64,000 nt of DNA from Cristatella mucedo (taxonomy: Eukaryota; Bryozoa; Phylactolaemata; Cristatellidae): assembly GCA_009760855.2 (NCBI GenBank), contig WPIO01000162.1, positions 1 to 64,000 of the forward strand. The letters run 5' to 3'. Positions 1 to 64,000 of the stretch are shown in pieces. Numbering within the stretch: the first letter of the stretch is position 1; every line of letters starts with the position of its first letter. The notes beneath the pieces are model-generated. The model had not been told where the DNA came from, searched no databases, and worked only from the letters and a program-made list of their open reading frames with translations. Position numbers and translations under genes: made by a program.

Positions 1-360
1 TGATCAATGGTGTCGAAGGCAGCAGACAGATCTAGCAGAGCTAGGGCAGTGACATTCCCGTCGTCGTTGCCTCGTTTGATGTCATTGTGAACACGGTGGA
101 GAGCAGTTTCATTGGAGTGCTGCCTCTTGAAGCCTGATTGAAATGTTTCTGACATTCCATTATTTTCAATGTGTTTAACCAGCTGCTTAGCAACACTTTT
201 TTCAAGAATCTTTTATATGAAAGGAAGAAGGGAAACTGGGCGATAGATTGGTAGGACCTCTGTGTCTAATCCAGGCTTTTTAAGAATTGGTCTAACGATT
301 GCCAACTTTAAGGTCTTGGGGACGACTCCTTTTCCCAAAAAAGCATTAAAATGTGCAATT
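1..360 (-). mobile_element. L2/CR1-type LINE reverse transcriptase fragment, cut by window edge
   Basis: Translated on the minus strand this stretch gives the N-terminal half of a LINE reverse transcriptase. Read 5' to 3' it shows an IYRPVSLLPF-like segment, then a FQSGF stretch, then an LDLSAAFDTID catalytic block that ends at the window's first base. The frame is interrupted, so this is a decayed copy. The sequence differs enough from the 59-60 kb element to suggest another subfamily. Family is inferred from motif order; the clade (L2, CR1 or Daphne-like) is not settled. Confidence 0.7.
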
Positions 361-1039
361 TAAAATGTATAAAATGTATGCGTTAGATAGCTCACTATTT
401 GGTCAGTGGATGCGTGCGAATTTTTCAAACTAGTTATAACGACAGACAATCTATAGTTCTTGCCTTCTGACGCCAAGAGCTACTTGCAATATTTGTGCGT
501 TTCAAAATTTCTTCCCAAAATCAAAGTTCTTGCGAATGTTGTAAGCGGAAATTGATACAGCTTAGACCTGCTAAAGGCATGCCTGTTCGCTATTTGACCG
601 AAGAAAGTAAGAAATGACTTGCCCCTGGGCATCTGAACGCTTACTGGTTCAAGCGGCGTTGCCTACCACTACGCTGGCAGGGGCTGCAGCTTCGCTCACC
701 TTCTGAGAAACCTTCCTATTAGGTATAATTAAGAGTGCCTATTATCGTTTAGCTGTCCTCTTTCAAATGGAATCCTAGTTGGGTTTTCTGTGGTTTTTCG
801 TGTCATAAGCGAGCGATGCTGTCGCAGCTGGAGAGCAGCATATTTGCTTTTATTAACGGTATTATCTCAAGCCGCTCTATGTGGTCTCCCTGACATGCTG
901 CTTCTGTAAATTACTCAAATCTAGAGGTCATCAGGCCAACCGTAGCTCCGGCTGCAAATCTTAACGTGCTCGCTAGTCTTTAGGCCTGCGAAATCGGGCA
1001 CATACAGTTAGTGTAAAATTCTGCAGCTAGGCTTGTACA
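361..1039. other. Unassigned intergenic sequence
   Basis: No convincing coding frame, RNA gene or recognised repeat was seen here. It separates two LINE fragments of opposite orientation and may be eroded LINE sequence. Confidence 0.4.
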
Positions 1040-1770
1040 TCGTAAGGGCCACAGCGGTCAAATTGACCCAGTTCTTGCTGACCTGCACTGGCTCCCAGAC
1101 AAGCTTGGCATCGGGTTAGAGGTCCTGGCACTCATATATACGTCCCTTCATTCTGTGGTTCTAGCCTACCTATCAGATCTTCCTCCACCAGGCTAAGCAT
1201 AGTACTGCCAAGTTTTTTGAAGCTTATGCCGAGCTAGTTTGGTCCAGTGCATGCTCCGACCAAGGTCTGGCGGAAGTCGTGGGCTTGACCCCCCCAAGGC
1301 AAATGTGAAGTGACTGAATAGAGATTAAGTTATCCTGGGGTGATATACAAATGAATTATATATTTCTTTAATCGCTTAGCTACTCCTCGTAAGAGTCCCA
1401 AATTGTTAGGGGACCGTGCCTTTAGTCTGTATGCTTCCACAGCCTAGCCCTTCATTCTGACATGCATCACAATATCCATTGACTTGACTCTTATAATGAG
1501 GCTAAACGCATCTATCTATTGCTGCATTTAATGGGTCAATATGGTTCAATTTTTTGGATTCGTGCGTGCTGACACTGTGCATACTGCTACTAACCATTTT
1601 TGCATCCTGACCCTGTGCATACCACCTCTAACCATGCTATGCTTGTTATCACTGAGCATGCTACCACTAACCATTCGACAGTGCTTCCATTTTAGCACAT
1701 GAAGAGTGCCTGGATAGAGACTACGTAATTCCGAGGCTGCTGTGCAAATGTACTACAATTATTATTATTA
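1040..1770 (+). mobile_element. L2-type LINE 3' end, split by a SINE
   Basis: The left part (1040-1226) encodes the C-terminal LADLHWLP motif of the L2-type RT protein, aligned with the well preserved copy at 59.3-60.5 kb. After a SINE (1227-1362) the same element resumes: a GDRAF-SLYASTAW stretch near 1400-1445, then the 3' untranslated region with its repeated TGCTGAC...CTAACCA segments from 1567, ending in a short ATT repeat near 1770. The matching order on both sides shows that one LINE was interrupted. Heavily diverged. Confidence 0.7.
1227..1362 (+). mobile_element. tRNA-headed SINE (family A) nested in an L2 LINE
   Basis: The head resembles a tRNA with a TGGTCCAG-type A box and a GTGGGCTTGA-type B box. 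The tail ends in the stem-loop shared with the L2-type LINE and then ATGAATTATA. It sits inside the L2 copy at 1040-1770, so it inserted after that LINE. The B box has diverged from the usual GGGCTCGAGCCC of this family. Confidence 0.7.
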
Positions 1771-2469
1771 GAGATGTAGAGCAGGCATGCACGATCCGTG
1801 ATTACGTCTAGCAGGCTACAAACTGCCCCCTTGAATAAACTGTAACCAACAGGCTGGCCCCAGCAAGAGATGTTATTCTGACAGCGTTATGCAAATGTAT
1901 TATTGTTATTAATAGTAGTAGCATTGTTATTATTATTATAATTATTATTATCAGAGGCGTAGAACCCGACTTGATACTGCATTTGATTTCTCAATTCCGT
2001 AGCACATACTGCCAGGACCTCAGGTCAGGATGCTTTTATTATGACACCTGCCCGCCCGCATGCGGCTGTACAGACCGTAGAGGAGTTGCGGCTGGTCCCT
2101 AAGGACAAGCCTTCACTACTGAAATGGAGGTCAATCCTAAGTCGAAGGAGGCTTCCTTAAACGATATTATTCCACAGAGATCCTACCCACAATACCGATG
2201 CAGGTGCAAAGTGTGGAGTTGCAGGTGTTGAGGCGAGGTCGAGCATCGACGAACCAACCGGCTGTAAATCTCTGGATAAGGCGTACATGAGCCTTACGAG
2301 TGAAGCCACCGCGAATTACAGCAGGCGGAGCGCTCCGCCACAAATCAGGACGCCCACGAAGGTCTCATGGGTGTATTTTGACAGGACGCAGTGATAGCCC
2401 AGGACGAAATGTGGTAGCTAGTTGTCGTCATCGTTAGTTATCGTTATCACTAGTTATCTTTATCGTTGC
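1771..2469. other. Unassigned, with ATT-rich tracts and a decayed LINE-like tail
   Basis: Contains ATT-rich tracts (1905-1955) that look like old L2 tails and a GTTATCGTTATC-like degenerate minisatellite at about 2425-2490. No gene seen. Confidence 0.35.
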
Positions 2470-3800
2470 TTATCGTTATTTTATCGTTAGGGATAATGTC
2501 TTGATAAATTACAACCAGAGTCCTCGGTAACTAAGGAGTCCATTACCACGGCACCTCATGAATCCTGGGACAGCTGGTCCGGTTCTTGTAGCAGCCATAA
2601 CGCACGTGGCGACGGCCGCTAGTGGTCCTCGATTCGGCGGCCGGTCAGCCTGGTGACACGGATGGAACTAGCGCGTCGTTTACCGGAAATCAGTCTGAAA
2701 ATGTTGATTCACTTCTACTCAAGGAAATTGAGGCGATTTCAAGTTCTCATTTATGTCGTTTATAGCTAGATATCTGTATGGACGAGCGCGGGTGAGCCGC
2801 CCGGCTGAAGCTTGGTTTGATCGCCAGCGGTATGAGACCTATCGTGGATATGTTCTGCTGATGCTATGCAAGGGTGTTTTTAGGCTGACCTGTTCCTAAG
2901 ATCCTTATTTATCTATTTATTGAATTGCTTGTGCGATGCATAGCGTTTCGTAATGCTGTCGCTTGGGGTTTTCAGTTTACCTGCGAACGACAGTCAAATG
3001 CCTGTAGTCGCGTATGTCATGTCCCTTAAAATAATGATCCGATTCCCTTAAGAATGTAGAACATATGATTGATTGTAGTTACATAACATTCTAGCCTTCT
3101 CGTGTGCATATTGGACCTCAGTAGAAAGACTTGTTTTGATTAAAAAGACTGCCTGTTTGTCATGCTAAGCCTTTGTCATAATTTCACTCACATGTCCTTA
3201 AAATGTCACAGGTAGGCTAATGTGACCCGATCAACGTGAAATTTGAAATATTTGCTCCTAAATGTGCTTCAAATTTGTATAGCGACAAACCAAGTAACAC
3301 AATCTTGTTTGTCGTCGCCCGTCATGCCTCTACAGCTTAAGTTGGCTTCTCTGAGTGCTTTCCCAACAGTAGCACTCTGACCCTCATCAGTTCTACAGCT
3401 TCGCCGAAACTAGATCGATAGACGTGAGATTTGGAATATAGGTGGGGCGGGGCTCACCAGCCATGCGTTTGCTACCCTGCTCATCTAGGCATTATCGGTC
3501 TGTATGCTTAAGATGTGCCTGTCACAAAATGTCCTTAAACTTGGATCGTGATGCCAGTCAACAGTTTCATGTCAATTTTTTTTGGTGTGGCAATTGCAAG
3601 CCAAATGTCCTGCATCTTTTGAGGGGTTTGCCATATTTGTAGAGTGACCGGTATTGAGTATGTTATTATATTATTGTTATTATTGAGTCGTTCTTTGTAC
3701 CAATTTACATGCCATTCATTTTATTGGTCGTCGTACAATATCAATAAATGTGCTGTTGGGAAGGTATGGTGGGGACCATAACTCCCACTGCTGTGTGACA
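2470..3800 (+). repeat. Left arm of a long inverted repeat (about 1.3 kb)
   Basis: This stretch matches the reverse complement of about 16515-17815 in the same order along its whole length, at moderate identity with many small indels. Shared landmarks include TATCGTTAGGGAT with a following TTGATAAATTACAA, the CACGAGAAGGCT block, and AACTCCCACT near the right end. It is noncoding as far as I can see. It may be two copies of an unnamed interspersed repeat in opposite orientation rather than the termini of one element. Confidence 0.65.
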
Positions 3801-4239
3801 CACCCCCTTAGCCACAGGTTGGCTCACACCCATGCACACTGTGGCTCTTGCTTGCAAGCCGGCTTTCCGACGGCTATGTCGTCTATTACAGAAGCCATCT
3901 AACGTTGTCTATAGTTGTCGTAGTGGTGTCGTCCACTCTTAATTACAAAGCGTTGAGTTAGTGTTGTGGTATCTCTTTACAACATTCGATCAGTGTCGCT
4001 TGTGTTCGCTTTTAAATCAGAACACTCCACCTTTCCTGTGGAGCTCGGCTGGGTTGGCATCTCGAGGAGTGTACCTCAGACTCCTTCAAACATTGCCAGT
4101 GATAATAGTTGCTCTTGCTGCAATCTTCGAATCAGTGACTTGTAGGCTATTGCTGTATTACATGTCGGCGCTCGAGAATGCGACTTGCCCGAGTTGCTGA
4201 CGTTTTATTTTACCTGCCCGCAGAGGTCACTTGTTGGTG
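3801..4239. other. Unassigned intergenic sequence
   Basis: Short open frames occur but none has recognisable content. The right end runs into LINE coding sequence. Confidence 0.35.
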
Positions 4240-4810
4240 TAGCTCCTCTGCTTACCTCGGTGCCCTCAGCTATTATGCCACTACAGCGGACTATGAATAT
4301 GGCTGCAAGGCTAGTCTTCAAGTCCCAGCTGTTTGAGCACGTGTCTCCTTTGCTGAAAGAGCTAGGATGGTTGCCGGTTGAGCAAAGGATACAGAGCAAA
4401 TTTCTTACGCTGACCCGCAAGGCCCGCCACGGCTGGCTCCTCCATACCTAGTTGAACTGCTACATCAGTTTCAGCTTGTTCGTGCCCTGAGGTCCTGTGT
4501 GGACAATAAATTAGCTGTCCCATTCTTCCGCTTAAAAACAGAAGCTTTAGCTCTGCAGGTCCTAGACTGGGGAACTCGCTTCCACAATTCTTACGCAACG
4601 ACATCTACTCTCCTACTGCCGACTATGGCACATCTTTTTCAGCGGTCCTGAGCTGGTACTTCTATGCTACTCACTACCTCAACTGCTCTCCTGACTCTGC
4701 TATGCTTCCCACTTTCTCTTTGTTGCGTGAGACGAAGTCTGTTGGCTACCGAATGCGTATCGAAAGCCGCTTAGGCTGTGAGTGCGCTATACAAAACTCT
4801 CCTGCGTAAC
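4240..4810 (+). mobile_element. Second CR1-like LINE family, C-terminal end
   Basis: The frame opening near 4240 encodes QRTMNMAARLVF followed by LKELGWLPVEQRI, the usual C-terminal end of CR1/L2-type RT proteins. The next stretch (ALRSCVDNKLAVP, then a WNSLP-like zone in other frames) continues the same pattern with breaks. It ends near 4760-4800 with a GTGAGTGCGCTATACAAA-type 3' terminus, unlike the L2 tail elsewhere, so I treat it as a different family. A second partial copy lies at 8575-8720. Confidence 0.65.
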
Positions 4811-4959
4811 ACCCACATAGTCTTTATGACTTTGTGGAGTTACAGACGGAGATACATTACATTACTCATTCGTTGCCAAGCATGCAAGGCTTGCCTCCTG
4901 CCACCGACCCATGCGGCTGACCTGCCACTGCTTATTGCCCGAGCTGGCATCTTGCCTTG

Positions 4960-5370
4960 AATGTTCAAGCATAGCTTGTCGATAAGGTCCGTGTGATTCC
5001 TCCTTTGTTTGATTCTGCCTGCCGACACTGCATGCTGCCACTAACCGTACGTGCATGCTGACCCTGTGCATGTCACCTCTAACCAGTTTCTGATTGTTGT
5101 CATTAAGCACGTCACCGCTAACAGATATATATATATATAATTCATTCGTCTAGCGCCCTAAGAGAACTTCATTTCTCTTCAGGAGTATCATGCCACGGGG
5201 CTTGAGCCCCGACCTTGGTCCGAGCAATCACATGTACCCGTGGGCCAAACCAACAGGGCATTAGCCATACGATCATGCTTCCTTTGCAGCAAATGTTAAG
5301 TGCCTAGAAAGCGATGAAGTTCCCTGCTGGCACAATAGAGATGTATCATTATTATTATTATTATTATTAT
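4960..5370 (+). mobile_element. L2-type LINE 3' end, split by a SINE
   Basis: GTGTGATTCCTCC near 4990, then the TGCCGACACTG...CTAACC repeats (5020-5125), belong to the L2 3' untranslated region. The element is broken at about 5127 by an AT run and a minus-strand SINE, then resumes at 5275 with TTCCTTTGCAGCAAATG and the terminal stem, ending in an ATT repeat at 5345-5370. Order and phase of the landmarks match intact copies. Confidence 0.7.
5138..5260 (-). mobile_element. SINE family A (minus strand) inside an L2 tail
   Basis: Read on the minus strand it has the tRNA-like head (TGGTTTGG near 5250), a diverged B box around GGGGCTTGAGCCCC-like sequence, and a 3' tail whose stem is partly lost. 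It separates the two halves of an L2 3' end, giving a relative age: L2 first, SINE second. Confidence 0.65.
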
Positions 5371-5876
5371 TGTGCCAGTCTTGGTACCCATTGTTTTTCT
5401 CTTCCTCTTCTACTAACCTCTCGATCCTTAGCCTGCAAGTTGGCAATTGTAATGCCACTCGTCGGCCTAGGTATAAATACACAACATAACAATATGCTTT
5501 CTGAATATCAAGTGCAATATTATTATTATCTTCCAGCATCACCTATAGGCAAGCATTTTCAAGTTATCAGCACTGTCAAAATCAGCAGCACATTCTTAGA
5601 CCAGGCTAGTTGTTCTTGACCCTGAAGGGAATTAGAGCTCAGAGGCTCTGCCAGCTATTCCTACCTGTTGGCTTGAAATCAATAGCTGACTAATCTGCTG
5701 CCCTCGTGGGCCACATAGCTCAAGCTGTTCGTGCTCAACTGGTTTAGCCCCTGCCTTATAGGCATTTTGTAGCTGATATACCGTTCAGCCGGCATATGTT
5801 TAGACTTCAGGAATTACTGAGGCCTTGCCTAACTTGCTTACATGCTCAGTGGGGTACGGACATTTCCCCGGTAGCC
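5371..5876. other. Unassigned, with ATT repeat
   Basis: A second ATT run sits near 5517-5530. Frames across it are shadows of the simple repeat. No gene or element was recognised. Confidence 0.35.
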
Positions 5877-7403
5877 GGACAATTCGGAGCAGACAATTTG
5901 CAATGTATTCATTTTTTGTATTTTAAACGCATTATAAACACGCTTTCAATTAGTGAGTACATAGTTTTGAAACCTAGCCGATTTCAATTTACCAAGATAT
6001 TTAATTACACAATAAGTGAGTACATGGTAGCTAGGGGGATTAGTGTATATAAGCATGACTGAAAAGGTCAGTGGACAGACACCTTTGGAACTTGCAAGTC
6101 CAGCATCATAGTCTGTGAGACATTATGGATTTTAGTATTTCGATAGGTTTTTGTTTCCTATTTTAATTTTAACTATGCAATATCAGCAGATATCGTCAGC
6201 TTGAACCTCAGATCAACAATAATCTTCCTGCTGAACTTCAGTTTACCTCGAATGGTCGACCTTTCCTGTGACATGATATTGACTTTAAATTGTTTGCAGC
6301 AGCGGAAGATCTTCAATTCCTTAGTGGATGCAGAGTACGGTTAGCCGACGGAACTTTTAAAGTGAGTCCAGCTGAATATACACAACTGTACACTATTCAT
6401 GGAACACGTGATGGCATCAATATTCCGTGAATCTTCGCCTTGCTGCCAAATAAAACTGAATCTACTTACACAGCTTTGTTGATGAAATTGAAAGAGATTG
6501 AACCTCGATTACAACCACACGCCTTCATAACCGACTTCGAAAAAGCAGCAATAAATGCGTTCACAAGAGTCTTCCAGCCACAGATTCACGGCTGCCATTT
6601 CCATTTTGGACAATGCATCCGGCATAAAGTTCAAGAATATGGATACACGGGGAGATACAGCACCGAACCCGAATATGCAATGCACATCCGAATGCTAGTC
6701 TCTTTGGCTTGTGTTCCAAACAGCGATAAAGTTCGTGTTTATGAAGAACTGATAAAGCTCGGTTCATTGCAAGAAGTTGACCAACCACTTCGAAGATACT
6801 TTCATTGGAAGACAACGACAATGAGCTGTTGCTCTGTTTTCACCCGACATCTGGGATTGCAACCAAGTTGTGCATGACGATACTCCTCGAACTAACAACA
6901 GTGGAAGGATGGCACAGTGCATTTGCACGGTACAAATTGCTCAGTACAAATCAGTACAAATTGCTCACCCAACTCTGCTGAGGTTGATAGTAAAACTTCA
7001 GAAGGAACAGAACACAAATCAGCTGGTCGTCGAACGTCTACTTGCTGGTGAAGATCCTCCCCTGAGGAAAAAGAAACATCGAGACCTGGATCGTCGATTG
7101 CACATGGTTGTGTTAGATTACTAAAATTGTTCATCAATTGATTACTTACACGGATGTAGTCACAACATTAATTTAATGGATTAACATTTAGTATACCGGT
7201 AACATTTTAAAAATGTGATGTTTGCAAAAGTTGCTGGTGTTTGCTGTGATTTTTTTGTAGTAAGCTAAATAAACCTTACTTTATACGGTATTATAGTTCT
7301 ATTAAACATTATTACTAAAAAAAATTCGTTTAAATTTCAAATAGATATTATAAATATCCTGCTCCAAATAGTCTGCGACGAATTGTCCTGCTCTGAATTG
7401 GCC
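5877..7403 (+). mobile_element. Mutator-like (MULE) DNA transposon, decayed
   Basis: A transposase pseudogene (about 6190-7124) lies between two imperfect terminal inverted repeats: left GGACAATTCGGAGCAGACAA at 5877-5896, right 7379-7403, which reads GGCCAATTCAGAGCAGGACA on the minus strand. A stretch of alternating CATTTCCCC and GGGGAAATG motifs lies just outside each end (5859-5869, 7438-7450) and again at 7958-8010, so the true ends may lie further out, up to about 8010. Family from MULE motifs; TIRs seen directly. Confidence 0.7.
6190..7124 (+). pseudogene. MULE transposase pseudogene
   Basis: The first part reads LADGTFKVSPAEYTQLYTIHG, typical of the start of the MULE transposase core (Pfam MULE family, an RNase H-fold DDE enzyme that cuts and pastes the element). 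The main frame (6440-6877) continues with LLPNKTESTYTALLMKLK, then FITDFEKAAINA and GCHFHFGQCI, which carry the second catalytic Asp and the C/H motif of the family. Further on PRTNNS and the W-H zone appear in another frame (6870-7124), ending LHMVVLDY. In-frame stops (one after NGRPFL, one at GINIP) and at least one frameshift between 6800 and 6900 make it inactive. A small duplication of CAGTACAAATTGCTCA lies near 6940-6965. Confidence 0.8.
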
Positions 7404-7847
7404 TAGAACCTATTTCCCCTGGACTTCCCCCCCCCCCGACATTTCCCCTGAGGTAGGGTATTTCCTCCCCTTCCATATGGAAAGGCCTTGATATAAGCTG
7501 TCTTGTTTACAGATCTTTAAAAAAACATAGTTTACAACGTATTTCTACATTAGTCATTAGAAATGCAGTCGTTGTGGCCCTGCTTTTCGGCAGACCACCA
7601 AGTGCAAGGTCAAAGCTTTGCCCCAGGCAGCCATCAGCAGACCCTTGCAGTATCCTCGGCTGCTGCCGACACAGCCTTTGCCCCTCCCGACATCGGCACT
7701 GCCTGCTACCACCTGTCCAAACCTCACTGACGTTGCAGTCGTTGATGCACCTGGCTTAGCGCTTCAACCGACACTGCTGTATCGCCTTCTGAGTCGCCAC
7801 TTATACTAAGTTGATTTAATTTCAATAGAGCATAAACTTTATTTGAT

Positions 7848-7922
<75 letters not shown>

Positions 7923-8290
7923 ATCTGCATTCTTAGTTTAACATTCATCAATGTAGGGGGAAATGTCCTAGGAGGGTTGTCCTCGGGTCCAAGGGGGGGA
8001 TGTCCTACAACTGCTCAGTGCCCTCCTGCCTTGGCCCAACACGTGTGCCTTTGTAGCATCGTTTGCTCTGCTCATGCAGTTGTTTCGTGATTTGTCAATT
8101 CAACTGTTGCAGGATATGACACATCTGTTGTTGATTACCAATGCCCACAAGACACAGTCTGTTAATAATTGGTACTTCAGAATGATGACCGAACAGGCCA
8201 GGCAAGAGCAGCCGACGTGTCCAGATCAGCAAGGTAAGGGTTTAAACCTTCTCGAAGGTTCCTTCTGTAATATCTGTTGGCTGGGCACTT
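7404..8290. other. Element flank with a long TA microsatellite, no gene
   Basis: Contains a C-run and CATTTCCCC motifs (7425-7475), a TA dinucleotide repeat at 7850-7914, and a GGGGAAATGTCC motif cluster at 7958-8010 that resembles MULE terminal sequence. A frame near 7560 has CSRCGPAF followed by TTKCK, vaguely zinc-knuckle-like, but this is too short to call. Confidence 0.4.
7850..7914. repeat. (TA)n microsatellite
   Basis: Uninterrupted alternating TA for about 65 bases. Apparent Ile-Tyr open frames here are artefacts of the repeat. Confidence 0.95.
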
Positions 8291-8294
8291 TATA

Positions 8295-8410
8295 AAAATA
8301 ACAATAATAATAACAATACATCTCAATCCACAACATAACTCAATCTCTTTCTAGTCGCTTTACAATTTCTGCAAAGGAAGCACGATACTGTTGTGTCGTT
8401 CACTCGTGCA
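8295..8410 (-). mobile_element. L2-type LINE 3' tail fragment
   Basis: AATAATAATAACAATA followed by a diverged copy of the terminal stem region and TTTGCAGCAAAT-like sequence (here TTTCTGCAAAGG) identify the 3' end of an L2 element on the minus strand. Only about 115 bases remain. Confidence 0.65.
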
Positions 8411-8574
8411 TGAGAGTAAGCTTAAAGGGTAAACTTGCTGGCCTCTTCTTCAGTCACCAAATACGCTTTTCAACACCTGGAGGTCGACCACTGCCCCACA
8501 GAAGTTTTTAAAGGCAATGCCTTTTCGATGCCGTGTGCCATCGCTTTGCCAGTTGGCTTGCCTAGCAGTGGGCC

Positions 8575-8720
8575 ATGTATATGCAACGCCTAGTTGAACT
8601 GTTTCACCAGTTCCATTTTCCTTGTGCCCTCTGGTCCTATTTTTGGACGGCGAATTAGCTCTTCATTTCATATGCCTAATAGCTATTGGTGACAGAAGCT
8701 TCGTCGTGAAACATAATATA
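8575..8720 (+). mobile_element. Second CR1-like LINE family, short fragment
   Basis: CCTAGTTGAACTG followed by TTCACCAGTTCC and CTGGTCCTAT matches 4450-4540 in order, so this is another piece of the same LINE family near its C-terminal coding end. Confidence 0.55.
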
Positions 8721-9481
8721 GGCTTGGTTCACTATCCTATGTTGTTAAGATGAACTGCTCATGTTGTCTTGCGGTAAGTATACCTGGCACACGTCCCCGA
8801 TGTCCTAGAGCTTGGTTAGGCGACACTTTCACAAATTGACATGTCAAAATAATTTCCTCTTCTTTTTTGTAGTTTTCCTTACCACGCCAGGCATAGTGCA
8901 TCTTTTTAGGGGATTTGCATATATGCACAGTAATATATGTACACTGACTGATCTTGAATCAGTTCATCTGACAATATAGCTATGTTTTATAAGGTCGAGT
9001 GAAAAAACGTTACTCTGACACTTACAAGTCATCAAAGAGTAAACATGACGGCTGTGGTTACATCAAATGATAGGTAGCATTATCCTTGTTGTTTTTGCCA
9101 ATGTGCATGGCAATCAGCCTCAGTGTTTCAAAAATATCAATAAATTTTCTCGCAAGGAAGCATAATCTCATCGTGTTGTGCCATGGCTCCTTACCCAACA
9201 GGCCATTCTCCTCTGCTGGTATTGGGTGTAGCCTTTGTGTACCCACTTGTGATGGTGGCACACAGATGTCAAGAGTTTATGGTCGTGGCTTTTCCAGCAT
9301 GTCACGCGTGCATTGTTTAAGCCAACGTGATTAGTGTTAAGAAGAGGGCTTATTTTCTTTTTAGCTATTTCAAGAGGAAAAATCGTCATCACCAGACCTA
9401 GTCAGCTACTTAAGCAGCCGGCTCTCATGCCAGGTACTGTGCTTGGTTTTGAGTACTGTAATGTGAATTCGTTCATGTGAT

Positions 9482-9485
<4 letters not shown>
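8721..9485. other. Unassigned intergenic sequence
   Basis: Short frames on both strands show no family resemblance. Nothing supportable was seen. Confidence 0.35.

Positions 9486-9561
<76 letters not shown>
9486..9561. repeat. (GT)n microsatellite
   Basis: About 76 bases of alternating GT. The Thr-His open frame on the minus strand is an artefact. Confidence 0.95.
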
Positions 9562-9563
<2 letters not shown>

Positions 9564-9829
9564 CTCAATAATAATCTTAACTGTTATGATACATTCATGT
9601 AGCACCCTCAGCAAAATAAATCTCTAATTACTTTAGCTGTGCTATAAACGGAGCTTGACAAGACGGTAGTTATATCATGCAGAGTATCAGCATCCGTAAG
9701 GAGACAAGGGACAATCCGTAAGGACCGAGCAAATGCTTAAATGTGAAAGCAAATGGGAAAATGAGTTTCCTGCAATCAGGCACATCAGATTATGTGGAAA
9801 TGTCGTCATGGGATGTCATGACAGTCAGG

Positions 9830-10310
9830 ACAGACAGTTCAAGGTTATGAGAATGTGCGAACTAAAGGCATGGTGTCCAAAGGATTTGGGGTTGCTTCGA
9901 AGCACAGCTCAACTACGTAGTCAGGAGAGTGGGTGGTTCCAAGCCTAGCCTCACTGAGAAGTAGTTTTTATAGAGTCAGAAGCAAGATAATGATGGATCC
10001 TAAACACGAGCGACAAATCCCTATTAATGATTCTGCTGCTTGATGGGGAGCCAGATAAGCTTGGTGAGACGAACTGCAACTAACGACAAGCGTGGCTGAA
10101 GAGTTTTGCACCATTTATAAAAACCTTATTTCATAGGCCTTAAGACTTGTCAGTAGTCGTTAATCATAGAAGTTGTGACTGGATTTTGCGGATTTATGAA
10201 ATAATTTGGATTTGTTCAAGTATTAGTGGAATTGTCTGGTTTTACCGAACTGAAATAAGGCTCACTTGACTGTGGCGTTAATGTCATCGTCGATCTAGTT
10301 ATCCCATTCC
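9830..10310 (-). mobile_element. L2-type LINE fragment, diverged
   Basis: Minus-strand sequence aligns piecewise with 59440-59900 of the preserved L2. Landmarks are GTGTCCAAAGGATTT near 9872, GAGCGACAAA near 10010, AGAGTTTTGCACCA near 10100 and CTTGACTGTGGC near 10265. It covers the C-terminal coding region, with many substitutions and small indels. Confidence 0.65.
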
Positions 10311-10999
10311 TAAGTGGCCACTGCATCGGCTCTTAACTAGGTTACACTGCAAAAATGTATGCCTGTATATTCCGACCCTATTGTGTTGACACTGCATTTT
10401 ACCCAAGTACCTAGAAAGAAAGTCAGTCCTCCGAAGGCACTAACTTAACTTTGAATAACACTTGATTTTGTGACGTCCTGAATGATGTCTGCTGCCAAAG
10501 TCTGCAAGTTGCTTTGTATGTCGATGAGTGCTTGATGTTGCCTCGGCTGCCTAGTGCTGACCTTTCTATTGACGGCTGGTTGAATGAATGATATCGAACG
10601 ACTCCAGCCGTGGTGTAGACGTTGGTCCAACTTACTTGTCATACTGTTGTGCAACCTTCTTTCGGCTTTTTGCTGTTCCACATTGAGCATTATTTTTTTT
10701 AATTATCAAGTTGCAAGGGTTTGGAAAGAGTTTTTTACATACGGTGGGTGGCTTGGGAGTATCCAAGCACCGGCAAAGTGAAGTTGGGCAAGTATGCAGG
10801 GACTCGTGGTTTTGGGTTTTACCGTGCAATTTCTTTAGTAAATCCATCACCTGAATTTTTTTCATGCATCATGCACCTCATTAATGGCTGCAGCTTTATG
10901 AAACAGGCAGTCCGATTCAGCACCTGCCCTACTAAGCCTGTGATCTGGCTCATAGGTATTTCAGAAAGTGTGGTACATCGCATGACATAGCATGCCAGA
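10311..10999. other. Unassigned sequence
   Basis: Several short frames are present (for example a minus-strand frame at 10445-10690 and one at 10819-11010) but no family was recognised. The right part may belong to the 3' region of the neighbouring Tc1-type element. Confidence 0.35.
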
Positions 11000-11400
11000 C
11001 CGTTTGTCACATAATTCGGCCGGCAATCTAATGTGTTAGTGTCTAGAGCTCTCAGCCGACGCTGAACCTCATCCCACAGATGTCCAATCGGGTTAACGTT
11101 CCGGGCTCCGACTCAGCCACTGTAAGCATGTGAAATGAGGGGACCTGTCGAGAAACTGCAGCACAACTTTGACAGCATGTTTGGGATCGTTGTGCTGTTC
11201 ATGTAAAAAATAAGTTGCCTAGCAGTCGCACTGCAACGTCGTTCAGGATTCGAAGGCAGCTGTCTTTATTCATTATGCCCTCGATGGGGTGACAGGCTCC
11301 TACACCACCCGCTGTGAAGCCTCCATCAGCACCATCTCTGATCCGGACCCGAGCATCACGGTATGTTGACGTCAGACCTTCCACCTTCGTTCAGCTTGAA
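11000..11400 (-). pseudogene. Tc1/mariner-type transposase fragment
   Basis: Minus-strand translation gives GGFTAGGVGACHPIEGIMNK (near 11330-11270), then after breaks NPIGHLWDEVQRRLRALDT (near 11095-11040). These match the C-terminal half of Tc1-family transposases, where the motif is normally NPIE(H/N)LWDE. The third catalytic acidic residue (E) is replaced by G here, and at least one frameshift separates the blocks, so the enzyme is dead. N-terminal DNA-binding domains and inverted repeats were not seen. Confidence 0.75.
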
Positions 11401-12620
11401 GCTGTCTCTGCCACCACGGCAGCAGCAATGTTGGCCACTCCCTTTATGTTCTTCTCGAACTTCCTGCTGTTTAGCTGCTATCCAGCCCTCAGCTTAAGCC
11501 CACGACCAGACAGAAGTTTTTTGCAGGACTGAAGCAGCGGTCCTGCAGCAAGCTGTCACTCTCGATCTGCTGCTCTCTGCCCTCAGTCACAGCAAGCAGG
11601 TCATCTAGTATGGACAGCTTTAACTCCCTCCCGACTTGCTTCAGAACATCCCCTGACTTGACCACATTTAAAAAGAACTTGGAAACACACCTATTTAGGA
11701 CAGCATTTAGCAGGTCCCTGTGATTCGTCCTTGATGTGCATATATGCCTGCTGACACTGTGTATGCTGCCACTAACCACATGTGCATGCTGACCCTGTGC
11801 ACCTCACCCCTAACCATGTTAATCATGTTGTTTGTTTATCAAGCATGATATTACTCACCATTCTATTGCATTTCCCTTTGCAGCAAATGTAAAGCGCCTA
11901 GGAAGATATTGAGTTCTCTTAGGGCGCTTTATCAAGTGCATTATTATTATTATTATTATAAGGGAGGTGACTTAGCACAGCGACATGTCAGCTAGGCTGC
12001 CCCTGAAGGCCCCAAGTCTAGCTTCCCAGCAAGTAGTAGTAGTGCTCTGCCTAGCTATGCTAGCCAAACCTGGCCGGGCTGCTCCAACTGGCTACTTCAC
12101 TGTGTCTGGCAAGAAGCGTATTTGTTCAGTGTCAGTACCGAGGTGTTCAGTAAGGTTTGCATCGGCTTTACGATGTTTATCTGACTGTCGAAGATGTTGC
12201 TTTCGGCTTGGACGATTTTCGGCTTCAACTAAATATAGGTTCTGCTAATCGCTTGGTTTAGGCCGAGCTGCCAGAACTCGACAAGCGGAAAAGTCAAGCT
12301 CAACTTACAAATGGTTGTGAGCTGATCGTATTTGTCATGTCCTCCTGAGCAATGAGAATCTTCGTCTTGGTATGGCAATGGCCAAGTCGAAGGCGAAGTT
12401 CGCTAGTCCAGTCACAATCAGCTGATTATCTTAAAGTCCCAGAAAGCTGATGTAGCAGTCGATTGGCCCTTTCACAGCTTCCATCCCATAAGACTCTCGG
12501 ATTGCTGAATCGATTATGTCATCCAAGCAGTGTTGCTGCTCCTTCTTCCAATTATCTCCATTAGTAGCTGATCATCCACTAGCTGTGGTTGCCTTTCACT
12601 TTCGTATTTAATTAACCAAT
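11401..12620. repeat. Unclassified interspersed repeat, internally deleted copy
   Basis: Aligns with 20580-22950. Shared landmarks include CAGCTTGAAGCTG, CTGCAGCAAGCTGTCACT, GTCAGCTAGGCTGCCCCTGA, GGTTTAGGCCGAGCT, TGTCATGTCCTC and GGATTGCTGAATCGATT. Relative to the second copy it lacks about 1.4 kb of middle sequence (equivalent to about 21050-22510) and carries an L2 insertion at 11624-11960. I cannot assign the family. Confidence 0.6.
11624..11960 (+). mobile_element. 5'-truncated L2 LINE insertion with visible empty site
   Basis: Starts inside the codons for NSLPTCF-RTSPDLTTFKKNL, continues through the stop and the 3' untranslated region, and ends with the AAGCGCCT...AGGGCGCTT stem and an ATT repeat. 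The paralogous repeat at 20832-20850 reads straight through (CAGCTTTAAGGGAGGTGA), so both insertion edges are defined. There is no target-site duplication longer than one or two bases, as expected for L2/CR1-type elements. Confidence 0.85.
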
Positions 12621-12967
12621 GAGGAATCCAAATCTAAACAGTATATTTGGACAATTTTGTTTCGTGACCAGGAGTAGGACTTCTGCATAACCTGGTTAGA
12701 TTATTGCTTTATCTTCCCGCGTTCCTGGTTTTTAATGTATCTCGACTAATCAGCACCTGCCTCAGCCTGCTTTGAAGTGGTTGCTTAGCTATGCCTTTGC
12801 CTCAGCATCACGGAACAGCTTTTTTGAAGCCAATCTACAGGTGATGCAGAAAGTGTGTTGCTGGTTGCTCTTTGTGCACCATTCTCTGGCCCAGCCGACC
12901 GGGACATCCTTAAAGATGACCAAGACCATCGAACTGCTGCAGCGCTTGCTCTCCTTCGTTCCAGCTT
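12621..12967. other. Unassigned sequence
   Basis: No recognisable gene or element. Confidence 0.35.
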
Positions 12968-13060
12968 ATAATAATTATAATAATAATAATTCACTTGATA
13001 AAGCGCCCTCAGAGAACTTAATCTCTCTCTAGGCGCTTTACATTTGCTGTAAAGTGAAGT
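12968..13060 (-). mobile_element. L2-type LINE 3' tail
   Basis: AATAATAATAATTCACTTGA, then AAAGCGCCCTCAGAGAACTT and CTAGGCGCTTTACATTTGC: a well preserved minus-strand copy of the L2 3' end with the complete terminal stem. It is cut off at the TA repeat to its right. Confidence 0.8.
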
Positions 13061-13889
<829 letters not shown>

Positions 13890-15690
13890 AATAATAGTAA
13901 TAATAATAAGCACTTTTATTTTAAGAGCAGGTGAGGTATATGCGCCATCGCCGGACTAGGTCCTCCAAGACTCGTCCCTGGAATGACCCACATCTCGACA
14001 AGGAGGCGGCGTACTCTCGCTGGACTAAGCTCGGGCACCCGCATCGGGTAAGGATGTCCCTCCGCAAGGGTGCGCCCGAGGCTGCGTTCGATGCAGGCGC
14101 GCTCGACAGCGTGTCTTGCGGCCGCCCGTTGGAGGTCGCTCAGCCGCACAGACTCTTGCTCTTGCTGACTGGCACCGGCGAGGGTGCCTGCGACGTTGAC
14201 CCGATCTGGCGTTCTGGCTAGCCCAGTCTGGGCAGCTCCGACCGGCGTTGTGATCGCCGGCTGGGCGTGCCCTTCGTCTCCCGGGCCGGATGATGGCTAG
14301 GTGCCTTGCAGTGGTGGTGTTTGCTGCTCCTATGTTGTGGTAGCATCCTGGGGACCCAGCGTCGCCTTGTGCGCCGCCTTTTGCGTCGCCCTGCGGTGCC
14401 CACAAATCTCAGCCATACCCTGGCCGAGCCGTCGATTGCGTCCGATACGCAGAGCTTCCTGGGAAGTCTGCGGTGGTTTCCTGAGAAGTCAGAGCTTCCT
14501 GAGAAGTGGCGCTGGCTCACCCAGAGGGTGGCTCAGAGGGTTCGCCAGCTCGTTCTCCGGGTGCCAGGAGCCTAGTGAGCCCACGACGAAAGCGCATTGT
14601 TCCACCTGGCGTCCTGGGACCTGGACTAGCTCCTCGACTAGCTCTGTGTATTTGAGGAGCTTCCGCTCAGCAGCCGTCTCGAGGACGAGCAGCTCCCCAT
14701 TATCAAATGGGACCGCCACCTCTACTACCGCGGCGCAGCTGCCGGCGTCGATCACTATGTCTGGGCGGCGCAGCACCACGACTGGATCAAGGTCGTGGTG
14801 CTGGTCCACTCTAGCGTACCTCTGGAGAGCCTCTAGGAGCCGGTTCAGGACCTCGTCGTAATAGCAACCATCATGCCCGGGCAGTTGTTGATAACGTTTG
14901 GGAGCGTCTCTCGCTGCCCACAGCCCTTGCAGCAGAGGTGCTCCGACGTGGGGTCGAACCTTTCCCTGGCAGCTGCCACCGGCAGGAGGTCGAGCCTGGC
15001 ACGAAAACGAAGCGCCAAGCAGCAAAGGTCACACCGAGGCCTGACAGGAGGAAGTGGGTGTGGTTTGAGTGGCTGTCTGTTGCCAGACAGCGAGCCACTT
15101 TCCCTTGATCACGCCTCGCCCGCCAGTCTGCAGCCCATGCCCTTGCCGTGTCTTATCTGATGGTGGAGACCATGGTGGGTGGTGCGAATTGGGGGCATGC
15201 ATGGTCACCCGAAATCGAGTGGAGCTGGACCGCCCCACGGTGTATGTTGCTCCCAGGCGCCATAGCGCCTGATCGGCCTCCCACCAGAGCCTTATGACGA
15301 GCTGCTCCATCACCACATCAAACAGGATGGGTGAGCAGCTGGAACGGGTCCAGAGTGGCCGACCCGACTCGAAGGACTATCTGGGCCCCCCCCCCCAGTA
15401 GATGTTGCGGACGAAGCCCACGAAGCGCTCCTCCACGCCAAGGTGGGCGAGATTGGTGTAGAGCGCCTCGTGTGGCATGCTGGGGAATGCATTTTGCAGA
15501 TCCAGGAAGGCTCCGCACAGTGTGCATTTCCTCCTGGCTGCATCCCTCAGGGCAGACTCAACCAAGAAGGTCTGCTCGAGGCAGCCTTTACAGCCTGGGA
15601 GGAAGCCCTTCTGTTGCGGGGATCGCTGTCGCCGTGTGCCCCACGGTGGCATCCTGGAAAACCATTGTCGCCCGGCACACCGTCGGCGAT
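13890..15690 (-). mobile_element. R2/Hero-type LINE, C-terminal half (RT core, zinc knuckle, restriction-like endonuclease)
   Basis: Read on the minus strand from 15650 the order is: RT blocks QKGFLPGCKGCLEQTF and FLDLQNAFPSMPHEALYTNL, then ILFDVVMEQL near 15320, a linker with TFAAWRFVF near 15010, a CCKGCGQRETLPNVINNC knuckle near 14930, and RRPDIVID plus AAVVEVAVPFDN near 14760-14700, followed by a K-Y-x-x-L helix. This is the order of RLE-type LINEs (R2, NeSL, Hero), which nick DNA with a PD-(D/E)XK-like nuclease instead of an APE domain. The knuckle His is Asn, the RT N-terminal part is absent and the frame is broken several times, so it is a dead partial copy. The 3' end may be the A-rich and TTA-containing tract near 13890-13925. 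Confidence 0.7.
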
Positions 15691-16090
15691 TTCTGATGCT
15701 GCATTTGGTCCTGTCTGTTGCCGCCCTCTCTTCGACGAGCGTTTACTAACTCAGCACTCAGCAGCTGCGCTTTACCTACCAAGCTAGCCAGTGCTGTTAC
15801 TAAAGCCTCACCAAGCAGATGGTAGTCATCCTTGATTGTCTTTGGCTGGTAAGAGTACACGTAGAATGCGCTTCCTTCTAGGAAGAGAGGCAAATACTTG
15901 TGCCAGACTGTCTGGTTGACACCGGACAGCTCGAGCCTCCGCTCTGATTCAAGCAGCCAAGTTGCGAAGTCATCACCGACTTAAAAATGCTCAAGCAGCA
16001 TTGCTGTAGGCCACAGCCACCCTACCACTCTGCAGTCTAGGCCCAGGCCAATTACTGCCGAAGTAGCTTGTAGTTGGATTGCCATCGCGC
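15690..16090 (-). repeat. Shared repeat with weak gag-like similarity (fossil)
   Basis: The minus-strand frame here has a WLLESE...LPLFLEG...VYSYQP pattern that vaguely recalls gag-type polyproteins of retrotransposons. The zone around 15930-15980 is repeated at about 31240-31300 within the tandem unit. It looks broken. Family is uncertain: it could be an LTR-element remnant or the 5' part of the neighbouring LINE. Confidence 0.35.
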
Positions 16091-16514
16091 ACTGCACAAA
16101 ACACCAGCCGACAAGCAACACCACCAGTTTATTCGTCCATGCGTCGAGCCGGTGGAAGAGCCACTGCCCCCTCGCAGACGTTCGTCCACTTCTGTCTGTC
16201 GTCTGCAGTACCGGAACGCTGCGCCCTGATTCTTTAGCAGTTGTTGCTAACGCCTAGCTGCTCTCCGATTGGATAGCCGGTGGGCAGGAGGGCCACCCAG
16301 CCTAGTACTGGTAGATAAAAACATTTAGGCATGGTACTGTCACAGGCTGCGGTATGCATAAACGATACCACAAGTGGCCATCGTTTATGCCAAGATTTCT
16401 AGGTTTTTATTGTAGATGCGTTGTGTTTCGATACTTCGGGCCTCTGAGACAGCTCACCAGTAGGTACACAGCAAGGTCTGTGTGCTTCCAGCCCACGTGT
16501 AGGTTGTAAGGCCG
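16091..16514. other. Unassigned intergenic sequence
   Basis: No recognisable feature. Confidence 0.35.
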
Positions 16515-17815
16515 ACAGGAGTGGGAGTTATGTCCCCCACCAAATGTGATTTACCACCACCCCCCAACAGAAAATGTATTGATGCTGTACAAAGACCAAT
16601 GGAAGGAATGGAATGCAATTGGCCCAAAGAATAATGGTGACATATGCTATCGTTTGATGTAACCAGAGCCCCACCTATATTTCAATTTTCACATCTATCG
16701 GTCAAGTTTCAGTGGTGTACAATTGATGAGGCACAGAGTGCCACTGTTGGGAAAGCAGCACTCAGAGGAGCCAACTCATATATATATATATATATGTATT
16801 CATTTGTATAGCGCCCCAAGAGGACTCAATCTCTATTCAGGCGCTTCACGTGTGCTGCTTGACTCGAGCCTGCGACCTCAGCCAGACCTTGGTCAGGGCG
16901 AGCACCATAACTGCTGGATCAAACCAGCTTGGCATGTAATCGCATGTAGGCGAGGACCAAAAAGATTGTGTTGCTCGGCTTGTCGTCTTACAAATTTAAA
17001 GCACATACTTTAGAGCTTGTATTTCAAATTTCATGTTGATCGGGTCACTATTAATTAGCCTATCTGTGACATTTTAAGGGCATAATGAAATGATGACAAA
17101 TGCTTAGCATGACAAACACAGCAGCCAGTTTTTGATCAAAATAAGTGTATCTACTGAGGTTCATTGTGCACACGAGAAGGCTGGAATTATATGTAACTAC
17201 AGTCATATATTCCAAATTTTTAAGGTAATAGCGCCATTATTTTAAAAGACACGACTAAAGCGATTGCGGGCATTTGGCTGTCGTTTGCAGGTAAACTGAG
17301 AGCCCCAAGCTATAACCAAGCGACAGCCCTACGAAACGCTATGCATCACACAAGCAATTCAATAATTAGATAAATAGGGATCTTAGGAACAGGTCAACCT
17401 AACAAGACCCTTGTATAGCATCAGCAGAACATATCCATGATAGCTCCATACCACCGGCTGTGAAACCAGGCTACAGCCGGGTGGCTAATGGACGTTAGCC
17501 AATAAGCATATCCAGCTATAAACGGTGTCAATAAGAACTTGAAATCACCTTAATTTCCTTGAATAGAATTGCATCAACATTTTTAGATTCATTTCCGGTA
17601 AACGACTTGCTAGTTCCATCCAAGTCACCAGGCTGACCTGCCGCAGGACAAAGGGTCATTGGCTGCTATTGCCTATTGGGTTATGGGCGCTAGGGGAACC
17701 AGATCAGCATTCCCGGGATTCAGTAGGTGCTGTGATAATGAATTCTTAGTTACAGCCGTGCCTGTTGTTGTAATTTATCAATACATAATCCCTAACGATA
17801 GCTTACTTGCTGAAC
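16515..17815 (-). repeat. Right arm of the long inverted repeat
   Basis: Reverse-complement match to 2470-3800, in continuous order, interrupted by a SINE at 16797-16934 that the left arm lacks. The arms are clearly diverged (many small indels), so the duplication is old. Confidence 0.65.
16797..16934 (-). mobile_element. SINE family A (minus strand)
   Basis: The 3' stem (TAGCGCCCCAAGAGGACT with TTCAGGCGCTTCAC) comes first on the plus strand, then a B box region CTCGAGCC and an A box region ending ACCAGCTTGGCA. It lies inside the right arm of the inverted repeat, next to a short TA run. Confidence 0.8.
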
Positions 17816-18454
17816 GATAGCCACAACCGGTTGGTAAACTAATGTAAACATATTGATGGCAAGTAAATGAGTTAGGGCTCTGGATGGTGGTTTGCCTCAG
17901 GTTGCTATGTGCTTCGGGGGGGCTCCCTATAGCTTGGGAGATCTCGTTTATGCTATTTATGCTTTCATGACCAAGTTATAGCTACCAGTCGGACGTTTAG
18001 TCTTGTATGGGCTGACATTATTTTGAAAATGTAACGTTTCATCATTTATCAGAGATATTCCCCGAGGGTCCGTTTAGGGCCGAGTAGCTTATATTCACAG
18101 TTCACCAGGAAACCACAATTTGGGCTTTTGTTTCTCAAAGAAAATTATTTTGTTGAGCTCGATGTCCTACTTCTGGTGTAAATAGGTCTTACACGATAAT
18201 TTTATTTACCCAGTTCCAGTCATCTGACAACCACCAAAATTTGGGATTGCAATTGCAACAATTTTTAATACTAGATTTTAAAAAAAAAGTTACTAATTTT
18301 GAGGACTCTTCTGCCCTTACACAAATATGCCGAGATTGGGGTGTGAGCTTCCCGTTGCCTGTTTTTATAGTTTGCAGTTTGCGCCTGACGGCATTAAGGG
18401 CCAGCATGTGCAGAGTGCCTTGGTGGCAGCCCCCCCCCCTAGTAGAGCTCAGGT
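17816..18454. other. Unassigned sequence
   Basis: A minus-strand frame (18189-18470) is open for 93 codons without a recognisable domain. No other signal. Confidence 0.35.
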
Positions 18455-18935
18455 TCAAGCATGACTGCAAACTAGCGAAGGCGACCGAAGAAACCTCATC
18501 GCACAGGTCATCGCAGACAGCCTTCGGGTCGCCGGTCGGACTTGGGGCAGAGCTCCGGGACGGGCCTGGTCCACGGCTGAGCCTGAGTCGCCAGCCAAGG
18601 GGGAGGTCGGCAGCTCACTAGTGCTCGCAGCCAGCCTCCAGCAAGAGCTCTTAGGACCTCGAGGTGTGGTTTGCGGAGGGAGCCGTAGGCGGACTGGGTG
18701 GCCCACGAGCGTGGATCCGCCGAGCTGGCTTTCAGCCGGCCTCTCGGGCGTCGGTACGAGTGGCAATGGTCCACTCGGTCGCCGGCGATACAAGCAGCAG
18801 TCGTCCCCGTGGCCACGACCGGCAGCACTAAAGGGGTGGGTGTGCTAGGTCCTCCGTGTTTCGTCGACGGCGATGACCATGATCAGATGGCTGTTATAAG
18901 CTCTTGTTCTCTTCCACAGCTCTCAGCTTATTGAC
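18455..18935 (-). other. GC-rich stretch with overlapping open frames, unassigned
   Basis: Frames of about 75 to 126 codons overlap on both strands, mostly because GC-rich DNA lacks stops. The minus-strand frame (18508-18828) looks most protein-like (QSAYGSLRKPHLEVLRALAG). It may be part of an RLE-type LINE or an unrelated exon; I cannot tell. Confidence 0.3.
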
Positions 18936-20400
18936 CACCGAGCCTTGTCTTTAACTGCAGCTGAAATTTGCTTAGCACGAGTACTGTAGCTTTTTTATCA
19001 GAGATAGGGCAATCTAACAATCCGAAAAGTCTTTCAGCCCCCACCGGCAGCTCTTCCTAGCCCAATACTCCTGGCAACATGAATTGCTTGTACCTTAAGG
19101 AGCAGCTCAGTGCCTCTTGAAGGAAAGGTGCTTGCAGGGTTGCTTTCTTGGTTTCCTCTTCACGGTCGTCTTCATTTCATTTTCATAAGGCTTTCTCATC
19201 TTTTCTCATTTGGGGTTGGATAGAAAGACATGTTGGTCTCACTAATTTAACTAGTTCAGAAATTGGGTTGATTAATGCACGTCTGCCATGAATTGATGTT
19301 GAATCCTTGCAGGGTTAATGGCTGGCTACCCTCTCTTGTTGTATAGCTCTTCCTATCCATGATAATGATGGTGAGACTCGTGGCTCTCAGCTCGGTAATT
19401 GCTTGTAGACCTCAGCTGATGAACGAGGAAAAAATGGTTTGGCCATAATAAATACATACATGTATATGTGTATTTATTGTGGCCTAGCCTTACTAGATTC
19501 ATGTGCTCAGCAGTGACACTTTCGGATTTTCAGGCACACCGTTTGCCCAAATTACTTTTATAAATGTCGGAGTGATAGTTAATTAAATAAATAACAAAAT
19601 CATCCATGCAAACTAACTCGGTCCATACTTGACCGATTTGACAGCCACTTGTTTTAACATAAGTAAGCATTCACTGACACAAGTAATAGGAGGCAGTGTG
19701 TAAGTACAAATAACTAGCTTGAGTGCCTGACAGCAATACGTTATCTAGGGACTCGTAGAAACATGCATCCACACAATATTAACGTCTCAATCGCTAAGCT
19801 TGGGGACACTCAAACAATTACATACTTCAAGTTCTAGCCTGTTTGTCCTGCGATTGCATTTTTTTGGTAGATCTCGCCCAGCTTCACTATCGTGACCACA
19901 GTAAGGTTCGGGATAAGCATTAGATAATCGTCGGTATCAACGACGGTTCTAGCATCTAGAACCAATCTGATGTCCTTTTTATAGCATGGTCTGGTGGAAA
20001 ATTGTTCAAAGCTTTTCGCTTGACGTCTTGGGGCATTTTCTGCCTCTCCTCACTGCTCAAGAGCCTGCTGCTGCTGAGTCATGTTCCTTCACAGGTGCCC
20101 AACCTAGTCTCACAGAATTCGCTTGCATTTTTTCCATTGTCGTCTTTGGTTTCCCGTTTCGATCCATTCTTCAACTTGCTAAAGAACATTAATATCAGCA
20201 ATATGCTAGTGTCTTGCCGGCATATCATTGCAGCTACTGAGCCTGTTGGATAGTGGCTTTAACTTCATGACGTTTGGTACATCAGTTGGGTACAGTGGTT
20301 TACCTGCCAGCCTTGTCCAATCTTTGCAACATTAGAAATGGGTTCGTGATTTCTTCAAGTAATTTTGTACTGGGTTTAATTCACCCTGAAACTTGGGGTA
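18936..20400. other. Unassigned intergenic sequence
   Basis: AT-richer than its flanks. Short frames only (for example 19986-20192). No element recognised. Confidence 0.4.
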
Positions 20401-20579
20401 AGTTTCAACGGCAGACATGCAGGCATAGCGTCCACCTCGGCCTGCTCCTGGTCGGACTGCATGGCCAACCAGGGACCCAGCTCGGTGTGGACTGCGTTTT
20501 GGGGTGGGCTGCTTGCTCTGGGCCGATGTCGAGTGGGAGTACATAGGCCCTAGAGCTCGGGCACGCGCAGCCGTATCGC

Positions 20580-22950
20580 GCCAGGTCGCCTCGTGCAGCT
20601 TGAAGCTGCCTCTGCCTGCAGTGAGTGACCACGGCAGTGGCAGTAAGGGCCGCACTCTCCGTGTTGTACTCGTACTTGCTGCTGTGTAGCAAGCACCCAT
20701 CCACGGCTGAGCTGCAGCCAGTGACTGGACCAAAGCTTGTTGCTGGAGTGCTGCGGCAGTTCTGCAGCAAGCTGTCACTTTTGATCCACTGCTCTCCATG
20801 CTGAAGTCACAGCGAGCAGGTCACCTGGCACAGACAGCTTTAAGGGAGGTGACAGCACCACATCGACGCGTCAGCTAGGCTGCCCCTGAAGGCCCCAAAA
20901 GTCAAGCTTCCCCACAAGCAGTAAGGGTATGCTGTCTGGCTATGCCAGCCAAATCTGGGCAGACCACTCCATCTGGCTCCACTGTCTGGTGAGTGGTGAT
21001 TTTGTTCAATGGCAGTACCTACATGTTCAGCGTTTGGATTGCTATCACTAGAAACTCGAACGCTTCTGTGTTTTGTCTTGTAGGTCTGTCCAGAATGTCA
21101 TTTTCCATATCGTGGCCTAGTCGAGGGAATCCCGGAATATCAAAACTATTTTTTTTGTCTCTCTCCTCTCTGTGGCATTCTTCGTCTGATCTGCCGGTGC
21201 TGCTGCTACCACTGGCGATGTCATTGCTGTTTCGTTCTCTGTAATTGAAACCTCCACCATTAACCGATGCAGCCTTGCCAATAAGCGTGAAGGCAGCATT
21301 TGGGGCATATAAGGATTGCATGCAATACATCAACAACGGCTTTTTCATAATGACGTAGCCGAGTTTATTTGGTGATGCAACGAGATGATACCATAGCTGT
21401 CGTTAAAATTCTGCTTTCATCTCTTTCGGTTCTGCATTGAGATATGCGATCTGTTTTATTTCTTCTTTTGCTTTGACAATGACCCATCTCCTCTTGATCT
21501 GTCCAGTACACTTTGTCGTTGGTCGTACATGCTATCTATACGCCTGCTAGTGTGATGTCTTTGAATGTACCTTGACTTTTGTCAATGTGTTTACCATTAG
21601 ATGTTGCAAGACTTCAGCTTCGGGGGCATTTCCCTCTTTGCCGTCAATGTGCTTAAGCAGCCAATCATTCAATAGGATGGACGGTTTATCAGTACTCCAT
21701 CTGCCGACACTGAGTGTCTTTTGCGACCATGTGTACCGAACACCCTACGAGCAGCATCGTCTTTTTTTACGTACTACTTTCCTGTTATAAACAGGCCTCG
21801 CAATCCGTCATCTTCTGTATATATACTTTTCACGTTGTGCATCAATGCGATCTGCATAAACACGAACCATTCACTGTCAATTGATTTACTCAGTATAGCT
21901 CCGACGTCGCCGGGTATTGCGATTGTGGCATCAGTGAGCGTTCCAATTATTCAGTTAACAACTGTTGTTGCAGGCATTCCGGCTACTGAGCGCCTAAAAC
22001 TGTATTTCCGCATGTTTCTAACCGTTGCTATTAGATTATCACATCCTTGTGCCTAAACCGGATCCATGTGGCACTCCATGTATACCTTAATCTGATCATC
22101 TTTTATATCTGCCTTCTTTTCCAACAGTCACAGCATGGTATTTAAGATTGCTTTGTTCGTTCATTTTAGTAGACTCCCGTGCACCCCATTCAATTCGCTC
22201 TTCGGGCGACCAAGTTTTGTGCATCGCGTTTATGCAGAGACAATATGGCACGGCTGGAGGTACACAATCCTATCATCACTGTCTCTGAAATATGTATTCG
22301 ATGCTGGATTATATTCACTCTGCTCATCTTGGTAGTACTCGAACCGCTAGGTTTTTTAGGGTTCACAGTCCAGCACGATAGCATCATATCCGTGCAGTAC
22401 TTTGCGAACATTGTCGGCCCCTTCCACTAGGCCGGTAAAGTCTATACGAAACCAGCGGTGCCTACGGACAGGTATGTTTGCATCTTTTACCAGTTCTTTG
22501 GCGTCCACGTTGTCGCCCACTTGGGTTTGTGTCGGCCTGACGATGCTTATCTTAGTTTCGCAGATGCCATTCTCGGCTTCAACGAAGTTTATGGTCTGCT
22601 CTTCATTTGGTTTAGGCCGAGCTCTCGGAGCTCAACTAGCCAAAAAGTCACACAAAATTGTTGTGAGCTGGTAGAATGTGTCATGTCCTCTTGAGTAGTG
22701 AGATCCTTCGTCTTAGTCCTCCTTTGTCTTGGTATGACAATGGCCAAGCGAGAAGAGCTGACAATCTTGTGTCAATCTGCAGATGCTCTGAGTGTCTGAG
22801 AAAGCAACTGATACGGCATTCGATTGGCCTGTTCACAGCTGTCATCCGACATGAGACCTTAGGATTGCTGAATCGATTTGGTCATCCCAGCATCGTTGCT
22901 ACTGTGCCCTTTAATACCATTAGTAGCGCATCCTCATTAAACCAGCCATT
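20580..22950. repeat. Unclassified interspersed repeat, longer copy
   Basis: Paralogous to 11401-12620 and about 1.4 kb longer in the middle. Minus-strand frames are open in patches (21019-21348; 22190-22411) and look like eroded coding sequence, but I do not recognise the product. The CAGCTTTAAGGGAGGTGA segment at 20832-20850 is the uninterrupted form of the site that holds an L2 in the other copy. Confidence 0.55.
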
Positions 22951-23465
22951 GTGTTGATGATTGTACAAAGCCTCACGGTCTGAAGTGAAACAATAGCACA
23001 GATTATCTGATGCAAATTTTGATGCTATACTACTGGAAACAATGGATCATCAAATGTACATCATAGAAAAGGACATATATGATATTGCTGCTCTAGATTG
23101 CATAAGCAATGAGGTTTGCGCCTTCCATGACTGGGTTTGTCGAATCTAGGCATCTCAGCTTATGTAAAGCACCTTGATGCCTGGCCATGCCACCCCGACT
23201 AGGTCGGTAGTTCATAGCAACACAAAACAGCAGCTGTGAGACTGGCATCTCGTGAAGAGGTGGTCAGCAGACCTGCAATTAGTGCATGTCGGAGGGGGTC
23301 TGGACCAGGTAGTGTACCTTGTAGGCCACCCAGTCGAGCACCAGGAGGGGTGCATGTCGGTTGACTACCGTGTTCACCTCTTTACGGTCTGACTGCCAGA
23401 CGTCTTAGAGGGAAGGAGCTGTGATCGAGAACACCTGGCCGAAACGGCTGAGTTTCGTCGACAGT
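22951..23465. other. Unassigned, eroded coding-like sequence on the minus strand
   Basis: The minus-strand translation near 23450-23270 has an extended readable stretch (VFSITAPSL, then NTVVNRHAPLLVLDWVAYKV) interrupted by stops. I do not recognise it. The flanks of the neighbouring L2 tail (GTCGACAGTG on both sides) suggest that the sequence continues beyond it. Confidence 0.35.
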
Positions 23466-23592
23466 GTCGGTCATGATATCACTCACCATTCAATTGCATT
23501 TCCCTTTGCAGCAAATGTAAAGCGCCTAGAGAGAGACTGCGTTCTCTGAGGGTGCTTTATCAAATGCATTATTATTATTATTATTATCGGTC
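23466..23592 (+). mobile_element. L2-type LINE 3' tail insertion
   Basis: Begins within the L2 3' untranslated region (CATGATATCACTCACCATTC), includes TTTGCAGCAAATGTAAAGCG and the terminal stem, and ends in an ATT repeat. It is a very short 5'-truncated insertion, inside sequence that appears continuous on either side. Confidence 0.8.
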
Positions 23593-24078
23593 GAGTCCGT
23601 CGACAGTGACTGAGACCTGCTGGTCGTCCAAGTGTCTGCAGCCTGAGAAGTGCTCTGCAGCTGCGACGATTCGTTTTAAGGGCTAGTTTTCTGGGCTGGA
23701 GCAGCTGAGGAGGATTGCCACCGCCGCCCCAACATCCGAGTTAGGCTGCCTGGCCATCTTGGCTCGCTGCAGGTAACCTCTTGCTTGGCTTTTATCGTTC
23801 TCAGGAAATCCCTCACAGCAACTTTTGGCATGGGCACCTCGAGCTGCTGACGGGACGTTGGAGAGGGTGTGGCCGCCGCCCCTCCGCGAGCTGCTGCTGA
23901 TGCATAGCCATTGCATGGGCACCTCCAGCTGGCGAGGGCAGGGCGCAGGTAGGAGAAGCCCTGCGGGGCACCCAGATAGACTTGCGACTCTGCCTCTGCC
24001 AGTAGGAGGATCTTGGCGCCAACAATAACTAGAGGCTCTGTCTGGGGACCGGCCACGTTCCTAAAAGGACACGACGAT
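23593..24078 (-). other. GC-rich coding-like stretch, unassigned
   Basis: The minus-strand frame at 23676-24056 (126 codons) includes KILLLAEAESQVYLGAPQGF. A YLG-P motif is common after the RT palm of LINEs, and the RT fragment just upstream on the same strand (24235-24430) supports that reading. It could equally be unrelated. Confidence 0.35.
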
Positions 24079-24215
24079 TGCCGAGCTGGTTTGGTCCAGC
24101 GTTTAAGGTGCTAGTCCCGACCAAGGTTTGGCTGAGGTCGTGGGCTCGAGCCCTGAGGCATGTGTGAAGCGCCTGAATAGAGGTTAAGTTCTCTTGGGGA
24201 CTGATGAATGATATA
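24079..24215 (+). mobile_element. SINE family A
   Basis: GCCGAGCTGGTTTGGTCCAG head with A box, GTGGGCTCGAGCCC B box, then GAAGCGCCTGAATAGAG and GTTCTCTTGGGG tail. The 3' stem is partly eroded. It separates an RT fragment from a possible downstream part of the same LINE. Confidence 0.85.
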
Positions 24216-24234
24216 TTATGTATGACATTTGGCC

Positions 24235-24430
24235 AGGCGAAACGTTAGACATACTCTTTCTCTCTCTCCCTGCCACTTTCGAGGTACGGTTGAGCAGCCT
24301 TTGTAGCACAAGGGGATCCATCACCACATCAAACAATATGGGCGACAGGGGTTCGCCCTGCCACTCCCCTGCCCCCGGCCAGGAAAGGGTCGAGCATCTT
24401 AGAGCCAAGGCATTGTACGGTCGAGTTGTG
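24235..24430 (-). mobile_element. R2/Hero-type LINE RT fragment at the array's left border
   Basis: The minus strand encodes EWQGEPLSPILFDVVMDPLV, the RT block that precedes the catalytic YxDD motif. It ends on its upstream side at GTACGGTCGAGT (24415-24426), directly before copy 1 of the tandem array begins. Confidence 0.65.
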
Positions 24431-24608
24431 GTTCGCTGAGCTAAAATGACGGATATCAATGCCGACTCGCGAAGGAACCGGAGCCGACAAAGCGTTCGGA
24501 GCCAATCGCGCTGTAGCAGCTACCTGAACACGCCAACAGACGCCGTCTTTCTGTCTGGTACCAGACTGCGGCAGTAACGAGCGCGGTACGCACGAGCTAA
24601 CGATCTAT

Positions 24609-24752
24609 CGCCGACTAGTTGGCCAGGTTAAGGTGCTCGCACCGACCAGGTCTGGACGAGGTCGAGGGCTCGAGCCCTCTGACATAAGTGGAAGCGCCTG
24701 AATAAGAGATCGAGTTCTCTTAGGGGCGCTATAGTTAAAATGCATAATATTA
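24609..24752 (+). mobile_element. SINE family A, array copy 1
   Basis: tRNA-like head followed by GAGGGCTCGAGCCCTC and the L2-like 3' stem, ending ATGCATAATATTATC. Several one-base indels relative to the counterparts at 38040 and 51298, including damage to the A box. Confidence 0.8.
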
Positions 24753-25059
24753 TCTATTATCGACAAGAGAAGTTCCTTACGATCAATTTTTATAGTGTCA
24801 TTAGAAGTACCAGATTTAAAATCCGGTTGCTTGGCACCCTCGCTCAATGAGAGGCCGGAGCCGCGGGTGCACGGCTACGAACACGGTAGACAGACACCTT
24901 TCTTCGACGTGTACTAAAAGCACGCAAGAAGACGATCATAGCTACCCCCAGGAGTTTATTCGATGCTAGCGAGCACGTAATCATGCGCAAGTCTGTCAGT
25001 GAACGCTGGCTCGCAGGAGAGCAAAAAAAAGCAAAATATTTCACTCGGGCGGAAGGAAT

Positions 25060-25869
25060 GCTGAGCGGATCGGGCTCGTCATCCTCTGACACATTAACGA
25101 GGTGCAAGGTCAAAATCGCGTTCGCGCCTCCCTCAGCTCAGCCAGGCACGCTTCGCCTAACCGACCGCTCTGCCGTCGACTTGTGCGACAAGCGCGGACG
25201 TCTCTCCACCCTGTACCCGCTCACTTTCGACTTCTTCCGTTTTGCCCGCGCGGAAGAGTACCGGAGGCGGCGGCGGCGTTCCGCCAGCGGCAGGTGCTGA
25301 CTGGTTCGGTCCCGAACCGGTTGCTCGGCATCCGTCCGCTTTGGCGGGCATTCGGCAGCGCCGACGTAGCGCAGCTCGTGCGTCAAGTGCTGACGTCGTT
25401 CGACGGCCGAGCCGCTGCGGCGGCCGTGACGGCGCGCTCGCCGTTGGATCTGACTCCTTAGCGTAGGGCGCGCGCCGATGCCGGTGCAGAGAGACGCCTG
25501 CGCCTCAAAATCGTTGCCGGCGCTGGAGCAGGGCTGGACAGCTTGAGTAATGTGCCTGGGCATCCTCTCAGCGAACGCCTTCGCAATGCAATGGCATCGG
25601 CGTCGGCTGCTGCGTCGGCCATGGCAGCGGCCCACCATTCAATCTTGGATTCGGACGCGGGCCTCGGAACAGCTAGCGTCGGGTTCAGGATCGGCGCAGA
25701 CGTCGGAGTCGACACGGGCACTGGGAAATCGACAAGGGCATGGGGGTCGTCGTTAGCGATTTCACCAGCAGCTGCGTCGTCGCTGCAGCGGTCGGCATCG
25801 AGCTCATCTGCATGCGAAAGACCATCGCTCCCGGTAGCTGCGTCGCAGCAGCAGTCGTCTGTCGTTCGA
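25060..25869 (-). other. GC-rich locus, array copy 1 (possible exon, frame damaged)
   Basis: Counterpart of 38480-39272. The splice-acceptor-like poly-T then ACAG on the minus strand (just right of 25869) is present, but the open frame that follows in copies 2 and 3 is broken here by one-base differences. Long frames on both strands reflect GC-rich composition. Confidence 0.4.
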
Positions 25870-25984
25870 CTGTAAAAAAAAAAATAAACAAATAAATACT
25901 AGCCGATTTAGGAGCCTCTTTTCGTACCCCTACGGACTTTGCATCCTCATTCGGCACCGCGTCAGCCTCCACTTTTGATGGTTG

Positions 25985-25996
25985 CCCCCCCCCCCC
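25985..25996. repeat. Poly-C tract of variable length
   Basis: Twelve C here, fourteen at 39515-39528 and fifteen at 52772-52786 in the other array copies. Confidence 0.9.
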
Positions 25997-26961
25997 GATT
26001 CGGGATCTTCGTCGCTGTCGTCCTGGACGTATTTTTTGTCGCCATTTTACGATAGCCAAGCAATGCTTGAAACCTGTCACCAAAAAGTTCATCTATTTAC
26101 CAGATACATCTACGCCATATACAACACATCTATAGACAAATGCGCTCATGTACAGCTACATCAACATACAATTACATCTATATGCGTACCCTCCCGCGAT
26201 GGCTTTAGCTAAAGGTGTATGAATAAGTACTCCTAATCGAACACATGTTTAATACCTTGCAAACAAGCTTCAGGATGAAGTCACCTGCACATCTTCTGCC
26301 GTCAGCTTGGTAGTCTGCGGGTAAACTTACTTACCCGAAGACTTTGTTCTCTACATTGCCAGGTCAGTGATGGCTAACAACGAGGCTAACTGCAACATCA
26401 ACTGGACGACTGCAGGCCTCGTTATGCAAAGCACGCTTGGGAAATTTGCTAATGGCTTTATTTTTTAGACATTTCGTAGGTAAGTGCCCATGAACAATAA
26501 TTTGCCAAATCGGAACAAGTGATCTTCAAGAAATGCAAAAACATACAACCCACGCTGCAATGGCAGTGTAACTAATATTTTTTACTTCATCCATATGCAT
26601 ATCTCAGCAGGTGACTTGAGTGCATCGGGTAACTTGACTACAAAGATGGCAGGTAAACCCAGTTTCACTCGCAATATTCTCGATACAAATAATTAGAAAT
26701 ATTTGTGGCACATTTGCAATTACATATGGTAATAATCCAAGACCTGCTTAACACTTCTTTATAGTTTACTGAACGCAATGCAACTTGCAATTATAACAAC
26801 CGTGCCAGCCTGTTTAAGATAAATGCGGGAATTCATGAGATATCTACGGCGATAATTTATAAAATATTTAAAGAAATTGTATGACGCCCTACGAGAACCA
26901 AATGTCAAGGTCACTTTTTCGTTAAAGTGTCTTGTTAAATGTTAACCACCTTGTAAACCAC

Positions 26962-27137
26962 ACTTACATGCTGACCCAGTGCATGTCGCCCCTAACCATG
27001 GTATTCATGTTGTTTATCAAGCATGATATTACTCACCATTCAATCGTGTTTCCCTTTGCAGCAAATGTAAAGCGCCTAGAAAGAGATTGAGTTCTCTGAG
27101 GGCACTTCATCAAGTGCATTATTATTATTATTATTAA
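26962..27137 (+). mobile_element. L2-type LINE 3' end, array copy 1
   Basis: ATGCTGACCCAGTGCATGTC, CCCCTAACCATG, then TTTGCAGCAAATGTAAAGCG, the terminal stem and an ATT repeat. Counterparts are at 40487-40657 and 53756-53923. Confidence 0.85.
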
Positions 27138-27814
27138 ATACCATCAAGTCAGGAAATGCCAACACGAGTGAAGAGAAGGAGCTCCAAGTGAGAGCGTGCG
27201 ACTTAAAACCGGTCTAGATAAGGCCATGCCGAGCAGAGCTTAAGCGTCTCGGCAAGAGTTTTAAAAAAACCGTCTTTACTGCTCCAGAGCGTTTCCGGTT
27301 TCAGAGCGCTGCCCATGCCACCTGCAGCCTAAGCTTTCCCAGAACGCTTGGCGTTAGCCGTCCTAACAGCTAACGCCTGCAATGTAGAAATACTTTGTTT
27401 TAGTCCGGCTTAGCTGTGACACAACTGCTGGTCATCTGGCTAATAGGCTGCAGGCCGAGGACTGAGTCGGACAGTGTCGACATTAGTTACGCGTACATTA
27501 CCATTCCTAGCCTAGGCCAAGCCAGCAGTGTGACGTCTGGCGACAGTCCTGTGCGACCGATGCTTTGGTGATTGAGCGAATCGCGACACAGCCCACGCGT
27601 ACAGCAGGAAGGACAAGAAGCCAAAAGCAAGCACACGCGGTAGTGACTTACGGATTCTCCGAACCAGCCAACACACTGCTGCTCCAAAAAGTGGCCGTCT
27701 GTGGATTGCAGCACCGTAAGCCACGAATGAACTTTTAACAGTTATTACTTGTCTTACATAAGCACAATAACGTTGAATCACAGTTACCCACTAAATGCTG
27801 TGATAAATAGATGC

Positions 27815-28380
27815 GTATTCAGGATCTTTTCAATGTGGTCAAGACAGGGATGTCGCTACGAAAGTCGGAAGTCAGCTCTGAGCTTTGGGTGCTTACGAAC
27901 TAAAGCCCCGGTCTCCAAATGAATGAAGGTTTTGTACAAAGTATAGGTACACAGTTACATTCTGAAAAACATGAGGTACGATGCTTCACCTGGTGTGTGT
28001 GAATGGGATACTTAGTTGTATTTGTTTTTTTTTAACTCACAGGAGTCTGGTGCTGCGACAAGTAAACTTAATGAATGCTTTGCTGATGCTCGATCTTTGA
28101 TTTTTGCACATTTCCTTCAACTTGAGGATGATAAAACCAAACTACTAATCATCGGACATCTTAACTGTGCCCTAACAGACCATTATCGTATAATGGTTTG
28201 TTAATGGTTATAATGGTTGTATAGTGGATAATGGTTCGCCATAACAGACAAGCCAAGCTGCATAGTGTTAAACAAACTGTAATCGCCTGATGACAATAGC
28301 TGATAGACCTGCAACTAGCGAGTTACAGAAGTCGAGAAGGGATTCCACATCAGAGACTCAGCTAGCTTTGGCCATGAGCA
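27815..28380. mobile_element. Mosaic of three L2 LINE fragments, array copy 1
   Basis: 27815-28000 (minus) matches the C-terminal coding end: GTGCTTACGAACTAAAG, GGTCTCCAAA, GGTACGATGCTTCACCTG. 28035-28170 (plus) encodes FLQLEDDKTKLLIIG, the RT block after YADD. 28240-28380 (minus) resembles AGACAAGCC...AATCGCCTGATG...GAGTTACAGAAGTCGAGA. The alternating strands imply repeated insertion or inversion. Counterparts lie at 41345-41890 and 54604-55155. Confidence 0.65.
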
Positions 28381-28880
28381 ATTGCCGATTGGCAAAGCAC
28401 AACTGCAGATAGCTAGAAATAATGATATAAATAGATCACAGACGTTCGATGCATCAAGATCACAAATCATCTTAGGATAAACTGCAAAGACGCTGATCGC
28501 CTTGATGTTTCTTTCACAGATTTCAGCAAAAGAAACTCATAGTCGTGTAGCTGCGCTTGTAATCAACGCACGCAGAGATCGGCTAGAACGCCACTGCAAC
28601 TCGGCGCTCAGAGACACGAGAAATCCCCTAAATTCAATAAGGGTTCAGCGTCCTCAGCTGTCGTGGATCCCGATGATTTCCAGTCAAGTATACTTCCGTT
28701 AAGTTGACCTGGATATTAGCGTAAGAGCGTTGTCGTTGGCGCGTTCGCATAGGGAGATGCTGTACGCCCTGGTTTTGACAAGGGGTTGAAGTGCTCGCCA
28801 TAAACGAACGAGATCAAGGTGAATACGACTGATGACCGAAGACGGGGGCTCAAGTCCTGGAGAGAGATCGTTCCCTTGGA

Positions 28881-28884
<4 letters not shown>

Positions 28885-28972
<88 letters not shown>
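28885..28972. repeat. Compound microsatellite (AAAT)n-(TA)n-(GA)n
   Basis: Three simple repeats follow each other without a gap. The tract lengths differ slightly between array copies (42394-42480; 55655-55746). Confidence 0.9.
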
Positions 28973-28973
28973 C

Positions 28974-29166
28974 CTAAATAGCATTTGTGACGTAGACTAT
29001 TCGGAAGTAAAAACTCATTTTTGCCACTTTGCCTGCGGTTACATTGCTTGTTTAAAAAAAAATATATATATATATCTGTTATCTCCCAAAATACTAAGCA
29101 GGCAATGTAACTGGATGCAAAGTGAGTATTTACTTCCGAATAGACAACGTCACCAATGCTATTTAG
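28974..29166. mobile_element. Fold-back MITE, array copy 1
   Basis: The element starts CTAAATAGCATTTGTGACGT and ends with the reverse complement of CTAAATAGCATTGGTGACGT. The inverted arms continue for about 75 bases each (CTATTCGGAAGTAAA, then CTCA-TTTGC, then GTTACATTGC) and meet at a short AT-rich loop. It has no coding capacity. The superfamily is unknown and no clear target-site duplication was seen. Confidence 0.8.
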
Positions 29167-29233
29167 ATTTTTGGAGCTGTAGAACGTGGCATCACGGACG
29201 AAGTGATCTGATATACATATGGATATAAGGATA

Positions 29234-29340
29234 TATACAGTCAGCTCTCAACTTACAAATAAGATATAGACTGGAAAACCTGTCGTACGTAGAGTTTCCG
29301 TAAGTCGAGAATGGCATGTTACACGTTCTACTACGATACG
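29234..29340. mobile_element. Possible mariner-like MITE fragment, array copy 1
   Basis: CAGTCAGCTCTCAACTTACA is reminiscent of mariner-type termini that begin CAGTGGTACCTCGACTTACG, and a partly complementary CGTAAGTCGAGA motif lies near 29299. Boundaries are uncertain. Counterparts are at 42744 and 56013. Confidence 0.35.
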
Positions 29341-29449
29341 TTCTGACAAGAAACAAAGAGGTAAGCAAATTGAATCTTTTTACAAATACATGAAAAATAA
29401 GAAGTAAATAAGAACAGGCGCCGGTACGTCCGAGGAGTACTATCTGTTG

Positions 29450-29540
29450 ACGAAATGGTTCGGCCCAGCGCTTAAGTTGCTCGCCCGACCAAGTTCTGGC
29501 TGAGGTCGAGGGCTCAAGCCCCCGTGGAATATACAAAGGA
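29450..29540 (+). mobile_element. SINE family A, tail-less fragment, array copy 1
   Basis: Only the tRNA-like head (TGGTTCGGCCCAGCGCTTAA and the GAGGGCTCAAGCCCC B box) remains; the LINE-like 3' stem is missing. Confidence 0.65.
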
Positions 29541-30059
29541 ATATTTGTTTATAGTTTTTATTTAAACGATTCCATTTTCCGTAGGATACTCATTTTCTCC
29601 TAAAAGGTAATTGCTCTCCTTTGCTTCTTTTCTACTCCAGCAGGAGAGGTGTTGCTTTTGAATTTTTAAGCCATATCAAAATGAGCACAATATCAAATGA
29701 AGAAGTAAATATTATTAAATTAAGATTAGACTAGCGAATGGTAAAAAAATAATACAGAGAACAAGAACTCACGAGATCACTCTGAACACGTCTTGTCTCT
29801 AGCAAGATACTCGAGAAGGTGAGCCCTCGGTAGCCACAATGCATAGCGGTCACACGTCGTTGTGCGGATTTTGAGAGCTTTCATGAATACATTTGTATTT
29901 TCAATTTTTTTGCGTGACAGTGGCCGAGTTCTTATCTGAAAAATTTCCTTAGTCTAACCATCGTAAATAAGGTTTTAACTATTTGCGTATAGATACATAT
30001 AAAAACGTGTGCAGTCGCAGCTGCATAGCGGCGGCTGAGCTGCTGAAGCAGGCAGGCGC

Positions 30060-30395
30060 CGCCACTAATGCTCCGAGCCGGTAGCCGGCTTGAATCGCCA
30101 TTGAGCACGGTCGAATTGAACAATGCAAGCGCGACGGGTACGGTCGAGTCCACATAGACCCTGGCTACGAAGTCGATCAGTTGTCGCTCGACTCCCAGGT
30201 GCTGCAGTGCAGCGAAGCCTCGATGAGGGTCGGCCACATGCGGAACACTGGGGAGCGCATTCTGCAGGTCCAGGAAGGCCAGCAGAGCTTCAGTTTTGAT
30301 TTTGCGTCGTCTAAGAGATCCGACTCAACCAGGAATGACTGCTCTAAGCAGCCTTCGCGTCCTGGCAGGAAGCCTTTCTGCTGTGGCGACTGAAG
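30060..30395 (-). mobile_element. R2/Hero-type LINE RT fragment, array copy 1
   Basis: The minus strand encodes QQKGFLPGREGCLEQSFLVE, and in another frame LDLQNALPSVPHVA followed by QHLGVERQLIDFVARVY. It is the same RT zone as 15430-15620. Only this copy keeps the QKGFLPG block; in copy 2 it falls in the missing 252 bases and in copy 3 the array ends first. Confidence 0.7.
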
Positions 30396-30530
30396 AGAAT
30401 TCGCACGCAGAAACTGGCTGGGGCCTGATTTCCATGATGCTGGAGGTGCAGAATGAAGTCTGCATAACCTGGTCATACTGTCTGCATAACCTGGTCACAC
30501 TGTTTACTTATTTCCCCCCTGCAGTCCTGG
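30279..30530. other. 252-bp segment present only in array copy 1
   Basis: Copy 2 runs from CCAGGAAGG directly to TTTTCATGATC at 43784/43785, skipping this segment. GG is shared at both edges, as expected for a microhomology deletion. Inside it, TCTGCATAACCTGGTCA occurs twice (near 30458 and 30481). Confidence 0.9.
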
Positions 30531-31224
30531 TTTTCATGATCAGCCCCTGCATCGAATCAGCCTGGTGCTTATGGTGATTCCTCACCTGCTGTTTTTGTGT
30601 CAGCATGGCAATAGCATACCTGTGTATGCCCGAGGAATTGAGTTTGGATCAGTGTGGCGCTCGAAAGGTTGAAAGCACCAATTCGCTGCAGCACATGCCA
30701 ACAGCAAACCATGCCACGAACCTTTCCACATAATGTAATGACACACTGCGTGAACGTTGCGACTAACAGTGGTCGCAGGTTACTCTACCAGTCGTATGAG
30801 CTGAGAAATAAATTATTATGTCCCTGCTCACGGCTGCCAGCAGTCGAAGAGAAGGACAATACTGCTGGGGTGGCTGAGTGGACATTCCCTCCAGGCCTCT
30901 GCTCAATAAGGGATCAGGCCTGGCTGCTAATGAGCTGCCCACTGGGCAAGCAAAAGTTTTGAGTGGCAGGAGCTAACCAATGCTGTGGTGAGGTCATGCC
31001 CTCACCAGTGCAACTGAACTCTGATTGGCCAGCGTACCGGCTGCTAGCTTCAGCCTCTGCTGATTCTCACCCGTCAGCGATTTCTGCTGTCGCTGAAGGT
31101 CGAGTCAGCCAGCAGGCTCATTTGAACCGGTTTTTATCAATTCAGCTTGAACCAGCCGTGCTCTGCCTTCCAGGCCAGCGAATGCACCTACCAAGGTCCC
31201 CCAAAACTTTGCTAGTCTTACATC
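30531..31224. other. Unassigned sequence
   Basis: Two plus-strand frames (30654-30962, 30963-31232) follow each other and are identical in copy 2 (43908-44216, 44217-44486). They have no recognised domain and no sign of being genes beyond openness. Confidence 0.35.
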
Positions 31225-31470
31225 CACATTAGTATTCAGGAAGGCATCTCCTCGAGCCTCAGCTCTGAGTCAAGCAGCCAGCTTATGCCTTTCTCAGTGT
31301 CATCGGTCATCGGAACGAGCTAGTAGCTCGTATTAAGCACGTATGCCATGTATTCAACCACTGTAATGGGCTCCGAAAATATTCGTAGTCTTATCGTGGT
31401 CCTCAAGCAGAGCTGCAGTCGATCTTATGTTTTTGGTCGTGCTGGGTCTGCTTGCCCCGACCCTTCTTAT
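31225..31470 (-). repeat. Repeat shared with 15.9 kb (weak gag-like fossil)
   Basis: CCTCGAGCCTCAGCTCTGAGTC-like sequence recurs at about 15930. On the minus strand it shows a WLL-SE pattern vaguely like a gag region. Broken; the family is not settled. Counterpart at 44479-44724. Confidence 0.3.
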
Positions 31471-33344
31471 TGCAACAGATTATCAAATGTGGGCTAACTT
31501 GCCTAAGCCAAGAACTGGTCTGCACTCAGATTCGCTTGAGCTGAGCAAAGTTGGGTGCAATGGCGACATGATTCTCATAATTGCCTTTGTGCCTGCACTA
31601 TAGCAGTATTTTTTTACAAATAAAAGAAATAATTGAAAATCTTATGGCCATCTAGTCGATTATAGGAGTTTTTGAAAGGAGTATTTTAAAATACATGAGA
31701 AGTCTACCCACCACTAGCGCCACCCGACAATATTGAAGCCGTGGCGAGCTGAAAGTCAGACTTTTGCCAAGCTTTAGAGTGCAGTCCTTAAGCAGGTCAA
31801 TTTCTCTCGCAAAAGCAAGTCTGCACTCCCATCAGTCCTGGCCTGATGCCTTGGGCTCGGTTGTAGGCCACGAACTAATTCTCAGGCAGCTCTGGGATCC
31901 GTCGGCCGTGCAATGTGATGGAAGCAGGCACGGCCTCCACACCTTGGCTGGTGATCGGGCAGCACTTGTCCGGCCGGAACTGACTTACCTGCTCGTGGCT
32001 GTCCACCATGCCATCAACAAAGCCCTTTTCTGAGGCAGCAGCACCCCCAGCTGCCCGCAATTTTTCACAGCCTTTTCGGCACCCTAGAACAGCTTGTAAA
32101 GCTTGGGCAAAAGCATGTTGGTGCAACAGTAACTGGCATGCATGGTTCGCCTATACGTTATTCAACTTAAAAGTACATCAGGATTGTCAAAGCACAACCA
32201 ACTATATTCTGCAATGATTGATGTGCTTTGGCTGCTGAAATTCACACGAAGAAGCTGCTCTGCTTTGCTGTCTGTTCTTGTTGCAGAATCATAACCTGTG
32301 AGGCCGTGGCATCCATTCAAGTGGACAAGCATCACGAGCTCGAAGTTTCAGTGCGAGATATCGACTGGTTTTGAGGAAGGACCACGCCGGTCGCCCTATC
32401 GATGACATTTGCCTGCACTTTAGCGATGCCTTGCCTTTGCAAAAGACAAATTTGCAGAATCCACATTCACAAGAAAGGCCCGCTCCGGGAGCTGCTGTTG
32501 GGCAGCTTGGCCGTTTGCTTCAGACGCTTTGCTGGCTGCTGGGGCCGGCTCTAGCTCCAGCAAAAAGAGCCTCGTTCTTGTCCCGAAGTCTCCGTCCTTC
32601 CCCGGAAGTGAGGCCAGCTGCTGCCTTTTCTCCTCGGAGGCATGACTGCATGCCATGTGGTTAGTCTCTGCCGGTTGGTGTTGCAAGCCCCAAAATGGCT
32701 CGGCACGATGCCATGCCGGATATCCGGCCTCGTTAAGCTTCTTGCCTCACATCTACAGAGCTTTCATCTGTGGACTGGAAAGAGCAGAGGTGTCAAGAGT
32801 GGTGGCAACGGCCAGGAAGAACGTCGCCAAAACAACGCCATCGCTTGCGCCCTGTTTCCCCTCTGTACTGCCCTGCTTGTCGGCTGCTTCAGACTATGCT
32901 CTGCTTCGCCTTTCGCAAATGATTGCCAAACAACGAAGCCTGCTTGGTAACCCTCAACATCACAACAGGCCAGTAGACTACTTTTGGTTGGCAATGTCTG
33001 GTTTTTTATCGCTTGTCCTGCTCAGCCGGGGCCCAGGGCTGCCAGCCCCAGTGATTGGAGGCCTGCGAGTTGAGAGCCTCCTCCTTGAGCTCAAGCTTGT
33101 GCACTAGATACTCCGAATAAAGTCTTATTCAGCCTGAAGGCTTGTCTTTGTTATTCGGGATTTTAAGGATTTCAATATTCAGGATTTTGTTATTCAGGAT
33201 TTCCTAAATGTCAGTGGTAACTTGTATGTGTGTAGATATGCTACTTGATCGGGTTCCAGTGCTGGTCGGCCTGGAGTGGTAGAACGTGGCTACTGACGAC
33301 TACTCAGGCTCTGCTGAAGCTCACCACAGCCAACCCTAAGTGCA
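31471..33344. other. Unassigned sequence, moderately open on both strands
   Basis: Frames of 80 to 150 codons occur on both strands (for example minus 32420-32686 and plus 32655-33107). None has a recognisable motif. Sequence is unchanged in copy 2 apart from one-base indels that shorten the longest plus frame (132 instead of 150 codons), which argues against coding use of that frame. Confidence 0.35.
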
Positions 33345-33512
33345 GATGGCTGACACTGTGCATGTCACCCCTAACCATTTTATTCTTGTTTATCGAGCAG
33401 GCTACTACTAACCGTCCGATCGTGTTTCCCTTGCAGAAAATATATAGCACCTAGAGAGAGATTGGTTCTGAGGGTGCTTAATCAAATTGTTTATTATTGT
33501 TTCTATTAAGAT
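33345..33512 (+). mobile_element. L2-type LINE 3' end, array copy 1
   Basis: GACACTGTGCATGTCACCCC, TTTATCGAGCAGG, TTCCCTTGCAG and a diverged terminal stem, ending near TTTATTATTG. Counterpart at 46602-46762. Confidence 0.7.
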
Positions 33513-33654
33513 TTACCAGGCCAGTATACCACCAAGCAGTGGGTTACATTAGTTGGTCGAGGCCAGAAGTACGAGTGGACCTATTTGAATGTAGTTTACC
33601 TGTATATGCAAGCCCGAATTTCAGCATGTATTATAGCCAGTAGGCAGACTTGAT

Positions 33655-34295
33655 CATAAGAGCTGATGTGGTCATCTCGTGAAAGGTCTCTGGATCAGAA
33701 GACAGACTTACTAGCAAATGCACATAAAGATATGCTTGCAAAGCCGATGTGCAACGTTAGGCTTCCTAATTTTCGAGACACTTTGTTTGCTAGTAGCCAG
33801 TAAGTTGGCTTCAGTGTCGATATATTTGAAAACGTTTCCTGCCGTTCATGTGGGGATGTCAGAAATATGTGCAAGAAGGGATTTAAGAGGACTCGACGTG
33901 CTTGGGGTTGAAGGAATCGAAGCACGGCTATTACTGGCAGTCATATGCATGCAAGCGAAAGCCTAGATTTTACATGGCGATCATCAGCCAGATTCATTAA
34001 CAATGAAGATATGCAGATAGAGTACAAAACGGGTACGTACTCCGTACTTAAGAAGCTAGTCGAATGATCTTGTCTGTTCAGTCGAATGTCATTGTCTTTA
34101 GTAGCCCACTGTGATCAGATCTTAAACAAGGGCCACACCAATGATGCCCTGACCAGAAAGTGGGCACCTAGAAGGACGTTTTGATCATTAACATCCAGCA
34201 CTACCGAAAGATAGAGCAGAAAAAGCAGAGAATTCATTTACTCGAAAATTGCAACACCTGAAGCAATGCTTACTTTGTGCAGTGATTCAATATCC
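33655..34295 (-). mobile_element. L2-type LINE RT fragments, array copy 1
   Basis: 33655-33990 aligns in order with 59870-60220 of the preserved L2 (AGCTGATGTGGTC, GATATGCTTGCAAAGCC, AGTAAGTTGG, GAAAGCCTAGATT), i.e. the palm-thumb region. 34195-34295 aligns with 60450-60535 (CCGAAAGATAGAGCA, GAAGCAATGCTTACTTTGTG). The gap between the two carries no recognisable L2 sequence. Counterpart at 46905-47550. Confidence 0.65.
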
Positions 34296-34504
34296 TGGGT
34301 CCTAAGGTTTTTGTGGTGATTCTCGATGCACAGGTAGGGCACCCACTGTAGAATGAAGGCGTTTTGTTCGTGGTCAAATATGCACAATTTCCCAAGAGTA
34401 GAAGTCGTTAGCTAACAACTGAAGGAGAATGTTGATCTCTAGTGTGCGATATTTGTTGTGGGGTCATTCGCGAGATGCACGAGGAAAATGAGTGGTTCTT
34501 GTGT

Positions 34505-34615
34505 GTGCAGTGGCGATAAAGGGTCGCCCACCACACGAATCGAACCCACGACCTCGGGACCAAGGTCATGAAAGCAACCGCCTTACCCAGTGTGCCATTA
34601 CGGCTCAACAATAGC
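34505..34615 (-). mobile_element. SINE family B, array copy 1
   Basis: Minus strand: TGGCACACTGGGTAAGGCGG works as an A box and GTGGGTTCGATTC as a B box, followed by TTTATCGCCACTG. A different tRNA head from family A, and the tail is not L2-like. A related copy lies at 39331-39457. It is too diverged at the acceptor stem to be a functional tRNA. Confidence 0.7.
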
Positions 34616-35235
34616 CCATAGCCCTACGACAGTGTCCTAATCTCAAATTAGCCACAACTAACGGACTTACCGTAGACCAGCCGCCACGAGCGAGCGAACC
34701 ACGAACACCAAATGAGTGACAGGGCGTTGCTTGAGAGAAACCTAGCTCTACGGTTCGCTTAAATTAGATTTCGCAATTCATTAGGTCAGGCCTGCGAAAA
34801 TTATAGCAACGCAATTATAACAAAATAGAAATTATAATTATAAGTAAAATATAAATAAATTACAAAAACTATAACAACGCAAGCCATGAATGAACCCAAA
34901 ACCGTCAACAACGCGTGGCCTAAAGGCACGATCAAAGACAAACCACTAAGCTAAGATGAAGCTGATGAGAGTGCAGCAGTTGACTGGAGAGCAGCTAAAT
35001 CCTGCTAATGAACCTTGAAAGCTTGCGTAACTATTTACCAGCAAGTTTCTCCAAGAGCTCGCTCGAGACAGCAACAAGAGTTGTGACTGACCAGCCAAAG
35101 ACGAACGCACCGGGCCCGCGGTGCTCTCGTGACGACGGTCGACGGGTTAAGAGAGAGCACATAGACACCAATCGGCGTAGCGTTGAAGAAAACTTATCAG
35201 TTCATCTGAGAGGATGCTTGAAGAAAAGATTATTA
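34616..35235. other. Unassigned, AT-rich in the middle
   Basis: AT-rich tract at 34795-34880. No gene or element recognised. Confidence 0.35.
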
Positions 35236-35237
35236 CG

Positions 35238-35375
35238 CCGAGCTGGTTTGGTCTAGCGGTTAAGGTGCTCGCCCTGACCAAGGTCTGACTGAGGTCGTGG
35301 GCTCGAGCCCCGAGGCATATGTGAAGCGCCTGAATAGAGATTAAGTTCTCTTGGGGCGCTGTACAAATGAATTGA
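35238..35375 (+). mobile_element. SINE family A, best preserved copy (array copy 1)
   Basis: Complete: GCCGAGCTGGTTTGGTCTAG with A box TGGTCTAGCGGTTAAGG, B box GGGCTCGAGCCCC, then GAAGCGCCTGAATAGAGATT and AAGTTCTCTTGGGGCGCT, ending in ACAAATGAATT. The last part folds into AGCGCC/GGGCGCT with an inner AGAGA/TCTCT, as in the L2 LINE tail. Counterpart at 48488-48625. Confidence 0.9.
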
Positions 35376-35799
35376 TTATATTAATTATCTCCGCCTTTGA
35401 CTGATGCAAAGAGCAAGAACTAGAAAGTCAAGCGAGAAATATCCCGCTAAAGCATTTCCAGCCGGTAATAAATAATAGCAGTCTCGGCGATCTTGGGTGC
35501 GGCGTGGACCTTAACGTTTTCTTTCCGTATTGCTATATTTGCTATATCTGTATTGCTATGTGTATTGTTGTCTGTATATAAAAAAATCAACAATATAATA
35601 AAATATTTCCATAAAAGGATAGCATAAAATAATATAATAAATATAAGAGGTGCTGCTAAGCAAAATTTAATTTGCTACTCCAAAAATTAAGACCTACCGG
35701 TCAATACCATCTTCGGTGAGTCATTGAGACGCTTCCGTAAAGTGTAACCTTCCCTGTCAACTCTGAGTGTCGGCAAAATAAGAAATTAACTGTTCTGCT
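35376..35799. other. Unassigned, AT-rich
   Basis: ATATAATAAAATATT-type sequence at 35575-35650. No gene recognised. Confidence 0.35.
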
Positions 35800-35995
35800 G
35801 TTCTGCTGGCCAAAGTCAATTGAGCCTGTGCAGATCGGGGAGAAGTGGCATAATTTACCCACCCCGACGCCTACGCCAATTAAGCCTTGCATCAGAGTTT
35901 CACACTCTCTGTAAGCTCCTGATTACATTAGCTGGTATACTAGCTGCTAGTGAGCTACAGAAGTCGAGACGAAATTCCGCATCAGCCACTCGCGT
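35800..35995 (-). mobile_element. L2-type LINE fragment, array copy 1
   Basis: CTGTGCAGATCGGGGAGAAG, GCTACAGAAGTCGAGACG and nearby landmarks match 59635-59800 of the preserved L2 on the minus strand. Counterpart at 49050-49245. Confidence 0.65.
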
Positions 35996-36034
35996 GGCCT
36001 TTAGCAATTCCCGATCGACACAGCACAACTGCAT

Positions 36035-36145
36035 ATACAGTAGACTTCGCGTGTAAGAATGACGGACTTCGGAATACTCTGCTTACAAGTACGCCTATTT
36101 GCTGGCCCGAACACGTATTTATTCGAGGAGCCGAAGGCAGCTTGA
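36035..36145. mobile_element. Possible pogo/mariner-type MITE fragment, array copy 1
   Basis: ACAGTAGACTTCGCGTGTAAGAA-like start resembles termini of small Tigger/mariner-type elements. The other end was not found, so this is tentative. Counterpart at 49285-49395. Confidence 0.3.
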
Positions 36146-36159
36146 AAGTACCAAGAATA

Positions 36160-36578
36160 TAATATAATGATAATAATAATAATAATAATAATAGTAACAT
36201 TTGACATAGCGCCCTCAGATTACTCGATCTCTTTCTTTTTGCTGCCAACATATAGCCATTCCCTGACTTGCTGCAAACGTATAGACTTATAGACACCTCC
36301 GTGACTCGACCACATTTAACATAAATTAAAAACGAACCAATTTATCACCGCGTTGAGTGGGTCCCTGTGATTCGTCCTTTATGTGCTGACACTGTCCGAA
36401 CTGCCAGTATGTTTACCCTTGCATATCACCCCTAACCGTGTTTTCTTGTTGTTTATCGAGCACGCTACCACTAGCCACCCGATCAGCGTTCCTTTGCAGC
36501 AAATGCAAAACACCTAGAAAGAGACTGAGTTCTCTGAGTGCGCTTTATCAAGTGCGTTATTATTATTATTATATAGAG
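36160..36578. mobile_element. Two L2 LINE 3' ends in opposite orientation, array copy 1
   Basis: 36160-36245 (minus) begins with ATAATAATAATAATA, then AGCGCCCTCAGATTACT. 36250-36578 (plus) starts near CTGACTTGCTGCAAAC, includes GTGGGTCCCTGTGATTCGTC, the 3' untranslated region and the terminal stem, ending in an ATT repeat. A head-to-head pair of this kind suggests two insertions at nearly the same place. Counterpart at 49410-49826. Confidence 0.7.
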
Positions 36579-36799
36579 ATGCCGATGCGATAAGGAATCA
36601 ACTCACGTTAGGCGGTCCAGCTGCCCGACTGGCTAACCGTTGGGCAATGTATGATGAACAGAACGGCACGAGCATTATTATTGCATTTCAATATGCTAAA
36701 AGCAATAGACTTGTCTTAGTGAATCGGCGCTTCATGCAATAGAGTTTATTAACCTCATTTATAGAAACACACACACACGGCAGTCACTTCGTTTGCTTT

Positions 36800-37849
36800 C
36801 CGATTACAATGCAAGCAGCAGTCGGACGCAGAACTGATCTCGCGCCTTTCGACAGGTCGAGCCGCGCCCGAAGCGCGTGCGTGCTGAGCGCTCGCCGCTA
36901 ACCGCCAGCTCACTCGGGCAGCGGAGACGGCTGGCCGCCGCCGTACCAGCGCTGCCGCGGCTCCAGGCGGCCGCATGAGCGGCCGGTCGCACTCGACTCT
37001 GCCTCCGCCAGCTGACAGGTCGGCCGCTGCGGCCAGGGCAGCCGGTCGCGGCGCCGCTGCCGCTCCGTCGGTCGGTGCCTGGAAGACAGGGCAGGCAGTC
37101 GGGCCCGACCAGCGCCGCCGACGCGCTTTGTCTGAGCACGCGGCAACCGGCGACGGTCCGACGTAAGCAGCCGGCACCGCGTCCCTCTGACGCCGATCGG
37201 CCGTCCAGCGGTCTTCCTCGTCCTCCTCCTCCTCCGACGTTAACAGAAGCGTCGCCAGCGCACTCGTGACGGCGGCGGCGGCGGCGTCGCAGCGACGCCG
37301 GCCGCCCGGAAGCGCCGCGCTCGTCGCGGCCAATCGAAAGCCGCGCCCTGTCGCGCCGCTTCGTCCTTGTCCCACGCCGCGGCGAACAAGTTGCGGCGAA
37401 CAAGTCGCGGCGCGGGCCGCTAGACTAACGCACCCCGCCGCCGCCTCCGGCGACCGCTCGAGCCGATGCGAAGCGCGCCTCCCGAGCTCAGTCGAGGTCT
37501 TTGCGCGAGCTCCGCCTCCGGCCTCGCTCTGCCGCCCGCCCGTCAGAGGAGCCGGGCGAGCGGCGCTTCCGGGCGCCTCGGGCGACTCCGCGTCGCGGCT
37601 GGCGACCAGCGCTCCCCCTGTGGCATTCTTTCCGTCGGCGGCGGCGCCGCCGCCGACTCCGCAGGCGATAGCGGTGCGTCCGCGCTCGTCCGCTATCGCC
37701 GCTCGAGGGCTGCCGTACGCCGCGGCGAGAAGACAGCGCTCGAGGCCCCACAGAGGACCGTCGGAGCGCACCGCCATTCGCACGAAGTCGCCTCCGGGCT
37801 CTGACAGGTGGCGCCGTTCGCGGCCGAGGTTTGCTGGTTCGCCTGGAGC
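36800..37849 (-). CDS. GC-rich candidate host exon, locus A (array copy 1), unknown protein
   Basis: A GCATTTTAG acceptor precedes 37849. Reading in phase from there gives an open frame through 37783 to about 36755 (342 codons counted from the GTG at 37783), rich in Ala, Arg and Gly. Near its start is DGPLWGLERCLLAAAYGSP, which the diverged locus B (57000-58175) shares as DGPLWGLEPCLLAAAYDHP with mostly synonymous codon changes. A second shared block (ESSA...CGRLEP, near 37000-36920) is in another frame here, so locus A seems frameshifted relative to B between about 37060 and 37000. An acidic EEEEDEED run lies near 37225. The donor site and true 3' end are unknown, and the last codons depend on a CA-repeat. 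I do not recognise the protein; it could be a pseudogene. Confidence 0.5.
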
Positions 37850-38039
37850 CTAAAATGCACGATAGGATCAATGCCGACTCGACCGAAGTGAACCGGTAGC
37901 CGAGAACAGCGTTCGGAGCCAATAGCGCTGTAGCAGCTACCTGAGACACGCCAACAGACGCGCGTCATTTCTGTCCTGGGCCTAACACGTACTGCGGCAG
38001 TTAACGCAGCGCCGGTACGCACGAGGACTACTATCTATC

Positions 38040-38180
38040 GCCGAGCTAGTTTGGCCCAGTGGTTAAGGTGCTCGCCCCGACCAGGGTCTGGACGAGGTCG
38101 AGGGCTCGAGCCCTCTGCCATAAGTGAAGCGCCTGAATAGAGATCGAGTTCTCTTAGGGTGCTATAGAAATGCATAATAT
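38040..38180 (+). mobile_element. SINE family A, array copy 2
   Basis: GCCGAGCTAGTTTGGCCCAG head, GGTTAAGGTGCTCGCC, GAGGGCTCGAGCCCTC and the L2-like 3' stem, ending ATGCATAATATT. Intact compared with the copy-1 counterpart. Confidence 0.85.
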
Positions 38181-38898
38181 TATCTATTATCGACAAGAGA
38201 AGTCCTTACGATCAATTTTTATAGTGTCATTAGAAGTACCAGATTTAAATCCGGTTGCTTGGCACCTCGCTCAATGAGAGGCCGGAGCCGCGGGTGCACG
38301 GCTACGAACACGGTAGACAGACACCTTTCTTCGACGTGTACGTAAAAGCACGCAAGAAGACGATCATAGCTACCAGGATTTATTCGATGCTAGCGAGCAC
38401 GTAATCATGCGCAGTCTGTCAGTGAACGCTGGCTCGCAGGAGAGAAAAAAGCAAAATATTTCACTCGGGCGGAAGGAATGCTGAGCGGATCGGGCTCGTC
38501 ATCCTCTGACATTAACGAGGTGCAAGGTCAAAATCGCGTTCGCGCCTCACCTCAGCTCCAGCCAGGCACGCTTCGCTCACCGACCGCTCTGCCGTCGACT
38601 TGTGCGACAAGCGCGGACGTCTCTCCACCCTGTACCCGCTCACTTTCGACTTCTTCCGGTTGCCCGCTCGGAAGAGTCCGGAGGCGGCGGCGGCGTTCCG
38701 CCAGCGGCAGGTGCTGACGGTTCGGTCCCGAACCGGTTGCTCGGCATCCGTCCGCTTTGGCGGGCATTCGGCAGCGCCGACGTAGCGCAGCTGTGCGTCA
38801 GTGCTGACGTCGTTCGACGGCCGAGCCGCTGCGGCGGCCGTGACGGCGCGCTCGCCGTTGGGCTGACTCCTTAGCGTAGGCGCGCGCCGATGCCGGTG

Positions 38899-39272
38899 CT
38901 AGAGACGCCTGCGCCTCAAAATCGTTGCCGGCGCTGGAGCAGGGCTGGACGCTTGAGTATGTGCCTGGGCATCTCTCAGCGAACGCCTTCGCAATGCAAT
39001 GGCATCGGCGTCGGCTGCTGCGTCGGCCATGGCAGCGGCCCACCATTCAATCTTGGATTCGGACGCGGCCTCGGAACAGCTAGCGTCGGGTTCAGGATCG
39101 GCGCAGACGTCGGAGTCGACACGGGCACTGGGATCGACAAGGGCATGGGGGTCGTTAGCGATTTCACCAGCAGCTGCGTCGTCTGCTGCAGCGTCGGCAT
39201 CGAGCTCATCTGCATGCGAAAGACCATCGCTCCCGGTAGCTGCGTCGGCAGCAGCAGTCGTCTGTCGTTCGA
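38899..39272 (-). CDS. Possible exon after a strong splice acceptor, array copy 2
   Basis: On the minus strand a long T run then ACAG directly precedes 39272. The following frame is open for about 124 codons to a stop at 38899 and is rich in Ala and Asp (LSHADELDADAAADDAAAG, later SESKIEWWAAAMADAA), not simply a GC-bias frame. It lies upstream of the GC-rich locus A on the same strand, so both could belong to one gene. No domain was recognised, no donor was identified, and long overlapping frames exist on the other strand, so this is tentative. Confidence 0.35.
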
Positions 39273-39330
39273 CTGTAAAAAAAAAAATAAACAAATAAAT
39301 ACTAGCCGATTTAGGAGCCTCTTTTCGTAC

Positions 39331-39457
39331 GGCGACTGAAGAGCCTTGACGGCTATCACCACCGCTTACAGTGGCGATATAGGATCGCTGACCACAGGAT
39401 TCGAACCCACGACCTTGGGGCCGAGGTCGTGAAAAGCAACCGCCTTACCTAGTGAGA
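39331..39457 (-). mobile_element. SINE family B, array copy 2 (absent from copy 1)
   Basis: Minus strand: GGTAAGGCGGTTGC A-box zone and GTGGGTTCGAATCC B box, then TATATCGCCACTG. Copy 1 reads directly across (TTTCGTAC then CCCTACGG). No clear target-site duplication flanks it, so copy 1 may have lost the segment rather than copies 2 and 3 having gained it. Confidence 0.75.
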
Positions 39458-40486
39458 CCCTACGGACTTTGCATCCTCATTCGGCACCGCGTCAGCCTCC
39501 ACTTTTGATGGTTGCCCCCCCCCCCCCCGATTCGGGATCTTCGTCGCTGTCGTCCTGGACGTATTTTTTGTCGCCATTTTACGATAGCCAAGCAATGCTT
39601 GAAACCTGTCACCAAAAAGTTCATCTATTTACCAATACATCTACGCATATACAACACATCTATAGACAAATGCGCTCATGTACAGCTACATCAACATACA
39701 ATTACATCTATATGCGTACCCTCCCGCGATGGCTTTAGCTAAAGGTGTATGAATAAGTACTCCTAATCGAACACATGTTTAATACCTTGCAAACAAGCTT
39801 CAGGATGAAGTCACCTGCACATCTTCTGCCGTCAGCTTGGTAGTCTGCGGGTAAACTTACTTACCCGAAGACTTTGTTCTCTACATTGCCAGGTCAGTGA
39901 TGGCTAACAACGAGGCTAACTGCAACATCAACTGGACGACTGCAGGCCTCGTTATGCAAAGCACGCTTGGAAATTTGCTAATGGCTTATTTTTAGACATT
40001 TCGTAGGTAAGTGCCATGAACAATAATTTGCCAAATCGGAACAAGTGATCTTCAAGAAATGCAAAAACATACAACCCACGCTGCAATGGCAGTGTAACTA
40101 ATATTTTTACTTCATCCATATGCATATCTCAGCAGGTGACTTGAGTGCATCGGGTAACTTGACTACAAAGATGGCAGGTAAACCAGAGTTCACTCGCAAT
40201 ATTCTCGATACAAATAATTAGAAATATTTGTGGCACATTTGCAATTACATATGGTAATAATCCAAGACCTGCTTAACACTTCTTTATAGTTTACTGAACG
40301 CAATGCAACTTGCAATTATAACAACGTGCCAGCCTGTTTAAGATAAATGCGGGAATTCATGAGATATCTACGGCGATAATTTATAAAATATTAAAGAAAT
40401 TGTATGACGCCCTACGAGAACCAAATGTCAAGGTCACTTTTTCGTTAAAGTGTCTTGTTAAATGTTAACCACCTTGTAAACCACAC

Positions 40487-40657
40487 TTACATGCTGACCC
40501 AGTGCATGTCGCCCCTAACCATGGTATTCATGTTGTTTATCAAGCATGATATTACTCACCATTCAATCGTGTTTCCCTTTGCAGCAAATGTAAAGCGCCT
40601 AGAAAGAGATTGAGTTCTCTGAGGGCACTTCATCAAGTGCATTATTATTATTATTAT
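40487..40657 (+). mobile_element. L2-type LINE 3' end, array copy 2
   Basis: Same landmarks as 26962-27137, including the full terminal stem and ATT repeat. Confidence 0.85.
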
Positions 40658-41344
40658 TAAATACCATCAAGTCAGGAAATGCCAACACGAGTGAAGAGAA
40701 GGAGCTCCAAGTGAGAGCGTGCGAACTTAAACCGGTCTAGATAAGGCCATGCCGAGCAGAGCTTAAGCGTCTCGGCAAGAGTTTAAAAAACCGTCTTTAC
40801 TGCTCCAGAGCGTTTCCGGTTTCAGAGCGCTGCCCATGCCACCTGCAGCCTAAGCTTTCCCAGAACGCTTGGCGTTAGCCGTCCTAACAGCTAACGCCTG
40901 CAATGTAGAAATACTTTGTTTTAGTCCGGCTTAGCTGTGACACAACTGCTGGTCATCTGGCTAATAGGCTGCAGGCCGAGGACTGAGTCGGACAGTGTCG
41001 ACATTAGTTACGCGTACATTACCATTCCTAGCCTAGGCCAAGCCAGCAGTGTGACGTCTGGCGACAGTCCTGTGCGACCGATGCTTTGGTGATTGAGCGA
41101 ATCGCGACACAGCCCACGCGTACAGCAGGAAGGACAAGAAGCCAAAAGCAAGCACACGCGGTAGTGACTTACGGATTCTCCGAACCAGCCAACACACTGC
41201 TCCAAAAAGTGGCCGTCTGTGGATTGCAGCACCGTAAGCCACGAATGAACTTTTAACAGTTATTACTTGTCTTACATAAGCACAATAACGTTGAATCACA
41301 GTTACCCACTAAATGCTGTGATAAATAGATGCGTATTCAGGATC

Positions 41345-41890
41345 TTTTCAATGTGGTCAAGACAGGGATGTCGCTACGAAAGTCGGAAGTCAGCTCTGAG
41401 CTTTGGGTGCTTACGAACTAAAGCCCCGGTCTCCAAATGAATGAAGGTTTGTACAAAGTATAGGTACACAGTTACATTCTGAAAAACATGAGGTACGATG
41501 CTTCACCTGGTGTGTGAATGGATACTTAGTTGTATTTGTTTTTTTTAACTCACAGGAGTCTGGTGCTGCGACAAGTAAACTTAATGAATGCTTTGCTGAT
41601 GCTCGATCTTTGATTTTTGCACATTTCCTTCAACTTGAGGATGATAAAACCAAACTACTAATCATCGGACATCTTAACTGTGCCCTAACAGACCATTATC
41701 GTATAATGGTTTGTTAATGGTTATAATGGTTGTATAGTGGATAATGGTTCGCCATAACAGACAAGCCAAGCTGCATAGTGTTAAACAAACTGTAATCGCC
41801 TGATGACAATAGCTGATAGACCTGCAACTAGCGAGTTACAGAAGTCGAGAAGGGATTCCACATCAGAGACTCAGCTAGCTTTGGCCATGA
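41345..41890. mobile_element. Mosaic of L2 LINE fragments, array copy 2
   Basis: Counterpart of 27815-28380, with the plus-strand FLQLEDDKTKLLIIG piece at about 41630-41670 flanked by minus-strand pieces. Confidence 0.65.
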
Positions 41891-42393
41891 GCAATTGCCG
41901 ATTGGCAAAGCACAACTGCAGATAGCTAGAAATAATGATATAAATAGATCACAGACGTTCGATGCATCAAGATCACAAATCATCTTAGGATAAACTGCAA
42001 AGACGCTGATCGCCTTGATGTTTCTTTCACAGATTTCAGCAAAAGAAACTCATAGTCGTGTAGCTGCGCTTGTAATCAACGCACGCAGAGATCGGCTAGA
42101 ACGCCACTGCAACTCGGCGCTCAGAGACACGAGAAATCCCCTAAATTCAATAAGGGTTCAGCGTCCTCAGCTGTCGTGGATCCCGATGATTTCCAGTCAA
42201 GTATACTTCCGTTAAGTTGACCTGGATATTAGCGTAAGAGCGTTGTCGTTGGCGCGTTCGCATAGGGAGATGCTGTACGCCCTGGTTTTGACAAGGGGTT
42301 GAAGTGCTCGCCATAAACGAACGAGATCAAGGTGAATACGACTGATGACCGAAGACGGGGGCTCAAGTCCTGGAGAGAGATCGTTCCCTTGGA

Positions 42394-42480
<87 letters not shown>

Positions 42481-42481
42481 C

Positions 42482-42673
42482 CTAAATAGCATTTGTGACG
42501 TAGACTATTCGGAAGTAAAAACTCATTTTGCCACTTTGCCTGCGGTTACATTGCTTGTTTAAAAAAAAATATATATATATATCTGTTATCTCCCAAAATA
42601 CTAAGCAGGCAATGTAACTGGATGCAAAGTGAGTATTTACTTCCGAATAGACAACGTCACCAATGCTATTTAG
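42482..42673. mobile_element. Fold-back MITE, array copy 2
   Basis: Same arms and loop as 28974-29166. Confidence 0.8.
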
Positions 42674-42956
42674 ATTTTTGGAGCTGTAGAACGTGGCATC
42701 ACGGACGAAGTGATCTGATATACATATGGATATAAGGATATATACAGTCAGCTCTCAACTTACAAATAAGATATAGACTGGAAAACCTGTCGTACGTAGA
42801 GTTTCCGTAAGTCGAGAATGGCATGTTACACGTTCTACTACGATACGTTCTGACAAGAAACAAAGAGGTAAGCAAATTGAATCTTTTTACAAATACATGA
42901 AAAATAAGAAGTAAATAAGAACAGGCGCCGGTACGTCCGAGGAGTACTATCTGTTG

Positions 42957-43040
42957 ACGAAATGGTTCGGCCCAGCGCTTAAGTTGCTCGCCCGACCAAG
43001 TTCTGGCTGAGGTCGAGGGCTCAAGCCCCGTGGAATATAC
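42957..43040 (+). mobile_element. SINE family A fragment, array copy 2
   Basis: Head only, as at 29450. Confidence 0.6.
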
Positions 43041-43564
43041 AAAGGAATATTTGTTTATAGTTTTTATTTAAACGATTCCATTTTCCGTAGGATACTCATT
43101 TTCTCCTAAAAGGTAATTGCTCTCCTTTGCTTCTTTTCTACTCCAGCAGGAGAGGTGTTGCTTTTGAATTTTTAAGCCATATCAAAATGAGCACAATATC
43201 AAATGAAGAAGTAAATATTATTAAATTAAGATTAGACTAGCGAATGGTAAAAAAATAATACAGAGAACAAGAACTCACGAGATCACTCTGAACACGTCTT
43301 GTCTCTAGCAAGATACTCGAGAAGGTGAGCCCTCGGTAGCCACAATGCATAGCGGTCACACGTCGTTGTGCGGATTTTGAGAGCTTTCATGAATACATTT
43401 GTATTTTCAATTTTTTTGCGTGACAGTGGCCGAGTTCTTATCTGAAAAATTTCCTTAGTCTAACCATCGTAAATAAGGTTTTAACTATTTGCGTATAGAT
43501 ACATATAAAAACGTGTGCAGTCGCAGCTGCATAGCGGCGGCTGAGCTGCTGAAGCAGGCAGGCG

Positions 43565-43785
43565 CCGCCACTAATGCTCCGAGCCGGTAGCCGGCTTGAA
43601 TCGCCATTGAGCACGGTCGAATTGAACAATGCAAGCGCGACGGGTACGGTCGAGTCCACATAGACCCTGGCTACGAAGTCGATCAGTTGTCGCTCGACTC
43701 CCAGGTGCTGCAGTGCAGCGAAGCCTCGATGAGGGTCGGCCACATGCGGAACACTGGGGAGCGCATTCTGCAGGTCCAGGAAGGT
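43565..43785 (-). mobile_element. R2/Hero-type LINE RT fragment, array copy 2 (shortened)
   Basis: Retains LDLQNALPSVPHVA to LIDFVARVY. The upstream QKGFLPG block is gone with the missing 252 bases, so the minus-strand frame now runs into unrelated sequence. Confidence 0.65.
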
Positions 43786-46601
43786 TTTCATGATCAGCCC
43801 CTGCATCGAATCAGCCTGGTGCTTATGGTGATTCCTCACCTGCTGTTTTTGTGTCAGCATGGCAATAGCATACCTGTGTATGCCCGAGGAATTGAGTTTG
43901 GATCAGTGTGGCGCTCGAAAGGTTGAAAGCACCAATTCGCTGCAGCACATGCCAACAGCAAACCATGCCACGAACCTTTCCACATAATGTAATGACACAC
44001 TGCGTGAACGTTGCGACTAACAGTGGTCGCAGGTTACTCTACCAGTCGTATGAGCTGAGAAATAAATTATTATGTCCCTGCTCACGGCTGCCAGCAGTCG
44101 AAGAGAAGGACAATACTGCTGGGGTGGCTGAGTGGACATTCCCTCCAGGCCTCTGCTCAATAAGGGATCAGGCCTGGCTGCTAATGAGCTGCCCACTGGG
44201 CAAGCAAAAGTTTTGAGTGGCAGGAGCTAACCAATGCTGTGGTGAGGTCATGCCCTCACCAGTGCAACTGAACTCTGATTGGCCAGCGTACCGGCTGCTA
44301 GCTTCAGCCTCTGCTGATTCTCACCCGTCAGCGATTTCTGCTGTCGCTGAAGGTCGAGTCAGCCAGCAGGCTCATTTGAACCGGTTTTTATCAATTCAGC
44401 TTGAACCAGCCGTGCTCTGCCTTCCAGGCCAGCGAATGCACCTACCAAGGTCCCCCAAAACTTTGCTAGTCTTACATCCACATTAGTATTCAGGAAGGCA
44501 TCTCCTCGAGCCTCAGCTCTGAGTCAAGCAGCCAGCTTATGCCTTTCTCAGTGTCATCGGTCATCGGAACGAGCTAGTAGCTCGTATTAAGCACGTATGC
44601 CATGTATTCAACCACTGTAATGGGCTCCGAAAATATTCGTAGTCTTATCGTGGTCCTCAAGCAGAGCTGCAGTCGATCTTATGTTTTTGGTCGTGCTGGG
44701 TCTGCTTGCCCCGACCCTTCTTATTGCAACAGATTATCAAATGTGGGCTAACTTGCCTAAGCCAAGAACTGGTCTGCACTCAGATTCGCTTGAGCTGAGC
44801 AAAGTTGGGTGCAATGGCGACATGATTCTCATAATTGCCTTTGTGCCTGCACTATAGCAGTATTTTTTTACAAATAAAAGAAATAATTGAAAATCTTATG
44901 GCCATCTAGTCGATTATAGGAGTTTTTGAAAGGAGTATTTTAAAATACATGAGAAGTCTACCCACCACTAGCGCCACCCGACAATATTGAAGCCGTGGCG
45001 AGCTGAAAGTCAGACTTTTGCCAAGCTTTAGAGTGCAGTCCTTAAGCAGGTCAATTTCTCTCGCAAAAGCAAGTCTGCACTCCCATCAGTCCTGGCCTGA
45101 TGCCTTGGGCTCGGTTGTAGGCCACGAACTAATTCTCAGGCAGCTCTGGGATCCGTCGGCCGTGCAATGTGATGGAAGCAGGCACGGCCTCCACACCTTG
45201 GCTGGTGATCGGGCAGCACTTGTCCGGCCGGAACTGACTTACCTGCTCGTGGCTGTCCACCATGCCATCAACAAAGCCCTTTTCTGAGGCAGCAGCACCC
45301 CCAGCTGCCCGCAATTTTTCACAGCCTTTTCGGCACCCTAGAACAGCTTGTAAAGCTTGGGCAAAAGCATGTTGGTGCAACAGTAACTGGCATGCATGGT
45401 TCGCCTATACGTTATTCAACTTAAAAGTACATCAGGATTGTCAAAGCACAACCAACTATATTCTGCAATGATTGATGTGCTTTGGCTGCTGAAATTCACA
45501 CGAAGAATGCTCTGCTTTGCTGTCTGTTCTTGTTGCAGAATCATAACCTGTGAGGCCGTGGCATCCATTCAAGTGGACAAGCATCACGAGCTCGAAGTTT
45601 CAGTGCGAGATATCGACTGGTTTTGAGGAAGGACCACGCCGGTCGCCCTATCGATGACATTTGCCTGCACTTTAGCGATGCCTTGCCTTTGCAAAAGACA
45701 AATTTGCAGAATCCACATTCACAAGAAAGGCCCGCTCCGGGAGCTGCTGTTGGGCAGCTTGGCCGTTTGCTTCAGACGCTTTGCTGGCTGCTGGGGCCGG
45801 CTCTAGCTCCAGCAAAAAGAGCCTCGTTCTTGTCCCGAAGTCTCCGTCCTTCCCCGGAAGTGAGGCCAGCTGCTGCCTTTTCTCCTCGGAGGCATGACTG
45901 CATGCCATGTGGTTAGTCTCTGCCGGTTGGTGTTGCAAGCCCCAAAATGGCTCGGCACGATGCCATGCCGGATATCCGGCCTCGTTAAGCTTCTTGCCTC
46001 ACATCTACAGAGCTTTCATCTGTGGACTGGAAAGAGCAGAGGTGTCAAGAGTGGTGGCAACGGCCAGGAAGAACGTCGCCAAAACAACGCCATCGCTTGC
46101 GCCCTGTTTCCCCTCTGTACTGCCCTGCTTGTCGGCTGCTTCAGACTATGCTCTGCTTCGCCTTTCGCAAATGATTGCCAAACAACGAAGCCTGCTTGGT
46201 AACCCTCAACATCACAACAGGCCAGTAGACTACTTTTGGTTGGCAATGTCTGGTTTTTATCGCTTGTCCTGCTCAGCCGGGGCCCAGGGCTGCCAGCCCC
46301 AGTGATTGGAGGCCTGCGAGTTGAGAGCCTCCTCCTTGAGCTCAAGCTTGTGCACTAGATACTCCGAATAAAGTCTTATTCAGCCTGAAGGCTTGTCTTT
46401 GTTATTCGGGATTTTAAGGATTTCAATATTCAGGATTTTGTTATTCAGGATTTCCTAAATGTCAGTGGTAACTTGTATGTGTGTAGATATGCTACTTGAT
46501 CGGGTTCCAGTGCTGGTCGGCCTGGAGTGGTAGAACGTGGCTACTGACGACTACTCAGGCTCTGCTGAAGCTCACCACAGCCAACCCTAAGTGCAGATGG
46601 C

Positions 46602-46762
46602 TGACACTGTGCATGTCACCCCTAACCATTTTATTCTTGTTTATCGAGCAGGCTACTACTAACCGTCCGATCGTGTTTCCCTTGCAGAAAATATATAGCA
46701 CCTAGAGAGAGATTGGTTCTGAGGGTGCTTAATCAAATTGTTTATTATTGTTTCTATTAAGA
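46602..46762 (+). mobile_element. L2-type LINE 3' end, array copy 2
   Basis: Counterpart of 33345-33512. Confidence 0.7.
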
Positions 46763-46904
46763 TTTACCAGGCCAGTATACCACCAAGCAGTGGGTTACAT
46801 TAGTTGGTCGAGGCCAGAAGTACGAGTGGACCTATTTGAATGTAGTTTACCTGTATATGCAAGCCCGAATTTCAGCATGTATTATAGCCAGTAGGCAGAC
46901 TTGA

Positions 46905-47550
46905 TCATAAGAGCTGATGTGGTCATCTCGTGAAAGGTCTCTGGATCAGAAGACAGACTTACTAGCAAATGCACATAAAGATATGCTTGCAAAGCCGATG
47001 TGCAACGTTAGGCTTCCTAATTTTCGAGACACTTTGTTTGCTAGTAGCCAGTAAGTTGGCTTCAGTGTCGATATATTTGAAAACGTTTCCTGCCGTTCAT
47101 GTGGGGATGTCAGAAATATGTGCAAGAAGGGATTTAAGAGGACTCGACGTGCTTGGGGTTGAAGGAATCGAAGCACGGCTATTACTGGCAGTCATATGCA
47201 TGCAAGCGAAAGCCTAGATTTTACATGGCGATCATCAGCCAGATTCATTAACAATGAAGATATGCAGATAGAATACAAAACGGGTACGTACTCCGTACTT
47301 AAGAAGCTAGTCGAATGATCTTGTCTGTTCAGTCGAATGTCATTGTCTTTAGTAGCCCACTGTGATCAGATCTTAAACAAGGGCCACACCAATGATGCCC
47401 TGACCAGAAAGTGGGCACCTAGAAGGACGTTTTGATCATTAACATCCAGCACTACCGAAAGATAGAGCAGAAAAAGCAGAGAATTCATTTACTCGAAAAT
47501 TGCAACACCTGAAGCAATGCTTACTTTGTGCAGTGATTCAATATCCTGGG
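46905..47550 (-). mobile_element. L2-type LINE RT fragments, array copy 2
   Basis: Counterpart of 33655-34295, with the same gap and landmarks. Confidence 0.65.
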
Positions 47551-47757
47551 TCCTAAGGTTTTGTGGTGATTCTCGATGCACAGGTAGGGCACCCACTGTA
47601 GAATGAAGGCGTTTTGTTCGTGGTCAAATATGCACAATTTCCCAAGAGTAGAAGTCGTTAGCTAACAACTGAAGGAGAATGTTGATCTCTAGTGTGCGAT
47701 ATTTGTTGTGGGGTCATTCGCGAGATGCACGAGGAAAATGAGTGGTTCTTGTGTGTG

Positions 47758-47865
47758 CAGTGGCGATAAAGGGTCGCCCACCACACGAATCGAACCCACG
47801 ACCTCGGGACCAAGGTCATGAAAGCAACCGCCTTACCCAGTGTGCCATTACGGCTCAACAATAGC
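47758..47865 (-). mobile_element. SINE family B, array copy 2 second copy
   Basis: Counterpart of 34505-34615, with the same A- and B-box sequences. Confidence 0.7.
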
Positions 47866-48487
47866 CCATAGCCCTACGACAGTGTCCTAATCTCAAATTA
47901 GCCACAACTAACGGACTTACCGTAGACCAGCCGCCACGAGCGAGCGAACCACGAACACCAAATGAGTGACAGGGCGTTGCTTGAGAGAAACCTAGCTCTA
48001 CGGTTCGCTTAAATTAGATTTCGCAATTCATTAGGTCAGGCCTGCGAAAATTATAGCAACGCAATTATAACAAAATAGAAATTATAATTATAAGTAAAAA
48101 TATAAATAAATTACAAAAACTATAACAACGCAAGCCATGAATGAACCCAAAACCGTCAACAACGCGTGGCCTAAAGGCACGATCAAAGACAAACCACTAA
48201 GCTAAGATGAAGCTGATGAGAGTGCAGCAGTTGACTGGAGAGCAGCTAAATCCTGCTAATGAACCTTGAAAGCTTGCGTAACTATTTACCAGCAAGTTTC
48301 TCCAAGAGCTCGCTCGAGACAGCAACAAGAGTTGTGACTGACCAGCCAAAGACGAACGCACCGGGCCCGCGGTGCTCTCGTGACGACGGTCGACGGGTTA
48401 AGAGAGAGCACATAGACACCAATCGGCGTAGCGTTGAAGAAAACTTATCAGTTCATCTGAGAGGATGCTTGAAGAAAAGATTATTAC

Positions 48488-48625
48488 GCCGAGCTGGTTT
48501 GGTCTAGCGGTTAAGGTGCTCGCCCTGACCAAGGTCTGACTGAGGTCGTGGGCTCGAGCCCCGAGGCATATGTGAAGCGCCTGAATAGAGATTAAGTTCT
48601 CTTGGGGCGCTGTACAAATGAATTG
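48488..48625 (+). mobile_element. SINE family A, array copy 2 second copy
   Basis: Identical in all landmarks to 35238-35375. Confidence 0.9.
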
Positions 48626-49049
48626 ATTATATTAATTATCTCCGCCTTTGACTGATGCAAAGAGCAAGAACTAGAAAGTCAAGCGAGAAATATCCCGCTA
48701 AAGCATTTCCAGCCGGTAATAAATAATAGCAGTCTCGGCGATCTTGGGTGCGGCGTGGACCTTAACGTTTTCTTTCCGTATTGCTATATTTGCTATATCT
48801 GTATTGCTATGTGTATTGTTGTCTGTATATAAAAAAATCAACAATATAATAAAATATTTCCATAAAAGGATAGCATAAAATAATATAATAAATATAAGAG
48901 GTGCTGCTAAGCAAAATTTAATTTGCTACTCAAAAATTAAGACCTACCGGTCAATACCATCTTCGGTGAGTCATTGAGACGCTTCCGTAAAGTGTAACCT
49001 TCCCTGTCAACTCTGAGTGTCGGCAAAATAAGAAATTAACTGTTCTGCT

Positions 49050-49245
49050 GTTCTGCTGGCCAAAGTCAATTGAGCCTGTGCAGATCGGGGAGAAGTGGCA
49101 TAATTTACCCACCCCGACGCCTACGCCAATTAAGCCTTGCATCAGAGTTTCACACTCTCTGTAAGCTCCTGATTACATTAGCTGGTATACTAGCTGCTAG
49201 TGAGCTACAGAAGTCGAGACGAAATTCCGCATCAGCCACTCGCGT
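49050..49245 (-). mobile_element. L2-type LINE fragment, array copy 2
   Basis: Counterpart of 35800-35995. Confidence 0.65.
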
Positions 49246-49409
49246 GGCCTTTAGCAATTCCCGATCGACACAGCACAACTGCATATACAGTAGACTTCGC
49301 GTGTAAGAATGACGGACTTCGGAATACTCTGCTTACAAGTACGCCTATTTGCTGGCCCGAACACGTATTTATTCGAGGAGCCGAAGGCAGCTTGAAAGTA
49401 CCAAGAATA

Positions 49410-49826
49410 TAATATAATGATAATAATAATAATAATAATAATAATAGTAACATTTGACATAGCGCCCTCAGATTACTCGATCTCTTTCTTTTTGCTGCCA
49501 ACATATAGCCATTCCCTGACTTGCTGCAAACGTATAGACTTATAGACACCTCCGTGACTCGACCACATTTAACATAAATTAAAAACGAACCAATTTATCA
49601 CCGCGTTGAGTGGGTCCCTGTGATTCGTCCTTTATGTGCTGACACTGTCCGAACTGCCAGTATGTTTACCCTTGCATATCACCCCTAACCGTGTTTTCTT
49701 GTTGTTTATCGAGCACGCTACCACTAGCCACCCGATCAGCGTTCCTTTGCAGCAAATGCAAAACACCTAGAAAGAGACTGAGTTCTCTGAGTGCGCTTTA
49801 TCAAGTGCGTTATTATTATTATTATA
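49410..49826. mobile_element. Two opposed L2 LINE 3' ends, array copy 2
   Basis: Counterpart of 36160-36578. The ATA repeat is one unit longer here. Confidence 0.7.
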
Positions 49827-50054
49827 TAGAGATGCCGATGCGATAAGGAATCAACTCACGTTAGGCGGTCCAGCTGCCCGACTGGCTAACCGTTGGGCAA
49901 TGTATGATGAACAGAACGGCACGAGCATTATTATTGCATTTCAATATGCTAAAAGCAATAGACTTGTCTTAGTGAATCGGCGCTTCATGCAATAGAGTTT
50001 ATTAACCTCATTTATAGAAAAACACACACACACGGCAGTCACTTCGTTTGCTTT

Positions 50055-51107
50055 CCGATTACAATGCAAGCAGCAGTCGGACGCAGAACTGATCTCGCGC
50101 CTTTCGACAGGTCGAGCCGCGCCCGAAGCGCGTGCGTGCTGAGCGCTCGCCGCTAACCGCCAGCTCACTCGGGCAGCGGAGACGGCTGGCCGCCGCCGTA
50201 CCAGCGCTGCCGCGGCTCCAGGCGGCCGCATGAGCGGCCGGTCGCACTCGACTCTGCCTCCGCCAGCTGACAGGTCGGCCGCTGCGGCCAGGGCAGCCGG
50301 TCGCGGCGCCGCTGCCGCTCCGTCGGTCGGTGCCTGGAAGACAGGGCAGGCAGTCGGGCCCGACCAGCGCCGCCGACGCGCTTTGTCTGAGCACGCGGCA
50401 ACCGGCGACGGTCCGACGTAAGCAGCCGGCACCGCGTCCCTCTGACGCCGATCGGCCGTCCAGCGGTCTTCCTCGTCCTCCTCCTCCTCCGACGTTAACA
50501 GAAGCGTCGTCGCCAGCGCACTCGTGACGGCGGCGGCGGCGGCGTCGCAGCGACGCCGGCCGCCCGGAAGCGCCGCGCTCGTCGCGGCCAATCGAAAGCC
50601 GCGCCCTGTCGCGCCGCTTCGTCCTTGTCCCACGCCGCGGCGAACAAGTTGCGGCGAACAAGTCGCGGCGCGGGCCGCTAGACTAACGCACCCCGCCGCC
50701 GCCTCCGGCGACCGCTCGAGCCGATGCGAAGCGCGCCTCCCGAGCTCAGTCGAGGTCTTTGCGCGAGCTCCGCCTCCGGCCTCGCTCTGCCGCCCGCCCG
50801 TCAGAGGAGCCGGGCGAGCGGCGCTTCCGGGCGCCTCGGGCGACTCCGCGTCGCGGCTGGCGACCAGCGCTCCCCCTGTGGCATTCTTTCCGTCGGCGGC
50901 GGCGCCGCCGCCGACTCCGCAGGCGATAGCGGTGCGTCCGCGCTCGTCCGCTATCGCCGCTCGAGGGCTGCCGTACGCCGCGGCGAGAAGACAGCGCTCG
51001 AGGCCCCACAGAGGACCGTCGGAGCGCACCGCCATTCGCACGAAGTCGCCTCCGGGCTCTGACAGGTGGCGCCGTTCGCGGCCGAGGTTTGCTGGTTCGC
51101 CTGGAGC
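50055..51107 (-). CDS. GC-rich candidate host exon, locus A (array copy 2)
   Basis: Same acceptor (AG at 51109-51108), same reading frame and same DGPLWGLERCLLAAAY block as 36800-37849. One extra codon (a CGT/GTC repeat unit near 50507) distinguishes it. The far end differs because the CA-rich tract near 50025 has a different length, which extends the frame to 49941 here. That instability suggests that the real coding sequence ends or splices out before it. Confidence 0.5.
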
Positions 51108-51297
51108 CTAAAATGCACGATAGGATCAATGCCGACTCGACCGAAGTGAACCGGTAGCCGAGAACAGCGTTCGGAGCCAATAGCGCTGTAGCAGCTACCT
51201 GAGACACGCCAACAGACGCGCGTCATTTCTGTCCTGGGCCTAACACGTACTGCGGCAGTTAACGCAGCGCCGGTACGCACGAGGACTACTATCTATC

Positions 51298-51438
51298 GCC
51301 GAGCTAGTTTGGCCCAGTGGTTAAGGTGCTCGCCCCGACCAGGGTCTGGACGAGGTCGAGGGCTCGAGCCCTCTGCCATAAGTGAAGCGCCTGAATAGAG
51401 ATCGAGTTCTCTTAGGGTGCTATAGAAATGCATAATAT
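51298..51438 (+). mobile_element. SINE family A, array copy 3
   Basis: Same as 38040-38180. Confidence 0.85.
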
Positions 51439-52156
51439 TATCTATTATCGACAAGAGAAGTCCTTACGATCAATTTTTATAGTGTCATTAGAAGTACCAG
51501 ATTTAAATCCGGTTGCTTGGCACCTCGCTCAATGAGAGGCCGGAGCCGCGGGTGCACGGCTACGAACACGGTAGACAGACACCTTTCTTCGACGTGTACG
51601 TAAAAGCACGCAAGAAGACGATCATAGCTACCAGGATTTATTCGATGCTAGCGAGCACGTAATCATGCGCAGTCTGTCAGTGAACGCTGGCTCGCAGGAG
51701 AGAAAAAAGCAAAATATTTCACTCGGGCGGAAGGAATGCTGAGCGGATCGGGCTCGTCATCCTCTGACATTAACGAGGTGCAAGGTCAAAATCGCGTTCG
51801 CGCCTCACCTCAGCTCCAGCCAGGCACGCTTCGCTCACCGACCGCTCTGCCGTCGACTTGTGCGACAAGCGCGGACGTCTCTCCACCCTGTACCCGCTCA
51901 CTTTCGACTTCTTCCGGTTGCCCGCTCGGAAGAGTCCGGAGGCGGCGGCGGCGTTCCGCCAGCGGCAGGTGCTGACGGTTCGGTCCCGAACCGGTTGCTC
52001 GGCATCCGTCCGCTTTGGCGGGCATTCGGCAGCGCCGACGTAGCGCAGCTGTGCGTCAGTGCTGACGTCGTTCGACGGCCGAGCCGCTGCGGCGGCCGTG
52101 ACGGCGCGCTCGCCGTTGGGCTGACTCCTTAGCGTAGGCGCGCGCCGATGCCGGTG

Positions 52157-52530
52157 CTAGAGACGCCTGCGCCTCAAAATCGTTGCCGGCGCTGGAGCAG
52201 GGCTGGACGCTTGAGTATGTGCCTGGGCATCTCTCAGCGAACGCCTTCGCAATGCAATGGCATCGGCGTCGGCTGCTGCGTCGGCCATGGCAGCGGCCCA
52301 CCATTCAATCTTGGATTCGGACGCGGCCTCGGAACAGCTAGCGTCGGGTTCAGGATCGGCGCAGACGTCGGAGTCGACACGGGCACTGGGATCGACAAGG
52401 GCATGGGGGTCGTTAGCGATTTCACCAGCAGCTGCGTCGTCTGCTGCAGCGTCGGCATCGAGCTCATCTGCATGCGAAAGACCATCGCTCCCGGTAGCTG
52501 CGTCGGCAGCAGCAGTCGTCTGTCGTTCGA
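52157..52530 (-). CDS. Possible exon after a splice acceptor, array copy 3
   Basis: Same frame and acceptor as 38899-39272; the T run is slightly shorter. Same uncertainty. Confidence 0.35.
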
Positions 52531-52587
52531 CTGTAAAAAAAAAATAAACAAATAAATACTAGCCGATTTAGGAGCCTCTTTTCGTAC

Positions 52588-52714
52588 GGCGACTGAAGAG
52601 CCTTGACGGCTATCACCACCGCTTACAGTGGCGATATAGGATCGCTGACCACAGGATTCGAACCCACGACCTTGGGGCCGAGGTCGTGAAAAGCAACCGC
52701 CTTACCTAGTGAGA
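52588..52714 (-). mobile_element. SINE family B, array copy 3
   Basis: Same 127-bp segment as 39331-39457. Confidence 0.75.
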
Positions 52715-53755
52715 CCCTACGGACTTTGCATCCTCATTCGGCACCGCGTCAGCCTCCACTTTTGATGGTTGCCCCCCCCCCCCCCCGATTCGGGATCTTC
52801 GTCGCTGTCGTCCTGGACGTATTTTTTGTCGCCATTTTACGATAGCCAAGCAATGCTTGAAACCTGTCACCAAAAAGTTCATCTATTTACCAATACATCT
52901 ACGCATATACAACACATCTATAGACAAATGCGCTCATGTACAGCTACATCAACATACAATTACATCTATATGCGTACCCTCCCGCGATGGCTTTAGCTAA
53001 AGGTGTATGAATAAGTACTCCTAATCGAACACATGTTTAATACCTTGCAAACAAGCTTCAGGATGAAGTCACCTGCACATCTTCTGCCGTCAGCTTGGTA
53101 GTCTGCGGGTAAACTTACTTACCCGAAGACTTTGTTCTCTACATTGCCAGGTCAGTGATGGCTAACAACGAGGCTAACTGCAACATCAACTGGACGACTG
53201 CAGGCCTCGTTATGCAAAGCACGCTTGGAAATTTGCTAATGCTAATGGCTTATTTTTAGACATTTCGTAGGTAAGTGCCATGAACAATAATTTGCCAAAT
53301 CGGAACAAGTGATCTTCAAGAAATGCAAAAACATACAACCCACGCTGCAATGGCAGTGTAACTAATATTTTTACTTCATCCATATGCATATCTCAGCAGG
53401 TGACTTGAGTGCATCGGGTAACTTGACTACAAAGATGGCAGGTAAACCAGAGTTCACTCGCAATATTCTCGATACAAATAATTAGAAATATTTGTGGCAC
53501 ATTTGCAATTACATATGGTAATAATCCAAGACCTGCTTAACACTTCTTTATAGTTTACTGAACGCAATGCAACTTGCAATTATAACAACGTGCCAGCCTG
53601 TTTAAGATAAATGCGGGAATTCATGAGATATCTACGGCGATAATTTATAAAATATTAAAGAAATTGTATGACGCCCTACGAGAACCAAATGTCAAGGTCA
53701 CTTTTTCGTTAAAGTGTCTTGTTAAATGTTAACCACCTTGTAAACCACACTTACA

Positions 53756-53923
53756 TGCTGACCCAGTGCATGTCGCCCCTAACCATGGTATTCATGTTGT
53801 TTATCAAGCATGATATTACTCACCATTCAATCGTGTTTCCCTTTGCAGCAAATGTAAAGCGCCTAGAAAGAGATTGAGTTCTCTGAGGGCACTTCATCAA
53901 GTGCATTATTATTATTATTATTA
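53756..53923 (+). mobile_element. L2-type LINE 3' end, array copy 3
   Basis: Same landmarks as in copies 1 and 2, full terminal stem. Confidence 0.85.
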
Positions 53924-54603
53924 AATACCATCAAGTCAGGAAATGCCAACACGAGTGAAGAGAAGGAGCTCCAAGTGAGAGCGTGCGAACTTAAACCGGT
54001 CTAGATAAGGCCATGCCGAGCAGAGCTTAAGCGTCTCGGCAAGAGTTTAAAAAACCGTCTTTACTGCTCCAGAGCGTTTCCGGTTTCAGAGCGCTGCCCA
54101 TGCCACCTGCAGCCTAAGCTTTCCCAGAACGCTTGGCGTTAGCCGTCCTAACAGCTAACGCCTGCAATGTAGAAATACTTTGTTTTAGTCCGGCTTAGCT
54201 GTGACACAACTGCTGGTCATCTGGCTAATAGGCTGCAGGCCGAGGACTGAGTCGGACAGTGTCGACATTAGTTACGCGTACATTACCATTCCTAGCCTAG
54301 GCCAAGCCAGCAGTGTGACGTCTGGCGACAGTCCTGTGCGACCGATGCTTTGGTGATTGAGCGAATCGCGACACAGCCCACGCGTACAGCAGGAAGGACA
54401 AGAAGCCAAAAGCAAGCACACGCGGTAGTGACTTACGGATTCTCCGAACCAGCCAACACACTGCTCCAAAAAGTGGCCGTCTGTGGATTGCAGCACCGTA
54501 AGCCACGAATGAACTTTTAACAGTTATTACTTGTCTTACATAAGCACAATAACGTTGAATCACAGTTACCCACTAAATGCTGTGATAAATAGATGCGTAT
54601 TCA

Positions 54604-55155
54604 GGATCTTTTCAATGTGGTCAAGACAGGGATGTCGCTACGAAAGTCGGAAGTCAGCTCTGAGCTTTGGGTGCTTACGAACTAAAGCCCCGGTCTCCAA
54701 ATGAATGAAGGTTTGTACAAAGTATAGGTACACAGTTACATTCTGAAAAACATGAGGTACGATGCTTCACCTGGTGTGTGAATGGATACTTAGTTGTATT
54801 TGTTTTTTTTAACTCACAGGAGTCTGGTGCTGCGACAAGTAAACTTAATGAATGCTTTGCTGATGCTCGATCTTTGATTTTTGCACATTTCCTTCAACTT
54901 GAGGATGATAAAACCAAACTACTAATCATCGGACATCTTAACTGTGCCCTAACAGACCATTATCGTATAATGGTTTGTTAATGGTTATAATGGTTGTATA
55001 GTGGATAATGGTTCGCCATAACAGACAAGCCAAGCTGCATAGTGTTAAACAAACTGTAATCGCCTGATGACAATAGCTGATAGACCTGCAACTAGCGAGT
55101 TACAGAAGTCGAGAAGGGATTCCACATCAGAGACTCAGCTAGCTTTGGCCATGAG
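54604..55155. mobile_element. Mosaic of L2 LINE fragments, array copy 3
   Basis: Counterpart of 27815-28380. Confidence 0.65.
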
Positions 55156-55657
55156 CAATTGCCGATTGGCAAAGCACAACTGCAGATAGCTAGAAATAAT
55201 GATATAAATAGATCACAGACGTTCGATGCATCAAGATCACAAATCATCTTAGGATAAACTGCAAAGACGCTGATCGCCTTGATGTTTCTTTCACAGATTT
55301 CAGCAAAAGAAACTCATAGTCGTGTAGCTGCGCTTGTAATCAACGCACGCAGAGATCGGCTAGAACGCCACTGCAACTCGGCGCTCAGAGACACGAGAAA
55401 TCCCCTAAATTCAATAAGGGTTCAGCGTCCTCAGCTGTCGTGGATCCCGATGATTTCCAGTCAAGTATACTTCCGTTAAGTTGACCTGGATATTAGCGTA
55501 AGAGCGTTGTCGTTGGCGCGTTCGCATAGGGAGATGCTGTACGCCCTGGTTTTGACAAGGGGTTGAAGTGCTCGCCATAAACGAACGAGATCAAGGTGAA
55601 TACGACTGATGACCGAAGACGGGGGCTCAAGTCCTGGAGAGAGATCGTTCCCTTGGA

Positions 55658-55747
<90 letters not shown>

Positions 55748-55748
<1 letters not shown>

Positions 55749-55942
55749 TAAATAGCATTTGTGACGTAGACTATTCGGAAGTAAAAACTCATTTTGCCAC
55801 TTTGCCTGCGGTTACATTGCTTGTTTAAAAAAAAAAAATATATATATATATCTGTTATCTCCCAAAATACTAAGCAGGCAATGTAACTGGATGCAAAGTG
55901 AGTATTTACTTCCGAATAGACAACGTCACCAATGCTATTTAG
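55748..55942. mobile_element. Fold-back MITE, array copy 3
   Basis: Same arms as 28974-29166; the A run in the loop is a few bases longer. Confidence 0.8.
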
Positions 55943-56226
55943 ATTTTTGGAGCTGTAGAACGTGGCATCACGGACGAAGTGATCTGATATACATATGGAT
56001 ATAAGGATATATACAGTCAGCTCTCAACTTACAAATAAGATATAGACTGGAAAACCTGTCGTACGTAGAGTTTCCGTAAGTCGAGAATGGCATGTTACAC
56101 GTTCTACTACGATACGCTCTGACAAGAAACAAAGAGGTAAGCAAATTGAATCTTTTTACAAATACATGAAAAATAAGAAGTAAATAAGAACAGGCGCCGG
56201 TACGTCCGAGGAGTACTATCTGTTGA

Positions 56227-56310
56227 CGAAATGGTTCGGCCCAGCGCTTAAGTTGCTCGCCCGACCAAGTTCTGGCTGAGGTCGAGGGCTCAAGCCCCGT
56301 GGAATATACA
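56227..56310 (+). mobile_element. SINE family A fragment, array copy 3
   Basis: Head only, as at 29450 and 42957. Confidence 0.6.
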
Positions 56311-56829
56311 AAGGAATATTTGTTTATAGTTTTTATTTAAACGATTCCATTTTCCGTAGGATACTCATTTTCTCCTAAAAGGTAATTGCTCTCCTTTGCT
56401 TCTTTTCTACTCCAGCAGGAGAGGTGTTGCTTTTGAATTTTTAAGCCATATCAAAATGAGCACAATATCAAATGAAGAAGTAAATATTATTAAATTAAGA
56501 TTAGACTAGCGAATGGTAAAAAAATAATACAGAGAACAAGAACTCACGAGATCACTCTGAACACGTCTTGTCTCTAGCAAGATACTCGAGAAGGTGAGCC
56601 CTCGGTAGCCACAATGCATAGCGGTCACACGTCGTTGTGCGGATTTTGAGAGCTTTCATGAATACATTTGTATTTTCAATTTTTTTGCGTGACAGTGGCC
56701 GAGTTCTTATCTGAAAAATTTCCTTAGTCTAACCATCGTAAATAAGGTTTTAACTATTTGCGTATAGATACATATAAAAACGTGTGCAGTCGCAGCTGCA
56801 TAGCGGCGGCTGAGCTGCTGAAGCAGGCA

Positions 56830-56917
56830 GGCGCCGCCACTAATGCTCCGAGCCGGTAGCCGGCTTGAATCGCCATTGAGCACGGTCGAATTGAACAATG
56901 CAAGCGCGACGGGTACG
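56830..56917 (-). mobile_element. R2/Hero-type LINE RT remnant at the array's right border
   Basis: Only VPVALALFNSTVLNG and the following downstream codons remain before the array ends. Confidence 0.5.
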
Positions 56918-56999
56918 CTCGCCTCGCAAGGCATTAGAAGACACGATGCAGGCTAGGCGAATCGTCACTGAAGCAATAGTGGGAAAACTGCGTTAACAA

Positions 57000-58175
57000 G
57001 GTCAAGATATGCAAGACGGGTCACTTTGTTCACTTCCCGATTACGCTCGAAGCTGCTGGCTTCGTACTTCATAGCTCGGCTTTTGCCGGCGACGGCGCCA
57101 GACCGAGCAGCGGGCGCTCCAGCGGTGCCGAGAGGCCACGAGGGTCACGTGGGCTGCGGTCACGGAGCTGCTCGGTCGCGAGGGCTGCGACGACGGCTGG
57201 GCGCCGAACCGTCGCTTCCACGGCTCCAGGCGCCCGCAGAACGGGAGAGCAGCGCTCGACTCGGCCGCCACCTTTCCTTTGCATTTCCAGCATGTCGTTT
57301 GCGCGGCCGGCGGCCGGCGACCGTCGAGCGAGAAAGCTGGGCAGCCGGTCGCCGAGCCAGCGTCGGTGACCTCGCCTCGCCGGCCCGCGATATCGGCGGT
57401 CGGACCCGACGTCGCGTCGCCTACTGAAGCGTCGCCTGAGGCCAGAGCGGAGCTACGGCCGCAGGCTACCAGCCTCCGCCTCCGTGCGCCGCCGATCGGC
57501 CGGCCGCCGCCAGCGATCCTCCTCCGCCTCGGCCGTTGAGTTCCGTTAGGCTCCGCCAGCGCCCACCGCCGCTGCCCGTTTGTGCACCGCCATTGCTGCG
57601 CCGCCGTCGCATCGCCATTGACGCCGCGACGGCCAACGGCTCGGACGTCTCGCCATCGCAGAGCGACGAGTCGAGACGAACGAGTCGCCGCCGCGAGAGC
57701 TACGGCGGCTGCTGCCGCGGCGGCTCGACTACGGGGCGCTGCTGAAGGCACCGCCGAAGGCGCCGCGGGCTACCGAGCGCCACCCGGCGCCCACTACTGA
57801 CTGCCTCTGGCGCCATCGCAGCCAGCCTTCCGCCCACTTCATTCGCTCGCTGCTTTCCGCCGCCGCCGCGACGGCGCTCCACTGCCTGCCGCCTCCGGTG
57901 CAGGCGCCGTTGCCGGTTGACCGTTCCCATCTAGCCGCAGTGGCGGCGGCGGCGCTACCGCCTGCGATCGTCGGCTCCACCCTGCCGCTGCTGGTGGGTT
58001 GGAGCACATCCGACGTCGCCTCGCTAGGATGGTCGTAGGCCGCGGCCAGCAGGCAGGGCTCGAGGCCCCACAGTGGGCCGTCGGTGCACAAGGCCAGCCG
58101 CATTGAGCCGCCTCCACCGCTGGTCCCCGTTCGATTGAACGCTGTGACGACGAGGTCCAGCTCGCTTCCTGTCGC
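57000..58175 (-). CDS. GC-rich candidate host exon, locus B (diverged paralogue of locus A)
   Basis: A TTCATTTTATTAG acceptor precedes 58175. In phase from there, 24 codons lead to ATG 58103 and MRLALCTDGPLWGLEPCL. This frame ends at 57729. A second minus-strand frame (57041-57751) carries TGCPAFSLDG and later AAESSAALPFCGRLEP, both shared with locus A (TACPVFQAPTDG; ESSATGRSCGRLEP). Thus locus B is also frameshifted or spliced, but at a different place from locus A. Homology to A extends at DNA level across about 1.1 kb and slightly into the presumed intron (ACCGGTAG motif). Composition is Ala/Arg/Gly-rich. Function unknown. Confidence 0.5.
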
Positions 58176-58364
58176 CTAATAAAATGAAATGCCGGCAAAG
58201 ACCGATGGGATAACCGGTAGAATGGCGATAACCGGAAAGCCGACTTAGGATGACGAGCTTTCGCAGCCCGAGGTGTTCTGATGAGGGGGTTAGGCAAAAC
58301 TGGACTCGCAGTGGCGGAACTAGGGTGCAGGGGCTGCGTTTGCCACCCCCCTTGATAATAATAA
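58176..58364. other. Presumed intron or flank of locus B
   Basis: Short sequence between the acceptor and the first L2 tail. It shares a GACCGA...AACCGGTAG landmark with the stretch right of locus A. Confidence 0.35.
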
Positions 58365-58450
58365 TAATAATAATTATTATTATACATTGATATGGCGCCC
58401 TCAGAGAAATCAATTTATTTTTACGCACTGTACGTTTGCTGTGAAAGAAG
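58355..58450 (-). mobile_element. L2-type LINE 3' tail
   Basis: ATAATAATAATAATAATTAT followed by GGCGCCCTCAGAGAAAT and a diverged stem on the minus strand. Confidence 0.65.
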
Positions 58451-58456
58451 TGCGAT

Positions 58457-58695
58457 TGAATGGTTAGGATTTGGTGATCGATAATGTCAAAAGCTTATTC
58501 TCTCTGCTTAAAATAAGCAGAGAGAATCTATCAAAGTCTTTATTCCTGAGTAGGTCGTTATACACCTGAAGCAATGCAAACTTTGTGGGAGTGCTTAGCA
58601 CTAAAATCAGACTGAAACTAACAAGCTAAGTTTGACTTTTTAATTTATTAGTTCTTCTGGTCTGCAACTACTCGAGCACTATACACTACTACACC
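58457..58695 (-). mobile_element. L2-type LINE RT fragment
   Basis: Matches 60415-60630 of the preserved L2 in order: GGTGATCGATAATGTCAAAA, CCTGAGTAGGTCGTTATACA, GAAGCAATGC and TTCTGGTCTGC. It corresponds to the RT start (fingers, LDLSAAFDTID zone). A perfect 17-base inverted repeat around TTCTCTCTGCTTA (58497-58530) interrupts it. Confidence 0.65.
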
Positions 58696-58699
58696 TTCT

Positions 58700-58755
58700 T
58701 CCAAAGTTCTCTTAGGGCACTATATCAAGTGTATCATTATTATTATTATTGTTTA
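58700..58755 (+). mobile_element. L2-type LINE tail remnant
   Basis: AAAGTTCTCTTAGGGCACTA then an ATT repeat: only the last 50 bases of an L2 3' end. Confidence 0.55.
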
Positions 58756-58904
58756 CACCACTAAATCTATCTAAACTGAAGATGGAGTTGCTATTTACAA
58801 CCACTCTAACATTGATTTAAAGCCGTTTGCACTCCACTCGAAGCAGTCTTTCGAATGTATTGTCTTAAGTTCACGAAACAACAAGCTACCAATGGTGGCA
58901 GTAA

Positions 58905-59085
58905 TAGTAATAATAATAATAATACACTTGATAAATTACCCTCAGGGAACTAAATCTCTTTCTAGTCACTTTACATTTGCTGCAAAGGAAACACAATCGA
59001 TAGGCGAGTGGTATCACGCTTGATAAACAACAAGAATAACATGGTTAGGGGTGACATGCACAGGGTCAGCATGCAAGTGTGCTTA
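58905..59085 (-). mobile_element. Older L2 LINE, 3' part (interrupted by a younger L2)
   Basis: A-rich and ATA repeats, then the terminal stem and 3' untranslated region up to CAGCATGCAAGTGTGCTTAG. It continues at 60634 on the other side of a younger L2, where GCAGCATGCAACAGTGTTAG is the next segment of the L2 consensus. Confidence 0.75.
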
Positions 59086-60633
59086 GTAATAATAATAATA
59101 ATAATATTGCACTTGATAAAGCGCCCTCAGAGAACTTAATCTCTTTCTAGGCGCTTTACATTTGCTGCAAAGTGATACGCAATAGAATAGTAAGTAAAAT
59201 CATGCTTGAAAAACAAACAAAATGAATAACATGGTTAGGGGTTACATGCACTGGGTCAGCATGCAAATGTGGTTAGTGGCAGCAGGAACAGTGTCAGCAC
59301 GCATAAGCACATCGAGGACGAATCACAAGGACCCACTAAATGCTGTCCTAAATAGGAATGTTTTTAAGTTTCTTTTAAATGTGGTCAGGTCAGGGGATGT
59401 TCTGATGCAGGTCGGGAGGGAGTTCCAGGCTGTGGGAGCATACGAACTAAATGCACGGTCTCCAAAGGATTTAAGGTTTGTACGAGGTATTTCTAGACTG
59501 TTGGATTCCGAAAAGCGAGTGGTACGATGCTTTGCCTGATGGGGTAGTATCTCTGAAAGATAGGCTGGAGCCATAGAATGAAGAGACCTAAAAGTGAGCG
59601 ACAAAACCTTGAAGTCAATCCGTTGCTTGACTGGTAACCAGTGCAGGTCGGCGAGAAGTGGAGTAATGTGGCAACTGCGACGCTCACGGCAGACAAGCCT
59701 AGCTGCAGAGTTTTGCACCAGCTGCAATCGCCTGATCGCACATGCTGGTAGGCCAGTAAGCAGTGAGTTGCAGAAGTCGAGACGAGATGTCACGAATGCA
59801 TGGACCAACTTGGACGTGGTATCCTTATCTAAACAAGCCCTAATTTTAGCAATGTTATGAAGCTGAAAATAGGCTGATTTGACTGTGGAGCTGATGTGGT
59901 CGTCTAACGAGAGGTCGCTTTGGAATATGACACCTAGATTTCGAGCTGATGCAACTGGAGATATGCTGGCAGAGCCAATTTTGAAAGTCAGCCTTTCCAA
60001 TTTCTGAATAACACTAGGTTTGCCCATAACTAGTAAGTTAGTTTTATCATCGTTTAGTTTTAGAAAATTTGCTGCCATCCATGATCGGATGTCATCAATG
60101 CATGCAGCAAGTGAGTTGAGAGAATTTGAGGTGCTCGAAGGCTGGGAGGGATCAAAGCAAAGGTACAACTGAGTGTCATCCGCATAGAAGTGAAAGCCTA
60201 GATTGTGCTTGGCAATCACATCAGCGAGAGGGAGAGTATAGACGGTGAAAAGGACCGGACCTAGCACAGAGCCCTGAGGTACTCCATATTTTAGAGGTAC
60301 TTCAGATGATCTTTGTCCATTCACATCAACACTCTGGAGTCTCCCACTGAGATAGGACCTGAACCACTGCAGAGCAGTGCCAGTGATGCCCAGGCGAGAT
60401 GAGAGGCGCTCTAGAAGTACTTTGTGATCGATGGTATCAAAAGCTGCCGAAAGATCGAGCAAAACAAGAAGAGACACTCTACCCATGTCTGCATTCCTAA
60501 GTAGGTCGTTGTATACCCGAAGCAATGCTGACTCTGTGGAGTGATTAGCTCTAAAGCCAGACTGGAACTTACTAGCAAGGTGTGAGGTTTCGATATACGA
60601 GTTCAGCTGGTCTGCCGCGACCCGTTCCAGTGT
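59086..60633 (-). mobile_element. L2-type LINE, 5'-truncated but well preserved
   Basis: The best LINE copy in the window. The 3' end (59086-59322) has an ATA-type repeat, the terminal stem AAAGCGCC...GGCGCTTT and the 3' untranslated region. The RT reading frame follows and the element stops at about 60633, within codons upstream of FQSGFRANHSTESALLRVYN. It is inserted in an older copy of itself. No target-site duplication longer than a few bases was seen (TTAGT/CTAGT). Confidence 0.85.
59323..60525 (-). CDS. L2-type LINE reverse transcriptase (5'-truncated ORF2)
   Basis: 400 codons from the first ATG; the frame stays open further upstream to about 60632, so the ATG is internal and the natural start is lost. 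Residues 23-33 are LDLSAAFDTID (RT catalytic block A), 81-93 GVPQGSVLGPVLF, 114-117 YADD (catalytic), then MAANFLKLNDDKTNLLVMG, and near the C terminus LADLHWLPVKQRI, GDRAFSSYAPTAWNSLP and RTSPDLTTFKRNLKTFLF, the usual C-terminal signature of L2/CR1-type elements. The protein would copy LINE RNA into DNA at a nicked target. The N-terminal APE endonuclease and part of the fingers are absent, so it cannot transpose by itself. No stop interrupts the frame, hence a recent insertion. Confidence 0.9.
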   Translation of the reverse strand: MLRVYNDLLRNADMGRVSLLVLLDLSAAFDTIDHKVLLERLSSRLGITGTALQWFRSYLSGRLQSVDVNGQRSSEVPLKYGVPQGSVLGPVLFTVYTLPLADVIAKHNLGFHFYADDTQLYLCFDPSQPSSTSNSLNSLAACIDDIRSWMAANFLKLNDDKTNLLVMGKPSVIQKLERLTFKIGSASISPVASARNLGVIFQSDLSLDDHISSTVKSAYFQLHNIAKIRACLDKDTTSKLVHAFVTSRLDFCNSLLTGLPACAIRRLQLVQNSAARLVCRERRSCHITPLLADLHWLPVKQRIDFKVLSLTFRSLHSMAPAYLSEILPHQAKHRTTRFSESNSLEIPRTNLKSFGDRAFSSYAPTAWNSLPTCIRTSPDLTTFKRNLKTFLFRTAFSGSL

Positions 60634-60785
60634 CTAGTAGCAGCATGCAACAGTGTTAGTGCTCATAATCACACAAAAGACGAATCACAGGGAACCACTA
60701 AATGCTGTCACAGATGGGTGCGTTTTTAATTTCTTTTTAAATGCTGTCAAGTCAGGGTATGTCGTGAGTAGCCTATCATTATCCA
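60634..60785 (-). mobile_element. Older L2 LINE, remainder upstream of the younger insertion
   Basis: GCAGCATGCAACAGTGTTAG, CGAATCACAGGGAACCACTA and CTTTTTAAATGCTGTCAAGT align with 59277-59395 of the younger copy. Together with 58905-59085 it makes one older, 5'-truncated L2. Confidence 0.75.
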
Positions 60786-61540
60786 GATACCAAGTCTCAA
60801 TTTGTCTCAGACTTCTCCGACCTCATTTTGATGCTGTTTCCGAGAAATCAACGCTTCATCGTCATGGGTCATTTTACCATTCGTTTTGATAACTTTTACG
60901 ATGGCTTTAGAACCAAAATTTTGTGCACTGACCGACCCACTGTCTCGTTTAGGTCATGTATATGGCCCAACTCACATCAAGGGAAAATTTGCAATGGGAA
61001 AGTACGCAGGGCCCAGTCCCCAGCGCCCCCCACCTTTCTACTCCTCCCGAACGCCAGCAATGAGAAAATGACACCCGAATTCTTCTCGGTGAGCAACGGC
61101 TTTGTTTGCGTCGAATACATGCGGCGACGATACGCTACAAGCTTTCATTAATTGCGGCAAGTGGCTCCACCAACTTGTGGGTCTTGAGACCTTGTGGGTC
61201 TTGCCCCTACGTAGAAATTTACTGGTCGTACTCTCTCCCTCTCTCTCTCTCTCTCCCATAGATGAAGTTCCTGGCTCCACCACTGGACCAGCGGTGGTCA
61301 CTCTATGAAGGCTCAACAGGAAGTTCGTAAGTTAACTAAGCACCAGAGAGAGAACTGAAGATAATTTTAATCCTTTTAATACGCAATTTTCAGAAAGATT
61401 AACTTAACTCTGTAATATCTATCCTGGAACTTTATACCTCGCTGCAGGAGAAAATACTACCAAAGATAATAGACATGCTGTAGCGTGCCTAGACGAGGTG
61501 TAAAAACTCACAAGTAGACGATCAATCCACTGGTCAATAA
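60786..61540. other. Unassigned, with a short CT repeat
   Basis: A plus-strand frame (60828-61151, 107 codons) has no recognised domain. A CT run lies at 61228-61256. Confidence 0.35.
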
Positions 61541-61541
61541 A

Positions 61542-62000
61542 ATGCTTGATCCACCAACGTGCGCGAAATCTTGCACAGGCAATCGCTCGAAGCAAAGAAA
61601 AACAACAGGCAAGTTTACCGGAGCACCTAGACGTCGTCAGCGAAACGGACGCATAATCTTCCCCAAAGACGTCTTCATCGACGCTAGGTCAACGCTGCAC
61701 GCTAGGTCAACGCTGCACGCTAGGTCAACGCTGCACGTGCCTCACCTCCTCTGCTGCAGTCGGGTGCCAGTCGCTCGCTGTCTGCTCATCCGCACCCGAG
61801 CGTGGGAGCCTCTCCGAGCTTCCGTTCGTTTCCCCCGTCGATCGCTTCCGTTCATTCTTAGACGAGCGTCCGGAGTCAGCTGGGACACGGGGCGGCTGAC
61901 ACGAGTGCGGCATCGCATTCGCCTTCAGTTTTGGATTACGCCTGGCGTTTGGCTTCAGCAGCTTGGGCATTTCGCGCCCCTTCGACATCTGCTTGGATGA
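61542..62000 (+). CDS. Hypothetical open frame of 152 codons with ARSTLH repeats
   Basis: Starts at ATG 61542. Basic in its first third (KTTGKFTGAPRRRQRNGR), then three copies of ARSTLH produced by an 18-bp tandem repeat (61683-61738), then an Arg/Leu-rich end. No domain or splice context was recognised, and the overlapping minus-strand frame is also open (61725-62018). It may be fortuitous. Confidence 0.25.
   Translation: MLDPPTCAKSCTGNRSKQRKTTGKFTGAPRRRQRNGRIIFPKDVFIDARSTLHARSTLHARSTLHVPHLLCCSRVPVARCLLIRTRAWEPLRASVRFPRRSLPFILRRASGVSWDTGRLTRVRHRIRLQFWITPGVWLQQLGHFAPLRHLLG
61683..61738. repeat. 18-bp minisatellite, three units
   Basis: GCTAGGTCAACGCTGCAC is repeated three times without change. 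Confidence 0.95.
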
Positions 62001-62217
62001 ATCTCGCCTCGTCGACATGCTTACCAGTGCAATCTGATAGTCCGATACTGACTGTTATCTGTCGCCAATAAGCAAATGTACACACCTGCCAATCTGTGAC
62101 TCGAGCTATTTGTAAGTGTGTATTTATTGCCTATACCTAAATAGAAAGAGATAGGGAGATACCATATATATATATAATTAATTTATAAAACAGTGACAGA
62201 ATATAACACACACAGAA

Positions 62218-62360
62218 ATATAATTTATTTCTATAGCGCCCCAAGAGAACTTAATCTCTATTTAGGTGCTTCACATATGCCTCGGGGCTCGAGCCCACGA
62301 CCTCAGTCAGACCTTAGTCGGCGCGAGCACCATAACCACTAGACCAAACCAGCTCGGCAA
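62218..62360 (-). mobile_element. SINE family A (minus strand), near complete
   Basis: Plus strand begins AATTTATTTCTATAGCGCCC and ends AAACCAGCTCGGCA. The minus strand has the A box (TGGTCTAGTGGTTATGG), a B box GTGGGCTCGAGCCCC and the L2-like stem. A TG and TA run follows immediately. Confidence 0.88.
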
Positions 62361-62363
62361 TGT

Positions 62364-62370
62364 ATGTATG

Positions 62371-62434
<64 letters not shown>

Positions 62435-62440
62435 TGTATA
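62364..62440. repeat. (TA)n microsatellite with TGTA flanks
   Basis: About 60 bases of alternating TA. The apparent Tyr-Ile frame is an artefact. Confidence 0.95.
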
Positions 62441-62454
62441 TATCGAATACGTAC

Positions 62455-62660
62455 AAAGTGGTACCTCAGCTTACAAGTTTAACTCATTCCATGTCGGAGC
62501 TCGTAACTCAAATTGCTGGTATGTCAAATCTATTTTCCCCATTGAAATGCCATTAATTCGTTCCGGACCCCCAAAAAATACTGCAATTTGTATCCATTGT
62601 TTTTAAATTAAAAAGTGATTATAAATAACAAATACTATTTTAAAAACGATACAATAGAAT
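62455..62660. mobile_element. Possible mariner-type MITE
   Basis: GTGGTACCTCAGCTTACAAG, CTCGTAACTCAAATTGCTGG and TTCCCCATTGAAATGCCATT closely recall the terminal region of mariner-type elements common in animals (CAGTGGTACCTCGACTTACG start). The other terminus was not identified and there is no transposase. Confidence 0.45.
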
Positions 62661-63419
62661 CTCTTGAAATAAAGGGGTTTTATTAATCCGAATGAACGGG
62701 AGGCACTTGGAGATCAGAAGACTTGAAGATGCTAAGGGAGTTAGAGGATAAAGGCTGAAATGAACATTTAATTCTTATTTGGAGATTTTTTTCGCCGGGC
62801 CTTCCTCGGTTTCAGTGTATTGGCTGGGCCTTTACGGGGACGCGCCGATTGTTATCAGTTATGCGATGAACTCTCACACGATGACATTACCTAAATAAAG
62901 TACAGTACGTACTTGGCTGTTCCTGCGGAAATTGGATTTAACACCAGAGTCTGGTGATCTTGTGGGTCCAAGCACCACGACGGCTCACTCGATTTAAGTC
63001 TGGGAGCGAACCAACAGGCCTGCACTGGGCGTCACATCCGGATCGTAGGGCAGCGTCTCGCAACGGAACGTCGTTCGCTGCCCTACCCTTACCGGCCTGA
63101 GTAACCACACGCAGCGTGACGTTTGCTGCGGCAGAAAGGGTTGGGTATCTGATGCTGCACAATTTAAGCTCTCAGTTTGCTCGTCAATAGCTAGACCAGC
63201 GTACTTATGTTTGGAAATATTTCGTTCTTTAAATCTTGAAATCACGTACGATGGCTAACCGAAACATCCATTCTAAGACCGTCCATTTTAGGCATCGTAA
63301 AAATCTTTACAGGAGCCGTTTCAATTGTTCGATGATACAATGGCCGTGTCGGCACGAGGAAGAACAAACAATTGCTCACACGACTCTAAAATGCGGTAAA
63401 GAACAAGTCACTAGCTACC
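62661..63419. other. Unassigned sequence
   Basis: A minus-strand frame at 62994-63245 (83 codons) is readable but not recognised. Confidence 0.3.
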
Positions 63420-63530
63420 CTCTCATCAAATGCCGTCAAATCGGGGGATATCGTGAGGTCAGAAGGAACTGGGTTCCAGGCTTTGGAAGCATAGGAACGT
63501 AAGTCATTAAGTCTTTAGTAGGATTTAAGT
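63420..63530 (-). mobile_element. L2-type LINE fragment
   Basis: AAATGCCGTCAAATC, GGGTTCCAGGCTTTGGAAGC and AACGTAAGTCATTAAG match the C-terminal coding part of L2 (59375-59470) in order on the minus strand. Confidence 0.6.
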
Positions 63531-63879
63531 GACATAGGAGAGCGAAGCAGAAGAGGTTTTGTTTTGTGAATCGCAACCTCTGCGGCTCCTGGCAAAAGTC
63601 TTGAGATTACTAAGGCAACATTTTGTTTTCGCTGAAGCGGCCTTTCAAAAGTCAGCTCTGAAGGCTGGCAGGCCAACGGGCCGCCGGCATTGACCTCGGC
63701 AAGTTAGTCGCACGCAGCAGCCGCGTATCTCGAAGTTTCTCTCTAAAGCGGGGTGGGGGAAAACGGGATCGAAAGGATCAAAGTCCGAATCAAGCGGACC
63801 AAAATCTAGCTAGCACGTACGCCTCTCCCTCACAGCGCTGCCGACGGAGCGATCCGAGCTCAGAGCCGGACTAATGCGG
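63531..63879. other. Unassigned sequence
   Basis: No recognisable feature. Confidence 0.35.
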
Positions 63880-64000
63880 TTGCTCTCTCTCTTTTTATGT
63901 CTCTCTCACCATCCCCGTCTCTCTCGGTGTCTCTCTTTCTCCCTCTCTCTATGCGTTTCTCTCTCTCCCAGTGTCTCTCTCGCTCTCTCTCCGTGCTCGA
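63880..64000. repeat. Pyrimidine-rich CT repeat region
   Basis: Interrupted TCTCTC runs fill the last 120 bases and continue past the window edge. Confidence 0.9.

Follow-up and report, generated by a model that had tools for sequence, protein, structure and literature searches.

Two homologous GC-rich islands in the bryozoan Cristatella mucedo, tentatively read as relics of a locally duplicated gene

Introduction

Two described classes of sequence lie closest to the pair of loci reported here. Duplicated (unprocessed) pseudogenes resemble them in local duplication, short coding-like conserved patches, lost frames and neutral recent change, and CpG-island-like non-coding DNA resembles them in a length of ~1 kb, a GC content of 72-74.5%, raised CpG and, in the first locus, flat codon-position composition. 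The loci, islands A and B, were encountered in a window of 64,000 nucleotides from Cristatella mucedo (GenBank assembly GCA_009760855.2, contig WPIO01000162.1, positions 1 to 64,000), for which an earlier note had proposed past purifying selection on a protein, possibly of a family expanded by an array. A and B are homologous GC-rich islands that descend from a common ancestral sequence of ~1.1 kb, have diverged and were locally duplicated (Table 1). The best reading, which we hold tentatively, is that the two islands represent remnants of a gene that had been duplicated locally; the case for a conserved protein encoded by them is weak.

Table 1. Features of islands A and B and of the array unit, in window coordinates
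Feature	Position	Strand	Remarks
Island A (unit copy 2)	36783..37855	-	acceptor-like TTTTAG through to the common 25-bp motif
Island B	57020..58182	-	acceptor-like TTATTAG through to the common 25-bp motif
25-bp motif in A	36783..36807	-	84% identity to B; beyond the stop of A's block-2 frame
25-bp motif in B	57020..57044	-	starts at the stop codon of B's block-2 frame
TTTTAG of A	37850..37855	-	putative splice acceptor, judged from sequence
TTATTAG of B	58176..58182	-	putative splice acceptor, judged from sequence
A block 1	37673..37795	-	core codons at 37762 (GAC) to 37715
B block 1	57993..58115	-	core codons at 58082 (GAC) to 58035
A block 2 (ESSA...CGRLEP)	36916..37009	-	in a frame other than that of block 1
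B block 2 (ESSAALPFCGRLEP)	57182..57272	-	aligned to A block 2
A block 1, unit copy 3	50931..51053	-	near-identical to copy 2; coordinates transferred from copy 2
A block 2, unit copy 3	50171..50264	-	coordinates transferred from copy 2
Unit copy 1	24418..24574	-	flank and last ~30 bp of the island; without blocks 1 and 2

Homology, composition and copies of the islands

When the whole islands were compared, the best ungapped score was 57, whereas 60 dinucleotide shuffles reached no more than 19. The homology was found to be restricted to the inside of the island. Block 1 aligns without gaps over 123 bp at 73% identity, and block 2 over 95 columns at 75% identity (ungapped score of 35; maximum of 19 in 300 shuffles). 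Candidate flanking exons common to A and B were rejected, as the 13 upstream and 7 downstream matches were short and most overlapped repeats that recur elsewhere in the window. Further relatives were sought in the GC-rich stretch at 14-16.2 kb and, for B, at 38.0-39.3 kb, and neither gave a match at E 1e-3. An exon-like stretch was noted at 38.9-39.3 kb.

Both islands combine high GC and high CpG across ~1 kb, as CpG islands do. The GC content is 0.745 in A (36901-37850) and 0.719 in B (57051-58160), and the observed/expected CpG ratio is 1.30 and 1.20, respectively, compared to 0.91 in the window. By codon position, the GC content of A is 0.78, 0.72 and 0.75, unlike the 0.57, 0.38 and 0.48 of 25 CCT exon stretches from this genome, which argues against a coding past. 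Another GC-rich island of this genome contains a coding stretch, which we take to be kinase-like, so that such islands can hold exons, a point in favor of gene relics. No conserved RNA structure was apparent in the blocks (z from -0.56 to 0.58 in all four block segments), and Rfam gave no match at gathering score within the window.

Island A has a near-identical second copy at 50.0-51.1 kb. The array copies differ by only 2 substitutions across ~13 kb (copies 2 and 3 by 1 over 7301 bp of the stretch bearing the island and by none over 1510 bp of the neighboring stretch upstream), and the copy at 51107, which had been put forward as support, is therefore not independent evidence. Expansion of a family by the array was not borne out: neither block is present in copy 1, copies 2 and 3 hardly differ, and island B lies outside the array unit. 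In the searches made of the 572-Mb genome, the family was confined to one contig, on which the window holds A and B and another A/B pair lies ~200 kb away, in the region of 241-258 kb; these are referred to below as the near and far copies. The tandem copies and the far pair may represent genuine duplications or else uncollapsed haplotypes or errors of assembly.

Reading frames and protein-level change

The peptide DGPLWGLE(R/P)CLLAAAY was recovered from both islands at the coordinates first reported, and the count of six synonymous differences among the seven in its 16 codons was reproduced. Over the 17 codons starting at GAC, 8 differences were found, of which 6 are synonymous compared to 2.1 expected (nominal P = 0.006, for a core chosen post hoc), and the other five frames gave P values from 0.36 to 1. 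Across whole blocks, the excess gave P = 0.17 in block 1 and P = 0.05 in block 2. The synonymous pattern claimed for block 2 is present in a milder form (8 synonymous and 9 non-synonymous differences in 20 codons). The proposed frame was the best of six in the core, in block 1 and in block 2, which speaks for gene relics. The suggested comparison of dN/dS between A and B (NG86) gave ~0.08 for the core, 0.57 for block 1 (41 codons) and 0.32 for block 2 (20 codons). When the local divergence was held fixed in randomised versions, the best-frame protein score of block 1 was attained in 599 of 5000 (with a further figure of 667 of 5000) and that of block 2 in 3395 of 5000. The synonymous excess was thus not significant at fixed local divergence, which counts against gene relics.

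Codon scores were divided in their bearing on a former gene: the proposed frame ranked best of six in A, in its favor, and second (part 1) and third (part 2) of six in B, against it. The putative ATGs (A 37777 and B 58103) fall at different aligned positions, also against it. The acceptor-like sites do stand in equal phase, as had been claimed, at 87 (A) and 93 (B) bases from the GAC codon; the 66 and 72 bases given earlier refer instead to the codon with which B's ATG aligns. The distance from block 1 to block 2 in five copies was 796, 799, 836, 853 and 853, none a multiple of three. The two blocks consequently lie in different frames in all five, and an open frame through both is not kept in the unspliced sequence.

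Near and far copies were compared over few sites, and their differences may be polymorphism. In A, 2 synonymous and 7 non-synonymous differences were counted (2.6 synonymous expected); in B, the counts were 1 and 8 (2.3 expected) and 4 and 7 (3.2 expected). These synonymous fractions of 2/9, 1/9 and 4/11 agree with the neutral expectation, and protein constraint was not seen. The count for block 2 of A (15 differences) was left out because some of the columns counted are misaligned at a 53-bp indel. Frames other than the proposed one were sometimes more synonymous (5 and 3 in frame 1 of A; 6 and 3 in frame 2 of B), which was taken as the spread of small numbers. The core is unchanged between near and far copies in both A and B, and the sole indel inside the island between the B copies is of three bases. 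Frame-breaking indels separate A from far A, as would suit a relic, and the block-1 frame is closed by one stop in B and by another in far B (stop to stop, 148 and 117 codons, respectively); these are the disabled frames by which a duplicated pseudogene is recognised.

Database and literature searches

Searches of Pfam, NCBIfam and PDB with the A and B proteins gave no convincing match, which weighs against a former gene. A Pfam match to DUF3739 (E 0.082) was below its cut-off and lay in another frame of the B region, and PDB gave one match for each of two B frames (E 0.37 and 0.61), taken as chance, and none for A. The peptide DGPLWGLE was not found to be mentioned in a literature search. The earlier note had allowed that transposon proteins might be the only matches; A and B matched none. 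Outside the contig, the genome yielded weak and unconvincing protein matches (best E 3.6, 0.02 and 0.53), and neither a parent gene nor an intact relative elsewhere in the 572-Mb genome was found in the searches made, a further point against gene relics.

Discussion

If A and B are relics of a gene, its exon or exons would have been located within the GC-rich island, and the two best-conserved patches would be the remains of its coding ends. The core would formerly have been translated, TTTTAG and TTATTAG may once have served as splice acceptors, and selection on the protein would since have ceased. The proposal of past purifying selection is kept in part: the homology and the frame-specific core excess speak for it, and the randomisation at fixed divergence, the neutral near-far change and the blocks that never share one frame speak against it. 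A close rival, which we consider quite possible, is that A and B are non-coding GC- and CpG-rich islands, promoter-like or UTR-like, that were duplicated once; the conserved patches would then have persisted as DNA elements or by chance, and GC-rich codons would have produced the peptide by accident. This would fit the protein scores at fixed divergence, the flat codon-position GC of A, the CpG ratios above that of the window, the neutral near-far change and the conservation also of the 25-bp motif, which lies beyond the block-2 stop of A. It accords less well with the core P value and with the first rank of the proposed frame among the six in each block. Six CCT-exon loci are without such an island in the stretches examined, so promoter islands have not been established as a usual feature here.

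The present-day copies do not look like working genes. It is nevertheless conceivable, if unlikely, that A and B are live paralogs, spliced genes that encode a short lineage-specific orphan protein, with DGPLWGLE-x-CLLAAAY as a putative amino-end motif and CGRLEP as a putative carboxyl-end motif, spliced across a fast-changing GC-rich middle. The frame-specific core, its lack of near-far change, the equal phase of the acceptor-like sites and the single three-base indel in B would agree with this; the neutral near-far changes, the differing stops of B and far B and the unaligned start codons do not, and a donor site common to A and B after block 1 was not seen by eye. Even less probable, to the point of being very improbable, is an origin as parts of a transposable element. 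The flanks are indeed filled with repeats, one of which resembles the reverse transcriptase of LINEs (59323-60633; Pfam RVT_1, E 8.4e-26), but dispersed copies were not found: island A as a DNA query gave at least seven matches, with 7 of 7 on the same contig, and the proteins matched only weakly outside it, while a repeat inside the unit gave, by contrast, at least 4568 first-look candidates. The low probability given to this origin reflects the restriction of the family to a single contig across the searches made.

If the preferred reading of gene relics is true, A and B represent one more decayed local gene duplication inside a GC-rich island; were they an orphan gene pair, they would represent a family of lineage-specific proteins with no relative known. 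The main use of the case is as a caution. GC-rich DNA holds long frames open, giving peptides rich in Ala, Arg, Gly and Pro, and a short peptide common to two such sequences therefore needs a test at fixed divergence. Compared to duplicated pseudogenes, A and B are without an intact parent gene in the searches made, and we infer the label. Compared to CpG-island-like non-coding DNA, an adjoining gene was not identified among the open reading frames scanned, and the core of A and B carries a frame-specific synonymous excess.

Homology between islands A and B

We found that the homology between A and B, two GC-rich islands, is real, as is the short synonymous core within it. Block 1 aligned gap-free over 123 bp at 73% identity and block 2 over 95 columns at 75%, and A-B scores of 57 (whole islands) and 35 (block 2) were obtained against a shuffle maximum of 19 in both cases (60 and 300 shuffles, respectively). 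The islands contain 74.5% (A) and 72% (B) GC, with mostly GC-poorer flanks that share only short matches resembling dispersed repeats. A 25-bp motif was 84% identical between the islands; in B its start coincides with the stop that closes the block-2 frame, and in A it lies beyond the block-2-frame stop, yet within the long ORF of the block-1 frame. It was noted that the acceptor-like sites sit near the island border and may be homologous by descent. The window holds 34 TTTTAG and 3 TTATTAG sequences on both strands, and equal acceptor phase has a one in three chance. The putative start codons are not at aligned positions.

Positions of the features discussed (window coordinates unless a contig is named)
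Feature	Position (A, or single)	Position (B)	Strand
GC-rich island (A in unit copy 2)	36783-37855	57020-58182	minus
Block 1	37673-37795	57993-58115	minus
Block 2	36916-37009	57182-57272	minus
Core, from GAC	37762	58082	minus
Putative start codon	37777	58103	minus
Acceptor-like site (TTTTAG in A, TTATTAG in B)	37850-37855	58176-58182	minus
25-bp motif	36783-36807	57020-57044	
Unit copy 1, flank matched by A	24.4 kb		
Unit copy 1, first 1.5 kb	24418-25927		
Unit copy 2 (13.25-kb tandem unit)	30516-43783		
Unit copy 3 (13.25-kb tandem unit)	43784-56921		
Far region	C69:241.3-258.5 kb		
Second A, two pieces	C69:247.1-248.1 kb		
ORF, possibly R2-like	14489-15028		minus
Exon-like stretch	38899-39282		minus
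Dispersed repeat, ~180 bp	40480-40660		
LINE-like reverse transcriptase	59323-60633		
Chaperonin gene, L053	C3:162547-164052		

Copies on the contig

The assembly comprises 572 Mb in 688 contigs, and all seven matches to island A DNA fell on C69, the 711,584-base contig whose bases 1-64000 form the window: unit copies 2 and 3, the copy 1 flank, the second A and two B islands. Searches at the protein level agreed with this picture: outside C69 the best E-values were 3.6 (A), 0.02 (B block 2) and 0.53 (B block 1), and no match there was convincing on inspection. One of these matches, L026, has SS-x-x-LPFCGR in common with B block 2 by eye, which was taken as chance.

Apart from short indels, 2 substitutions separate unit copies 2 and 3 in ~13,000 aligned bases (by piece, 0 in 1510, 1 in 7301 and 1 in 4203), which looks like a very recent duplication, conversion or an assembly duplicate. 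Because these copies are nearly without substitutions, A in copy 3 is no independent witness. Copy 1 retains only the final ~30 bases of the island, both blocks being missing; its start shows 57 gap openings of 1-3 bases against copy 2 and just 19 mismatches, and looks like unpolished long-read consensus. Island B adjoins the unit from outside. The unit, B and the B flank recur ~200 kb away in the far region (pieces L008, L009 and L010), where the larger pieces are 94-98% identical to the near ones and the copies differ by ~1.2-2% substitutions. This second pair may be a true segmental duplication or uncollapsed haplotypes in one contig.

Synonymous change between and within islands

In the proposed frame, the 17-codon core showed 6 synonymous and 2 non-synonymous differences between A and B (2.1 synonymous expected; nominal P = 0.006), compared with P of 0.36 to 1 in the five other frames. 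Block 1 (41 codons) gave 12 synonymous and 21 non-synonymous differences (9.0 synonymous expected; P = 0.17), and block 2 (20 codons) gave 8 and 9 (4.4 expected; P = 0.05). The proposed frame ranked first of six in the core and in both blocks, which is the strongest point in favour of coding. Since the core had been selected for looking conserved, we added a randomisation that redistributed the same substitutions inside short bins of A and took the highest-scoring of the six frames each time. The protein score of block 1 was equalled by 599 of 5000 randomised versions with 24-base bins and 667 of 5000 with 48-base bins, and that of block 2 by 3395 of 5000. The synonymous signal is thus suggestive, not significant.

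Near and far copies were then compared. A differed by 2 synonymous and 7 non-synonymous changes over 456 bp from the ATG (2.6 synonymous expected), and B by 1 and 8 in the block-1 frame (2.3 expected) and 4 and 7 in the block-2 frame (3.2 expected). These counts agree with absent protein constraint, the numbers being small and possibly polymorphism. A dN/dS near 1, which the earlier note had named as evidence against its proposal, applied to near versus far copies but not to A versus B, where dN/dS was ~0.08 (core), ~0.57 (block 1) and ~0.32 (block 2).

Genomic surroundings

Several further copies of the dispersed repeat occur within the window, and a first look across the genome gave at least 4568 candidates, of which 40 were scored. 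The exon-like stretch, preceded by a long T-run and ACAG, has an Ala/Asp-rich frame and is mostly absent from the far copy. One ORF without a Pfam match resembles the endonuclease end of R2-like retroelements. Pfam recognised no domain in the nine window ORFs scanned besides the reverse transcriptase.

Elsewhere, COX1 on contig C688 (21,008 bases) is open across 517 codons under mitochondrial code 5, which makes an animal source very likely, although codes 4, 9 and 14 leave the frame open too. COX1-like pieces containing TGA codons lie on large contigs (L048, L049, L050, L051 and L052) and are probably nuclear copies of mitochondrial DNA. L053, on a 1.5-Mb contig that is possibly bacterial, is a chaperonin gene whose 549 codons form a single open frame; the CCT exons, by contrast, are split.

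Relics, non-coding islands or a gene

We tentatively favour the reading that A and B are what remains of a duplicated gene. That they represent a live, spliced orphan gene appears unlikely. The core is identical between near and far copies of both A and B, which speaks for such a gene, although few changes would be expected in so short a stretch. From GAC in block 1 to CTG-GAG-CCG in block 2 there are 796 (A copy 2), 799 (A copy 3), 836 (far A) and 853 bases (B and far B); the distance is never a multiple of three, and therefore the blocks share no frame without splicing. Indels in the middle break the frame between A and far A, and the block-1 frame closes at different stops in B and far B, running 148 and 117 codons from stop to stop, respectively. 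That the islands are part of a transposon is very improbable. Repeats are abundant in the surroundings, with a LINE-like reverse transcriptase among them. A and B matched no transposon protein; matches confined to such proteins were among the outcomes that the earlier note had named against its reading.

A close second to the relic reading, and quite possible, is that the islands are GC-rich and non-coding. GC by codon position was 0.78, 0.72 and 0.75 in A; for B, measured over its first 345 bases, it was 0.66, 0.70 and 0.83. Read as coding, A yields mainly Ala, Arg, Gly and Pro, together with some Ser/Thr and some acidic residues. The codon score of the proposed frame ranked first of six in A, second in B part 1 and third in B part 2. 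As RNA, the segments of both blocks in A and B (four in all) folded no better than shuffles. In the same genome, 25 CCT chaperonin exon stretches (4596 bp) had values of 0.57, 0.38 and 0.48, and no comparable island was found in the stretches examined at six CCT-exon loci. Another GC-rich stretch, L031, contains an ORF with values of 0.77, 0.68 and 0.80, inside which lie 22 codons (0.59, 0.41 and 0.64) that we take to be kinase-like; because of this, GC-rich islands of this genome may hold exons.
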